From Pyrus communis (lineage: Eukaryota > Streptophyta > Magnoliopsida > Rosales > Rosaceae): a DNA stretch of 64,000 bases. Location of the stretch: positions 1,307,001 through 1,371,000 of the forward strand of contig NC_084809.1 in NCBI RefSeq assembly GCF_963583255.1, in the 5' to 3' direction. The translations under genes were made by a program, and so were the position numbers. Positions 1 through 64,000 of this stretch are shown here, piece after piece; positions within the stretch are counted from its first letter, which is position 1, and every line of letters starts with the position of its first letter. The notes beneath the pieces were generated by a model. That model saw only the letters and a program-made list of their open reading frames with translations. It searched no databases and had not been told where the DNA came from.

Positions 1-38
<38 letters not shown>
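1..38. repeat. (AG)n microsatellite
   Basis: Uninterrupted AG dinucleotide run at the left edge of the window; it may continue outside. It lies downstream of the last exon of the minus-strand gene A. Confidence 0.95.
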
Positions 39-41
<3 letters not shown>

Positions 42-491
42 ATTAACGGATATAATCGAAGTGCCACATGAGATTGAGTTTGAGAACCAGAATAAGAAAA
101 AAAGAAAACTATTCTAGAATGAAGGTAAAATTCGTGACAACAATGCCATATCTGAAAAATAGTTCAAGCAAATTAAGATATTAGCACAGAGCCATTTATC
201 TCATTTATTGAACAAACGATGAGGACAACAATGTCGTTTTCTCCCTTTCGAAATTCATAAACAACAAAATTGAGATTTCTTTCACAAAAATTACCATAAA
301 TTTTGACAAAATCGACGGTAGAATTGTAAGTCCAGTAGGCAAATCGAAAACAATCATAGGAGCTTAGAAAATACCACATCAACATTTACCAAGCAGTCTC
401 ATAAGAAATCCCAATCAAGATAAAACCATTCAACAGTTTATTAGATTTCTCCTTTCATATAAGAGCATGGTTCGGAGGATTAGAGTGCGTT

Positions 492-900
492 TCAGCCTGA
501 CCTTCTATAAAAGCTATAAGCCACAGCCACTATTGCCACTGCTCCAACCACGGCAGCAGCTGCGAGAACATCGCTTTGCTCCCAGTTCCTGATCAAGCTT
601 GACAGCTTCCCTAAGGAATCCATCCTGGCACACGCCTCTGTGGTTTCTTTCAGCTTCTTTTCCTCACTTCCACCGTTCTCCTCCAAACTTACTTCTTTGT
701 AGCATGTAAATCCATCACTATTAGCACACTGGCAACAGCCTGAAAAGTTCTCATTATTGTCAATCTGATTGCCCCTTTCTTGGTGAATCTGATTGCCATT
801 TTCTTGTGGCTTGTCCTCGATTTTCTTTTTTTTTTCTCCATTTGGAAGCTCCCAGTCATTAATTTCTTCAGCTTCATCAGAAGATGCTCCCATTTGGCCC
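492..900 (-). CDS. TNL-A SucFer exon 5 (C-terminal tail anchor)
   Basis: Last exon, 409 bases, starting after CCTTACAG and ending at a stop at 492. It encodes a low-complexity polar stretch (MGASSDEAEEINDWELPNGE) with an insertion relative to the free gene, then SLIRNWEQSDVLAAAAVVG and a hydrophobic segment of about 20 residues ending YSFYRRSG. This looks like a tail-anchored membrane segment with a short basic end. The exon is intact although the upstream NB exon is broken. Confidence 0.82.
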
Positions 901-1232
901 CTGTAAGGAATAAATTTGAATTTCGTGTTCAGCTATTTAAAGATTCAACTCTAAGTTTCGTCAATAGTAATTGAGTAAGAACATGTATGATCAAGCTTAA
1001 TAAACAAATCACAACAACAGTACAAATCAGAAACATATACAGGGTAATGCAGTTATATCCAGTTCTTTTGTGCTTTCTCCACAAAAGTTCCTCCATGTTA
1101 ATGCAACTCTATATCAATTAATCTATCATACAAGACTAGACATAATCAGCAATTGAAAAATATGACAACACAAGCTTCTGTCCAGTGAAATTTTCATCCA
1201 AGGACTGTAGGCAAAACCAAAAACGTACAAAC

Positions 1233-1711
1233 CTCCAATGTCGTTCTATAATCTCTCCCTTCCCAATATGCTCATCAAGCAATTCCGGCACATAACCAGG
1301 ACTGACGAATGGATACCTGCAATTAATAATACATAATATTCAAACTCCTTCATCGATCCCAATACGATAAATTTTAATTTGTTATGATCCGGATATTACC
1401 AATGGTATGTCATGCTCCCATCTGGGTCGTAGTTCGTGAATATTCCAGCATAGTTGTGGCCTTCAAGGTGAAAGCAAGCAGTAACAAATACCTGATTCGT
1501 CAATCCTCGCAGCTCAAACTCCTCTTTCAACTTATCAATGCGAACACGTGCACTATCACAATTCCATTCCTCTCGACTCATATGTGTGTATACAAATATA
1601 AGGGCAAATACATGGGGGCCAGTCAACGGCTCTTGCACTCCCGAAGCCCATGGTCTGTCATTCACAAGGACATCATCAACAAAGCTGTCCACATCCGACT
1701 CTTTCAAGCCC
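1233..1711 (-). CDS. TNL-A SucFer exons 3 and 4
   Basis: Exon 3 is 1400-1711 and exon 4 is 1233-1316. Exon 3 encodes GLKESDVDSFVDDVLVN and PWASGVQEPLTGPHVF, then a degenerate metal region: VYTHMSREEWN stands where the free gene has VCAHGSRDKRC, so both Cys ligands are gone, while the H-X3-H (HLEGH) remains. Exon 4 encodes the VPELLDEHIGKGEIIERHW segment. Frames and splice phases agree with the free gene. Confidence 0.85.
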
Positions 1712-1979
1712 CTTTGATCAAGAAACAAAAACAACCCCAGAATCATAAAAAAGGATTTACAGGAAACAATAACCTAACACTCTTTAATTCCTTGTAAGAC
1801 AAGGAATTAGTCGTAAACTGAGTCATTAAATTCAATTTCGAACTAATTTAAGAAGCTAACACATATTTAATTATCTATTTAGTTCAGTACATTCAGCACA
1901 ATCTCGTAATCAAAAGAGAAGTCGAAACAGAAATTACTTTAGTCTAAACTAGGAAAATAAATTACACTACTCATGTTGG

Positions 1980-2381
1980 TTATTGAATGGGCCCTCGATT
2001 ATGAATTAATTACGGTTTGCCATTTTGTGTGTTAGTGTGGGCCGTGCTTAACAGCTGGGTTAGGCTACTGCATTTGGGCCCAGGGTGCAGTTGTCACGAG
2101 TTTTGGGCTGGGTTTCACCGAAAGATCAAATGACTCTTTTGCCCCCTTCACTTTTAATCCAACGGCCACCATTTGGGGCGTTTTTGTTCTGCAATTCGGT
2201 GTGGTGCTCGTCAAGGAGATCGTACAGAGAGGCAGAGAGGCAGAGGGTGACATCGAGTTTAGGGTTTGCAAAGTGAGAGACAAGAGGGTTGATGGGAAGG
2301 GTTGGGGGTGGACAGAGGGTTGATGGGAAGGTTAGGAGCTCGAGGGGGTGAGGGTGGGTTCTGTCCGCTGACTTTGGTTGC

Positions 2382-2415
<34 letters not shown>

Positions 2416-2420
2416 GGAAA
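1980..2420 (+). promoter_or_regulatory. conserved GC-rich leader-like block, one of four copies
   Basis: A G/C-rich stretch (GGGCCGTGCT, CATTTGGGCCCAGG, ATCCAACGGCCACC) followed by a GA-rich microsatellite. It recurs at 25.85-26.09, 28.75-29.05 and 46.01-46.44 kb in the intron upstream of SucFer exon 3. Its position ahead of the SnRK2 remnant suggests it was that gene's promoter and 5' leader; this is inference. The ORF starting at 2412 inside it is not conserved in block C and was not called. Confidence 0.4.
2387..2411. repeat. (GA)n microsatellite
   Basis: GA run within the leader-like block; also present but shorter in block C (about 46418-46436). Confidence 0.9.
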
Positions 2421-2764
2421 AGTATGGGGGTGGGGTTGAGGGGAACGGGTACAGAGAGAAAGAGTGAGTCTTTATGGAGTTTCAGAACTTTCCTTTCTGA
2501 TTTTCTGATTATTTTCTCAATTGGGCTTATTTCTTACCAATTTCCTTTGAGATTTATGCATGTGTGTTTGTTAATGCTCTGTTTCTTCGTTTTTACAGGA
2601 AATGTAATTGCTCTCTTCCTCTTCTTGGCAACCATGTATGCCCTCTCGCTCTCAAATTCTCTCATTAGGGGTCTGAGGTGATGCCTTTTTGCCTAAAATA
2701 TCATTTTGTTAAATGGCTTATGATATTTTGATTCTCTGCACATTCTGCGTAGTTCAAAAAGCAA

Positions 2765-3081
2765 TATTTATATATATATATATATATATATATCTCTCTC
2801 TCTCTCTCTCTTTTCCTTTTTGTGGCTAAAGATCATTTCTTTTGTGTCATAAATTTGTTTTTGTCACATGGGGTTCTGTATATCTTTTGGATAATAAAAA
2901 AGCTTGAATGTTTACTAGGTTTCTTTAAATTTCTTTGAATTCTACCTTGTGATTTTGGTTTAGAAATGTGTAGAATTACATTTATGAGGATCATAAGGAA
3001 GAGAAGCACAGATCAGTTCTTAGGCATTCCATACGTAATGACTATGCTTAACTGCCTACTCCCACTTGGAATGCTGCTTTG

Positions 3082-3117
<36 letters not shown>

Positions 3118-3122
3118 CCCCC
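2765..3122. repeat. (TA)n, (CT)n microsatellites in intron
   Basis: TA run at about 2770-2792 followed by CT run to 2811, and a further CT/C run at 3084-3124. The remaining intron sequence between 2420 and 3800 shows no gene; it is alignable with 46440-48030 in block C. Confidence 0.8.
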
Positions 3123-3535
3123 CCTCTTTGCTGTGTATTGCCTAATTAGTTATTTACATTTCTTTATTTATCTCTGTAAAGCTTTCATGCTTGGATTTTA
3201 AATGTATGATTCAATTAGAAACCTTTATAATGTTGATGTTATAGAACATTCAACAGATATATATTCAACATTAGGTAGCTCTGGCAAAATCATATAGACT
3301 AAGATTTGGTAATATATGGAGGTGAGAGTGAATCTGCCTTGCTTGCCATGATATAGGCTTGCAATGATGGCTTTCTCTTTGTAGTACTACATTCTACTCT
3401 TACATGTTAACATCAGAAAGCAGACTAAGATAGATCCAAACCTAATCTTATTAATTAAAGTTAACGGAAAGAAAATGATTTATGCATGCCTTTGTTTATT
3501 TGTCACTTGATTTTGGTTTAGGTTGACCATAGCTA

Positions 3536-3645
3536 AAACATCCAAGACTCGCCTAACACCTAATTTGATGAAGACCATATCCTTTTTAGCCTTTAGGTGT
3601 GTGTTTGCTAGCTAGCTGGGTGGTGGGTGAGTCTTGGATGTTATC
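3536..3645. repeat. small inverted repeat
   Basis: AACATCCAAGACTCGCC is followed about 75 bases later by its near inverse GGGTGAGTCTTGGATGTT, so the segment could fold back. The same structure is in block C near 47792-47902. Looks like an old MITE or hairpin; no function visible. Confidence 0.5.
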
Positions 3646-4020
3646 TTGGATGTCTTGATTATTTTGGGTGGGCGAGTCTTGGATGTTTTGGTTCTGTCTT
3701 CTTCGACTCTTATATCTTCCCTTTTTCTGAATTTTCTTTATTTCTCATCCTTTAAACTTTGTATTTTTTTTTAAATATATATATATTTTTGGTGATGCAG
3801 ATAGATGAACACGTTCAAGGGGAAATCATGAACTACAGATCACTGCATCTGAATATCGTTTGATTCCAAGAGGTCAATGATCATAAACTTTTTCATTTTG
3901 TATTTTAAGAATGAATTTGGCAAGTTTTGTTTGAATTTTGTATAAGTATCTGCTGAGGGTGGGTGGATGAAGACAGAACATGCTAAATTTGGCCTTTGGT
4001 GTGCTTAAACTAGTACAGGG

Positions 4021-4315
4021 TGTAACATCCCACATCGTTTAGGGGAGTGGATTTTGTAAGCCTTATATATATATTCTCATCTCTACCTAGCACGAGGCCT
4101 TTTGGGAGCTCACTGACTTTGGGTTTCGTAGGAACTCCGAAGTTAAGCGAGTAGCGTGTGAGAGCAATCCCAGGATGGATGATCCACTGGGAAGTTCTCG
4201 TGTGAGTTCCCAGAAACAAAACCGTGAGGGCATGGTCGGGACCCAAAGCGGACAATATCGTGCTACATTGAAGTCGAACCCGAGATGTGGTGGGGGCCCG
4301 GACCAGGATGTGTCA
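4021..4315 (+). mobile_element. Cassandra solo LTR (5S-like)
   Basis: A 295-base TG...CA unit starting TGTAACATCCCACATCG, flanked by the 5-base target duplication CAGGG (4016-4020 and 4316-4320). The middle carries a 5S-rRNA-like block (GGAACTCCGAAGTTAAGCG, then CAGGATGG, then CTGGGAAGTTCTCGTG), the hallmark of the Cassandra TRIM family, whose LTRs carry a pol III 5S promoter. The empty site is intact in block B (about 29726) and block C (about 48250), so insertion followed the duplication. No internal region or second LTR, hence solo. Confidence 0.9.
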
Positions 4316-4358
4316 CAGGGGATGGTTAGAACTTTGAGCCCAGAATGCAGTAGGACTA

Positions 4359-4526
4359 AGAGAAATGCCCTACCCACCAGGGCAATCCACCACTTGCAGA
4401 ATTGTTGTCAAAATAACTCTGCTAAAAATATGATCTATACTGAGAGAAATGCCCTACCCACCAGGGCAATCCACCACTTGCAGAATTGTTGTCAAAATAA
4501 CTCTGCTAAAAATATGATCTATACTT
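4359..4526. repeat. 84-base tandem duplication
   Basis: Two nearly identical 84-base units beginning AGAGAAATGCCCTACCC. Blocks B and C have one unit, so this is private to block A. Confidence 0.9.
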
Positions 4527-4962
4527 CCTGCACTTTGTTTTTACTGTGAAGTGGAAATAGTCTTTAGAGTGGCTTATTTATGATAATTGATAAATAGGTT
4601 TGTGTTTAAGACTTAGAGTAGTGCAGTGTCTTTCTTGCTGGTTCTACTCACACCACCTCATCTTGCCATTGTGATGGAGTCCACGACTGGGTGAGAACTC
4701 TTCGAGAGAATATGCAGTGCTGGCAGATTTAGTAAGGATGAGATAAAGTAGTTTCAAATGCAGAGAAAATTTCATTGGAAATGATTTTAGCGTAGAGTCT
4801 CAAATATGGGATCTCTGAATGTCCCCTGAAATGGAATCCATCTCGATTTTCGTCTAGTTTCAGATAGGGAAAGTTAGGTCTGAAGCATTTTTACATAAAT
4901 AGTCAATCATAATATAACTAAAACTTACATACTTTTTCAATTTAATTGTTGTTTTGCATCAG

Positions 4963-5016
4963 GCAAGGTTTTTCATCCAGCTGTTGATATCAGGACTTAG
5001 TTGCTGTCATTTGATG
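4963..5016 (+). pseudogene. SnRK2 pseudo-exon 4 (block A)
   Basis: After an intron-like CATCAG the plus strand reads ARFFIQLLISGLSCCHLM, close to the SnRK2 kinase stretch ARFFFQQLISGVSYCH. Part of the SnRK2 remnant 3801-5016. Confidence 0.7.
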
Positions 5017-5051
5017 GTATGTAAATCCTATAAATTCGGATTAAAATTTAC

Positions 5052-5137
5052 CTGTATTTGATCATTTGTGGGAAAATCAACACATCGCCGTCAGAAAACT
5101 CAGTTCCTGCACGTCCTTCAATTACTGTCAGCAACGT
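5052..5137 (-). CDS. TNL-A SucFer exon 2
   Basis: 86-base exon encoding a TLLTVIEGR...GTEFSDGDVLIFPQMIKY segment, between AG and GT in the same phases as the free SucFer gene. Too short for a start-to-stop ORF; recognised by comparison with 58540-58625. Confidence 0.85.
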
Positions 5138-5264
5138 CTATCAAAAACCAAGAAAAAAGTGAGTAATGGAGTCAGCTCAACATTAGAACTAAGTGGCTCC
5201 AGGAAATTAGAAACAGTAAGAAAAAGCAATCAAAAACCCCAACGAATTGAGCTGGAAAAGGGAC

Positions 5265-5885
5265 CTTAAAGGTGATGTCGTTCTTGCGAGCTTTGAGAGC
5301 AGATGCGAAGATTTTAGGGAGTGGATCAGACTGATAGCCTTTGATGCACCATGGCCAGGCCTCGAGGGTCTTGTAGCAGAGGAAAACGTGGCGATAGTAT
5401 GATAGTGTATCGTCATTAGTGTCTTCATCAGACTCATATGACATAGTCTCATAGTTGTCCCAATTAGTAAGATCATCGGACAAATCCCATTTTACAATAT
5501 CCACTCCAGTTTTGTTCACCTTAATAATTCTATTATCTAGTCCATAAAATTGTGCTTGTACAAGAACCATGTCGCCACCTTTCAAATTGAGCTTCTTGTT
5601 TGAAAGATTTCCCAACCAAAGATAATATTCATGGGAAGCAGTTACGGTGACCTCAATTGGCCAGATACGAAAATTAGTTCGCAGGGTACGATTAACAACA
5701 TAAATGGTTAGAAACCCAGTAGAGTCGGAGTTGTTCGAAGAATAAACGATGCCCAAGGCCAACCCTCCTATATAATCAATACTTGGCGGCACTTTAAATT
5801 TGACAGTTTCATCCTCTCTCGCGACATAGGCGAACCGCGTAGGAATATCATTTCCAGAGAGAAAAATTCCACCAAATGCATTTTT
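5265..5885 (-). CDS. TNL-A exon 5: C-JID / SucFer fusion exon
   Basis: One 621-base exon holding two unrelated domains. The first part (GGIFLSGNDIPTRFAYV, then VPPSIDYIGGLALGIVYSS and YYLWLGNLSNKKL) is the beta-rich post-LRR C-JID region of TNLs. After an acidic linker (YESDEDTNDD) the frame continues without intron or stop into RHVFLCYKTLEAWPW and SDPLPKIFASALKARKND, which matches SucFer exon 1 of the free gene at 58759-59001 and ends at the same splice donor. The first roughly 37 residues of SucFer are replaced by the receptor. The same junction is found in copies B and C, so the fusion is old and not an assembly slip. Confidence 0.92.
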
Positions 5886-5929
5886 CTGCACCATGGGGTG
5901 CAAAGTTAGTAAAAGCAACAATACAAAAA

Positions 5930-5960
5930 GGGGGGGGGGGGGGAGAGAGAGAGAGAGAGA
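5930..5960. repeat. poly-G and (GA)n
   Basis: G run (5930-5943) joined to a GA run in the intron between the LRR and fusion exons. The GA run is shared with copies B and C; the G run is not. Confidence 0.9.
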
Positions 5961-5963
5961 AAG

Positions 5964-6303
5964 CCCTAGTTTGGTACTGAGGTGATTTTGAAGAAAATGG
6001 CTATAAAAAAAAGCTGAAAGCTTTTCTATGTTTGGTAAATATTCAGCTTTAGTTTTTTTTCATAGTTTTGGGTAAAAAAAAGCCAAAAACACAAAGCTAC
6101 AAAACCCAGCTTTGACAAACCAGTTTTTTTTCACATCTGTTTTACATAAAAGTTTATCAAACATTATAATACTGGTTTTTTTTTTCAAAAGCACTTTTAC
6201 AAAAAAGTTTACCAAATACTCTGTTACTTTATTTTACAGCTGCTTATTCTCACAACACAGCAGAAACAATTTTTTTTCAAAGCACAGCAATACCAAACCA
6301 GCT
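5964..6303. mobile_element. hAT-like MITE in TNL-A intron
   Basis: A 340-base AT-rich insertion with imperfect inverted ends, CTAGTTTGGTACTG on the left and CAATACCAAACCAGC on the right. It is absent from the matching introns of copies B (near 32300) and C (near 51040). The ends resemble a Rosaceae hAT MITE group; target duplication is unclear. Confidence 0.65.
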
Positions 6304-6316
6304 CAAAGTACCATAC

Positions 6317-6880
6317 CGTGTGGAGGTTCTCCTTAAAAGTACCGGTGAGACTGTTACACCCTTCCATATAAATTGAATCCATGTAGTCCAATGAGTTCTC
6401 CAAGTTTGGAATATCTTTGAGTTTGCGGCAGTCTTTCAGTTGCAAGTGTTTCATTTTCGACATCTCTGAAAAGTCGGACATTATTTCCAATGCAGTGCAG
6501 TAATTCGCTTCCAGTACACATAAACCGTTGGGCAAATCTGGGATTGCCTGAAGGTTTGTGCAATGATTTAGACATAAACTCCAAAGCTGAGAAAGACCAC
6601 TGAGAATGGGTAGCCTATTAAAACCATTCCCACCTAGATCTAAAATTGTTAAAGAAGATAGACTCCCAATTATTTCGAGAAGGGCACCATCTGTTATATT
6701 GCAGTCGCTGAGATGTAATTCCTCAATCATCTTCAGTTGTGCTAAAAAATGGTAACCCCCACTCAAACCCTTACAGTCTCTGATAGTCAAGTACCGGAGA
6801 TGTAGGAATTTTGAAAAGTCTGGCAATTCAGTCAGGTTACGGCAGTGTACAAGAACGAGAAACTTCAACTTCTTAGGCAA
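6317..6880 (-). CDS. TNL-A exon 4: LRR domain
   Basis: Phase-0 exon of 564 bases (188 residues) with about seven irregular leucine-rich repeats, for example LTILDLGGNGFNRLP and LPNGLCVLEANYC. It ends KENLHT at a GT donor. LRRs of TNLs recognise ligands and keep the receptor off. The exon is identical in length in all three copies. Open in copies A and C, broken by a stop in copy B. Confidence 0.88.
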
Positions 6881-6986
6881 CTGTTACTCAAAAAAAACAA
6901 TAATAAAAATCCAAATAAATAAAAGAGAGAATGCATGACGATGACTGATGTTGATATTTACAAGGACATTGATAATTATATCGTAC

Positions 6987-7271
6987 CAGGTCCGAATCCT
7001 CCCAAACTCGTACAATCTTGCTGGACCACAGTTCCATATAAACTAGGTTTCGTTGATCAAAATCTGCTGGTATGGCTTCAAGAGGAAATCCAATCCAATA
7101 CAACAATCTTAACTCCTTGGAAAGATGTTTGTAGCTTCCAGTCAGCTTTACATTTCCCAGCCAGAGAATTCTCAGTCGCCACATCTTCTTAAATGCTTCC
7201 GTACTGAAGCTTTGCTCGTCATCAGAATGTTCTGGCAAAATTAATTCTAGTCCTTCAACTGCTTCTGTTCC
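6987..7271 (-). CDS. TNL-A exon 3: NB-LRR linker and first LRRs
   Basis: Phase-0 exon of 285 bases, flanked by AG and GT. It begins GTEAVEGLELILPEHSDDE and contains the conserved LRLLYWIGFPLEAIPADF segment that in plant TNLs joins the NB-ARC to the LRR. Same length as the copy C exon; copy B is 12 bases shorter. Confidence 0.85.
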
Positions 7272-7541
7272 CTATTAGAGATCAAAAAAAACAAGAAAAG
7301 GATAATATTCACACGAAGTAGAGACGTGAATCGGATGAATGAACTACTAAAAAGGTAGGGCATACAACATAATTATGTATTTTCTCTTTCAAATTACCCA
7401 GTGGATGAAAGGCCTTTTCTTTTCCTCTTTTTCTTCGAATATACTATGTACGGCATACATCATATATATATGCGGGATATGCGTATATACTTCTCTTTGT
7501 TTATATGTACTTAACATCTTTTTTATTGCAAAAGTACTTAC

Positions 7542-8629
7542 AGATTTGTTCCATAGCACACTTTTTGCATCTTCCGTATGCCACAATCAACTACGTTTTC
7601 CCAGTTCCACAGGAGATTCTGCCCGCACAATTTCTCTTCCCATATCTCGAATCAAATCATGCATCCTCAATGCTCCCCCTTTATCAATATATAAGAGACA
7701 TCGATCACAAAGTGTGGTAATTTCTGCTTCTACAGAAAAATGACTACAACCATCCAATATTGTCGTGACCACACTTATATTCACTCCAATAAAGAAATTA
7801 CACACCCTTCACATGATCATCACGTAACCCATCGTAGCTTAATTTAAGCGTTTGATGAATTTTTCCATCTGGAATATTTCTCAATTTATTCAATGTACTT
7901 TTCCATATGCTTTTATTCTTTTTCGTAGCCAATAAACGGCCAACAACTTCAAGAGCTAGGGGCAATCCTCCACAATAATCAACAACATCTCTTGCGAGTG
8001 TAATATATTCTTCATCGGGACAATCATTTCCAAAGAAATGCCAATTAAGAAGCTTAAGAGCTTCATCATCAGTCATTCCTTGTGCTTTATACCTTTTATC
8101 CACCTTTTGTATATTCAGCACTTGTTCATCTCTTGTCGTTATAATAATCCTACTCCCTGGACCAAACGAGTCATGTGCTATCGCCAATTTATCTAATTGG
8201 TCCGCATCATCTATGTCATCAACCACGACAAGTACCGTCATGCTTCCAAGTCTTTTCTCTATCTCTTTGGTTCCTTCAGCAACATTGCTTACCTTAATGT
8301 TAGGCTGTTTCAAAATACCTCGAAGAAGTTGTTCTTGCAGACTAACCATATTTTTCTTGTTACTCCTCACCTCTTCAAGGTAACATTGACTGCTGAAACT
8401 ATGACCATATTTGCTACAAATGGCTTTGGCAAGCGTTGTTTTACCTATACCGCCTGTACCCCAAATTCCAATTATTTGAACATCAGGTGAACCTCCAACG
8501 TCTAAGTATTCAATGCTGAATTCTTGCACACGAAGAGCTATTCCAACTGAGTGCTTGGCTTTTAAGTCTATGGGTTTCAATAGTCCCTTGATGTCCCCAG
8601 TAATTTTCTTGATAAACACTCCTTCACGC
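7542..8629 (-). pseudogene. TNL-A exon 2: NB-ARC, frameshifted
   Basis: Encodes the nucleotide-binding switch of the receptor. Visible motifs in order: P-loop GTGGIGKTTLA, RNBS-A around FSSQCYLEEV, kinase-2 VLVVVDDIDD, RNBS-B GSRIIITTRDE, GLPL motif CGGLPLALEV, and MHDL in the winged-helix part. Compared with copy C it lacks a net 14 bases at about 7800-7805, exactly over FLDISCF, giving an immediate stop, and it has a second in-frame stop near 7590 (CGA in copy C). The last exon codons and the GT donor at 7541 are preserved. Read as a truncated TIR-NB or as a recent pseudogene. Confidence 0.85.
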
Positions 8630-9114
8630 CTACAAGTTGAAATTCCAAATTACGAGAGCCATACTAAATGCCTTATTCATCATGCCCTTATATTTACATA
8701 TTGAAACAGATTGGAATAAATTGTGATTTACTGAGCTCAATTCAACCACGTATTTAATCTTTGATTATAATGTGAACAGATTAGATCATTGGTCATTAAT
8801 CCATTACAATTGGTATTTTAATTTGATAAAGTGTGGAGCATTTGTCATTCACACACCCACAAAAAAACAATCACTTCCTTAATTTTGACGGAAATTCTTA
8901 TGCAAATGCTCTACCTTTTATAAAATTCATTACCAATTCTAATAAATTTTTATGTAGTGACCAAAATTACAGTTCTATCATCGTTCAAGGACCAACGATC
9001 CAATTTTTCTTATAACATATAAAATCAGATTCAATGCCTTAATTATAATATCTTAATTTTGGTTAATTAGTGAAATATGGCGATATGAAATTTGAAGTAA
9101 ACAAAAAAGTATAC

Positions 9115-9638
9115 CCGTCGGCCGTGGTTTTGAGGTTCCAGCCGGCCAAATCTGCAGAAGCCTTAAGATCCTCTCTCCACTGCTTGACCTCATTTGGATC
9201 TTCATCCTTTTCATGCTTCTGAAATGCTTCCCCAAAACTATCTTTCTGTTTCCTGACTTGAGAAGGGTCAACGTCGTAGAATATTGGACAGACTATTTTC
9301 CCCTCTTGATTTTTTAGGCACCTCATGATCTTCGACAGCTCCCTCAGGCACCATCGGGACTCGGCGTACCTCTTTGAGAAGACAATGACGGCGATTCTCG
9401 ACCCTTCGATTTCTTGGTCAAGTTCACTCTGTATGTTTTCCCCCCTTCTGAGCTGTTTGTCTATAAACGTGTTAATTCCGGCATTGCGTAATGCAATGAA
9501 GAGATGGTCTGTGAAGGTGTTGCGGGTGTCTTCACCTCTAAAGCTCAGGAACACCTCGTACTTCCACCTGTTTGAGCTCCGCGAGGAAGACGAAGAGGCG
9601 GCAGCGGCGGCTCCATGGGCGGAGCTGCTGGCATCCAT
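9115..9638 (-). CDS. TNL-A exon 1: TIR domain
   Basis: Starts at the ATG at 9638 and encodes an Ala/Ser-rich leader, then a TIR domain beginning near residue 26 (WKYEVFLSFRGEDTR), followed by GSRIAVIVFSKRYAESRWCLREL, quoted here only to its key SRWCLREL helix, which holds the conserved TIR glutamate. TIR domains of plant NLRs are NADases that start immune signalling. The exon ends at a GT donor (minus strand, 9114-9113) in phase 2, which joins in frame to the NB exon. About 93 percent like the copy C exon by eye. The exon itself is intact. Confidence 0.9.
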
Positions 9639-10209
9639 TGCAGCCTGTAGAAGTGCAGCTTGACTTTCAAATAACCAAAGTCAATCTTTCCCAAGATTCC
9701 CCAGTGTAGGCGGCCTTTTTAAATTTTTTGCATAGGCCAATGATGTCACTGCCGTGTCGATAACGCGTGAGTGCTTTTCCTCCCACAATTTAATTTGTAT
9801 AAATGTTACCATCAAATTAAAAAAATAAAATTGTATAATTGCTTTACGATGCAATTTCCTTTCTTTTGTAGTTTTAAGGGTGGTGCGCAGGTAGCTTCAA
9901 CTGCGGCTGCTGGTGGACGTCATGCCAGCGTTATAAGAATCTTCGGTGCAAAGCAGGTTCCAACTGTTGGAGTCAGTCTAGAGAGTATTAACGGGAAGAG
10001 ACCTCATCTCCAACAACCTATCTTAACAAAAGATGCAGAAAATTAAGCTCCAACAGGCTAAATAAATGACTATCTATCTTTACTTCGTACACAGTAACTA
10101 AATAAATTTAGCCAGGAAGAGACTGTCGTAGCTTACGTCAAAAGGATCAATGTCGAAAAATAAGTAATTTACTTGCATAAAATAAGGATTAATTTAGCTG
10201 CGAAAACAA
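9639..10209. other. intergenic region between TNL-A and ARM pseudogene
   Basis: Holds the presumed promoter of the minus-strand TNL and, on the plus strand, a 9770-10045 open stretch with no match I recognise and no counterpart in block C beyond its first part. The first 250 bases are nearly identical to the 54455-54700 segment upstream of TNL-C, so the two promoters are paralogous. Confidence 0.5.
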
Positions 10210-12355
10210 GGCGATGATTGAGCTCACGATAGCAGCTTTTTGGATCCTATCGTCTTGCAAGGGAAACAAGCTACCAATTGCATCACATGGAACTAATAGT
10301 TGAATCTTTCGATCAAGATTATGCTGGAGGCATCGGTGTACAAGCCAAACTCGACAGCATAGCCACTTTATGATGAGTCGATATTATACTATATATTTTA
10401 CCCTAATCTTAGTATTAATTTATCTGTTATTTTAGTAAAATTTTGATACTTTGATTATATTCTTAATGTATGACATTTGACTTCATTTGGAGCAAAAAGT
10501 GATCAAACAGATGAATTTTGGAGTAATTCCAATTGGAGGATGTTCGTGAGTCTTTCAAGATGATTGTATTAGAATTCCAGATTTTTCTACTAAGCCGTTT
10601 GACCGTGGCGATGAAATTAAGGCCTAGCGCAGCTTTCTTAGATTGATGTTTCTGGGTATTTTGGAGGTCAATATGGCATATTTTGAAGAAGATTCTTTTT
10701 GAGGATTTGTGGAGAACGTCTTCACTTTCAAAAGAGACATTTTGGGACCAAATCGGGGTTGATTTGGTCGGTCAAAAGTCTAATTTTATGAGAAGTTCGA
10801 ATTTTAGTTCAAATAGGAAACCCTTTTATTTTCTTTTTTTTTTATATTCTATTAAGTTTCCTAGTTTTAGTCTAAGACTTTTTAGGGTTTTATTTTGTAT
10901 TAGTATAAATAAGATATTTAGCCATTAGGGTTAAAGAGAAGAGGGGATAAAACGCATGCACACTTTAGAGAGCTTTTGGATTCAAGTTTATTTTTCAATG
11001 TGTTTTCTATCCTTGTTTTTAATAATATTTTGTTTTATGATTGTTAGTAACTAATTTCCGTTTGCTAGGGTGAGGCCACGAGCCTTAACAAGAATATGTA
11101 GTTTCTTTTCAATTTGCTTATGATATTATGCTTGCAAGTTTGAATTATTAATCACCGGTTTAAACTATCTACTTATCTTAATGCTCAGCTACCATTAGGA
11201 TCTTTAGAATAGTAATTTGATGCAATTTTGGTCGGAGGTCGGTCCTTGAAATTGACGAAGGCTTCTTGTGATTAATATGTGCAAGTTCACTTAAGATGAT
11301 ACCACGTCTTAAGGGTTGTATGGTTTTTCAAAAGATTTCACAAAACTTAATGAGTCATGCATGTTTAGATTTGATCTGAATATCATAGACAGATTGCATG
11401 TTTGATATACGCTCTATGTTGGGGGTCCAAGTAGGCATATATTAGGAAAGCTAACCTTCAAAATATGCATGTGTAATTCATAAATAATTGGAAGAATTAC
11501 ATAGGATTGTTAAGATGGCTGCGGAACCCTAGGCTTTTACAATTTAATTTTCATAAACCGTTTTCTCTTAGCTTATTTTATTTTGTCACTTTATTTAATT
11601 ATTTTCTATTAAATTCGTTTTTATTATTTGAAATCAAAAATCAACTTTTTATCAAACTTTGTTTTAAATAATTAATTAAGATTTGATTTAACACAAATGA
11701 TTCATTCAATCTTTCTGAAGAACGACCTTGTTAGAGCCGACTATACTACAATTACCTTATACTCTTGCAAGTATTTTAGTGTTTTTATCTATACTTTTAC
11801 AGGTGGTAAAAATCCCTATCACTTTACACCACCTCTCGACCTGCCATCACACTATTCCGTCTCCAGTCTCTTCGGGCGTAGTGTTTTCGTTGTTACAAAT
11901 AATCCACGGCTTGGAAATATCAAGCCAACAGGTTGGGAAGGCAATTGCGCTACTTGACGACATTGTTTCTTCATCGTAGACTGCGCTCAAGGAAACTGCA
12001 GGTACATGCGACACAATCTGGGCGCTGGTTGAGACAATTGCAGAGGAATCGACGAAATGCAAGGAGCACACAGCAAGTATCTTCCTGCTTATATGCCAGA
12101 GAAGTACAGAGGACTGATTCTGAGGAAGGAGCAATGAGCATGGATGGGACGTGGACGGCTAAAGCCACGGCACAGGAGTTGCTGTTTCTCTTGAAAGACT
12201 CTTCCAATTATGGATCGAGAAACAAGCAGTCGAGGAACAGGGCTATAGAGCAGATTAGGCAGGACATTGATGCGGGAGGAGAAAAAGTTGATGGGATGAG
12301 TACAACGGTATTGAGGCTGGTGGAGGAGATGCTTGCAAAGATCAGCAGTGGGTGA
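10210..12355 (+). pseudogene. ARM-repeat (U-box-type) pseudogene, block A, split by solo LTR
   Basis: Plus-strand remnant of an armadillo-repeat protein like plant U-box 4/45-type proteins. The first part (10210-10370) reads AAFWILSSCKGNKLPIA and the DQDYAGGIGVQAKLDSIA stretch in shifting frames. After the LTR (from 11827) it reads HNLSTCHHTI-like sequence, VFVVTNNPRLGNI in one frame and SLLQIIHGLEISSQQ in another, then SMDGTWTAKATAQELLFLL and SNYGSRNKQSRNRAIEQI to a stop at 12355. Several frameshifts and stops. No U-box is visible. The same remnant, without the LTR, lies at 54920-55733. Confidence 0.75.
10371..11821. mobile_element. 1.45 kb solo LTR (gypsy-type)
   Basis: TG...CA unit (TGATGAGTCGATATTATAC to AAAATCCCTATCA) flanked by CTTTA at 10366-10370 and 11822-11826. 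Block C has the uninterrupted ARM sequence at the matching site. No internal retrotransposon domain. LTR length and ends suggest an Athila/Tat-type Ty3 element (inference). ORFs inside it are not convincing. Confidence 0.88.
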
Positions 12356-12829
12356 TGATCTCGACCAAACTCTGAGCATTATCATCTACGAGGATGCCGC
12401 CGCCTTTTTCTCTCTTTTGAAATTTAGACTTCTTTGACAAAAATTATCATAAATTTTGAATCGACGGTTGAATTAAAAGTCCAGCACGCAAATAAAAAAC
12501 AATCACAAGAGCTTAGAAAACACCACATCAAAGCAGTCTCATAACAGATCCCACTATCAAGATAAAACCATTCAACAGTATATTGGAACAACAAATCAGT
12601 TGTGTAAGCAATCAACTACGGAAAGGAATAGTGAATACTTTTGTAACTATATACGGCTTAGCTCCAGGAAATCATCCCACCCTCCAAAAACGAACGTACA
12701 GTGTAGCTACCATATTCTCCTTTCACGTAAGAGCTTATTTAACTGACGTTATAACATCTTTCTACAAAGAAAAAAAAAAATATAGGGCCTCTACACCGTG
12801 GCAGAACCCGACATGGATTAGAGTACGTT

Positions 12830-14097
12830 TCAGCCCGACCTTCTATAAAAGCTATAGGCCACGGCCACTGTTGCCGCTGCTCCAACCACGGCAGCAGCTG
12901 CAAGAACATCGCTTTGCTCCCAGTTTCCAATCAAGCTTGACAGCTTCCCTAAGGCATCCTTCCTGGCACGCGACTCTCTGGTTTCTTTCAGCTTCTTTTC
13001 GTGACTTCCACCGTTCTCCTCCAAACTTACTTCCATCATGTAAATCCATTACTATTAGCACCGTCGCAACAGCCTGAAAAGTTCTCATTTTTCTGAATCT
13101 GATTGCCGTTTTCTTGGGGCTTCTCCTGGATTTTCTTACTTTCTCCTCCATTTGAAAGCTTCGGGTCATTAATTTTTTCAGCTTCATCAGAAGATACTCC
13201 CATTTGGCCCCTGTAAGGAATGAAATTGAATTTCATGTTCAGTTATATAAAGATTCAACTCTAAGTTTCGTCAATAGCTATTGAGTAAGAACAGGTATGA
13301 TCAAGCTTAATAAACAATTTGACAACAAACATTACAAATCAGAAACATATACAGGGTAATGCCGTTATATCCAATTCGTTAGATCTGCTTCGCTTTCTCT
13401 GTAAAGTACCTACTTGACCCCATCACCCCGTTCCCCAAACGACCCCTGGTTTGGTTTATCAACAAAAAAAGGGTAGTTTGATTTGGTTCCTCGATGTTAA
13501 TGCAACTCTATATCAATAATCTATCATACAACACTAGAAATCAGCAATCAAAAAATATGACAGACGCTTCAGTTCCAGTGAAATTTTCATCAGAAGGGGG
13601 TAAACAAAACCAAAAACGCACAAACCTCCAAAGTCATTCAATGATCTCTCCCTTCCCAATATGCTGATCAGGCAATTCTGGCACATCATCAAGAGTGACA
13701 TAGCCATACCTGCAATGAATAATGCATAATATTCACATTCCTTCATCTATCCCAATACGATGAATTTTAAATTGTTATGATCCGGATATTACCAATGGCC
13801 TGTTATGCTTCCATCTGAACCTGGGCTGTAGATAATCAAGTTTCCAGCATATTTGTGGCCTCCAATGTGAGAGCAAGCAGTAACAAATACCTGATTCATC
13901 AATCCTCGCAGCTCAGCCTCCACTTGGAACTTATCAATGAGGACAGGTCCACAAACACCACATCTATTATCTCGACTACCATGTGCACATACATTACATG
14001 GGAGCCAGTCAACGCCTCTTGCACTCCAGAAGCCCATGGTTTGTGATTCACAAGGAAATCATCAACAAAGCTGTCCACATCCAACTCTTTCAAGCCC
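12830..14097 (-). pseudogene. SucFer pseudogene (exons 3-5), block A free copy
   Basis: Exon 3 13793-14097, exon 4 13626-13709, exon 5 12830-13210, same phases as the free gene at 56212-59001. It keeps the metal-site pattern VCAHGSRDNRCGVCG and HIGGH, unlike the TNL-fused copies, so it descends from the free gene. Broken by a one-base deletion in exon 3 (near 13998, before VCAHG) and a four-base deletion in exon 5 (near 13036, after NSNGFT). Exons 1-2 are missing; a Raf-like kinase 5' fragment lies upstream instead. Stop-to-stop spacing to the convergent ARM pseudogene (about 475 bases) matches the 55.7-56.2 kb arrangement. Confidence 0.85.
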
Positions 14098-14241
14098 CTT
14101 TGATTGAGAAACAAAAAACAACCTCAGAATCACAAAGTTAAAAATCCCCCATCAGATATCGCTAACACGCCCATTTAGTAATCACGAATACTTATCGAAA
14201 ACCAGCCAACAACCTTCACTAAGTTTTTGTGCTGCACTTTC

Positions 14242-14501
14242 TGTTAAGAGTAACAGCAATACATCACAACCATCACCAGATTAGTTTCATTTACTTGGTT
14301 GTTAAGCTTGGAATGTCTGTGATTAGTTAGATATATTATGCTGAGCTGGCACATAGATTGGGATAGGATATTTATGTATAAATACCATTGTATTGCTCTA
14401 TTGAATGAATAAGAATCATTTGATATATTTTTCACTCTCTCTCTACAATTCTCTTTCTCTCTCTTTACTAAACTTTCCTCTCTGAGTTCTTAAATTCAAC
14501 A
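14242..14501 (+). repeat. copia 5' LTR
   Basis: 260 bases, TGTTAAGAG to AATTCAACA. Contains TATAAATACC near 14378, a likely promoter TATA box, and a CT-rich 3' end. Confidence 0.96.
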
Positions 14502-14562
14502 TGGTATCATCACCATCGTCTAACCGACTCCGATCCGGCGCTTCCCTCTTCTAGCAATTTTC

Positions 14563-16632
14563 TTGCAGTTCTTGCATTTTCTAATCTTCCAAACAGATCG
14601 CTGTTTTCCTGATCTCTTCTTTTTCTCTACAAATTCAGCAAATCTTGATATGTCGGCGGCAGCAGACTCCTCGACTTCTATTCCTCCACCTCCTCCAAAC
14701 CCTAATTCCCTAGCGACTCCTCCTCAGAGTGACATCTCCAATCCTCCGATCATGTCGATTGGAACGATTTCCATTGCCAATGTCGCTGGGATGGTTCCGA
14801 CGAAACTCAATCGTCAAAACTTCATCACTTGGCGCAGTCTCTTCATTCCCGTGCTGAAGCGCTTCAAGCTTCTTGGCCTCGTCAATGGTGAGGATCTGTG
14901 TCCTCCCCAATTTCTTCGTGATTCCTCTGGAAATTGTGTTCTCAATGCTTCTTTTGAGACCTGGTGTGAGCGAGATCAGATCTTGATGATCTGGATCAAC
15001 TCTACGCTCTCTGAAGATCTTCTTCCTTTAACGATTGGCATGGCTGACTCTCGCTCTTTGTGGCAATCTCTTGAGCGGCGTTTCTCAGGCGCTTCTCGCA
15101 CTCATGTTCATAGTCTTCGATCGAAGATTCAAACAATTCAGAAAGGTGACTCTTCAATGACCGAGTTTCTTCATTTGATTAAAGATATTTCTGATAAGCT
15201 TGCTGCTGCTGGTGAACCATTGTCTGAGTCTGATCTTGTTGCATACATATTATCTGGCCTTCCTGATGAGTATGAGTCCTTTGTTGACTCTATTGAGACT
15301 CGAAATGAATCTGTGACTGCTGATGAGCTCCATGGGCTTTTACTGAGCAAAGAAATCTCACTCCAAAAACGCAAAACCAGAGCTGCTTCTTCCTCCACTG
15401 CTCCATTTCATGCCTATGCTGCTCAACCTTCTACTCATGTGGGCAATTTCAACAGAGGTAAATCTCGTGGTCGTTTTCACAACCGTAATCGGTATACTCA
15501 GAATCGCAATTTTGGGGGCAACAATCCTAACAACTGGAACACCAATCCCTCTGGTGGCAACAATCCTACCAACTGGAACCCCAATCCCTCAGGTGGCATT
15601 CTTGGTTCTGGTCATTCTCTCCAGCATTATGGTCCCTCATCTTCCTCTGGTCGCTCGGTTCCATGTCAGCTTTGTCTCCAGTTTGGTCATTGGGCTTCTA
15701 CATGTAATCGTCTCTCTCAGTTTGCTCAACCTCAAGCTCCTACTGCAATGTCTGCCATGACTTCTTCTGCATCCCCTAGCTATTGGCTCACTGATAGCGG
15801 AGCTTCTCATCATGTCACACCTGATCCTTCTGCCCTCAACTCTGCCATTCCCTACTCTGGCAATGATCAGCTTTTTGTTGGTGACGGTAAAGGTCTGTGT
15901 ATTTCTCATACTGGTTCTGCTCTCATTCGAACCAAACATGCTACTTTTCGTTTGAATGATGTTCTTTTAGTTCCTCAGGCTTCCCGTAACTTGTTATCTG
16001 TTTACAAGTTTGTACATGATAACTGGTGCTCTCTGACCTTTGATCCGTTTGGGTTCTATGTCAAGGATCTAAGCACTGGGAATATGCTCTTCCAGGGCCC
16101 CAGTGAAGGAGGCTTGTACCCCTTCTACTGGAATGCTTCAAATGGTGTCTCTGGAATTGCAATCTCCCCAACTGCACTGATGATTGCTAAGGCTGACATC
16201 CACATTTGGCATCGTAGGCTTGGACACCCTTCTGGTGGGATTTTACATTCTGTTGTGAATAAGAATCATCTCCCTGTAATTGGTTCTGTTAATAGTCTTT
16301 CAGTATGTACTGCCTGTCAACTAGGGAAGGCTTCTCGACTATCATTCTCCACTTTACCTTGTACTTCCTCTCGGCCACTTCAATTGCTTCACACAGATGT
16401 ATGGGGTCCCTCTCCTACACCTTCCTGTACTGGTTACCGATTCTATATAATAATAGTGGATGATTTTACCAAATATGGTTGGCTCTATCCTTTACATTTC
16501 AAGTCTGATGTCTTCTCTACTCTCAAGACTTTTATTTTAAAAATTCAGACTCTGCTTGATCTCAAAGTTCAAAGTCTACGGTCTGATTCAGGGGGTGAAT
16601 TCCTGAATAAGTCCCTCCAAAGTTTTTTTTAA
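14563..16632 (+). CDS. copia gag-pol, first part (gag, protease, integrase core)
   Basis: Open frame of 689 codons; the likely start is the second methionine at 14650 (MSAAADSSTS). In order: gag with LNRQNFITWRSLF, the zinc knuckle CQLCLQFGHWASTC (CX2CX4HX4C), aspartic protease WLTDSGASHHVTP, the pre-integrase HIWHRRLGHPSGG, and integrase with LLHTDVWGPS and SLRSDSGGEF (first two catalytic Asp). It stops in a run of eight T at 16623-16630; the reading continues one frame over. The missing match is a single-base frameshift, either real or a homopolymer read error. Confidence 0.93.
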   Translation: MQFLHFLIFQTDRCFPDLFFFSTNSANLDMSAAADSSTSIPPPPPNPNSLATPPQSDISNPPIMSIGTISIANVAGMVPTKLNRQNFITWRSLFIPVLKRFKLLGLVNGEDLCPPQFLRDSSGNCVLNASFETWCERDQILMIWINSTLSEDLLPLTIGMADSRSLWQSLERRFSGASRTHVHSLRSKIQTIQKGDSSMTEFLHLIKDISDKLAAAGEPLSESDLVAYILSGLPDEYESFVDSIETRNESVTADELHGLLLSKEISLQKRKTRAASSSTAPFHAYAAQPSTHVGNFNRGKSRGRFHNRNRYTQNRNFGGNNPNNWNTNPSGGNNPTNWNPNPSGGILGSGHSLQHYGPSSSSGRSVPCQLCLQFGHWASTCNRLSQFAQPQAPTAMSAMTSSASPSYWLTDSGASHHVTPDPSALNSAIPYSGNDQLFVGDGKGLCISHTGSALIRTKHATFRLNDVLLVPQASRNLLSVYKFVHDNWCSLTFDPFGFYVKDLSTGNMLFQGPSEGGLYPFYWNASNGVSGIAISPTALMIAKADIHIWHRRLGHPSGGILHSVVNKNHLPVIGSVNSLSVCTACQLGKASRLSFSTLPCTSSRPLQLLHTDVWGPSPTPSCTGYRFYIIIVDDFTKYGWLYPLHFKSDVFSTLKTFILKIQTLLDLKVQSLRSDSGGEFLNKSLQSFF

Positions 16633-16654
16633 TGATCAAGGCATTACTCATCAG

Positions 16655-19042
16655 TTGAGTTGTCCCCACACTCCTGAGCAAAACGGGTGTGCAAAGAGAA
16701 AACATCGTCATGTTGTTGACATGGGCAGAACCTTGTTATCTCAGAGTGATCTACTTGCACAGTTTTGGGTTGAAGCTTTTCAGACTGCTATCTATCTCAT
16801 TAATTGGTTACCTTCTCAGTCATCTACAGTCAGTCCTTGGGAACTCTTATTCCATGCTTCTCCTAAATATCATACCCTGAAGACGTTTGGTTGTGCTTGT
16901 TATCCATGGTTGCAACCATATTCAAGAGACAAGCTGGATTTCAAAAGCAAGCAGTGCGTGTTTCTGGGCTATAGCTTGAATCACAGTGGCTATAGGTGTT
17001 GGGATCCTATCTCTAATAGACTCTACATCTCCAGACATGTGGTGTTTGATGAATCTTGCTTTCCTTACAAATTTTTGTCTTCTCAAGCCTCATTTTCCAG
17101 CCCGTGTGTGCCTCCTCATTCTCCCACTCCTATGTCTCTCAATCTGTCTTTGCCAATGTCCCATCTTGTGCTACATCCTTCCCCTGCAGATGCCTCACAA
17201 TGTCGCAATGCCCCTTCTTCACCCATATTTCCCACTCTTGAGCAAAACCCTTTATCTTCTCCTGTTCTCGAGTCCATACCTCCTCATCTAGAATCTTTCA
17301 GTCCTGCAGAGTCTCCTAGTTCTCTACCTCCACAACTACCACCAGTCCCTGTCAACACTCATTCTATGCTTACACGAGCAAAGGCAGGTATCCATAAACC
17401 CAAAGTGTTCACAGCCACCAAACACACTCTTCCTTCCACGGTTGATTCTCTTACCACTTTACCTCCTACTCCCTCCACCTTTCTCCAAGCTTCTAAGTCT
17501 TCTCACTGGATGGAAGCTATGCAATCTGAGTTTCAAGCTTTACAGTCCACTGGTACTTGGGAGTTAGTTCCTCATAATTCCAACTACAACCTTGTAGGCT
17601 GCAAGTGGGTCTTCAAAGTCAAGCACAAACCTGATGGTACCATTGAAAGGTACAAAGCCCGCCTTGTGGCTAAAGGCTTTCATCAACAGGAAGGCTTGGA
17701 TTTCTCAGATACCTTTAGTCCTGTTGCTAAACCTACTACCATCAGAATCCTACTCTCCATTGCAGTCACTTATGATTGGTTTGTTCATCAATTGGATGTC
17801 AGTAATGCGTTTCTTCATGGTCACTTAAAGGAAGATGTTTATATGATCCAACCTCCTGGTTTTGTGGATTCTTCCAAACCTCATCATGTGTGTAAACTTC
17901 GAAAATCTCTCTATGGTCTTAAACAGGCTCCTAGAGCTTGGTATGAGGCTTTCTACCATGCTCTTCTCTCTCTGGGGTTTCGGCCTTCCTACTCTGATCC
18001 TAGTCTCTTTATTAAAAGAGACACTTCCATTACCTTTATCTTGGTTTATGTTGATGATATAATCATCACTGGTAGTTCTTCTACTGAGTGCAAATCAATC
18101 ATATCCAACCTGCAAATCCTGTTCCCTGTGAAGGATCTGGGAGATATCCATTATTTTTTGGGTATTGAAGTCCACAAATCTGACCAGGGCTTGTTGCTGC
18201 ATCAGACTAAGTATGCTTTAGACTTACTCAAGAAGACAGATATGCTTGGTGCTAAACCTTGTGCCCCACCCGTGTCTACTGCCAAGCTAGATCATTCCGG
18301 CACTCTTCTCTCTGATCCCACCTCTTATAGGTCCACAGTTGGTGCCTTACAATATCTTACTTGGACCCGGCCTGATTTAGCATTTGCTGTCAACCAGGTT
18401 TGCCAATATATGCACTTTCCACGAACAATTCACTTGCAGGCAGTCAAACGTATACTGAGATACCTCAAGGGCACTGTGGATTCAGGTCTTTGGTTTACTA
18501 AAGGTCCTCAATTTCTCACTGCTTGGTCTGATGCAGATTGGGCAGGTTGCCCTGTGGATAGAAGGTCCACTAGTGGGTATTGTGTGTTCTTAGGCTCTAA
18601 TCTCATCTCCTGGAGTGCTAAGAAACAAGCCACAGTGGCTCGGTCATCCACCGAGGCTGAGTACAGATCTCTTGCTCATACTGCTACTGAGCTTACATGG
18701 GTGTGCAAGATTCTGCACGACATATCCTTCCCTCTGTTACAAAAACCAGTCATCTACTGTGATAACAAAAGTGCCATTGCTCTTGCTTTCAATCCAGTTT
18801 TTCATGCTCGCACTAAGCATGTTGAAATTGACTATCACTATATTCGGGAGAAGGTTTTACTTGGTCATATTGGTGTTCAACATGTTGCTTCCCTTCTCCA
18901 AATTGCAGACATTTTTACCAAGCCTTTAGCTGTTGATCGATTTGCTGCTCTTACTTACAAGCTCTCAGTTCGATCTCCTTCCCTCAGCTTGAGGGGGTGT
19001 GTTAAGAGTAACAGCAATACATCACAACCATCACCAGATTAG
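16655..19042 (+). CDS. copia pol, second part (integrase end, RT, RNase H)
   Basis: Continues the polyprotein after the frameshift. HTPEQNGCAKRKHRHV is the third integrase motif, but the usual catalytic Glu (AERKH) is Lys here (codon AAG near 16695). Reverse transcriptase has WVFKVKHKPDGT, KARLVAKGF and the YVDDI active site near 18050. RNase H has DADWAGCPVDRRSTSGY and SSTEAEYRSLA. The frame ends just inside the 3' LTR, as in many copia elements. Confidence 0.93.
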   Translation: MSCPHTPEQNGCAKRKHRHVVDMGRTLLSQSDLLAQFWVEAFQTAIYLINWLPSQSSTVSPWELLFHASPKYHTLKTFGCACYPWLQPYSRDKLDFKSKQCVFLGYSLNHSGYRCWDPISNRLYISRHVVFDESCFPYKFLSSQASFSSPCVPPHSPTPMSLNLSLPMSHLVLHPSPADASQCRNAPSSPIFPTLEQNPLSSPVLESIPPHLESFSPAESPSSLPPQLPPVPVNTHSMLTRAKAGIHKPKVFTATKHTLPSTVDSLTTLPPTPSTFLQASKSSHWMEAMQSEFQALQSTGTWELVPHNSNYNLVGCKWVFKVKHKPDGTIERYKARLVAKGFHQQEGLDFSDTFSPVAKPTTIRILLSIAVTYDWFVHQLDVSNAFLHGHLKEDVYMIQPPGFVDSSKPHHVCKLRKSLYGLKQAPRAWYEAFYHALLSLGFRPSYSDPSLFIKRDTSITFILVYVDDIIITGSSSTECKSIISNLQILFPVKDLGDIHYFLGIEVHKSDQGLLLHQTKYALDLLKKTDMLGAKPCAPPVSTAKLDHSGTLLSDPTSYRSTVGALQYLTWTRPDLAFAVNQVCQYMHFPRTIHLQAVKRILRYLKGTVDSGLWFTKGPQFLTAWSDADWAGCPVDRRSTSGYCVFLGSNLISWSAKKQATVARSSTEAEYRSLAHTATELTWVCKILHDISFPLLQKPVIYCDNKSAIALAFNPVFHARTKHVEIDYHYIREKVLLGHIGVQHVASLLQIADIFTKPLAVDRFAALTYKLSVRSPSLSLRGCVKSNSNTSQPSPD

Positions 19043-19259
19043 TTTCATTTACTTGGTTGTTAAGCTTGGAATGTCTGTGATTAGTTAGATATATTATGCT
19101 GAGCTGGCACATAGATTGGGATAGGATATTTATGTATAAATACCATTGTATTGCTCTATTGAATGAATAAGAATCATTTGATATATTTTTCACTCTCTCT
19201 CTACAATTCTCTTTCTCTCTCTTTACTAAACTTTCCTCTCTGAGTTCTTAAATTCAACA
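19000..19259 (+). repeat. copia 3' LTR
   Basis: Same 260 bases as the 5' LTR; I find no difference by eye. Confidence 0.96.
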
Positions 19260-19748
19260 CTTTCGACATCATTGCCACTTCCCTCGCAAACCGCACTTCT
19301 CTCTTGGCAATCTGCTCTGGGGTTTCTCCTCTATGAACAATTTTTACAGCAACATCTTGATTCTTATATCGAGAACAAACAAAACGCAACAAACAAACAG
19401 ATTAAGAACACAACAGAACAGAACATCATCTTTGTAACTCGACTCGAAAAACACATATTCGGCATCATAAACACCATAATTGCAGAACACCATGCAAAAA
19501 TCCAACTCAATTTTGCATTTATATTTAACAAGATCTAAGATATCGTATTAAATTGCTAAACTTGAGAGACCAGAAATTAAGAATCTAAGACAAAACAAAC
19601 ACAGACGTTGTACTTACTTTCCTTCGTACACTTTGGCATGCGCGCCTTCCCCAATCCTCGTACCAACAAAAAGATGTTTTTGATCGATCAGCCACTTGGC
19701 ATCCAAATCGAAATCCGCAACTGAATAAACCCCATTACCAGATCCCAT

Positions 19749-20706
19749 AATTTTCTCTCTCTAAAATTCTAAAACAAGAACAACATACACTGACTAATTA
19801 ACCAAAACAAAGGATACCCTTTATTTGTAGGACTACATTTGAAGTAAACATGGAAGCCTTGGTCTAGATAAAAATGAATAAAAATGGAAAAAACTAATGA
19901 AGTAAGGAGACTTTGTATGATTGAAGAGGGAGAAAGTTTAAGGCTTTCTATAATAAAAGGACTTGCTTCGTACTGTAGGTTTCAGAAAACAGACCCATCC
20001 CCGGAATCACGGTTGTGGATCCTACAAATATAGGGTGTCTTTTGTTTAAGGGGCAAAGAATAAAATCCCAGAGGCACCCACCAACAACCCCACAATTTTA
20101 AAATGGCCACTGATGAGAATCACTTTGACTGTAATCGAATTTAGAATCTCTTACTTACAAAAGATTTTTCAATGTACCGAAGACACAGTGTAATAATACA
20201 ATTGGTTGAAAACTTTAAAAAATTTTCAAACAATTGTATTATGACACTTGGTGTACTGGGTCGTGTTTACAAAACACTGAAAAATTTCTCCTCACTTAAA
20301 GTCAGAATGAATACTACAAAATTGTATTACTAAGTGACTACTAAATAACTTATTTATATATTTGATTTGTAAAAGTTTAGGGAAAATGAAAGCTACTTCA
20401 TCCCAAGGTCAAGCATACCACAAGACTCCTCGAGGATTTACAAAAGGGGTTCTTAGGCTATTTTTGGTTTTTACATATTGTCCACCAATAAGAGTTGCTT
20501 GCAATGAAACTCAAACCAAGACCTTACAACTCAACTAATCCTCGTTGAAAAGTACAATTATATTTTAGCAATCTTTTAACTAATTTAAACTAAATTATTA
20601 AGTCAAAAACTCCATGCAATAAACACTTTGTTTTAATCAAATTAGTTATATACGATAATATAATGTCTATTTATATCATTGATTCTAAGATTTGATAAAG
20701 AGAATA
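19749..20706. other. upstream region of the kinase fragment; MITE
   Basis: Presumed promoter of the Raf-like kinase fragment followed by AT-rich sequence. The only element I can define is the MITE at 20162-20289. Nothing coding. Confidence 0.5.
20162..20289. mobile_element. fold-back MITE, copy 1
   Basis: Inverted ends (GATTTTTCAATGT on the left, ACACTGAAAAATTTC on the right) around a hairpin core TAATACAATTGGTTG / CAATTGTATTATGAC. Two relatives occur at 24992-25133 and 58111-58252. Ends are approximate. Confidence 0.7.
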
Positions 20707-20965
20707 TGTTACGCCTCAATTCTGACATACGTCTAGGATCGACACGTGATATCACTAAATACCCATATCTCTAACTTACCCCGCCTCTGGGATAAGGCAA
20801 AGCATAACTCAAAAATTGAATCGCATAACAATTTTTCATATACTTTATGGCTGCATCTAACCCCTTGTTAGACTGCCTACGTACGCTCGATAAGGATCAA
20901 GTCATTCGTAGTTCACCATTCACCACATTCCAACGTTTATCACAGTACGTTCCAACAAAGCATTC

Positions 20966-20997
20966 CCCCCCCCCCCCCCCCCCCCCCCAAAAAAAAT
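20966..20997. repeat. poly-C / poly-A tract
   Basis: Run of about 23 C then 7 A within the solo LTR; likely length-variable. Confidence 0.95.
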
Positions 20998-21539
20998 CAA
21001 CTATTGAAACTTGACAAGCATGAATTACTAGATTCAGGACTACGTAATAATCCTTATGACCTTCAAGATTTTCATTTCACCAATCATATAAATCACTATG
21101 TTTTCAACATAATATCGCAATTCATAGCATGTAATATTGTAATATATCAAAGAATCAACAAAGTACAATATTATCCTCTAGTCACATTGATCACTAATCT
21201 AATTGTATTAATAACAATCATATCCAACATAATTCCACAATCACTTCAAGTAACCAATTCCATGAATCAAGGTGGTACAATATTAAAATTTAATTACGTT
21301 AATCAGTCAACAAGATCACATATCAATGCAAAAAATTTAATAAAGGAATTCTACATAATTCCATGTTTGGATTCCAAGTAATCACATGATAAGTCTAATT
21401 TATATTCACAAGGTAGGTAATTCCCATTTACTTGAATCCAAGATTCTAGTCTAACTTATGGTATCGAACAAGAGTAAGGATTCCGGACCACTCAACGGAA
21501 TCCAACCAAGTACAACTAATCCTTATCATCCCTAGAATG

Positions 21540-21900
21540 TGTATGCTCCCCCAACGCGGATATACCAAGCAAAACCATATGCATAGTCTACTAACATAGG
21601 CAGTGATCACCCAACACAGATATACCAAGCATGATCACTTCTAGAATGCGTATGGTCCCCCAACGCGGATATACCAAGCAGGACTGTATCCTATAACTCT
21701 AGGTAGTGATCACCCAATGCGGATATACCAAGTATGATCACTTCTAGAATACGTATGGTCCCCCAATGCGGATATACCAAGCAGGACCATAAGCGTAGTC
21801 TAATCGTGCAAGCAGTGATCACCCAACGTGGATATACCAAGCATGATCACCCTTGAATACGTATGGTCCCCCAACGCGGATATACCAAGCAGGACCATCC
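21540..21900. repeat. interspersed tandem array in solo LTR
   Basis: Seven copies of GCGGATATACCAAGCA (with small variants) near 21560, 21615, 21664, 21718, 21769, 21827 and 21876, alternating between a TGGTCCCCCAA context and an AGTGATCACCCAA context. The higher-order unit is about 108 bases and contains two motif copies. Confidence 0.85.
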
Positions 21901-23784
21901 ATATACCTCTACTACATAGTGCAGATAGATCAACACCCAATCCACTTACTCGTATCTCAACCTCTATGATTTACATCGTAATCACTTGCACCATCAATTC
22001 CTCATGATCACTAACTACCATGTCACACAAGCCTATACGATCTATAGAACACTTCTACTAGGATGTTAGGCTCACAATATCGTAACATTTATCATACTTA
22101 TAATTTACATTACTAAAAAGATAATTATCCACATATATATCACAATCATCATCAGTACACAAACGAAATCATGTTTAATAAATATAGGTCCATGGCAAAA
22201 TATATAAAAATCACGTTTCAATAGAAATCACATTTATAAGACCAATTCATATTCACAAATGATACTAATATAAGAAATTAAGATAATAACCATATCACAT
22301 AATTCAAGTCACTCTCTAACCAATGTAGGCCCACTAGACTTCACTTAGTCTCCCGTAGTACTAATTTTAGCATTTAGAATGTTTCAAGACTTTTTGACCA
22401 AAAGTCTGCTCTCGGTTAACGGTAGGGTCCACAATTCTACCTAATTCGATCCAGAAGATTCGCACATTGGATTTCGGATCCGTAACTTTCTAAAATCAAC
22501 ATTATGCTTCTAAAACAATATACTAAAATTTCGTCATGATTAAACGGTCGGATCTTCGCCAATTACAAATTCAAGTGGCAGCCAACGTTTGATTTTACAA
22601 ACTTAGAAATTCAATTCGGGAAGATCTGTATGTCGGATCCCCGATCCGTAAGTTTCTATGGTCCTAAAATATTATGTATTATAAGGTATTAAAGTTTGGT
22701 AATGATCCAATGGTCGGATTGTCGATTCAAATTTTGATCAAGTGATGTATCATAATGAAACTAGGTTCAAACAATCAAACCACTTCATACGGATATCAAT
22801 TATGAATTCAAGGCATCTAATTGGACTTAGAAAGACATCGTCGGGCCACTAGCCATGCGCCGCCATGAGTGGCGGTCGGCTGCCCCGACTGGGCGGAAAA
22901 TTCAACTATTTCAAAAAATTACCAAATTTTACAGGCAAATAGATCTCAGTGATTGGAATAAGTTTCATACATGTGGCCAAGTCCAATTTGACCCGGAAAA
23001 GCTCCATTTGCCCTCGAACTCGTAAAAAAATCTAGAAATGGGTGTTCCTCGATTCATCGCCAAAATGAACTCCGACACCTCATCCAATGCTTGGGCCTTG
23101 CTCCGGGGGTTGAGGGGAGTCTATTGGTGATGGTGATTGGCGGTAATCGTTGTCGAAATCACTGTAACATGAGAAAACTCGCCGGAAAACCCCCAGTAAT
23201 TTGTGGCTTCAACCTAGAAAAATGGAAAAGAAAAATGGAAATCTAACACTACAGGAATGTAGGACTCGTCAAGAGATTTCCATGGACACCAAGATCACCA
23301 AAAACGGAAATTGGATGAAGGAGATATGGCCTAGTCAAAAATGATCGTTCACGGGTCAAAAATGACCTAACTCGGGTCTCTCTCCTTTCCCCTCCTTACT
23401 CTCCCTTCTGATTGGGCTGCTCCTCCCCTTTTCTCTCTTGCATTCTCTCCTTTCTCCCCTCTGTTGCCACTTGGCAGCTTCTAAACATTTATTTATTTAT
23501 TTCCCAACAACTAAAACGTCTCTAATTTCTTTGTTATAACACCATTTCACGAACGGTTTTCACCTACGCGTTCGTGAGATCGAGCTATATTCGAAAATAT
23601 AAATTATGACCTCGAAAGTTCTACGGAATTTAAATAATTAATTTTGAAACTTCAACCCTCATAACTAGTTTAATTAAAACCTAAATTCAAATAAATTAAT
23701 ATAAATTCTCGAAAAATAATATAAAATCTCAATAATACAAATACTTTAATTTATAACAGTGAAATCTAGGAACGGGATTTCACA

Positions 23785-25489
23785 TAATATTTTCAAGATG
23801 TGCATAAACATAAAACATACACACATTGCTCTAACTAAATTAACTAAGAACAATTCTGCAAGAAAATGGAAGATATGTGTTTTGTGACATTTATTTCGTA
23901 GATTCTATGAAAGATAAGAAAATGTTGTTGAAGAAAAGAAATGTAAAATGGGCGATAAGAAGACGAATACAACACAATGATACAATTGCAGCTTCCAGAA
24001 AGTGCCCTTTTGGTAGCCACTAAGGCCAAAAACCCATCACAATAATTGAATAACCAATGTCTTATCTTCTTATATATAAAGCCAAGCCCACCAACGAAAT
24101 TTATGGAATCACAAGCTTCACAAAAAATAATTGGACAGAAATGCTCCTCAAAGAAAAAAAATTCAAAAGCAACACAAAATAATACATTAAAAATGGTAGG
24201 GGTATTTTCGTCATTTTAATAGTATTTTTAATAATTAATTTTGTTACATTTTTTTTTATTTTTTTATTTTTATAATTAGTACCTCACAATATGGTAGCAA
24301 TAATTTGATTCAATCAGTTGTTCATTAAATATTATTTTCTCTATTTTTTAAACATATTCAAAACATTTTAAGAAGCATGTAATGCTGATTATAAAAAGGT
24401 CTTTCGCACGCGCATAATAATGTAATTGAATTAGTTGTCAAATGATTTTTTTTTTTTGAACAAACGATATTATCTACACTAAGGAGGAGGGGGCGGGCTT
24501 AGCCTCACAATAAGCTAGCAATAATTGACATCAGTTGTTTATTAAATATTATTTTCTCTATTCTTAATGTAAATTCAATAGAGATCGATTTTATTATGTG
24601 TATTCAGCTACTTTAATTGATTATTTATTCACTTCAAATATTTGACTTTCTTTTTGTCAATTTATGCATATAAATACATTTAAAACGTGTAAGTCGTGCG
24701 TAACACGCCGTGATTAAAAAAATGTCTTCTCCACATATATGAACGCGCATGAAGGCTAGTTAGAAAGTAAAACATATTACTGTGGCGCTTCTGAAACTTG
24801 AATGTGACAAATATGACAGAGACAATACGGATGTGTGACTTAGATATCAGGTTGGAGGGAAATGGACTGAAGTACAAAGGTTAAGGCAAAGAGATATGTG
24901 AGAGTACAAAGGTTAAGGCAAATAGATATGTGAGAGGTTTTAAGTTTGATGTCAAATTAATATGATACATATTTTATTGCGTTTTCTAGGTGATATTTTT
25001 CAATGTACTAAAAACACAGCTCGGTATACCAAATGTCATCATGCAAATGGTTGGAAACTTAAAAAGAAAAATTCAACTACTTGTATGATGCCACTTGATG
25101 TACCAAATTATATTTCGGCACACGAAAAAGTTGTCGCTCTCTTAGTTCAGATCTACTACTCTTTATTTTAAACAATCGTTGTATTCACTAAAAGATAAAA
25201 AGACATGCTAATATTTTGGTCCCAATAAGCGAGAACCATACCATCTACTTGGAAATATCAAGCAAGCGTCCCGCTGGAAATAAAATGTAAGGGCAAATAT
25301 TATATCAACGAAACAAAAGAAGGTATTGCAATTCATTTGGTGATTAGGCGACCTAACAACAAAAAATATATAAAAAAATAACGAGTCAATAATTTAAACA
25401 CTGAACTAAATGATCCTTACGAAGATATGGGCTGTTGAAGAGTTGGATCTTCACCTTCCTTAACTATATCAAACAACATGTGCACCTAC
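23785..25489. other. AT-rich intergenic stretch
   Basis: No gene recognised. Contains two near-identical pieces AGCAATAATTTGATTCAATC (24296) and AGCAATAATTGACATCAG (24519), each followed by TTATTAAATATTATTTTCTCT, a short duplication GTACAAAGGTTAAGGCAAA at 24873 and 24905, and a MITE at 24992-25133. Confidence 0.5.
24992..25133. mobile_element. fold-back MITE, copy 2
   Basis: Diverged relative of the 20162 and 58111 elements: GATATTTTTCAATGTACTAA and GGTATACCAAATGTCATCATG on the left, ATGATGCCACTTGATGTACC and CGGCACACG on the right. Confidence 0.6.
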
Positions 25490-25608
25490 CATGTGCACCT
25501 ACAAATACATGGGAGCCAGTCAACGGCTCTTGCACTCCGGAAGCCCATGGTTTGTGATTCACAAAGACATCATCAACAAAGCTGTCTACATTCGACTCTT
25601 TCAAGCTC
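25490..25608 (-). pseudogene. SucFer exon 3 fragment
   Basis: First 40 codons of SucFer exon 3 (GLKESNVDSFVDDVFVN-like, then PWASGVQEPLTGSHVFV and GAHG) that stop abruptly near 25485. The HG after GA places it near the free-gene lineage, with the first ligand Cys changed to Gly. The upstream intron (25609-26090) follows, with the conserved leader-like block. Truncated by a rearrangement. Confidence 0.75.
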
Positions 25609-26099
25609 CCTTGATCAACAAACAAAAACAACTTCAGAATCACAAAAAGGGATTTACAGGCAATGAATCAGTCGTAAATTGAGCCATTAAATTCAATTTC
25701 TAGAACTAATTTTAAAAGCTAACACATATCTAATCATCTATTTAGTTCAGTATATTCAACACAATCTCGTAATCAAAAGAGAAGTTGAAACAAAAATTAC
25801 TTCAGTCTAAACTAGGAAAATAAAATTGCACTGCTCATGTTGGTTATGGAATGGGCCCTCGATTATGAATTAATTTTGGTTTGCCATTGTGTGTTTGTGT
25901 GGGCCGTGCTGGGTTGGGCTGCTGCATTTGGGCCCAGGGTGCAGCTCTCACGCGTTTTGGGCTAGGTTTCATCGAAAGATCAGATGACTCCTTTGCCCCC
26001 TTCAGTCCTAATCCAACGGCCACCATTTGGGGCGTTTGTGTTCTGCAATTCGGTGGGGGGCTCATCAAGGAGATTGTATAGAAAGGCAGAAGATCTTGT

Positions 26100-27557
26100 A
26101 GAGCATAAAATTAAAGCTAAACATTAATAATGTTGGCTGATCTTTAATATCTTCCATAAGTACCTTCTTTTTTTTTTTTTTTTGGTCGAACCTTAAACAC
26201 CATTGAATTTCATAGATTTTGATTCATATTTAAACTTTTGAACTTATGTACAAAATGCAACTCACACAATGCAATTTTTGTATTCTCAAGATAATGGATT
26301 CAGTAAATAATGAATATATATATATATATATATATTATAATACTCTAATATTATATATATTATTCGGTTCGGATTCGGATACGAATACAAATTGGAGACC
26401 CCTATAACCATATCTAAAACCATAACCAAATAATATTTATGGTTTTTCCCCATACCCAAAATATACCCGAATTTTCATACCCAAATCTAATCCATTTGGG
26501 TGGTTATCCACGGTTATTGGGTTTAACGGGTAGAATTGTCGTCCGTTGTGGCAACAGCAATGTTGTTGCCACTGCTCCAACCACGGCAGCAGCTGTGAGA
26601 TCATCGCTTTACTCCCAATCTATGATGCACGAATACTTCTGTTTGGTCTCGTATCCCGTATCTGATACTTGATTGGATACAATACTCTCAGATACTCGTC
26701 CGACATGTATCCTAGTTGATGGACACGAATTTGACATGATGGATACGCGTATCCTCCATTTAAGATACACATATCTGGCTTTTAGGATACATTTACACTT
26801 TCAAAAAAGGTAATGAGGAGGAGAAAATTAATAGGAGGCATCTATAATTAAAAGTTGCTGAATACAAAGAGATTCCCTCTAATTAAAACCATGAATACGA
26901 CTCTCACATTTCTTCTACAATACAAAGAGCTTCCCTCTAATTAAAACCATGTACTTGAATTTGAATGATGAATTATGTTTTAAAATGTTTATTTTTGTTG
27001 CTATAAACATTTTTATTTGCCATATCCATAGCATATCGTATCTTAATTTTTAAAGATTTTCCATATCGCCGTGTTGTGTCGTGTCGTATCGTTGTATCAG
27101 CATCCGTATCCATCTTCATAGCCAGTCTTGGATCCTTCTTGATAGCTCCCCAAGGGCATCATCTAAGGCGCTGGCACACGAGAATGAAAAGATCTGCTTA
27201 GACTCCATAATATATATTATAAAGTGAATTAAGTTTTGAAATTTATGTATTATGGAACTTAGGTATTATATAGCCCTTCCCACGTGTCAAAATGAATGCA
27301 GCCTCAACCAGAGAGATCAACCTGCGCCTTTGATTTAAGGACGCCGGCGGCGCGGAACGCACCCGAATTTAACAGGGGTGCCTCCCGTTCGGGAACAGGA
27401 AAAGAGAGAAGCACTTGCCGCGCATACTTATCCCAAATGCATGGAAAAGAATGTCAACTATCAATATTATAATTCAGTTCCTTTTAAAAAAAAAATATAA
27501 ATAACTCCTGAAGAAAAGCTTGAGTAATTAAGAGAAGCTTGCTTTTTACGGACAAAC
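26100..27557. other. rearranged stretch with SucFer exon 5 scraps
   Basis: Two minus-strand scraps of SucFer exon 5 are visible: 26550-26612 (ATVAAAVVGA-like tail-anchor code: CCAACCACGGCAGCAGCTG) and about 27128-27182 (LGKLSS-like code). Between them lies a segment rich in GATACG/GTATCC words (26640-26790) and a repeated TTCCCTCTAATTAAAACCATG (26873 and 26931). A (TA)n run is at 26315-26336. This suggests an insertion broke exon 5 of copy B. No intact gene. Confidence 0.5.
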
Positions 27558-27807
27558 CTACCAGATTGCAGAACCACGCATATCCATAGGCTCATAAACA
27601 AGTGATGGTTTGGACTCTCTGGTTTCTTTCAACTGCTTTTCCTCACTTTCACCGTTCTCACTATTCTCAATCTGATTGCCCTTTTCTTGGTGAATCTGAT
27701 TGCTATTTTCTTGTGGCTTATCCTCGATTTTCTTATTTTCTTCTCCATTTGGAAGCTCACGGTCATTAATTTCTTCAGCTTCATCAGAAGATGCTCCCAT
27801 TTGGCCC
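27558..27807 (-). pseudogene. TNL-B SucFer exon 5, truncated
   Basis: Starts MGASSDEAEEINDRELPNGE like the others but after KQLKETRES it changes to an unrelated tail ending at a stop at 27558. The hydrophobic tail anchor is therefore lost; scraps of it lie at 26550-27182. Confidence 0.78.
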
Positions 27808-28138
27808 CTATAAAGAATGAAATTGAATTTCGTGTTCAGCTAAGTAAAGATTCAACTCTAAATTTCGTCAATAGCAATTGAGTAAGAACAGGTATGATCA
27901 AGCTTAATAACAAAGCACAACAACATTACAAATCAGAAACATATACAGTGTAATGCAATTATATCCAATTTTTTTGTGCTTTCTCCACAAAAGTTACTCC
28001 ATGTTAATGTAACTCTATATCAATAAATCTATCATACAAGACTAGAAATAATCAGCAATTGAAAAATACGACAACACAAGCTTCTGTCTAGTGAAATTTT
28101 CATCCAAAGACAGTAGGCAAAACCAAAAACATACAAAC

Positions 28139-31100
28139 CTCCAATGTCGTTCTCTAATCTCTCCCTTCCCAATATGCTGATCAAGCAATTCCGGCACATC
28201 ACTAGGAAAGACGTAGCCATACCTGCGATTAATAATACATAATATTCAAACTCCTTCATCGATCCCAATACGACAAATTTTAAATTGTTATGATGCAGAT
28301 ATTACCAATGGTCTATTATGCTTCCATCTGAACTTGGGCTGTAGATAACCAAGTTTCCATCAAACTTGTGGCCTCCAATGTGAAAGCAAGCAGTAACAAA
28401 TACCTGATCCGACAACCCTCGCTGCTCAGCCTCCTGTTTGAACTTATCAATGAGAACACATGCACGATAACGATTCCATTCATTTCGACTCATATGTGCG
28501 CATATAAATACATAGGGGCTAGTCAACGGCTCTTGCATTCGGGAAGCCCATGGTTTGTGATTCACAAGGACATCATCAACAAAGCTGTCCACATCCGACT
28601 CTTTCAAGCCCCTTTGATCAATAAACAAAAACAACCTCAGAATCACAAAATAGGATTTACAGGCAAGGAATTAGTCGTAAACTAAGTCATTAAATTCAAT
28701 TTCTAGAACTAATTTCAGAAGCTAACACATATCTAATTATCTATTTAGGTCAGTAAATTCATGTTGGTTATGGAATGGGCCCTTAATTATGAATTAATTA
28801 TGATTTGCCATTGTGTGCTAGGGTGGGCCGTGCTTAACAGCTGGGTTGGGCTGCTGCATTTGGGCTCAGGGTGCAGCTCTCACGCGTTTTGGGCTGGTTT
28901 TCACCGAAAGATCACATGACTCTTTTGCCCCCTTCAGTCCTAATCCAACGGCCACCATTTGGGGCGTTTGTGTTCTGCAATTCGGCGGGGGTCTCATCAA
29001 GGGGATCGTGCAGAGAGGCAGAGAGGCAGAGGGTGACATCGAGTTTTGGTTCTGTCTTCTTCAACTCTCATATCTTCCCTTTTTCTGAATTTTCTTTATT
29101 TCTCATCCTTTAAACCTTGTATTTTTTTAATTTTTAAATATTTTGTGACGCAGGTGTTAGACAAATAAGGAATATGGTTGAAATCCTTGTGTAATTATAT
29201 ATAATATTATTATTGGAAGAATAAGCCGTCCTACAGCCGTCAAGTCGTCCTATAGCCGTCCTACCTTGTCCTACCTACACACTAGCCGTCCTACAGCCGT
29301 CAAGCCGTCCTACCTTGTCCTACCTACACACTAGGACGGCTACCTTGTCCTCTACAACCGTCCTACCTTGTCATACCTACACACTAGGACGGCTACCTTG
29401 TCCTACCTACACACTTGTATCATGTATATATATCATTGTAATCTTGTAGAGAAACATAATGAGAAAAAAAGCATTCTCTTCTATTTTTCCACATTCACGT
29501 ATCAATAACAAATATATTTTTTTAGCCTACATACTTTTTTCTACAGCAGGTAGATGAACATGTTCAAAGGGAAATCATGAACCACAGATCACTGCATCCG
29601 AATATCATTTGATTCCAAAAGTTCAGTGATCATAAACTATTTTCATTTTGTATTTTAAGTATCTGCTGAGGGTGGGTGGATGAAGACAGAACACTAAATT
29701 TGGCCTCTGGTGTGCTTAAACTGGTACAGGGGATAGTTAGACTTTGAGCCCGGGATGCAGTAGGACTAAGAGAAATGCCCTACCCACCAGGGCAATCCAC
29801 CACTTCCAGAATTGTTGTCAAAATAACTCTGCTAAAAATATGAGCTATACTTCCTGCACTTTGTTTTTACTGTGAATTGGAAATAGTCTTTAGAGTGGCT
29901 TATTTGAGATAACTGATAAAGAGGTTTGTGTTTAAGACTTGAAAGTAGTGCGGTGTCTTTCTTGCTGGTTCTGCTCACACCACTTCAAAATTAGGACGAT
30001 GCAAAAAATTAGGTTTGTGTTACCTATTTGGTTTTGGTGTGCTACTTGGGTTTGGATTTTGACTTCTTAGTTGGTTTCCTTGGTGGAGAGATTTTGTTAA
30101 TTACCTATTTGATTAGGATTTGGATTTACTTCCTATTAGGATTCTTATTGTAACCGAAGTCCTATGCACAATAAATAGGACCTTAGGGTTAGTGTATTTC
30201 GTGTGGCTCATTCGTGTAGCAATTTGGTGAAAGTCAATTTGTGAGTTTGTGAGTTAGAAAGCAATTTGGGAGAATCTTCTCCATTTGTTTGAGTTCTCTA
30301 CTCGTTTGGTTTAGGGTTTGTGAGCTAAAAATATGAGCTATACTTCCTGCACTTTGTTTTTACTGTGAAGTGGAAATACTCTTTAGAGTGGCTTATTTGA
30401 GATAATTGATAGAGGTTTGTGTTTAAGACTTGAGAGTAGTGCGGTGTCTTTCTTGCTGATTCTGCATACACCACCTCATGTAGCCATTGTGATGGAGTAC
30501 ACGGCTGGGTGAGAACTCTTCGAGAGAATATGCAGTGCTGGCAGATTTAGTGAGGATGAGATAAAGTAGTTTCAAATGCAGATAAAATTTCTTTGGAAAT
30601 GATTTTAGTGTAGAGTCTCAAATATGGGATCTCTGAATGTCCCCTGAAATGGAATCCATCTCAATTTTCGTTTAGTTTCAGATAGGGAAAGTTAGGTCTG
30701 AAGCATTTTTACATAAACAGTCAGTCATAATATAACTAAAACTTACTCTTTCGATTTAATTGTTGTTTTGCATCAGGCAAGGTTTTTCTTCCAGCAGTTA
30801 TATCAGGAGTTAGCTGCTGTTATTTAATGGTATGTAATGTGGCACTTTTTGTCTAATGCGTCGTATACTGTTATTTCTTTCTCTTTTGATATTGGAAGTG
30901 TTGGTTGTATTAATGAAATAATTCGTTTCAATAGTATATGACTTAGTATTAATAGTATGACTAAGTTTTTTAATAGCACTCGGGTGGGAACGTGGGTCGG
31001 CTCATGTTTTAGTCTCTCCATCGTAAGCAATTTTACATGGCATTCTTCTATGTAGCTATAGGTTAGACAACACTCTCAGTATTCCATAATCAAACCACCA

Positions 31101-31492
31101 ATTGAACCTTTTTCATCCACCAAGTTAAGCTTTTATGTGCCATCTTGAATAGTTTTAAGTAATTGCTTCAGATTACTCCAGTGCAACATTGTTGTTCTCT
31201 TCCTTACCTTACCTCTCAAGCTTGCTTAATATACTTATTCTTATTATTGTTGTATTGTTAAGAAATACTCTACTGCGATTTCAGTTCATCGTTATGAATT
31301 GGATTAAAATTAACCACTCATTGGTTATTTATCTAAATCCCATAAATTTGGATTAAAATTAAAGCAACTACAGAACAGAGACCTTAAGAAATCAACGCGA
31401 ATTTACCTGTATTTGATCATTTGTGGGAAAATCAACACATCGCCGTCAGAAAACTCAGTTCCTTTGTGTCCTTCAATTACTGTCAGCAACGT
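28139..31492 (-). CDS. TNL-B SucFer exons 2-4
   Basis: Exon 2 31407-31492, exon 3 28306-28611, exon 4 28139-28222, all with intact splice signals. In exon 3 the metal region reads FICAHMSRNEWNRY: the first ligand Cys is kept and the second is Asn, while HIGGH is kept. The 2.8 kb intron between exons 2 and 3 holds the SnRK2 remnant and a solo LTR. Confidence 0.83.
29155..29545 (+). mobile_element. 391-base solo LTR or TRIM with GCCGTCCTA repeats
   Basis: TGTTAGACAAATAAGG to TTTTTTCTACA, flanked by GCAGG at 29150-29154 and 29546-29550. It splits the acceptor region of SnRK2 pseudo-exon 2; blocks A and C have the empty site. It contains GCCGTCCTA/GTCCTACCT repeats (29227-29410) and ACACACTAGGACGGCTACC copies. 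Confidence 0.83.
29551..30829 (+). pseudogene. SnRK2 remnant, exons 2-4 (block B)
   Basis: Exon 2 from 29551 (DEHVQREIMNHRSL then NII-stop), exon 3 around 30445-30556 (IVMEYTAG, stop, ELFERICSAGRFSEDE), exon 4 30777-30829 (ARFFFQQL). Stops at the same codons as block A. A 350-base foreign segment with a partial duplication (29982-30330) lies between exons 2 and 3. Confidence 0.78.
29982..30330. repeat. foreign segment and flanking duplication
   Basis: The stretch ATGAGCTATACTTCCTGCAC...GTGGTGTCTTTCTTGCTG-type occurs twice (about 29839-29985 and 30330-30476) around a T/G-rich segment with TAGGACCTTAGGGTTAGTG, which reads like part of an LTR. No clear ends. Confidence 0.5.
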
Positions 31493-31611
31493 CTATAAAA
31501 AACCAAGAAAAAAAATGAGTAACGGAGTCAACTCAACTCAACACCAAAACTCAGTAGCTCCAGGAAATAAGAAACGGCAGAAACGCTGACGAATTGAGCT
31601 GGAAAACGGAC

Positions 31612-32229
31612 CTGAAAGGTGATGTCATTCTTGCGAGCTTTGAGAGCAGAAGCAAAGAACTTAGGGAGCGGATCGGACTCAGAGCCTTTGATGCACCACG
31701 GCCAGGCCTCGGGGGTCTTGTAGCAGAGGAAAATGTGGCAAATGTCCAACTGTGTATCGTCATCAGTGTCTTCATCAGACTCATATGGCATAGTCTTATA
31801 GTTGTCCCAATTAGCAAGACCATCATACATATCCCATTTTACCATATCCACTCCTGTTTTGTTCACCTTAATTCTATTATCTCCTCCATAAAATTTTGCT
31901 TTTACAAGAACTATGTCGCCGCCTTTCAGATTGAGCTTCTTGTTTGAAAGATTTCCCAACCAAAGATAATATTCATGGGAAGCAGTTACGGTGGCCTTCA
32001 TTGGCCAGTTGCGAAAATTAGTTCGCTGGGTACAATTAACAACATCAATGCATAGAGACCCAGTTGAGTCGGAGTTGTCTGAAGAATAAACGATGCCCAA
32101 AGCCAACCCTCCTATATAATCAATACTTGGCGGCACTGTAAATTTGACAGTTTTATCCTCTCCCGCGACATAGGCTAACCAGTTAGGAATATCATTTCCG
32201 GAGAGAAAAATTCCACCAAATGCAGTTTT
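31612..32229 (-). CDS. TNL-B C-JID / SucFer fusion exon
   Basis: 618-base exon, open throughout: AFGGIFLSGNDIPNWLAYV, VPPSIDYIGGLALGIVYSS, LWLGNLSNKKLNLKGGD, then the acidic linker YESDEDTDDDTQ and directly CHIFLCYKTPEAWPW with SDPLPKFFASALKARKND. Same junction as copies A and C. Confidence 0.88.
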
Positions 32230-32273
32230 CTACAACATGGGGTGCAAAGTCAGTATAAGCAACAATACAAAAA

Positions 32274-32310
<37 letters not shown>

Positions 32311-32315
32311 CATAC

Positions 32316-33262
32316 CGTTCGGAGGTTCTCCTTAAAAGTATCAGTGAGACTGGTACACCCTTCCATAAGAATTGAATACATGTGGTCCAATGAGTTCTCC
32401 AAGTTTGAAATATCTTTGAGTTTGCGGCAGTCTTTCAGTTCCAATACCCTCATTTTCGACATCTCTGAAAAGTCGGACATTATTTCCAGTGCAGTGCAGT
32501 AATTCGCTTTCAGTTCAATCAAACTGTTCGGCAAATCTGGGATTGCCTGAAGGTTTGTGCAATGATCTAGATATAAACTCCGAAGCTGAGAAAGGGCACT
32601 GAGAATGGGTAGCCTATTAAAACCATTCCTACTTATACGTAAAGCTGTTAAAGAAGATAGACTCCCAATTATTTCGAGAACGGAACCATCTGTTATATTG
32701 CAGTCGCTGAGATTTAATCCCTCAATCATCTTCAGTTGTGCTAAAAAATGGTAACCCCCACACAAACCCTTACAGCCTCTGAGGTCCAAATCCTTGAGAT
32801 GTGGGAGTTTTGAAAAGTCTGGTAATTCAGTCAGGTTATGTCAATGTCTAAGATAAAGAAACTTCAACTTCTTAGGCAACTGTTACTCAAAAAGAGAAAA
32901 CAATAATAAAAATCCAAATAAATAAAAGAGAGAATGCATGACGATGACTGATGTTCATATTTACAAGGACATTGATAATTATATCGTACCAGCTCCGAAT
33001 CCTCCCAAACTCGTACCATCTTGCTGTTGCTCAGATTTAAATAAACTAGGTTTCGTTGATCAAAATCTGCTGGTATGGCTTCATGAGGAAATCCAATCCA
33101 ATACAACAATCTTAACTCCTTGGAAAGATGTTTGTAGCTTCCAGTCAGCTTTACGTTTTCCAGCATGAGAAATTTCAGACACCACATCTTCTTAAACGCT
33201 TCCGTACTGAAGCTTTGCTCGTCATCAGAATATAAGCGTAGTCCTTCAATTGCTCCTGTTCC
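32316..33262 (-). pseudogene. TNL-B LRR exons
   Basis: Exon 32990-33262 (273 bases; lacks the four codons LPEH of copies A and C) and exon 32316-32879 (564 bases). The second has an in-frame TGA near 32842 where copy A encodes Cys in HCRNLTEL. The remainder from 32789 is open and LRR-like (LTALRISRNGFNRLP). A GA microsatellite adjoins its donor. Confidence 0.83.
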
Positions 33263-33362
33263 CTGTTAGAGATCAAAAAAAACAAGAAAAGGATAATGCG
33301 TACATACTTCTCTTTCTTTACATGTACTTAACATAACATCTTTTTATCGCAAAAGTACTTAC

Positions 33363-33574
33363 AGATTTGTTCCTTAGCACGATTTTTGCATCTTCACTAT
33401 GCCGCAATCGACTACGTCTTCCAAATTCCACAGGAGATTCTGCCCGCACAATTTCTCTTCCCATATCTCGAATCAAATCATGCATCCTCAATTTTTTATC
33501 TTCACCAACATATAAGAGACATCGATCGCAGAGTGTGGTAATTTCTTCTTCTACAGAAAAATGACTACAACCAT
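33363..33574 (-). pseudogene. TNL-B NB-ARC exon, 3' part
   Basis: Rest of the NB exon on the other side of the Athila element: GCSHFSVEEEITTLCDRC, then LRMHDLIRDMGREIV (MHD motif) and DAKIVLRNKS at the donor. ACCAT at 33570-33574 is the target duplication. Confidence 0.87.
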
Positions 33575-34917
33575 TGATAGGAGCATATTTATGTGACTTA
33601 AATGGCTTGTTCTCGTACATTTACGTTATGTTTCTTTAGTTATTTTAGTTCTTTATGCTTCTTTTGTGTGTTTTCAGGTTCTAAGGGCAAAGTATGCAAA
33701 AGGATGCCTTTTGGAGCCTTTTGGAGCAAATTAGAGATTGGAATGGATATCATATGCTTGGAGCCAAAAGGATGGACGAAATTGAAGACTTGAAGTAGGA
33801 AAGTTAAATCCTAAAAAGACCTCATGTTTGAGCATCATTGAAAACCCTCTTTTTGACAATTGTAGTATAAATATAAGTATGGATCGTTCTGGACCGGGGA
33901 TTAGGAGGGATTGTTAATCTCTTGGAAACTGATTTAAAAACATAAAAACACAATATAAAACACTATACTAGACTCAAAGAATGCGAAACTAAACGTTAAA
34001 ACACTAAGACAAACCAAAAGACTCAAAATACTTTAAAAACACAAACTAAAATGATTTCTAACTAATTTGACATTTAAAGTAAAGGGGGATTTAGGTTTTG
34101 ACGAAATTAAACTAAATGAACAAATTGCAATTAAAACAGAATGTAAATATGAATGTGATGGATTTATATGGATGAATGCTAGCTAAGGGGTTCTTCTCCA
34201 CACTTGTTATACTTGCATACAAGATTGATTCTCAGTTGGTCTTTCGATAAATTATGAAACTCAATGCTCCAAGTTAATTAGGTCCGCTTAAATTAACTTT
34301 CAGATTTCCCTAAATTCGTTGGATTGAATGGAATACGCATTACAACCAAATTATTCTTAATCAAAGTCCCTAACTATGGAATACGCATGATAGAGACATT
34401 CAACAAAGATCATTAAGTTCAATGAAAATTATAAGTGTTGACGAGGCATTCGTTACTATGGAATACGCATGAAACTTATGCCAAGAATTCGTTTAACGCG
34501 ATTGTTTATAAGCAACCTCCACTACTTGTGAATATAAGTTCATAACGATTAGGTGAAATTCACTTATATTCTAGCGTCATATTTATGCATGAAAATTAAG
34601 CGCGCATTCTTAATAAACATTCATAAATAAGTTATCAATCAAACGGTTAAACAAATTGAATCCACAACTTATGAAATTCCAACGAAAGTTAATCAATTCA
34701 TATTGCAAATATAAACATAGTTTCGAATCACCCCCTAGCTAAAGGGGGTTTAGTTCCTCATAACTTTGAAATCAAAGAAACACCTAAACATTCCAACAAC
34801 TCAAACTTGAATTGTATGAACGTTTAGGCACTCTTCTCTTCCATTCCTCATACGTACAAAACAAAGAGAATTGAATTTAAACTTTGAAATCAAAGAAACA
34901 CCTAAACATTCCAACAA
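33575..34917 (+). repeat. Athila 5' LTR remnant with inverted segment
   Basis: 33575-33844 matches 42379-42648. 33845-34917 matches 43226-44298 in reverse orientation with only a few differences. The two inverted copies, 1,073 bases each, flank about 8.3 kb. Confidence 0.88.
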
Positions 34918-34923
34918 GGAGTT

Positions 34924-36534
34924 TTGGAAGATGTGCTTGTGCAGGTGAACCATTTAATTTTTCCGGCTGATTTCTACGTCCTAGACATGGAGGATTCAGC
35001 CCATTCTACATCTTTGCCGATTCTCCTTGGTAGGCCATTCATGAAGACGGCCCGAACGAAGATTGATGTATACAAAGGCACCTTGACAATGGAATTCGAT
35101 GGGGAAGTGATTGATTTTAATATTTCTGAAACTATGAGATATCCCGTTGATGACCATTCTTGTTTTTCCATTGATGTTATCGATTCTTTGGCGCAGGTAT
35201 ACCTTGAAGAATTGAACGAGGACGCCCTGGAAACAACCATCACTAAGGCCATAGAGCGCAAAAATGAAGGATTTGGGCCAATGCAAGGCCACGGCAAGGA
35301 GGAGGAATTCTTTGCAATGGGTTCTAGTGAAGAAATAATTGAGGTTGTGGCAGCCCTTGAGTCATTGCCACAACAATATGGTAAGGTTCCACTCTCACTT
35401 TCAAATTCAGTTTCCACTAAGATGCTACCTTCTGTTGTTCAGGCACTATCGCTTGAACTTAAGCCGTTGCCGGACCATTTGAAGTATGTGTTTTTGGGAA
35501 AAGGCGAAACATTGCCCGTCATCATTTCATCAAATCTCACGGCAATGGAGGAGGAGAAGCTTGTGAGGGTGCTGCGAGAGCACAAAACAGCCATAGGGTG
35601 GACTTTGGCCGACATTAAAGGAATAAGCCCTACCACATGCATGCACCGTATACTTCTTGAGGAGGGGGCTAAACCAACTCGAGAGGCTCAACGCCGTCTC
35701 AACCCTCCGATGATGGAAGTGGTGAAGAAGGAAATAATCAAGCTTTTGGATTGCGGAGTGATCTACCCTATCTCCGATAGCCGTTGGGTCTCTCCAGTTC
35801 AAGTCGTTCCCAAGAAGTCCGGAGTAACTGTTATCAAGAATGATGAGAATGAGCTCGTGCCTACACGCATTCAGACTGGATGGCGAGTATGTATCGATTA
35901 CCGGAAGCTAAATGCCATGACTAGGAAATATCACTTTCCTTTGCCATTCATCGACCAAATGCTCGAAAGGTTAGCCGGTCATGCTTTTTACTGTTTTCTT
36001 GATGGATACTCTGGATATAACCAAATTGTGATAGCCCCGGATGATCAAGAGAAGACCACATTCACATGTCCCTTTGGAACATTTGCTTATCGTCGCATGC
36101 CATTTGGCTTATGCAACGCACCGGCCACTTTCCAAAAGTGTATGGTAAGTATATTTTCCGATTTTGTTGAAAAGATCATTGAGGTTTTCATGGATGATTT
36201 CAGTGTATTTGGGAGTTCATTTGATAATTGCTTGGATAATCTGACCTTAATTTTGAAACGATGTGTTGAAACTAACCTTGTCTTGAATTGGGAGAAATGT
36301 CACTTTATGGTGAAACAAGGTATAGTTTTAGGACATATTGTTTCAGAAAAAGGAATTGAAGTAGATAAATCGAAAATAGACCTTGTACGTCACTTACCCT
36401 CTCCTACTTCGGTTAGAGAGGTACGTTCGTTTCTTGGCCATGCAGGGTTCTATAGGCGTTTTTATCAAGGACTTCTCCAAGATGTCCAACCCTCTTTGCC
36501 GATTGCTTCAAAAAGATGTGCCATTCAAGTTTGA
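34924..36534 (+). CDS. Athila pol, first part (protease end, RT)
   Basis: Begins inside the protease ([18 protein letters not shown]) because upstream sequence is deleted. Reverse transcriptase has [29 protein letters not shown], the [10 protein letters not shown] motif, [11 protein letters not shown] and the FMDDF active site near 36195. A one-base insertion in a T run near 36463 shifts the frame; the natural continuation is the frame of the next entry. Confidence 0.9.
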
Positions 36535-38362
36535 TGAAGAGTGTAATTCGGCATTTAACCAACTCAAGGAGAAGCTAGTCTCAGCCCCCATTATTGTACC
36601 TCCAGATTGGAGCCTTCCGTTCGAGCTCATGTGCGATGCATCCGACTATGCATTAGGAGCTGTTCTAGGACAAAGAAGAGACAAGCGGCCGCATGTCATA
36701 TACTATGCCTCTCGGACTCTCAATGATGCCCAATTGAACTACTCCACGACGGAAAAAGAACTTCTAGCTGTGGTTTTTGCTTTAGATAAATTCCGTTCAT
36801 ATTTAATTGGTACTAAAGTAATCGTTTATTCTGATCATGCAGCTTTGAGGTACTTGATCACGAAAAAGGAAGCAAAGCCGAGGCTTATCCGTTGGATTCT
36901 TCTTCTTCAAGAATTTGATATTGAAATCCGGGATAAGAAAGGAAGCGAGAATGTAGTGGCTGACCATTTAAGCCGAATGATCCACGAGGAGCATGAACAT
37001 GCCGTACCTATCCCTGAAACTTTTCCCGATGAGCAGCTGCTATCCATTGAGGTAAGTGAACCATGGTATGCAGATTTAGTGAATTACTTGGTGGCTAAAC
37101 AAATTCCAAATGAACTAAACAAGCACCAACGTGATAAGCTTAAAAATGATGCACGTTTCTATGTTTGGGATGACCCTTATTTGTGGAAGTATTGCTCAGA
37201 TCAAATTGTACGTAGATGTGTGCATGATTCTGAATTTCACTCAATTCTAAGCTTTTGTCACACATATGCATGTGGTGGTCATTTTGGCACACAACGCACT
37301 GCCCCCAAGGTTCTAGAGTGTGGTTTTTATTGGCCGACTATATTTAGGGATGCTAGAACCTTTTGTATGTCTTGTGATCGTTGCCAACGAATGGGTAACA
37401 TAGGTACCAAGGACCAAATGCCGCAAACCCCTGTCTTTAATGTTGAAATTTTTGATGTTTGGGGCATTGATTTCATGGGCCCTTTCCCTCCATCTTATGG
37501 TTTCACTTATATCTTGCTAGCCGTTGATTATGTTTCTAAATGGGTGGAAGCAAAAGCCACCCGTACTAACGATTCTAAGGTGGTTGCAGATTTCGTGAAA
37601 ACTAACATTTTTGCTAGGTTTGGAATGCCGAGAGTAATCATAAGTGATGGAGGGTCTCACTTTTGCAATCGGACCATTGAGGCGTTGCTAAGAAAGTACC
37701 ATGTCAACCATAAGGTCTCCACACCTTACCATCCTCAAACAAATGGCCAAGCCGAGGTGTCTAACCGAGAAATCAAACAAATTTTGGAGAAGACCGTTGG
37801 ACCAACAAGGAGGGATTGGAGCTTACGTTTAGATGATGCACTGTGGGCATATCGTACGGCATACAAAACACCCATTGGGATGTCACCTTTTCGGCTCGTC
37901 TATGGTAAGCCATGTCATTTGCCCGTAGAGTTAGAGCATAAGGCACATTGGGCCGTGAAGACTTTCAACATGGACATAGATGCAGCGGGAGTTCATAGGA
38001 AGCTCCAATTGAATGAACTTGAGGAGATTCGGAATGAAGCCTATGAGAATGCCCGGATGTACAAAGCCAAGACCAAAGCATTCCATGATAAAATGATTCG
38101 AACCAAGACCTTCACAGTTGGGCAGAAAGTGTTACTTTTCAACTCTCGCCTACGTTTGTTTCCTGGTAAGTTGCGTTCTAAATGGATTGGCCCGTTTGTT
38201 GTTACTAATGTTTTCCCTCATGGTGCAGTGCAAATCAAAAGTTCAAGGACGCAGCAAGAATTCAAAGTGAATGGACATCGATTGAAGCCCTATTACGAGA
38301 TGTTTGAGGAGCATGTCGTGGAGGAGGTACCCCTCCATGCCGTGGAACCTAGTCAAGCTTAA
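36383..38362 (+). CDS. Athila pol, second part (RNase H, integrase)
   Basis: Useful reading starts near 36465. RNase [17 protein letters not shown] and [16 protein letters not shown]. Integrase: zinc finger [11 protein letters not shown] with CMSCDRC, catalytic core [20 protein letters not shown] and [13 protein letters not shown] (D, D, E all present), then the C-terminal KWIGPFVV and GHRLKPYYE segment. No chromodomain. Ends at a stop at 38360-38362. Confidence 0.9.
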
Positions 38363-38466
38363 ACGGAGGTACCGTCCGGCTGCAAGACGTAAAAGAAAGC
38401 GCTACTTGGGAGGCAACCCATGCATTCAACAAAGGAAGACTTAGAAAGCACTCCAAATCCAGATTC

Positions 38467-38468
<2 letters not shown>

Positions 38469-38514
<46 letters not shown>
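38469..38514. repeat. poly-A tract after pol
   Basis: About 46 consecutive A in the spacer after pol; likely length-variable. Confidence 0.95.
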
Positions 38515-38519
<5 letters not shown>

Positions 38520-38666
38520 TCTCTTTGTTGCTATTTCGTTTCTGCCTTGTTAGGTTGTTTAGTTGTTATTGTTTGTTTGTTTATTAATTGTGTGAGTCTA
38601 TGATTGTAACATTGAGAAAATGTTTGATTTATTGATAGGCACTGCTAAACAAAGAAAGATGGTGCT

Positions 38667-39359
38667 TCACAAAGGTTGTTTGCTTGAGGCCCCACTACGT
38701 GGCTTTACTCTTGAAGCGGAAGGCGTAGGAACAGAAGGCATCGGAGCGGAAGGCGTAGGAATGGAAGGCGTAGGAGCAGAAGGCATCGGAGCGGGAGGCA
38801 TCGAAGATAGAGCATTCCAGGCCTCAATACTTGGCCAAGCGCTGGATGAGCCAGGAAAAATGTGCCTCTGGAGGAAAGACGAGAACCTTTGACGGTCACT
38901 GTGAATCCGACCTTCAGACTCTTGCAGCTCATCAAGCTTCCTCTTCATGCCCGTCGAATAGTTGTTTGCAAGCACGTGCAAACTTCTATTCTCATACTTC
39001 AGCTGCTGGATCTCCTGCTTGAGACTTTCCACATCTGCCATCAATGATTCCACCTGACGGGAGCGGGCAAGCAGGCGTTGGCCCATGTTGGACACAGAAC
39101 TCGCACACTGAACACTAAGTGCGAGGGACTCTTGAACGGCCAACTCATCGGACCGTCCTGACAGCAGCCTACTATCTTTCGGAGTGAGGAGGTTCCTAGC
39201 TACTATTGTAGCTGTTGTGGCGTCCTGCATCACGGAGTCTTCACCTGTGAGAGGACCGTTAGAAGAAAAGAAAGAAGGGCGCCATACGTTACCTTGACGC
39301 GGTGCGCCCGTATCACTGCTAAGGCTCAATTCCAAGCTAAGGTTCGATGAGTTTGCCAT
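38667..39359 (-). CDS. antisense ORF between Athila pol and 3' LTR
   Basis: A 230-codon frame on the strand opposite to pol, starting MANSSNLSLELSLSSDTGA. Residues about 85-145 form a heptad-like, probable coiled-coil region (QVESLMADVESLKQEIQQL, then MKRKLDELQE). The C-terminus is a Pro/Ser/Ala repeat (PMPSAPTPSIPTPSAP). I recall near-identical uncharacterised proteins being annotated across apple genomes, which fits a retrotransposon-carried ORF. Antisense ORFs at this position are known from Tat/Athila-type elements; function unknown. Confidence 0.75.
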   Translation of the reverse strand: MANSSNLSLELSLSSDTGAPRQGNVWRPSFFSSNGPLTGEDSVMQDATTATIVARNLLTPKDSRLLSGRSDELAVQESLALSVQCASSVSNMGQRLLARSRQVESLMADVESLKQEIQQLKYENRSLHVLANNYSTGMKRKLDELQESEGRIHSDRQRFSSFLQRHIFPGSSSAWPSIEAWNALSSMPPAPMPSAPTPSIPTPSAPMPSVPTPSASRVKPRSGASSKQPL

Positions 39360-42300
39360 TTTTTTTCAAAAGTGTTCAAAGAGAAGGGATGGAGTTAAAT
39401 TTCAAAGGGCCGGAGTCGATTTTCAAGAATGGGAATTCTTCAGAGTGTGTGTGTTGGGGTGATTGATAGCTCTATAAAAAGCCAAGGCGACGCGTCCCCC
39501 GATTCAAAGAGCCAGATTTTCCGGCGTAATTTAGGCGACGCTTTCTCGGCTTTTCAGAAACACGTGGAGGCCATCATCGCAACTACACCTCTTTAGCCGA
39601 CAAGCGCAAAGTTCGGCGACGCTTTCTCTGCTTTTCAGAAAACGCGTGCAGCTTTGTCAAAAGGAGCCGCATCCGCACTACTACGTGTCGTTCAGAAAGC
39701 AAAGGGGCGTCGTTCAGAAATCGAAGGGGCGCCTGCTCAGAAATCGAAGAGGCGTCGTTCAGATATCGAAGAGACATTTGTCGACAAGGGTAAAAACACA
39801 GTACCACCACTTGATATTTTCTCTATATATGTCGACCTTCGTCTTTTATGGCAAGGCAAACCTGAAGAGAATGCCCAACTCTCCCTCACCTCTGAGGGCG
39901 CACTCCCAGCAAAGCCTTTCGAAATACTCAATTTTTTCTTCTTCCCCAAAGATGATACCAGATGCCTGGAGTAAAGATGACCCAGGAGGAAATACATGTG
40001 CTGATTCATGCACCGCTTCTTCAAAAGCAAAGGTATCTCATATCATCAAGGTCAAAAGCAAAAGTATCTCATATCATGCTCTTTCCCTGTCTTTTTCTTT
40101 GTCCTTGTTCTTACTCGCATGGCAAAGTAAAAGAAGCAATCAGCCGACACTTGGAGTCAATCTTCCGATCTGGAGCCAACTGCCTGGAACCTATTCCTGA
40201 TTGCTTACCTAGCGTTGCTCTCGAGTAGTCATCTTCAACGGTTGATACACTTCCGGAGAAGGGACCACTTCTGCAAAGGGGAGCGAGTAAGGCAAGTGAA
40301 AATGATACATTGAAGCATGTGGAGACAAACATAGGCTGAGTTATCCTCCAACCCTTTTCAATACGAATTGGAAAGATTGAACAAAGAAACAGATAAAAGG
40401 GATAAGCTCAGACCTTCGGGGGAGACCAAATGAACCATCATGCTGCCCAGTTCAAGAAGTAGCACAAAGGAAAATCAACGATGGGCAGAAACCAGTTCAA
40501 GAGTAAGCCTGTGGAATCACAAAGATCAAAAGCCTCAATGCAATTACCAAGGAGAAGATGGAATTTACACTCTATAACCAGATTTGCGTCTCTAAACTCT
40601 TCTCTTTGTTAATTACATTCTGCCATGTTTAGTATGTTTAAGTGCTTTTTGTGTATTTACTTATGCTTTGTGTGAATCTATGCTTAAAACATTGAGGACA
40701 ATGTTTGATTTAAGTGTGGGGGGGGTAACTAAGTATGTTGATGCAAATTCGTTGAATTTTATCACCCATAACTTCAAGTGTTGTTCCTTGCTGTTTTAAA
40801 TGTTTTTAAGGTGTTTTTAAACTGTTTTAGCGTGTTTTGTTTTATAACTCCGAAAATCACATAAAAATTTGAAAAACATTTTTTTTGAAAAGCCTAAAAA
40901 GAGTGTTTTGAGTTGTTTTTGTGTCTTAGGGAACCTTCCAACGTTATGATGAGGATTTGGTTTGTAATTGCATGACTGTTAAAAAGAGTTATAAACATGG
41001 ATGAAAGTTTGATTTACTCTTGGTATATGTTTAGTTATGGTTATAATGTATGACTTCACATGCAATCATAAAAGAAAAATTCGTTTTTGTAACATGCTTG
41101 AAGGAAGGAACTCATAATAACGCTACATCCCTGTGAGACTCGAGCCATTACCTTCTTTGGAGAGTTATATTCTGTGATTCTTTGTTTTCTAAAGTTGTTG
41201 CATGATCTCATTATTCCTTGCTTGGTTGCTACTTAGAAGGCGTTTCATCATATAGTTCCAAATACTAGAACTCATGCCCATTTCATTCAAAGCATGTTAT
41301 TGATTTGCATAACACATATTCAAGAAGAAGTTGTGTAGTGACCACCACCATAGCCAAATAACTTACTTCCCATACTTCGTATATGTTGTAAGTTTTAACC
41401 CCGTTGAGCCTTGTTTAGCCTTTATTCTTTGTTTACCCACATTTTCCTCACCTAGCCTAGTTTAGGACAATCCCCACCCTTGTTCTTAAAAGATAGTGAG
41501 CATGACTTAATTGAATTCCTTTTGAGTTACATTATGAAAGAAAATAAGTGTGGGGGAGAGAATGTTTAAGTGTTGATGTTTTGAGATTCAAAAGAAAAGA
41601 AAAAAAAAAAAAAAAAAAAAAAAGAAAAGAAAAAAAAAATGAAAGAATAAGTGATTGAAGAAAGGTTCCAAAACACCAATTCTGGGTGTAAATTGTCTAA
41701 ACTCTCCCTTTTTGTTCAAAAGTTGAGTTTTCATTCAAAAGTGAATTCTAAGTTGATTCAAATGCTTTGCTCACTATTTCTTTAAAAACCTTTGTTTTCC
41801 ATATCCCTTCTTTGTTATCCACATACCCCAAGCCCCGTTACAACCCTTGACTTCTATCTTGAGTGTTGTGTATTTCAATTTGTGGAGTTTGAACTTGGTA
41901 TGGGCTTATGGTGTCACTGGTTCTCGCGTCTAAGTAGTAGCATTCCATTCATGAGATCATATCTAAACATGCTTATTAACTCCAGAAAATGCTTTCCTTA
42001 TTATAACATATGTGAGTGTTCATCTACATGTTTACATCAATCTTCTCACATATACCTAGTGTAGGGTGTGTAGTCAGAAAATCTGTGTGAAAAACGAGAG
42101 TACATCTAGTAAGAAATTGAGGGAATTCTCTAAGGCATGTTACTACATTCAAAACATGGTTTTAAATGCTTAATTGTGAACTAGTATGTGGTGACTATGA
42201 GTAAGAATGTACTTAAGTGTAAAGATGGCTCAAATCTGTGAGTATAATGATTTTTAATTTGTCATGTGCATTGGAAGTCCCTGATACGATTGTTGGAAGG

Positions 42301-42378
42301 TGTAGGTTGTGTTTTGTTCTTTTTGTTTTGTTTTTCTGTTTTGCTCGAGGACTAGCAAAAGCTAAGTGTGGGGGTATT
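39360..42378. other. non-coding 3' region of the Athila element
   Basis: Upstream of the antisense ORF it contains GGCGTCGTTCAGAAATCGAAG-type short repeats (39700-39770), here noted only by position. Three AAGTGTGGGGG polypurine-like motifs occur at about 40714, 41548 and 42364; only the last adjoins the LTR. An A-rich tract is at 41598-41639. I see no reliable plus-strand gene; ORFs at 39646-40228 lack recognisable features. Confidence 0.6.
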
Positions 42379-44329
42379 TGATAGGAGCATATTTATGCGA
42401 CTTAAATGGCTTGTTCTCGTACATTTACGTTATGTTTCTTTAGTTATTTTAGTTCTTTATGCTTCTTTTGTGTGTTTTCAGGTTCTAAGGGCAAAGTATG
42501 CAAAAGGATGCCTTTTGAAGCCTTTTGGAGCAAATTAGAGATTGGAATGGATATCATATGCTTGGAGCCAAAAGGATGGACGAAATTGAAGACTTGAAGT
42601 AGGAAAGTTAAATCCTAAAAAGACCTCATGTTTGAGCATCATTGAAAACTCCTACGCATTTTAGAACACAAAAACAACATTCCTAGCAACCTTAGGACAT
42701 TGTCGTGTGTTTCCTTGTGTCTCCCTTCCTTGCCATGCAAGGAAGGGCTTTGTTCCCTATTTTAAATACTTAAACACTACCACTTATCATATCATACATT
42801 CATTTATCACTTATCATAATCATTCACTTACCACTTATCATATCATACATTCATTTATCACTTATCATAATCATTCACTTATCACTTAACATATCATACA
42901 CTTATCACTTATCACTCATAAACATCCACCTACTTCACCTACAACATCCACCTACTTCACCTACAACATCCACCTACTTCACCTACAAATGACATAGCCA
43001 TATGTTCCCTCCACTACTCCTATAAATACCCTTGCATTCATTCATTCATGATCATCTCATTCACAACACAACACCCCTCAAACACTTCCATTATTCCCTA
43101 GCCGTGAGTCCCCCTTCCACCATTCCTCATCCATTTCCATAATTCCCCAAACCTCACCTTAGACCTTGTGCTACAACAACGAGGAAGATAAGAGGGCCTA
43201 AACGTTCATACAATTCAAGTTTGAGTTGTTGGAATGTTTAGGTGTTTCTTTGATTTCAAAGTTTAAATTCAATTCTCTTTGTTTTGTACGTATGAGGAAT
43301 GGAAGAGAAGAGTGCCTAAACGTTCATACAATTCAAGTTTGAGTTGTTGGAATGTTTAGGTGTTTCTTTGATTTCAAAGTTATGAGGAACTAAACCCCCT
43401 TTAGCTAGGGGGTGATTCGAAACTATGTTTATATTTGCAATATGAATTGATTAACTTTCGTTGGAATTTCATAAGTTGTGGATTCAATTTGTTTAACCGT
43501 TTAATTGATAACTTATTTATGAATGTTTATTAAGAATGCGCGCTTAATTTTCATGCATAAATATGACGCTAGAATATAAGTGAATTTCACCTAATCGTTA
43601 TGAACTTATATTCACAAGTAGTGGAGGTTGCTTATAAACAATCGCGTTAAACGAATTCTTGGCATAAGTTTCATGCGTATTCCATAGTAACGAATGTCTC
43701 GTCAACACTTATAATTTTCATTGAACTTAATGATCTTTGTTGAATGTCTCTATCATGCGTATTCCATAGTTAGGGACTTTGATTAAGAATAATTTGGTTG
43801 TAATGCGTATTCCATTCAATCCAACGAATTTAGGGAAATCTGAAAGTTAATTTAAGCGGACCTAATTAACTTGGAGCATTGAGTTTCATAATTTATCGAA
43901 AGACCAACTGAGAATCAATCTTGTATGCAAGTATAACAAGTGTGGAGAAGAACCCCTTAGCTAGCATTCATCCATATAAATCCATCACATTCATATTTAC
44001 ATTCTGTTTTAATTGCAATTTGTTCATTTAGTTTAATTTCGTCAAAACCTAAATCCCCCTTTACTTTAAATGTCAAATTAGTTAGAAATCATTTTAGTTT
44101 GTGTTTTTAAAGTATTTTGAGTCTTTTGGTTTGTCTTAGTGTTTTAACGTTTAGTTTCGCATTCTTTGAGTCTAGTATAGTGTTTTATATTGTGTTTTTA
44201 CGTTTTTAAGTCAGTTTCCAAGAGATTAACAATCCCTCCTAATCCCCGGTCCAGAACGATCCCTACTTATACTTATACTACAATTGTCAAAAAGAGGGTT
44301 TAATTTGTGTGCGTTTAATTCTCGCATCA
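42379..44329 (+). repeat. Athila 3' LTR
   Basis: 1,951 bases from TGATAGGAGC to CTCGCATCA, preceded by the purine tract GCTAAGTGTGGGGG. Includes short tandem arrays: CACTTATCATATCATACATTC-type units (42780-42905), ATCCACCTACTTCACCTACA three times (42927-42986), and a CAATTCAAGTTTGAGTTGTT direct repeat (43211 and 43330). Confidence 0.9.
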
Positions 44330-45226
44330 ACCATCCAATATTGCCGTGACAATACTTAAATCCACTCCAATAAAGAAACAAGATATGTCAAGGAACACAC
44401 CCTTCACATGACTATCAGGTAGCCCATCGTAGCTTAATTTAAGCTTTTCATAAATTTTTTCATCTGGAATATTTCTCAATTTATCCAATGTACCTTTCCA
44501 TATGGTTTTACTCTTTTTCTTAGCCAACAAACGACCAACAACTTTCAGAGCTAGGGGCAATCCTCCACAATAATCAACAATATCTCTTGCCAATTCAATA
44601 TATTTTTATCGGGATGATCATTTCCAAAGGCATGCCAACTAAGGAGCTCAAGAGCTTCTTTCTTTGTCATTGCTTGTGCCTTATATTTTTTATCCACCTT
44701 TTGTATATTCAGCACATGTTCATCTCTTGTTGTTATAATAATTCTGCTCCCTGGACCAAATGAATCATGTTCTATTGCCAATTCATCTAATTGGTCTGCA
44801 TCATCTATGTCATCAACCCCGACAAGTACCTTCATGCTTCCAAGTCTTTTCTTGATCTCTTTGGTCCCTTCAGCAACATTGCTTACCTTAATGTCAGGCT
44901 GTTTTAAAATATCTCGAAGAAGTTGTTCTTGCAAACTAACCATCTCTTTCTTTTTACTCCTCACATCTTCAAGGTAACAGTGACGACTAAAACTATGTTG
45001 ATAATTGCTACAAACGGCTCTGGCAAGCGTTGTTTTACCTATACCACCCATACCACAAATTCCAATTATTCGAACATCAGGTGAACGTCCAACATCTAAG
45101 TATTTAGTACTGAATTCTTGCACGCGAAAAGCCATTCCAACTGAGTGCTTGGCTTCTTTAAAGTCTGTGGTTTTCAGTAGCCCCTTGACGTCCCCAACAA
45201 TTTTCTCGATAAACACCCCTTCACAC
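44330..45226 (-). pseudogene. TNL-B NB-ARC exon, 5' part
   Basis: Contains GMGGIGKTTLARAV (P-loop), VLVGVDDIDD (kinase 2, one V to G change), GSRIIITTRDEHVL and CGGLPLALKVVG, then VFLDISCFFIGV, up to the Athila junction at 44329/44330. A one-base deletion near 44600 (in NDHPDKNI) shifts the frame. The exon begins with one base in phase 2, so it could also accept splicing from SucFer exon 4 of copy C. Confidence 0.87.
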
Positions 45227-45310
45227 CTATAAGTAGAAATTCCAGATTACGAGAGCCATACTAAATGCCTTATTCATAATGACAGTAGGCAAAACCAAAA
45301 ACATACAAAC

Positions 45311-45783
45311 CTCCAATGTCGTTCTATAACCTCTCCCTTCCCAATGTGCTTATCAAGCAATTCCGGCACATCATCAGGAGGGACGGAGCGATACCTGCAA
45401 TTAATAATACATAATATTCAAACTCCTTCATCAATCCCAATACGATAAATTTTAAATTGTTACGATCCGGATATTACCAATGGCATGTCAAGCTTTCATA
45501 TGAATCTGGGATGTAGATCCAGAGTCTTCCAGCATACTTATGGCCTTCAGTGTGAGAGCACGTAGTAACAAATACCTGATCTGTCAATCCTCGTAGCTCT
45601 ACCTCCTCTTTGAACTTATCAATGAGAACATGTGCACTATCACGATTCCATTCATTTCGACTCATAAGTACGCATACAAATACATGGGGGCCAGTCAAGG
45701 GCTCTTGCACTCCGGAAGACCATGGTTTGTTATTCACAAAGACATCATCAACAAAGTTGTCCACATCAGACTTTTTCAAGCCT
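45311..45783 (-). CDS. TNL-C SucFer exons 3-4
   Basis: Exon 3 45478-45783 and exon 4 45311-45394. Metal region VFVCVLMSRNEWNRD: first Cys kept, second ligand is Asn; HTEGH kept. Exon 4 ends in TGGAG, phase 2. The breakpoint to copy B is at about 45280. Confidence 0.85.
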
Positions 45784-47169
45784 CTTTGATCAAGAAACAA
45801 CAACAACCTCAGAATCACTATAAAGGATTTACAGGCAAGAAATTAGTCTTAAACTGAGCCATTAATTCAATTTCTAGAACTAATTTTAGAAGCTAACACA
45901 TATCTAATTATCTATTTAGTTTAGTAAATTCAGCATAATCTCGTAATCAAAAGTGAGGTGGAAACAGAAATTACCTCATTCTAAACTAGGAAAATAAATT
46001 GCACTGCTCATGTTGGTTATGGAATGGGCCATCGATTATGAATTAATTACGGTTTGCCATTATGTGCCTTAGTGTGGGTCGTGCTTAATAGCTGGGTTGG
46101 GTTGCTGCATTTGGGCCCAGGTGTAGCTTTCACGCGTTTTGGGATGGGCTTCGCCGTCAAATGACTCTTTTGCCCCCTTCAGTCCTAATCCAACGGCCAC
46201 CATTTGGGGCTTTTGTGTTCTGCAATTCGGTTGGGGGGTTAGGTTGCTTTTCATCTCATCAAGGGGATCGTGCAAAGAGGCAGAGGGTGACAACGAGTTT
46301 AGGGTTTGCATAGTGAGAGACAAGAGGGTTGATGGGAAGGGTAGGAGCTAGAGAGAGGGGGTGGGGGTGGGGGTGGGGGTGGGGGTGGGGGTGGGTTATG
46401 TCCGCTGACGTTGGTTGCAGAGAGAGAGAGAGAGAGATGGGGAAAAATATGGAGGTGGGGTTGAGGGGAACGGGTACAGAGAAAAAGAGTGAGGGAGTAA
46501 AGGACATAGGAGCTAGAAAGGCCACTACATGATTCTCTTAAGGTTTTTTCTCAACTAGGTTCTTTCGTTTCAATATTTGGTTGAAATAGATTAAAAAAAA
46601 ATAAAAAATCTCAACGTTTTCCTCGGAGTCTTTATTATCTCTTACCAATTTGAGATTTGCGCATGTGTGTTTGCTAATGCTTTGTTTCTTCGTTTTTACA
46701 GGAAATGGAATTGCACTCTTCCTTATCTCTCAAATTCTTTCATTTGGGGTCTAAGGTGATGCCTTTTTGCCTAAAATATCATTTTGTTAAATAGCTTATG
46801 ATATTTTGATTCTCAGCACATTTTGCATAGTTCAAAAAGCAAAATCTCTCTCTCTCTCTCTCTCTCCCCCTCTCGATCTCTCTCTCTCTTGCTTTTTGTG
46901 GCTAAAGATCAATTCTTTTGTGTCATAAATTTGCTTTTGTTACATGGGGTTCTGTATATCTTTTGAATAATCAAAAAGCTTGAATCTAGGTTTCTTTAAA
47001 TTTCTTTGAATTCTACTTTGTGATTTTGGTTTAGAAATGTGTAGAATTACATTTAAGAGGATCATAAGGAAGAGAAGCACAGATCAGTTCTCAGGCATTC
47101 CATACGTAATGACTATGCTTAACTGCCTACTCTCCACTTGCTATGTTGCTTTGCTTCTCACTCCTTCAA

Positions 47170-47205
<36 letters not shown>

Positions 47206-50200
47206 CCCCGTTCTCTCCTCTCTGATTTGTATTGCCTAATTAGTTATTTACATTTGTTTATTTATCTCTGTAAAGCTTTCATGCTTGGATTTTAAATGTA
47301 TGATTCAATTAGAAACCTTTATAATGTTGATTTTATAGAACATTCAACAGATATATATTCAACATTAGGTAGCTCTGGCAAAATCATATAGACTAAGATT
47401 TGGTAACATATGGAGGTGAGAGTGAATCTGCTTTGCTTGCCATGATATAGGCTTGCAATGATGGCTTCCTCTTTGTAGTACTACATTCTACTCTTACATG
47501 TTAACATCAGAAAGCAGACTAAGATAGATCCAAACCCAATCTTATTAATTAAAATAAGGGGAGTTTTAACGAAAAGCCCGCATTACTGTTCACTTTAACG
47601 AAAAACCATATTTTTACACTAAAAAATCAAACCTGGTACTATTCATTTTACCCTTTATTTTGTCCTTATTATTAAAACTAAAAGTTTTCAAGACCTTTTC
47701 ATTAGTTTTCCTTAAAATAAATGGAAAGAAAATGATTTATGCATACCTTTGTCTATTTGTCACTTGATTTTGGTTTAGGTTGACCATAGCTAAAACATCC
47801 AAGACTCACCCAACACCTAATTTGATGAAGACCCTATCCTTTTTAGCCTTTAGGTGTGTGTTTGCTAGCTAGCTGGGTGGTGGGTGAGTCTTGGATGTCT
47901 TGATTATCTTGGATGTTTTGGTTCTGTCTTCTTCGACTCTTATATCTTCCCTTTTTCTGAATTTTCTTTATTTCTCATCCTTTAAATTTTATATTTTAAA
48001 AAAAAAATTTTTTTTTTTTTTTTTGGGTGATGCAGATAGATGAACATGTTCAAAGGGAAATCATGAACCACAGATCACTGCATCCAAATATCGTTTGATT
48101 CAAAGAGTTCAGTGATCATAAACTATTTTCATTTTGTATTTTAAGATGAATTTGGCAAGTTCTGTTTGAATTTTGTATAAGTATCTGCTGAGGGTGGGTG
48201 GATAAAGACAGAACACGCTAAATTTGGCCTCTGGTGTGCTTAAACTGGTACGGGGGATGGCTGAACTTTGAGCCTGGGATGCAGTAGGACTAAGAGAAAT
48301 GCCTTACCCACCGGGGCGATCCACCACTTGCAGAATTGTTGTTAAAATAACTCTGCTAAAAATATGAGCTATTCTTCCTGCACTTTGTTTTTACTATGAA
48401 GTGGAAATAGTCTTTAGAGGCTTATTTGTGATAATTGATAAAGAGGTTTGTGTTTAATGTTGAGGAGCTATTCTTCCTGCACTTTGTTTTTACTGTGAAG
48501 TGGAAATAGTCTTTAGAGTGGCTTATTTGTCAAATTGATAAAGAGGTTTGTGTTTAATGTTGAGGAAAATTAGAGTACACAACTCACACAAGTATTGGAG
48601 AGACAAAACAAGTAAACAAATTACTTGTATTACGCTCACAAAATTTTACAACACAACAACTATCAAGGACACAACTTAGAAGCTATGACACCCTCTCTTT
48701 CTAAAGACACTCTCTAGATCACTCGGACTCTTCACAAGACTACTCACTTACAAGGCTTCTCACTCTCTTACTTAGCTCTCTCTTGATTTGCTCTCGTACT
48801 TCGTTACTTGGTTGATTACAACATTACATATTTATAGGCAATGGTTGCCGACTTTAAAGATTGGTAGAACATTCTAGTGCATTTATCATGCACTGCACCG
48901 ACTCTCACACTGCCCACCGACTTGGCATGTCATCTAACTAGGTTTCTAGTTCTTTCTACAAAGATACTTTAGATTTGATATTTCTAGGCCATCCAACCAA
49001 CTTTGCATGCTAGACAATTCTAGTAAAATCTCATGCATGAATCTTCTAGAACAATCTCATGCATGTTTGAACTAACATAATTTAGTTTCTTTGTACTGAC
49101 TGATCTTAAAGGGTTGGTGTTGATCTTGAACATTTAAGACTTGAGAGTAGTACGGTGGCTTTTTTGATGGTTCTACTCACACCACCTCATCTAGCCATTG
49201 TGATGGAGTACACGGCTGGGTGAGAACTCTTCGAGAGAATATGCAGTGCTGGCAGATTTAGTGAGGATGCGATAAAGTAGTTTCAAATGCAGAGAAAATT
49301 TCATTGGAAATATTTTGAGTCGAGTCTCAAATATGGGATCTCTGAATGTCCCCTGAAATGGAACCCATCTCGATTTTCGTTTAGTTTCAGATAGGGAAAG
49401 TTAGGTCTGAAGCATTTTTACATACACAGTCGGTCATAATATAACTAAAACTTACATACTTTTTCGATTTAATTGTTGTTTTGCATCAGGCTAGGTTTTT
49501 CTTCCAGCAGTTGATATCAAGAGTTAGTTGATGCCATTTGATGGTATGTAATGTGACACTTTTCTGCTAATGCATCGAATACTGTTATTTCTTTCTCTTT
49601 TGATATTGGAAGTGTTGGTTGTAGTAAGGAAATAATTCGTTTCAATAGTATACGACTTAGTTTTAATAGTATATGACTCGGTTTTTTAATAGCACTCAGG
49701 TGGGAAATGGAATGTGGGTCGGCTCATGTTTTAGTCTCTCCGTCGTAAGCAATTTTACATGGCATTCTTCAATGTAGCTATAGGTAAGACAACACTCTCA
49801 GTATTCCATAATCAAACCACCATTTGAACTTTTTTCATCCACCAAGTGAAAGCTTTTGTGTGCCATCCTGAATAGTTACAAGTTATTGCTTCAGATTTTG
49901 TTCTCTTGCTTACCTCTCAAGCTTGCGTAATATACTTATTCTTATTACTGTTGTATTGTTAAGAAATACTCAACTGCGGTTTCAGTTCATCGTTATGAAT
50001 CGGATTAAAATTAATCACACACCGGTTAATTATCTAAATCCTATAAATTCGGATTAAAATTAAGGCAACTAAAGAACAAAAACCTCAAGAAATCAATGCG
50101 AATTTACCTGTATTTGATCATTTGTGGGAAAATCAATACATCACCGTCGGAAAACTCAGTTCCTTCGCGTCCTTCAATTACTGTCAGCAACGTCTATCAA

Positions 50201-53200
50201 AAACCAAGAAAAAGTGAGTAACGGAGTCAACTCAGCTCAACACCAGAATTCAGTAGCTCTAGGAAATAAGAAACGGTAAGAAAAAGCAATCAGAAACGCA
50301 GAAGAATTGAGCTGGAAAACGAACCTTAACGTTGATGTCGTTCTTGCGAGCTTTGAGAGTAGATGCGAAGAACTTAGGGAGTGGATCGGAGTCAAAGCCT
50401 TCAATGCGCCATGGCCAAGCCTCGGGGGTCTTGTAGCAGAGGAAAACGTGGCGATTGCTCAACTGTGTATCGTCATTTGTTTCTTCATCAGACTCATATG
50501 ACATAGTAGTGTCTTCATCAGACTCATATGGCATAGTCGCATAGGTGTTCCAATTAGTACCACCATCAAACAAATCCCATTTTACAATATCCACTCCCAT
50601 TTTCTTCACCTTAATTCTATTATCTCGTCCATAAAATTCTGCTTTTACAAGAACCATGTCGCCACCTTTAAGATTGAGCTTCTTGTTTGAAAGATTTCCC
50701 AACCAAAGATAATATTCATGGGAAGCAATTACGGTGGTGGCCTCCATTGACCTGATGCGAAAAATAGTTCGTTGGGTACGATTAACAACATCAATGCATA
50801 GAGACCCGGTAGAGTCGGAGTTGTCCGAAGAATAAACGATGCCCAAAGCCAACCCTCCTATATAATCAATACTTGGTGGCACTTCAAATTTGACAGTTTC
50901 ATCCTCTCTCGCGACATAGGCTAACCGGTGAGGAATATCATTTCCAGAGAGAAAAATTCCACCAAATGCATTTTTCTGTACCATGGGGTGCAAAGTTAGT
51001 ATAAGCAACAATACAAAAAGCAGAGAGAGAGAGAGAGAGAGTACCATACCGTTTGGAGGTTCTCCTTAAAAGTATCAGTGAGACTGGTACACCCTTCCAT
51101 ATGAATTGAATCCATGTAGTCCATTGAGCTCTCCAAGTTTGGAATATCTTTGAGTTTGCGGCAGTCTTTCAGTTCCAATTTCCCCATTTTCGACATCTCT
51201 GAAAAGTCGGACATTATTTCCAGTGCAGTGCAGTAATTTGCATGCAATTCAAGCAAACTCGTCGGCAAATCTGGGATTGCCTGAAGGTTTATGCAATGAT
51301 ATAGAAATAAAAACCGAAGCTGAGAAAGGCCACTGAGAATGGGTAGCCTATTAAAACCATTCCCACCTAGATTTAAAAGTTTTAAAGAATATAGACTCCC
51401 AATTATTTCGAGAACGGCACCATCTGTTATATTGCAGTCGCGGAATTCTAATACCTTAATCATCTTCAGTTGTGCTAAAAAATGGTAACCCCCACACAAA
51501 CCCTTACAGCCACTGAGGAACAATGCCTCGAGATGTGGGAGTTTTGAAAAGTCTGGTAATTCAGTCAGGTTATGGCAGTCTCCAAGAATGAGATACTTCA
51601 ACTTCTTAGGCAACTGTTATTCAAAAAGAGAAAACAATAATAAAAATCCAAATAAATAAAAGAGAGAATGCATGACGATGACTGATGTTGATATTTACAA
51701 GGATATTGCTAATTATATCGTACCAGCTCCGAATCCTCCCAAACTCGTACCATCTTGCTGTACCTCAGTTCCATATAAATTAGGTTTCGTTGATCAAAAT
51801 CTACTGGTATGGCTTCAAGAGGAAATCCATTCCAATACAACGATCTTAACTCCTTGGAAAGATGTTTGTAGCTTCCAGTCAGCTTTACATTTTTCAGCTC
51901 GAGAAATTTCAGACGCCACATCTTCTTAAACGCTTCCGTTGTGAAGCTTTGCTCGTCATCAGAATGTTCTGGCAAAAATAAGGTTAGTCCTTCAACTGCT
52001 TCTGTTCCCTGTTAGAGATTAGAAAAAAACAAGAAAAGGATAATATTCACACGAAGCAGAGCCATGAATTGGATGAATGAACTACTAGAAACGTTGGGCA
52101 TACAACATAATTATGTATTTTCTCTTTCAATTTACAGTGGATGAAAGCCTTTTCTTTTCTTCCTTTTCTTCAAATATACTATGTACGGCAATACATTATA
52201 TATATATATATATGCAGATATGCGTATATACTTCTCTTTATTTACATTTACTTAACATAACATCTTTTTATTGCAAAAGTACTTACAGATTCGTTCCTTA
52301 ACACGCTTTTTGCATCTTCGCTATGCCACAATCGACTACATTTTCCCAGTTTCATAGGAGATTTTGCCCGCACAATTTCTCTTCCCATATCTCGAATCAA
52401 ATCATGCATCCTCAATTCTTTGTATTCACCAAAATATAAGAGACATCGATCGCAGAGTGTGGCAATTTCTGCTTCTACAGAAAAACGACTGCAACCATCC
52501 AATATTGCTGTGACAAAACTTTTATTCTTTCCAATAAAGAAACAAGATATGTCAAGGAACACACCTTTCACATGATCATCACGTAAACCATCGTAGCTTA
52601 ATTTAAGCGTTTCATGAATTGTTCGATCTGGAATATTTCTCAATTTATCCAATGTACTTTTCCATATGCTTTTAGTCTTTTTCGTAGCCAACAAACGGCC
52701 AACAACTTCAAGAGCTAGGGGCAATCCTCCACAATAATCAACAACATCTCTTGCGAGCTCAATATATTCTTCGTCGGGACAAGGATTTCCAAAGGCATGC
52801 CAACTAAGGAGCTCAAAAGCTTCGTTATCAGTCATTTCTTGTGCTTTATATCTTTTATCCACCTTTTGTATATTCAGCACTTGTTCATCTCTTGTCGTTA
52901 TAATAATCCTACTCCCTAGACCAAACGTGTCATGTGTTATCGCCAATTTATCTAATTGGTCCAGGTCATCTATGTCATCAACCACGACAAGTACCTTCAT
53001 GCTTCCAAGTCTTTTCTCTATCTCCTCGGTTCCTTCAGCAACACTGCTTACCTTAATGTCAGGCCGTTTCAAGATATCTCGAAGAAGTTGTTCTTGCAGA
53101 CTAACCATATTTTTCTTGTTACTCCTCACCTCTTCAAGGTAACATTGACTACTAAAACTATGCTGATACTTGCTAAAAATGGCTCTGGCAAGTGTTGTTT

Positions 53201-54454
53201 TACCTATACCGCCTATACCCCAAATTCCAATTATTTGAACATCAGGTGAACCTCTAACGTCTAAGTATTTAATGTTGAATTCTTGCACGCGAAAAGCTAT
53301 TCCAACTGAGTGCTTGGCTTCTTTTAAGTCTGTGGGTTTCAATAGTCCCTTGATCTCCCCAATAATTTTCTCAATAAACACTCCTTCGTGCCTACAAATA
53401 GAAATTCCAAATTACGAGAGCCATACTAAATGACTTATTCATCATGATATGTATTTACATATTGAAACATGTTTGAATAAATTGTGATTTACTGAGCTCA
53501 ATTCAACCATGTATTTAATCTTCGATTATAATGTGAATAGATTACATCATTGGTCATTGGACTATTACACAATTGTAGCTTTCGGTTATATAATTAAGAA
53601 TCCATTACGATTGGTATTTTAATTTGATAAACAGTGGAGCATTTGTTCTTCACACACCCATAAAAAACAAAGCCTGTACCCTGCGTTTCACTTCCTTAAT
53701 TTTGATGGAAATTCATATGCAAATGCTCTACCTTTTATAAAATACATATACCAATTATAATAAAATTTTATGTAGCGACCAAAATTACAGTTCTGTCATA
53801 ATTCAGGGATCAACGATCCAATTTTTCTTCTAACATATAAAATCAGAAACAATGCCTTAGTTATAATATCTTAATTTTGGTTGATTAGTGAAATATGGTA
53901 TATGAAATTTGAAATAAAAAAAAAGTATACCCGTCGGCCGTGGTTTTGAGGTTCCAGCCGCCCAAATCTGCCGAAGCCGTAAGATCCTCTCTCCACTGCT
54001 TGACCTCATTTGGATCTTCATTCCTTTTGTGCTTCTGAAATGCTTTCGAAAAACTACCATTCTGTTTCCTGACTTGAGAAGGGTCAACGTCGTAGAATAT
54101 TGGACACACTATTTTCCCCTCTTGATCTTTTAGGCACCTCATGATCTTCGACAGCTCCCTCAGGCACCATCGGGACTCCGCATACCTCTTGGAGAAGATG
54201 ATGACGGCAATTCTCGACCCTTCGATTTCTTGGTCAAGTTCACTCTGTATGTTTTCCCCCCTTGTGAGCTGGTTGTCTATAAACGTCTTAATTCCGGCAT
54301 TGCGTAACGCAATGAAAAGGTGGTCTGTGAAGGTAGTGCGCGTGTCGTCGCCTCTAAAGCTCAGGAACACCTCGTACTTCCAGCGGTTTGAGCACTGCGA
54401 GGAAGACGAAGAGGCGGCAGCAGCGGCTCCATGGGCGGAGCTGCTGGTATCCAT
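45311..54454 (-). CDS. TNL copy C fused to SucFer; open through eight exons
   Basis: The best-preserved receptor. Exons: TIR 53931-54454, NB-ARC 52287-53391, LRR 51724-52008 and 51050-51613, fusion 50325-50975, SucFer 50108-50193, 45478-45783 and 45311-45394. All are open and in phase, giving about 1,201 codons. Order: TIR about 26-170, P-loop near 235, MHD near 500, LRR about 545-825, C-JID about 827-965, SucFer from about 975. The usual SucFer exon 5 is missing: 30 bases past exon 4 the sequence switches to the NB-proximal intron of copy B. If exon 4 is not spliced the protein ends about 12 residues further on; if spliced to 45226 it would run in frame into NB-ARC of copy B. Role: intracellular immune receptor with an integrated domain; ligand unknown. 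Confidence 0.85.
46358..46395. repeat. (GGGGGT)n run
   Basis: Six G-tracts of four to five G separated by T on the plus strand, expanded compared with block A (2340-2355). Capable in principle of a G-quadruplex. Lies in the leader-like block of the SnRK2 remnant. Confidence 0.9.
47558..47711. mobile_element. 154-base Mutator-like MITE
   Basis: GGGGAGTTTTAACGAAAAGC to TTTTCATTAGTTTTCC, flanked by a 9-base duplication TTAAAATAA (47549-47557 and 47712-47720). Absent from block A near 3455. A MITE type I recognise as abundant in apple. Confidence 0.85.
48036..49543 (+). pseudogene. SnRK2 remnant, exons 2-4 (block C)
   Basis: Exon 2 from 48036 after TGATGCAG (IDEHVQREIMNHRSL, then NIV-stop-FKE), exon 3 about 49160-49275 (IVMEYTAG, stop, ELFERICSAGRFSEDA), exon 4 49490-49543 (ARFFFQQLISRVS). 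Best preserved of the three. Same two stops as blocks A and B. A 575-base solo LTR lies between exons 2 and 3. Confidence 0.8.
48558..49132 (-). mobile_element. 575-base solo LTR (copia-like)
   Basis: TG...CA flanked by TTTAA at 48553-48557 and 49133-49137; the empty site reads TTTAAGACTTG in blocks A and B. Minus-strand orientation is suggested by CTATAAATATG about 48825-48836. A roughly 100-base tandem duplication to its left (48365-48565) includes the first bases of the LTR. Confidence 0.87.
50108..50193 (-). CDS. TNL-C SucFer exon 2
   Basis: 86 bases, TLLTVIEGREGTEFSDGDV segment, intact AG/GT and phase. Confidence 0.87.
50325..50975 (-). CDS. TNL-C C-JID / SucFer fusion exon
   Basis: 651 bases open. 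KNAFGGIFLSGNDIPHRL opens the C-JID; YYLWLGNLSNKKLNLKGGD follows. The acidic linker is expanded by a 30-base duplication (50482-50541; YESDEDT and YESDEET). It runs directly into NRHVFLCYKTPEAWPWR and DPLPKFFASTLKARKNDI. Ends at the same donor as SucFer exon 1. Confidence 0.93.
51050..52008 (-). CDS. TNL-C LRR exons
   Basis: Exon 51724-52008 (GTEAVEGLTLFLPEHSDD to RVWEDSEL) and exon 51050-51613 (LPKKLKYLILGDCHNL to KENLQT). Variation among copies is concentrated at predicted solvent-exposed LRR positions, for example VLEFRDCNITD versus HLSDCNITD, as expected for a recognition surface; this is a by-eye impression. Confidence 0.9.
52287..53391 (-). CDS. TNL-C exon 2: NB-ARC domain
   Basis: 1,105 bases without stops. 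Motifs: GIGGIGKTTLARAIF, FSSQCYLEEVR, VLVVVDDIDDLDQL, GSRIIITTRDEQVL, CGGLPLALEVVGRL, VFLDISCFFIG, LRMHDLIRDMGREIV. All switch motifs look functional, unlike copies A and B. Confidence 0.94.
53931..54454 (-). CDS. TNL-C exon 1: TIR domain
   Basis: ATG at 54454. Ala/Ser-rich leader, then WKYEVFLSFRGDDTR, LFIALRNAGIKTFIDNQLTR, SRWCLRELSKIMRC with the conserved Glu, and FYDVDPSQVRKQ. Ends in phase 2 at a GT donor. Confidence 0.93.
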
Positions 54455-54639
54455 TGCAGCCTGTAGAAGTGCAGCTTGGCTTTCAAATAACCAAGGTCAA
54501 GTCTTTCCCAAGATTCCCCACCGTAGGCGGCCCTTTCAAATTTTTTGCATGGGCCAATGATGTCACTGCCGTGTCGATAACGCGTGAGTGCTATTCCTCC
54601 CACAATTTAATTTGTATAAATGTTACCATCAAATTTTAA

Positions 54640-54919
54640 TAAAAACTGTATAACCGCTTTACGATGCAATTTCCTTTCCTTTGTATAATCTGCCGCCCAA
54701 TTTTGACCAGGTGACGACCTTATTGTATTTTAAAGTTGGTGCGCAGGTAGGTTCAACTGCGGCTGCAGGTAGGTTTAACTAAATGATTGTCTTTACTTTG
54801 TGAATAGAAACTAACTAAATTTAGCTAGGAGGAGACATTTGTAGCTTACGTCAAAAGGATCAATGTCGTAAAATAAGTAATTGACTTGCATAATAAAGGA
54901 TCAATTTAGCTGCGAAAGC
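54640..54919. other. intergenic, TNL-C promoter side
   Basis: Shared with 9800-10209 in part (GGTGCGCAGGTAG, CGTCAAAAGGATCAATGTCG). Nothing coding recognised. Confidence 0.5.
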
Positions 54920-55733
54920 AAGGCGATGGTCGAGCTCACTATGGCAGCTTTTTTGATCCTATCATCTTGCAAGGGAAACAAGCTACCAATTGCACCACAC
55001 GGAGGCATCCAACTAATAGTTGAATTTCTCGATCAAGATTATGCAGAAGGCATCGGTGTGCAAGCCAGACTCGACAGCATAGCCACACTACACAACCTCT
55101 CGACCTGCCATCAGACTACGTCTCTTCGGGCGTAGTGTTTTCGTTGTTACAAATAATCCACGGCTTGGAAACATCAAGCCAACTGGACGACATTGTTTCT
55201 TCATCGAAGACTCTGCTCAAGGAAACTGCAGGTACGTGCGACACAATCTGGGGCCTGGTTGAGACCATTGAAGAGGAATCGATGAAATGCAAGGAGCACG
55301 CTGCGAGTATCTTCCTGCTTATGTGCCAGAGCTGCAGAGAGAAGTACGGAGGACTAATACTGTATGAAGAGCAATGCCCAGACTGCTTCAGCTGAGCGTG
55401 GATGGGACGTGGAGGGCTAAAGCCACGGCACAGGAGTTGCTGTTTCTCCTGAAAGACTGTTCAAATTATGGTTCGAGAAACAAGAAGAGCAATGCCCAGA
55501 CTGCTTCAGCTGAGCGTGGATGGGACGTGGAGGGCTAAAGCCACGGCACAGGAGTTGCTGTTTCTCCTGAAAGACTGTTCAAATTATGGTTCGAGAAACA
55601 AGCAGTGGAGGAATAAGGATGTAGAGCAGATTATGCAGGACATTGATACCCGGGGGAGGGGGGGGGGGGGGGGAGGAGTACAACGGTACTGAGGCTGGTG
55701 GAGGAGATGCTTGCAAAGATCAGCAGTGGACGA
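54920..55733 (+). pseudogene. ARM-repeat (U-box-type) pseudogene, block C
   Basis: VELTMAAFLILSSCKGNK, GGIQLIVEFLDQDYAEGI, VQARLDSIATLHNLSTCHQT, then a frameshift to VFSLLQIIHGLETSSQ, then LLKETAGTCDTIWGLVETI, CKEHAASIFLLMCQSCREK and, after another shift, LSVDGTWRAKATAQELLFLL. Matches the C-terminal armadillo repeats of plant U-box 4/45-like proteins; N-terminal U-box and early repeats are absent. Contains a 118-base tandem duplication (55366-55601) and a G run (55656-55671). Head-to-head with TNL-C and tail-to-tail with the SucFer gene. Confidence 0.8.
55366..55601. repeat. 118-base tandem duplication
   Basis: Two identical units starting GAAGAGCAATGCCCAG inside the ARM pseudogene; absent from block A. 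Confidence 0.9.
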
Positions 55734-56211
55734 TGATCTCGACCAAACTCTCAGATTTGCCATCTACGAGGACGCCGCCGCCTTTTTCTTTCTTTTGAAA
55801 TTTGAGATTTCTTTGACAAAAATTATCATAAATTTTGACAGAATCGACGGTTGAATTAGAAGTCCAGCAAGCAAATCGAAAACAATCACAAGAGCTTAGA
55901 AAACACCACATCAAAGCAGTCTCAGAACAAATCCCACTATCAAGATAAAGCCATTCTACAGTATATTGGAACAACAAATCAGCTGTGTAAGCAATCAACT
56001 ACGGAAAGGAATAGTGAAAACTTTTGCAACCATCTACAGCTTAGCTCCGGGAAATCATCCCACCCTCCAAAAACGAACATATAGTGTAGCTACCATATTC
56101 TCCTGTCATATAAGAGCTTATTTAATTGACGTTATAACATCTTTCTACAAAGGAAAAAAAATATAGGGCCTCTACACCTGTGGCAGAACCCGACATGGAT
56201 TAGAGTACGTT

Positions 56212-59001
56212 TCAGCCTGACCTTCTATAAAAGCTATAGGCCATGGCCACTGTTGCCACTGCTCCAACCACGGCAGCAGCTGCAAGAACATCGCTTTGCT
56301 CCCAGTTCACAATCAAGCTTGACAGCTTCCCCAAGGCATCCTTCCTGGCACACGACTCTCTGGTTTCTTTCAGCTTCTTTTTCTCACTTCCACCATTCTG
56401 CTCCAAACTTACTTCTTTGCAGCATGTAAATCCATTACTATTAGCACCTTGGCAACAGCCTGAAAAGTTCTCATTTTTCTGAATCTGATTGCCGTTTTCT
56501 TGTGGCTTCTCCTGGATTTTCTTACTTTCTCCTCCATTTGAAAGCTTCGGGTCATTAATTTTTTCAGCTTCATCAGAAGATACTCCCATTTGGCCCCTGT
56601 AAGGAATGAAATTGAATTTCGTGTTCAGTTATTTAAAGTTCAACTCTAAGTTTCAACAATAGCTATTGAGTAAGAACAGGTATGATAAAGCTCAATAAAC
56701 AACTAGCATATGGGCACACACACAGTGTGTGAGAATTTTTTTTTTTTTTTTTGTTTTTGAAATATAAGGAGAGAGGAAGAGAGTGACAGAGAATATGGGA
56801 GTGGGAAGTTTTTTTTTTTTTTTTTTTTTTTTTTAATTAGAGATATGTTATGATTACATATAGGTGAGGCTTTGAAAAAAAAAACAGCAAAATTTGGTTG
56901 CGTGAATTTACATTTCTGCCTCATATTTCTTATTCATGTTCTGTTTTAATTAGAGGGTTAAACTGGTAATTTCATAGGATTTTGGTTGACAATGAGTGTT
57001 TTATTAATTAGTAGAGATTTGACAACAATTAATCAGAAGAACATTACAAATCAGAAACATATACAGGGTAATGCCATTATATCCAATTCGCTAGATCTAT
57101 TTCGCTTTCTCCATCTCTGTAAAGTGTCTACTTGACCCCATACCCCGTTCCCCAAACCACCTCTGGTTTGGTTTATCAACAAAAAAAGGTAGTTTGATTT
57201 GGTTCACACTAGTTTGAATTGGTTCCTCGATGTTAATGCAACTCTATGTCAATTATCTATCATACAACACTAGAAATAATCAGCAATTGAAAAATATGAC
57301 AGACACTTCAGTTCCAGTGAAATTTTCATCAGAAGGGGGTAAGCAAAACCAAAAACACACAAACCTCCAAAGTCGTTCGATGATCTCTCCCTTCCCAATA
57401 TGCTGATCAAGCAATTCTGGCACATCATCAGGAGTGACATAGCCATACCTGCAATAATACATAATATTCACATTCCTTCATCAATCCCAATACAATAAAT
57501 TTTAAATTGTTATGATCCAGATATTACCAATGGCCTGTTATGCTTCCATCTGAACCTGGGCTGTAGATAATCAAGTTTCCAGCATACTTGTGGCCTCCAA
57601 TGTGAGAGCAAGCAGTAACAAATACCTGATTTGTCAATCCTCGCAGCTCAGCCTCATCTTTGAACTTATCAATGAGAACAGGTCCACAAACACCACATCT
57701 TTTATCTCGACTACCATGTGCACATACAAATACATGGGAGCCAGTCAACGCCTCTTGCACTCCGGAAGCCCATGGTTTGTCATTCACAAGGACATCATCA
57801 ACAAAGCTGTCCACATCCGACTCTTTCAAGCCCCTTTGATCGAGAAACAAAAACAACCTCAGAATCACAAAAAGAAATTTACAGTAAACAATAACCTAAC
57901 ACTCTTCAATTCCTTGTAAGGCAAGGAATTAGTCATAAACTGAGCCATTAAATTCAATTCCTCGAACTAATTTCAGAAGCTAACACATATCTAATTATCT
58001 ATTTAATTCAGTAAATTTAGCACAATCTTGTAATCAAAAGAGAAGTCGAAACAGAAATAAAACACTAAATGCGGTCGTAACTTCCATTCAATCAATTTCC
58101 ATGAAAATCACGAGAACTTTTTTAGGTCCAAGAACATGGCCCGGTACACCAAATGTCATAATACAATTGGTTGAAAACTTGAAAGTTTACAACCAATTGT
58201 ATTATTACTCTTAGAGTACAGGCCGTGTTCCGGCACATTGAGAAATCTCTTGAAAATCACTATAACGTCAGCTCAGATTAAACAAGGAAAATTTCAAGGT
58301 ATCAACACCAAAACTAGTCCAAAACACACTAAATTAGCTCGATTTGAGACTTCATACATCGAAATTGAAAAATCATAAACTCTGTCTCTAGCTAGCAATC
58401 ATCGAAATCTACAAGTCAAATAATGCAAATCTGACGAATCAAAACACCACTCACTAGTTAATTATCTAAATCCTATAAATTCCGATTAAAGTTAAAGCAA
58501 CTACAATACAAAGACCTCAAGAAATCAACGTGAATTTACCTGTATTTGATCATTTGTGGGAAAATCAATACATCGCCATCGGAAAACTCAGTTCCTTCGC
58601 GTCCTTCAATTACTGTCAGCAACGTCTATCACAAACCAAGAAACAAAGTGAGTAACGGAGTCAACTCATCTCAACACCAGAACTCAGTAGCTCCAGGGAA
58701 TAAGAAACGGTAAGAAAAAGCGATCAGAAACGCCGACGAATTGAGCTGCAAAACGAACCTTAACGGCGATGTCGTTCTTGCGAGCTTTGAGAGCGGAGGC
58801 GAAGAGCTTAGGTAGTGGATCGGACTCAGAGCCTTCGACGCGCGACGGCCAGGCCTCGGGGGTCTTGTAGCAGAGGAAGACGTGGCGGTCGTAGGCGTTG
58901 ACCGTACCGGCAAGTTTTTCCTTGAACATCTCCGATCTCTTGAAGCCGAACTTCTCGTCTTCGGCGGCGGTGACGGCGGCAGAGAGGTCGTCGGAGGCCA
59001 T
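56212..59001 (-). CDS. free-standing sucrase/ferredoxin-like protein (SucFer)
   Basis: Complete five-exon gene: 58759-59001, 58540-58625, 57528-57833, 57365-57448, 56212-56596, encoding about 367 residues, normal for the family. The start is the ATG at 59001 (MASDDLSAAVTAAEDEKFGF); an ATG further upstream gives a low-complexity extension and was not used. Thioredoxin-like fold family related to yeast Apd1 and Aim32, which bind a [2Fe-2S] cluster with two Cys and two His. Here VCAHGSRDKRC gives C-X8-C (same spacing as Apd1), followed by GVCGP and by HIGGH (H-X3-H). The C-terminus SDVLAAAAVVGAVATVAMA is a probable tail anchor. The plant role is not established. Adjacent to a D6PK-type kinase, as I recall for the Arabidopsis relatives. 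Confidence 0.92.
56597..57364 (-). other. SucFer intron 4 with AT-rich insertion
   Basis: About 300 bases (roughly 56703-57005) with T runs at 56736-56751 and 56812-56834 are absent from the matching intron of the block A copy (13211-13625). No ends could be fixed. Confidence 0.55.
58111..58252. mobile_element. fold-back MITE, copy 3
   Basis: In SucFer intron 2. Best preserved of the family: GGCCCGGTACACCAAATGTC and ATAATACAATTGGTTG on the left, CAACCAATTGTATTATTAC and GGCCGTGTTCCGGCAC on the right. It is absent from introns of the fused copies. Confidence 0.72.
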
Positions 59002-59935
59002 TGCTAGGGCTCCGAGAGGAGGAAGGAGGGGTTTAGCGGGGGTCGAAGTTGAAAACGATGAGAGGGAAAAGATGAGAGAGAAAGAGCGTTGTTGTTTGGT
59101 GGTTTTTTTTTTTTTTGTCAAAGTTGTTTGGTTGTTGGTGTTGATGTAATGAGGAGGCTGAGGAGGGAACGGCGGTGGCGGTATGGGTGTAGGTGCGCAA
59201 TGCGCATACGGCGCACGATGGGGTTTCTAAAGGTAGGAGTCGGCACCCGTGGGATTGGGCGCGTGGGGTTTGATTTGTAGTTCATGTATATACCTCTTTT
59301 GATATCTCCGATCATATTGGACTGAAGCTAAAAGATAACTCGTGCACGCAAAAATGGAAGGTCCTACAAACGGAGGAGGTCCACTCTCTGCACCCGGGAA
59401 GTGGGGTACAAGCGCGTGGGATTTAATTTTGTGATTCATTGCTGCCTATGGATTTTTGGTTGGAGGGAACTAACTGAGGGCAAAATTGTAAAATCACCCA
59501 ACTTGATGATGTGGCGACCTGTAATTCTGAACAGATGTTTTTCGGATCTCTTCCTCCTAATTTATCAAGTTCGGAGATTCAAATTATTGAAATTTGATCA
59601 AACGACTACCAAAAAAAGTTAACTTTAAAAGTTATAATAACTTTAACCATTAGATCAAATTTCAACGAACTAGATCCTCAAAATTGATGAATTAAGAGAA
59701 AGAGATTCGATCTATTTCCCTGTAATTCGGCCTCCACATTCTGTCAAGAAACAGGCCGGTCACTTCGTTGACTATGTCAAGCCGTAAGCCTGGTCCGACG
59801 TGGACAACTTCTAGAAGTCTTGTTTCTTTCATTTATTTATTTCTTGAGAATGACTTTTAATATTTGATTTAAATATTTTTGGTTAATTATTGAATTTAAT
59901 TTGTCAATGGCTCAATTTGTCAATGATACAATTTA
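59002..59935. promoter_or_regulatory. SucFer upstream region
   Basis: CT/GA-rich sequence up to about 59110, then unique sequence. An inverted-repeat element may lie around 59545-59715 (GGATCTCTTCC on the left, GAGAAAGAGATTCGATC on the right). No gene recognised; short ORFs here are shadows or chance. Confidence 0.4.
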
Positions 59936-60082
59936 GGGTGGTGCTATTTACGCAACTATTTTTACTTCTCGATATCCTTTGTTAATTTATATCTTTTATT
60001 TTTTTCAATTCATTTAATTCGACGGCTGAAAATTGAGAGGGTTGTATGGAACGTAAAAAAGTGTTTGAATAGCACACCCCTG
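59936..60082. mobile_element. 147-base MITE
   Basis: GGGTGGTGCTATTTACGC to GAATAGCACACCCCTG, flanked by CAATTTA (59929-59935, 60083-60089). Terminal inverted repeats imperfect. Confidence 0.75.
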
Positions 60083-60405
60083 CAATTTAATATGAAGGAG
60101 TGCAGATTTCAAACAACGATTCATTTTTAAGATTGAAGCTTTTTGTTTTTGAGTTTGAAATGAGCCGTTTTCAGATAGTTTTTTCAACAAAAAATAAAAA
60201 CGTGTAGGGTGGGGACGGTATTTAAATATTTATGTTGAGAGTAAGGAAAAGAAAGAGGTGTGTAAAATTCATTTCAGTTCATACATTTTCGTGTTGTTCA
60301 TGTTGGTCTTTCAATTATTTATGTTGAGAGTAAGGAAATAATTTGTACTTGGCAGTGTCAAATTACAACCCTAATTGAAAAAGATCTTGTTCGCCTGACC
60401 TATAA
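60083..60405. other. intergenic spacer
   Basis: AT-rich, nothing recognised; TATTTATGTTGAGAGTAAGG occurs twice (60225 and 60317). Confidence 0.5.
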
Positions 60406-61000
60406 GGGCCCGTTTGTTTGACCGGATTAGGAAGGGTTGGACTGGACTAGACTGTAATCCCTTGTTTGGTCTGCACCAGGATTAGGTTTAATGACCTTAG
60501 GTCGGACTTGCTCGGATTATACACCTCCTTATGAGTTCTTAATGAGGATCCCCAATTTCGGGCGGACTCGTAAGCCCTTCTGATAGAGAGAAAACCGCGA
60601 GAGAGTCACTCGTCCAAGAACCCCCCAAGGTCGGTCGTCCTGCTCGTCCTCATCTCTGCGTCTTTCCTCATTGTTGTCCTTGCCCTGCTCCCTCATCGTC
60701 GTCCCTATCATCTAACATTTTCAAACTCAGATCCCACAAAATTGGAAACAAAAGGCAAAAATTTCTGCAATATTTCCATTTTCCATGTGCGTTTGAAACG
60801 CTCAGCAGTTGTGCTCACACTCCACCTAGTCCAGACTCCCTGATCGTAGACCTTTGCTAATGATGCTGGAGAAGCAGACCCATGAAAACCCAAATGACCC
60901 AGACTCTGAATGGATTCTAATTTGCCAATTGGTCCCCAAAAAAAATTAAGAAGAAAACAGGGAGATGAGCAGAGAGAAATAGGAAGAAAAAGATGGAGAT

Positions 61001-61052
<52 letters not shown>

Positions 61053-61384
61053 AGAAGAAAGAGGAAGAAACAGAGGGAGAGGGACAAAGCAAACTTGGAA
61101 AGAAATGGGGAGATTAGCGGAAAAGAATCAGGAATGGGGATGGGTGGTTTCTAGAATGAAAAAAAAGATAGTGGTAGTAATAAAATATTACTAAATGTGT
61201 ATTAAATAATATAAAATATTAATAAAATATGAATTAAAAATATATTTGTTATTATCTAGCTTTTTAGTCCGACACTGCACCAAACGCCTCACTAAATTAG
61301 TCTAACTTAGTCTAATCTAAGCCAATCCAGCTTAGTCCCTGAAGCTAGTCCAGTCCGAGATAGTCCGGTGCAACAAACGCACCC
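60406..61384. mobile_element. 979-base PIF/Harbinger-type non-autonomous element
   Basis: Inverted ends GGGCCCGTTTGTTTGACCGG and CCGGTGCAACAAACGCACCC, flanked by TAA (60403-60405, 61385-61387). No transposase frame. Contains an (AG)n run at 61005-61049. Confidence 0.8.
61005..61049. repeat. (AG)n microsatellite
   Basis: About 22 AG repeats within the PIF-type element. Confidence 0.95.
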
Positions 61385-61695
61385 TAAAGGATTTACAGTG
61401 GATACCTAGGCACCCAGAGACGAGAAAGGGCATAGTAAGCGATGAAATGCTTCGGAGAGTTAGAAAAATAAGTGCAGATCCAGAGATTCCTGAATATTTG
61501 ACTGTTCCGAGCAATATGTAGGGCGAAGGGCGAACGATACATAAACAGGTTATTCGAAGTAGGGATTCATAAACATCAAGTATAAATTCCTCAAAATTTT
61601 CAATGCAATTGCATTTCCTCAAATCTCAGGAACTACCAGATTGTAATGAAGCAGTAGGACACTTGTTTTTCATCAGAGGAAAACAAAAGGTTAAG

Positions 61696-61697
<2 letters not shown>

Positions 61698-61727
<30 letters not shown>

Positions 61728-63941
61728 CGAAGGCTTCAAATCAACACCCGGCATCTTCCCGTTTAATGGTTCTTTCGGTGTGTCAGGAGTCTCCAATATG
61801 TAGTGCTTTGGCACCTGGGGTGGAGTTGTACAACGAATTAGTGCCCAATTCACGCTTTGGAAAAACGGATGTTGTTTAACTTCTGTTGCTCCCCGCCTAT
61901 ACGCAAGACGATGCTGTGGCTCCTTGACAAGTAAACCTCTGATCAAGTCCCTGGCTGCAAAGCTGACAGAAGGTAACTCTGGAAATCTTAAAGGCTGGCC
62001 AACCACATTAAACAAAGTAGCCCGGTTTCCTTGCCCCTTGAATGGAGTTCTTCCGAACAAAAGCTCGTAGAGAAAGATCCCAAAGGTCCACCAATCTACA
62101 GCGCTGCCATGGCCTTCACCTTTAATGATTTCAGGCGCCAAGTATTCGTGTGTTCCCACAAAGGACATTGATCTAGCACTTGTCGGTTCTGCAACGAGTT
62201 CAGGGAGAGGGCTCACTTGATTGTATACATCATTATCATTCTTCTTCACTTTGATCTTTTTATCTTTCTTGGGTTTGCCCTTGAAAAAGCGTGGACCAAA
62301 ACATGTGGGCGTAATGCAATCCGGCTGCATTACACAAGTTGGCTGGATGCATGCAGGCTGAACACAATATGCTGATTTCTTTGTCTCCAAACTTAAGTTT
62401 GAAGATCTTACCAGGGTGGGGGAAACGGCACATCTTAAAGAAAGGTCGAAATCTGAAAGCATTATATGTCCATCTTCCCTCACCAAAACATTCTCTGGTT
62501 TGAGGTCTCTGTAAATGATCCCGAGCATATGCAAATATTCCAAGGCTAGAAGAACTTCAGCCACATAAAACCTGCAAAAACAGACGGGAGATTAACACAC
62601 TAGAATTATTATCTTTAGCATGTCCCCAGCACTGGCAAATAAACGTGTGCAAAACACTTGATGTCCTTCTAGTTTATAGGTTTACTCCTCCCTTTTCTCT
62701 GCAGGCTATTGAAATATGATTCCTATTGTAACCTAAACTGAAAGGAGAAGTATGAAGGAATATCTAACCTAGCAGCATGCTCCGAAAAATGCTTCCCAGG
62801 TTGTTTTTGTCTGAGTGCATGCAGGTCACCCCCGGGACAAAACTCCATCACCAAACAAGATACCTTTGCCGTCTCAAAGTGTGTATACAATGTTGGCAGG
62901 AAAGGATGATCCAGAGATTGCAGTATTTCCCTCTCTGTCTGAGCCCTAAGAAGTTTTTTCCTACTTGCCAGTAATGCTTTATCCATAACCTTCATGGCAA
63001 AATAAGTTTTAGTGCCAATCAGTTCAGCCAAATAAACGCTGCCTATATCTCCACATCCCAGTGTCCTCAGCAACTTGAAATGCTCCTTACCCAGTGTTCC
63101 ATCATGATGAGATCGCGCAGCTTGCACCGCTTCCCAACTAATATCATTTGCCTTGTGGGGCTTGTACATGGCATTGCTCAAACTACTGGAGCTGCTCTCA
63201 TCGCTAACATCGCTGCCAGTGCTGCCTCTATAGATGCTGGTCGTCCTGCTCTCAATAAGATCACAGGAATTAGTAACTTCGCTGCTTTCAACAGACTTCT
63301 CCACACTGCTGATACATTCACTGACTTCTGTATTGGTGAAACTCTGCTTGGCTTCACAATACAGAGAGGCAGAATATAAACTGTTCTGAGGGCTTGCACA
63401 GTGAGAAATGAGGTGGCTATTTGTCTGCCCGGCTACTCCTTTATAAGGAACCAAACTGTGATTACTAGATTCCAGATATCTACTCGAATCAGAATCATTA
63501 ACTGGATGCTTGAAACTTGATTTTGCTTCCAGCACGGAAACCTTGTTCAGATAAGAAGTTTCGGCTGATTTGTTAAGAACATCATTTGGGCCTCCATGTT
63601 CGAGTGTTCCTTTATTCGAATTGTGGTAGTGTTTCCCCATATGAAGAAACTCTTCCTGCTGCATGCTATGATTAGTTGTCTTGTTGGGGTTCTTATGATT
63701 ATTTACAGAACCATTTGAGTAGCTGTCTGTCTTCACTGAATAAGTATGCGCAGTCATGCAGGATGGCGACGAAACCCCTTCGCTTCTTGATTGTTTTGGA
63801 GATGAAGGCTGAGAAGGACGAGGAGTCCCAGTTGTGGAAGGAGGGTTCTTGCCTACCTCAGGCGGTGCAGAATAGCGAATTTTCGGCAAAGAATTAACCC
63901 CATCAACCAGTGACCCCATGGCTTTCACACAGGCACTATCA
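61698..63941 (-). CDS. D6PKL: D6PK-type AGC VIII protein kinase (5' end outside window)
   Basis: Two exons visible: 62769-63941 and 61698-62571. Long Ser-rich N-terminus ([20 protein letters not shown]), then the kinase: [14 protein letters not shown] (glycine loop), FAMKVMDK (lysine), [11 protein letters not shown] (catalytic loop), [10 protein letters not shown] (DFD in place of DFG, the AGC VIII hallmark), a Cys-rich insertion ([11 protein letters not shown]), [11 protein letters not shown], and a C-terminus ending NYLEIDFF. D6PKs act at the basal plasma membrane and phosphorylate PIN auxin transporters. The reading frame is open upstream of the first ATG ([11 protein letters not shown]) to an AG at 63942, so an earlier coding exon probably lies beyond the window. 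Next to the SucFer gene. Confidence 0.93.
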
Positions 63942-64000
63942 CTGCAAAATCCAACTGAGCACTATGATAATATGATATGTAATAATCTTAACACTAAAGG

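Follow-up and report, generated by a model that had tools for sequence, protein, structure and literature searches.

Does an array of TIR-NB-ARC-LRR (TNL) genes in pear encode receptors that carry a sucrase/ferredoxin-like (SucFer) domain within the same protein, and what would such a domain do there? We addressed this question in a 64,000-nt stretch of Pyrus communis (the window; GCF_963583255.1, NC_084809.1, 1,307,001-1,371,000), in which all coordinates below are positions. At least five fused TNL-SucFer copies with the same junction lie at this locus, three of them (A, B, and C) in the window and two (D and E) just outside, and the array is adjoined by an intact parent SucFer gene (59001-56212). 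The window copies and the parent are all on the minus strand.

Of the three window copies, C alone retains TIR, NB-ARC, LRR, and SucFer exons 1b-4 in full. Its gene model (54454-45311) has eight exons bounded by GT-AG throughout and encodes 1201 codons free of stops. Exon 1 (53931..54454) provides the start codon and, in an open frame ending at a GT donor, the Pfam TIR domain, with a WCLREL motif at residue 96 which, by motif, we take to be the NADase glutamate region. Exon 2 (52287..53391), open and matched by Pfam, encodes the NB-ARC domain, including GIGGIGKTTLA and a second motif, presumably the P-loop and the MHD; both fall within the open TIR, NB-ARC, and LRR frame. LRRs occupy exons 3 (51724..52008) and 4 (51050..51613), both open, with Pfam run on the spliced protein. 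The following fusion exon consists of a post-LRR part (50451..50975), presumed to be C-JID-like from its position and FGGIFLSGNDIP, which had no Pfam match when searched alone, and of SucFer exon 1b (50325..50450), which begins at HVFLCYKTPEAWP. SucFer exons 2 (50108..50193), 3 (45478..45783), and 4 (45311..45394) are in phase and open; exon 3 reads RNEWNRDSAH in place of RDKRCGVCGP. SucFer exon 5 is absent, so the C-terminus of copy C is uncertain. In the spliced protein, Pfam recovered TIR (7.5e-52), NB-ARC (1.1e-36), and, at residues 999-1201, Suc_Fer-like (PF06999; 1.5e-22), the last scoring 81 bits, above the curated cut-off of 34.9. This profile match supports the domain assignment of the initial annotation, as do the matching phase and canonical splice sites of copy C SucFer exons 2-4. 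The span given there (50108-54454) ended at SucFer exon 2, with exons 3 and 4 lying 4.3 kb beyond.

The fusion exons of copies A (5265..5885), B (31612..32229), and C (50325..50975) were found exactly where they had been placed, and in each the TNL post-LRR reading frame continues into SucFer exon 1 within one stop-free exon, the SucFer part starting as H(V/I)FLCYKT(P/L)EAWPW and followed by a GT donor. The junction had been noted in all three copies and holds in all of them, but the TNL part is intact only in copy C (one of three). Copy A, with SucFer exons 2-5 at 5137-5052, 1711-1400, 1316-1233, and 900-492, retains exon 5 but has a frameshifted NB exon (about 7800). Copy B, with SucFer exons 2-4 at 31492-31407, 28611-28306, and 28222-28139, has a truncated exon 5 (27807 down to about 27561) and lacks the TIR and P-loop, its TNL 5′ part being missing beyond 33574. 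Copy D, beyond the window, likewise extends intact to SucFer exon 4, in 1184 codons without a stop; a single open frame covers its TIR, NB-ARC, and LRR together with the P-loop and MHD, and its SucFer exon 5 has an early stop. The SucFer frame is open in all four copies holding exons 1b-4 (A-D), where indels are in-frame only, and SucFer's own N-terminus is absent from all five fused copies. Chance or a misread frame is ruled out by the open frames of copies C and D, the Pfam matches, and recurrence across Malus and Pyrus. Copy C is confirmed, as a predicted gene model, to be a TIR-NB-ARC-LRR gene with an in-frame Suc_Fer-like domain.

All 32 database matches came from Malus or Pyrus. PF06999 was carried by 28 of these, and 17 of the 32 combined TIR, NB-ARC, and Suc_Fer-like. 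In a tree built from 22 of the 32 fused matches (leaving out P0011, P0013, P0014, P0017, P0022, P0028, P0029, P0031, P0032, and P0033) and 17 of the 120 listed stand-alone matches (888 found), 25 fused rows and four Malus models fell on one side of a branch with 100/100 support. One fused group spans both genera, and by this tree the fusion predates the Malus/Pyrus split. The P. x bretschneideri protein P0029 shares 97% identity with copy C across 1104 residues. It matches copy C through SucFer exon 2 and, judging from the protein, falls out of frame in SucFer exon 3; this relative appears to carry a frameshift within the SucFer domain.

The parent SucFer has the same exon structure as the fused copies, side by side with them. 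Its exon 1 (58759..59001) starts with 117 bases (59001-58885) that occur once only in the 94 kb examined; exons 2 (58540..58625) and 4 (57365..57448) are those of an intact gene, exon 3 (57528..57833) has CAHGSRDKRC and HIGGH intact, and exon 5 (56212..56596) encodes a Cys-rich stretch, predicted to be disordered in the close homologue P0034, followed by a C-terminal hydrophobic tail. SucFer (PF06999) belongs with the Apd1/Aim32-like, thioredoxin-like ferredoxins and ends in a hydrophobic tail. Two features, position on C7 and the T shared in KTPEAW, point to the C7 copy as the probable donor of the fusion. Derivation of the fused domain from an already motif-less paralogue was not supported: among the best-scoring candidates of the genome search, all four stand-alone loci (the C7 parent, C11, C14, and C8) carry RCGVCG.

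Comparison with these genes revealed a finding beyond the initial annotation, the loss of the cofactor site in the fused domain. In Aim32 the cluster is bound through CX8C and HX3H, and function is lost in mutants (PMC8482512); of 120 listed stand-alone homologues (888 found), 111 keep all four ligands. Among 28 readable fused rows, 27 lack the second cysteine and the one that has it is a chimeric model (rows without letters at this site, P0001 and P0029-P0033, were set aside). All fused copies holding exon 3 (A-D) have lost the CGVCG part of the motif; the first cysteine is kept in B, C, and D and lost in A, and HX3H is present in all four, so that the full CX8C and HX3H ligand set of Aim32/Apd1-type [2Fe-2S] proteins is wanting. 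Nine of the ten motif codons are changed in all four fused copies examined, and changes as clustered as these arose in 0 of 20000 shuffles. Given the CGVCG loss, normal ferredoxin function is not expected of the domain, nor is normal binding of a [2Fe-2S] cluster. The predicted structure of a fused-type Malus protein (P0046, not copy C) matches 1f37, 1m2a, and 5abr, although this model leans on stand-alone sequences, which make up 27 of its 35 alignment rows; the other structure alignment comprised 39 rows.

Substitution rates differ between the fused domain and its stand-alone relatives. Omega between stand-alone homeologues was 0.10, and 0.09 where they are compared with the C-terminal half; among fused copies it was 0.37 for the N-terminal half and 1.48 for the C-terminal half (bootstrap 0.90-2.79, with 6.8% of bootstraps at or below 1), and pairwise tests of the C-terminal half among A-D gave p below 0.05 in one of six. 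These estimates indicate a clear rate shift of the fused C-terminal half relative to stand-alone SucFer, although diversifying selection would fit such values and, with omega near or above 1, relaxed constraint would fit them too. Between copy C and other TNL copies, omega was 1.28-3.66 in the LRR exons and 0.33-0.48 in the TIR; exon 4 exceeded 1 against four other copies, two of these comparisons giving a Fisher p below 0.05.

Taken together, our best reading, to which we give a probability of about 0.55, is that of an NLR carrying an integrated, cofactor-dead decoy and descending from an ancestral TNL-SucFer fusion. In an ancestor of pear and apple, a tandem duplication would have fused a TNL's last exon with exon 1 of a neighbouring SucFer, and the product would be translated as a single TIR-NB-ARC-LRR-postLRR-SucFer protein. 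Replacement of CGVCG within the [2Fe-2S] site probably preceded the spread of the known copies, and the fused array would then have multiplied. The SucFer domain, presumably with its fold kept, would then serve as an integrated decoy: a pathogen effector acting on a thioredoxin-like ferredoxin may bind or modify it and so release the receptor, whose TIR domain would signal cell death. The domain shows one property expected of a decoy, being derived from a host gene (the adjoining parent) and altered relative to it (the replaced motif). A more specific version, in which a metal-free copy from one ancestral fusion with its Fe-S site replaced watches over the redox protein while its C-terminal half diversifies like an LRR, is tentative and falls somewhat short of even odds.

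Alternatively, the SucFer tail could be a frozen accident of tandem duplication, tolerated, unused, and decaying, with sensing through the LRR alone. The bootstrap of the C-terminal half spans 1, P0029 is out of frame in exon 3, P0031-P0033 are truncated models, the TNL part is broken in copies A and B, and a stop-codon simulation for the fused domain, a weak test, gave P = 0.10, all of which would suit decay. We nevertheless consider it rather unlikely, as the domain frames of A-D have stayed open with in-frame indels only, the N-terminal half is constrained, models bearing SucFer are found repeatedly in Malus and Pyrus, and the C-terminal half of A-lineage domains is 95-96% identical to Malus versus 99% for stand-alone pairs.

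Improbable in our view is that the TNL ends past the post-LRR domain and the SucFer remnant is separate or dead, joined to it by annotation. Intron 2 does measure 3-4 kb, P0031-P0033 end in SucFer exon 1b or 2, and the Malus model P0055 begins inside the post-LRR part; yet the junction lies inside one stop-free exon, P0029 follows the copy C protein across it through SucFer exon 2, and the SucFer part lacks both an N-terminus of its own and an early start codon, which makes an independent downstream gene unlikely at the DNA level. There is similarly little chance that the useful part is the tail, with SucFer exon 5 anchoring the receptor on the membrane and the thioredoxin-like part a mere spacer. 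A hydrophobic C-terminal segment closes stand-alone SucFer, copy A retains exon 5, and the tail segment WEQxDVL occurs in 17 of the 32 matches, at the very protein end in 15. However, the segment is absent from the other 15 matches and the tail from B, C, and D, and an anchor leaves the clustered replacement of ligand motifs unexplained.

Integrated-decoy NLRs include RRS1 with WRKY, Pik-1 and RGA5 with HMA, Pi-ta with thioredoxin, and TNLs with LIM (CHS3) or BRX (RLM3). As in these systems, the putative decoy described here is a host-protein domain fused in frame, in this case beside its parent, and evolving at a rate that differs from the parent's. Unlike them, it is a Suc_Fer-like thioredoxin-like ferredoxin whose cofactor motif was probably replaced before the known copies spread, with some copies still carrying the parent's hydrophobic tail. 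SucFer is not known among described integrated domains; no published description was found among the papers listed, and a Suc_Fer-like domain is not named in the main text of the integrated-domain papers searched for it. The fused domain resembles Aim32/Apd1-type [2Fe-2S] ferredoxins (PF06999) in profile, exon structure, conserved N-terminal half, and, in some copies, the tail, and departs from them in the missing second cysteine of CX8C (27 of 28 readable rows), a partly degraded HX3H, and its location inside an NLR. In the passage of Sarris et al. 2016 (PMC4759884) on Thioredoxin as an NLR integrated domain, Malvaceae, Poaceae, and Vitaceae are listed, not Rosaceae; a predicted thioredoxin-like fold within an NLR would be common to both, with SucFer being a different family. 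Among the papers listed in a search for known resistance loci, PMC11374964 names a scab locus, qF17, at the start of its abstract.

We infer that SucFer, or the pathway to which it belongs, may be an effector target, as had been proposed; this gains plausibility from the missing cofactor site and from the C-terminal half evolving at LRR-like rates. We know of no effector for a SucFer decoy, and of none that targets the Aim32/Apd1-like ferredoxin family. NLR integrated domains point to pathogen targets, and this fusion names Aim32/Apd1-like ferredoxins as a candidate in two fruit-tree genera; a cofactor-stripped bait, if that is what the domain is, would reveal them as an effector target. Since parent and fused copies adjoin and share their exon structure, the steps of fusion, cofactor-site loss, and expansion can be read and tested singly, and the system allows one to ask cleanly whether a decoy has to give up the activity of its parent.

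The minus strand of the window carries a protein kinase gene (63961-61701), an intact Suc_Fer-like gene (SucFer), and then TNL (TIR-NB-ARC-LRR) receptor genes with final exons that run on into SucFer sequence. The intact parent gene (59001-56212, minus strand) has five exons encoding 367 amino acids and matches Pfam PF06999 at 1.4e-48. Its N-terminal coding stretch (59001-58885) occurs only once in the 94 kb examined, and each of the five remaining copies of exon 1b, the part of SucFer exon 1 kept in the fusion exon, follows the post-LRR part of a TNL. The initial annotation had described a shared junction in fused copies A, B, and C, and its position is indeed identical in these and in two further copies, D and E, immediately left of the window.

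Copy C illustrates the predicted gene structure, with eight minus-strand exons (54454-53931, 53391-52287, 52008-51724, 51613-51050, 50975-50325, 50193-50108, 45783-45478, and 45394-45311), GT-AG at canonical sites throughout, and a stop-free spliced model of 1201 codons. Pfam identified TIR, NB-ARC, LRR-type repeats, and Suc_Fer-like (residues 999-1201) in this single open frame, which bears out the earlier proposal of an NLR with an integrated SucFer domain (NLR-ID). The suggested domain search of the fusion exon alone gave no Pfam match; from its position, we take the post-LRR part to be C-JID-like. Copy C also carries P-loop GIGGIGKTTLA, MHD, and WCLREL motifs. SucFer exon 5 is absent, and past exon 4 the sequence becomes an NB-ARC fragment (about 45282-44328, minus strand). 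Read-through of intron 4 would add a short tail, then a stop. Judged by eye, splicing to an AG near 45236 would instead keep the exon 4 phase and give a TNL-SucFer-NB chimera up to a frameshift.

The other copies are preserved to different degrees. Copy D (G000:C7:1285270-1292346, minus strand, outside the window) is a second complete TNL-SucFer gene to SucFer exon 4, with the same eight-exon layout, canonical sites, and 1184 stop-free codons to the end of that exon; its exon 5 has an early stop. Copy A retains SucFer exons 1b-5 and the hydrophobic tail, with a frameshift near 7800 in its NB exon, and copy B retains exons 1b-4 plus part of exon 5, which is truncated, with TIR and P-loop absent. 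SucFer exons 3-4 were looked for in copy E and not found. Upstream of TNL A lies a stand-alone-type remnant of SucFer exons 3-5 with RCGVCG intact (14097-12830, minus strand), and in a shorter piece of exon 3 (25606-25486) this motif is changed. Between copies A and B are ORFs of a Copia-type retrotransposon (gag, integrase, RVT_2; 14524-19039, plus strand), and a second retrotransposon (RVT_1, RNase H, integrase) occupies 34906-38359 (plus strand). Near the latter, an inverted repeat pair (33842-34643 and 43500-44301) of at least 802 bases is 99.3% identical, one arm lying just past the end of the copy B TNL and the other ending near the NB-ARC fragment below copy C.

The fusion extends beyond this locus. 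A search of the fused region against 5.8 billion proteins, covering NLR-length proteins and only candidates sharing short words, yielded 32 matches among 325 candidates (27 Malus, 5 Pyrus). PF06999 was found in 28 of these, a call already present on the database models, and TIR, NB-ARC, and Suc_Fer-like occurred together in 17. Among the 32, the highest identity in the searched region (90% across 60% of it) was that of Pyrus x bretschneideri P0029, which is 97% identical to copy C across 1104 residues. In another P. x bretschneideri model, P0005 (LOC103956653 isoform X2), a fused SucFer is joined to a kinase like that at 63961-61701, probably a read-through gene model.

In a 45-row tree, 25 fused rows and four Malus models annotated without a TNL share one side of a 100/100 branch, and a chimeric model, P0009, is the only fused-labelled row outside this group. 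Six changes of fused/stand-alone label were counted, at least five of them forced, because of P0009 and the four Malus models. The closest grouping of copy A is with M. sylvestris and M. domestica rows (100/100), and that of copy C is with a Pyrus hybrid (100/98); copy B falls with M. domestica at 86/89, below the support threshold of the tool. Since the window is from Pyrus, these groupings suggest that the fused lineages are older than the Malus/Pyrus split.

Gene order suggests that the fusion arose by tandem duplication. On a separate contig (C11), a duplicate SucFer has as its neighbor an oppositely oriented ARM-repeat gene (L015 4759-5565, minus strand), and SucFer is the sole match of the copy C protein in 6.5 kb at this locus. 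On the pear contig studied here, the ARM gene is present as truncated pieces, next to TNL C (window 54909-55487) as well as above TNL A (10197-10366, with 11827 to about 12370), and in both places the matches break off at one shared position, 5501 of L015. From a starting order of SucFer, ARM remnant, and TNL, a tandem duplication whose breakpoints fell within SucFer exon 1 and the TNL last exon would create exactly such a fused gene with an intact SucFer upstream.

The fused domain has lost its cofactor site and may have kept its fold. Modeled with AlphaFold, stand-alone P0034 (39 rows, mean pLDDT 70.7) and fused-type P0046 (35 rows, 65.7), a Malus protein used in place of copy C, share the same helix/strand order except for the absent N-terminus, and both match PDB thioredoxin-like [2Fe-2S] ferredoxins 1f37, 1m2a, and 5abr, although 27 of the 35 P0046 rows are stand-alone and its model may thus borrow the stand-alone fold. 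Yeast Aim32 binds its cluster through CX8C and HX3H, and function is lost in mutants (PMC8482512; for Apd1, see also PMC11126956). The parent SucFer has CAHGSRDKRC and HIGGH, and all four ligands are present in 111 of 120 stand-alone homologues listed from 888 found. The nine exceptions are all Malus models, seven with another residue and one with a gap at the second cysteine, and the ninth, P0062, with an altered histidine only. Among the 32 matches and copy C, the second cysteine is retained in a single row (P0009) of 28 readable, the first cysteine in 23/30, the first histidine in 24/30 (the six others include P0033, probably misplaced there), and the second histidine in 25/29. Parent RDKRCGVCGP corresponds to REEWNCDSAR (A), RNEWNRYRAC (B), RNEWNRDSAH (C), and REEWHHDSAR (D): nine of ten motif codons are altered in all four copies, out of 16 such codons among 196, a clustering matched by 0 of 20000 shuffles. 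Being common to A-D, this change may be one event and is alone no proof of repeated selection.

Divergence was uneven along the domain. Among A-D, omega was 0.37 in the N-terminal half (bootstrap 0.19-0.78) and 1.48 in the C-terminal half (0.90-2.79; 6.8% of bootstraps ≤1), with one of six C-terminal pairwise tests at p < 0.05 (A-B, 0.043); across the whole domain it was 0.80, versus 0.10 between two stand-alone homeologues. Exon-wise comparisons of copy C with other TNL copies within 94 kb gave 0.33-0.48 for TIR, 0.39-0.80 for NB, 0.45-1.45 for the fusion exon, and 1.28-3.66 for LRR exons (p < 0.05 in 2/8 comparisons), suggesting that the SucFer C-terminal half behaves like the LRRs. Relaxed constraint is a possible alternative source of these rates; if private substitutions are placed at random, none of the four frames is interrupted with P = 0.10, a weak test. 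C-terminal-half identity was 95-96% between the A lineage and three Malus rows, 72-87% between B, C, or D and the rows compared (the 72% comes from copy C and Pyrus P0003, a model that departs from it in exon 4), and 99% in two stand-alone pairs.

Some copies may yield a receptor with a partial domain, or a domain without a receptor, as indicated by several database models and by the long intron 2 (3-4 kb) of fused copies. P0029 tracks copy C through SucFer exon 2 and, judged from its protein, is then out of frame in exon 3, and the models P0031, P0032, and P0033 extend no further than SucFer exon 1b or 2. Malus domestica P0055 (LOC108174127 isoform X2; 407 residues) begins partway along the post-LRR part and reads over the junction to SucFer, possibly as a short isoform without the TNL. 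By eye, sequence within intron 2 (2129-2533 and 46072-46537, minus strand; no Pfam match for the former) resembles the start of Malus models P0002 and P0009, so the fused SucFer exons may possess an alternative start.

As in the initial annotation, which did not know of SucFer among described integrated domains, we met no Suc_Fer-like integrated domain in NLRs among the matches listed in the literature searched, including apple, pear, Malus, and effector topics, and "ferredoxin" was absent from the available main text of PMC4759884, PMC5067614, PMC9528084, PMC12787737, and PMC4851768. According to PMC4759884, apple has 93 NLR-IDs, and its supplement may list PF06999. Judged from sequence, TNL-SucFer is a real NLR-ID, found among our matches only in Malus and Pyrus, with its cofactor site lost, and a decoy function would be the best-supported explanation of its fused SucFer domain.
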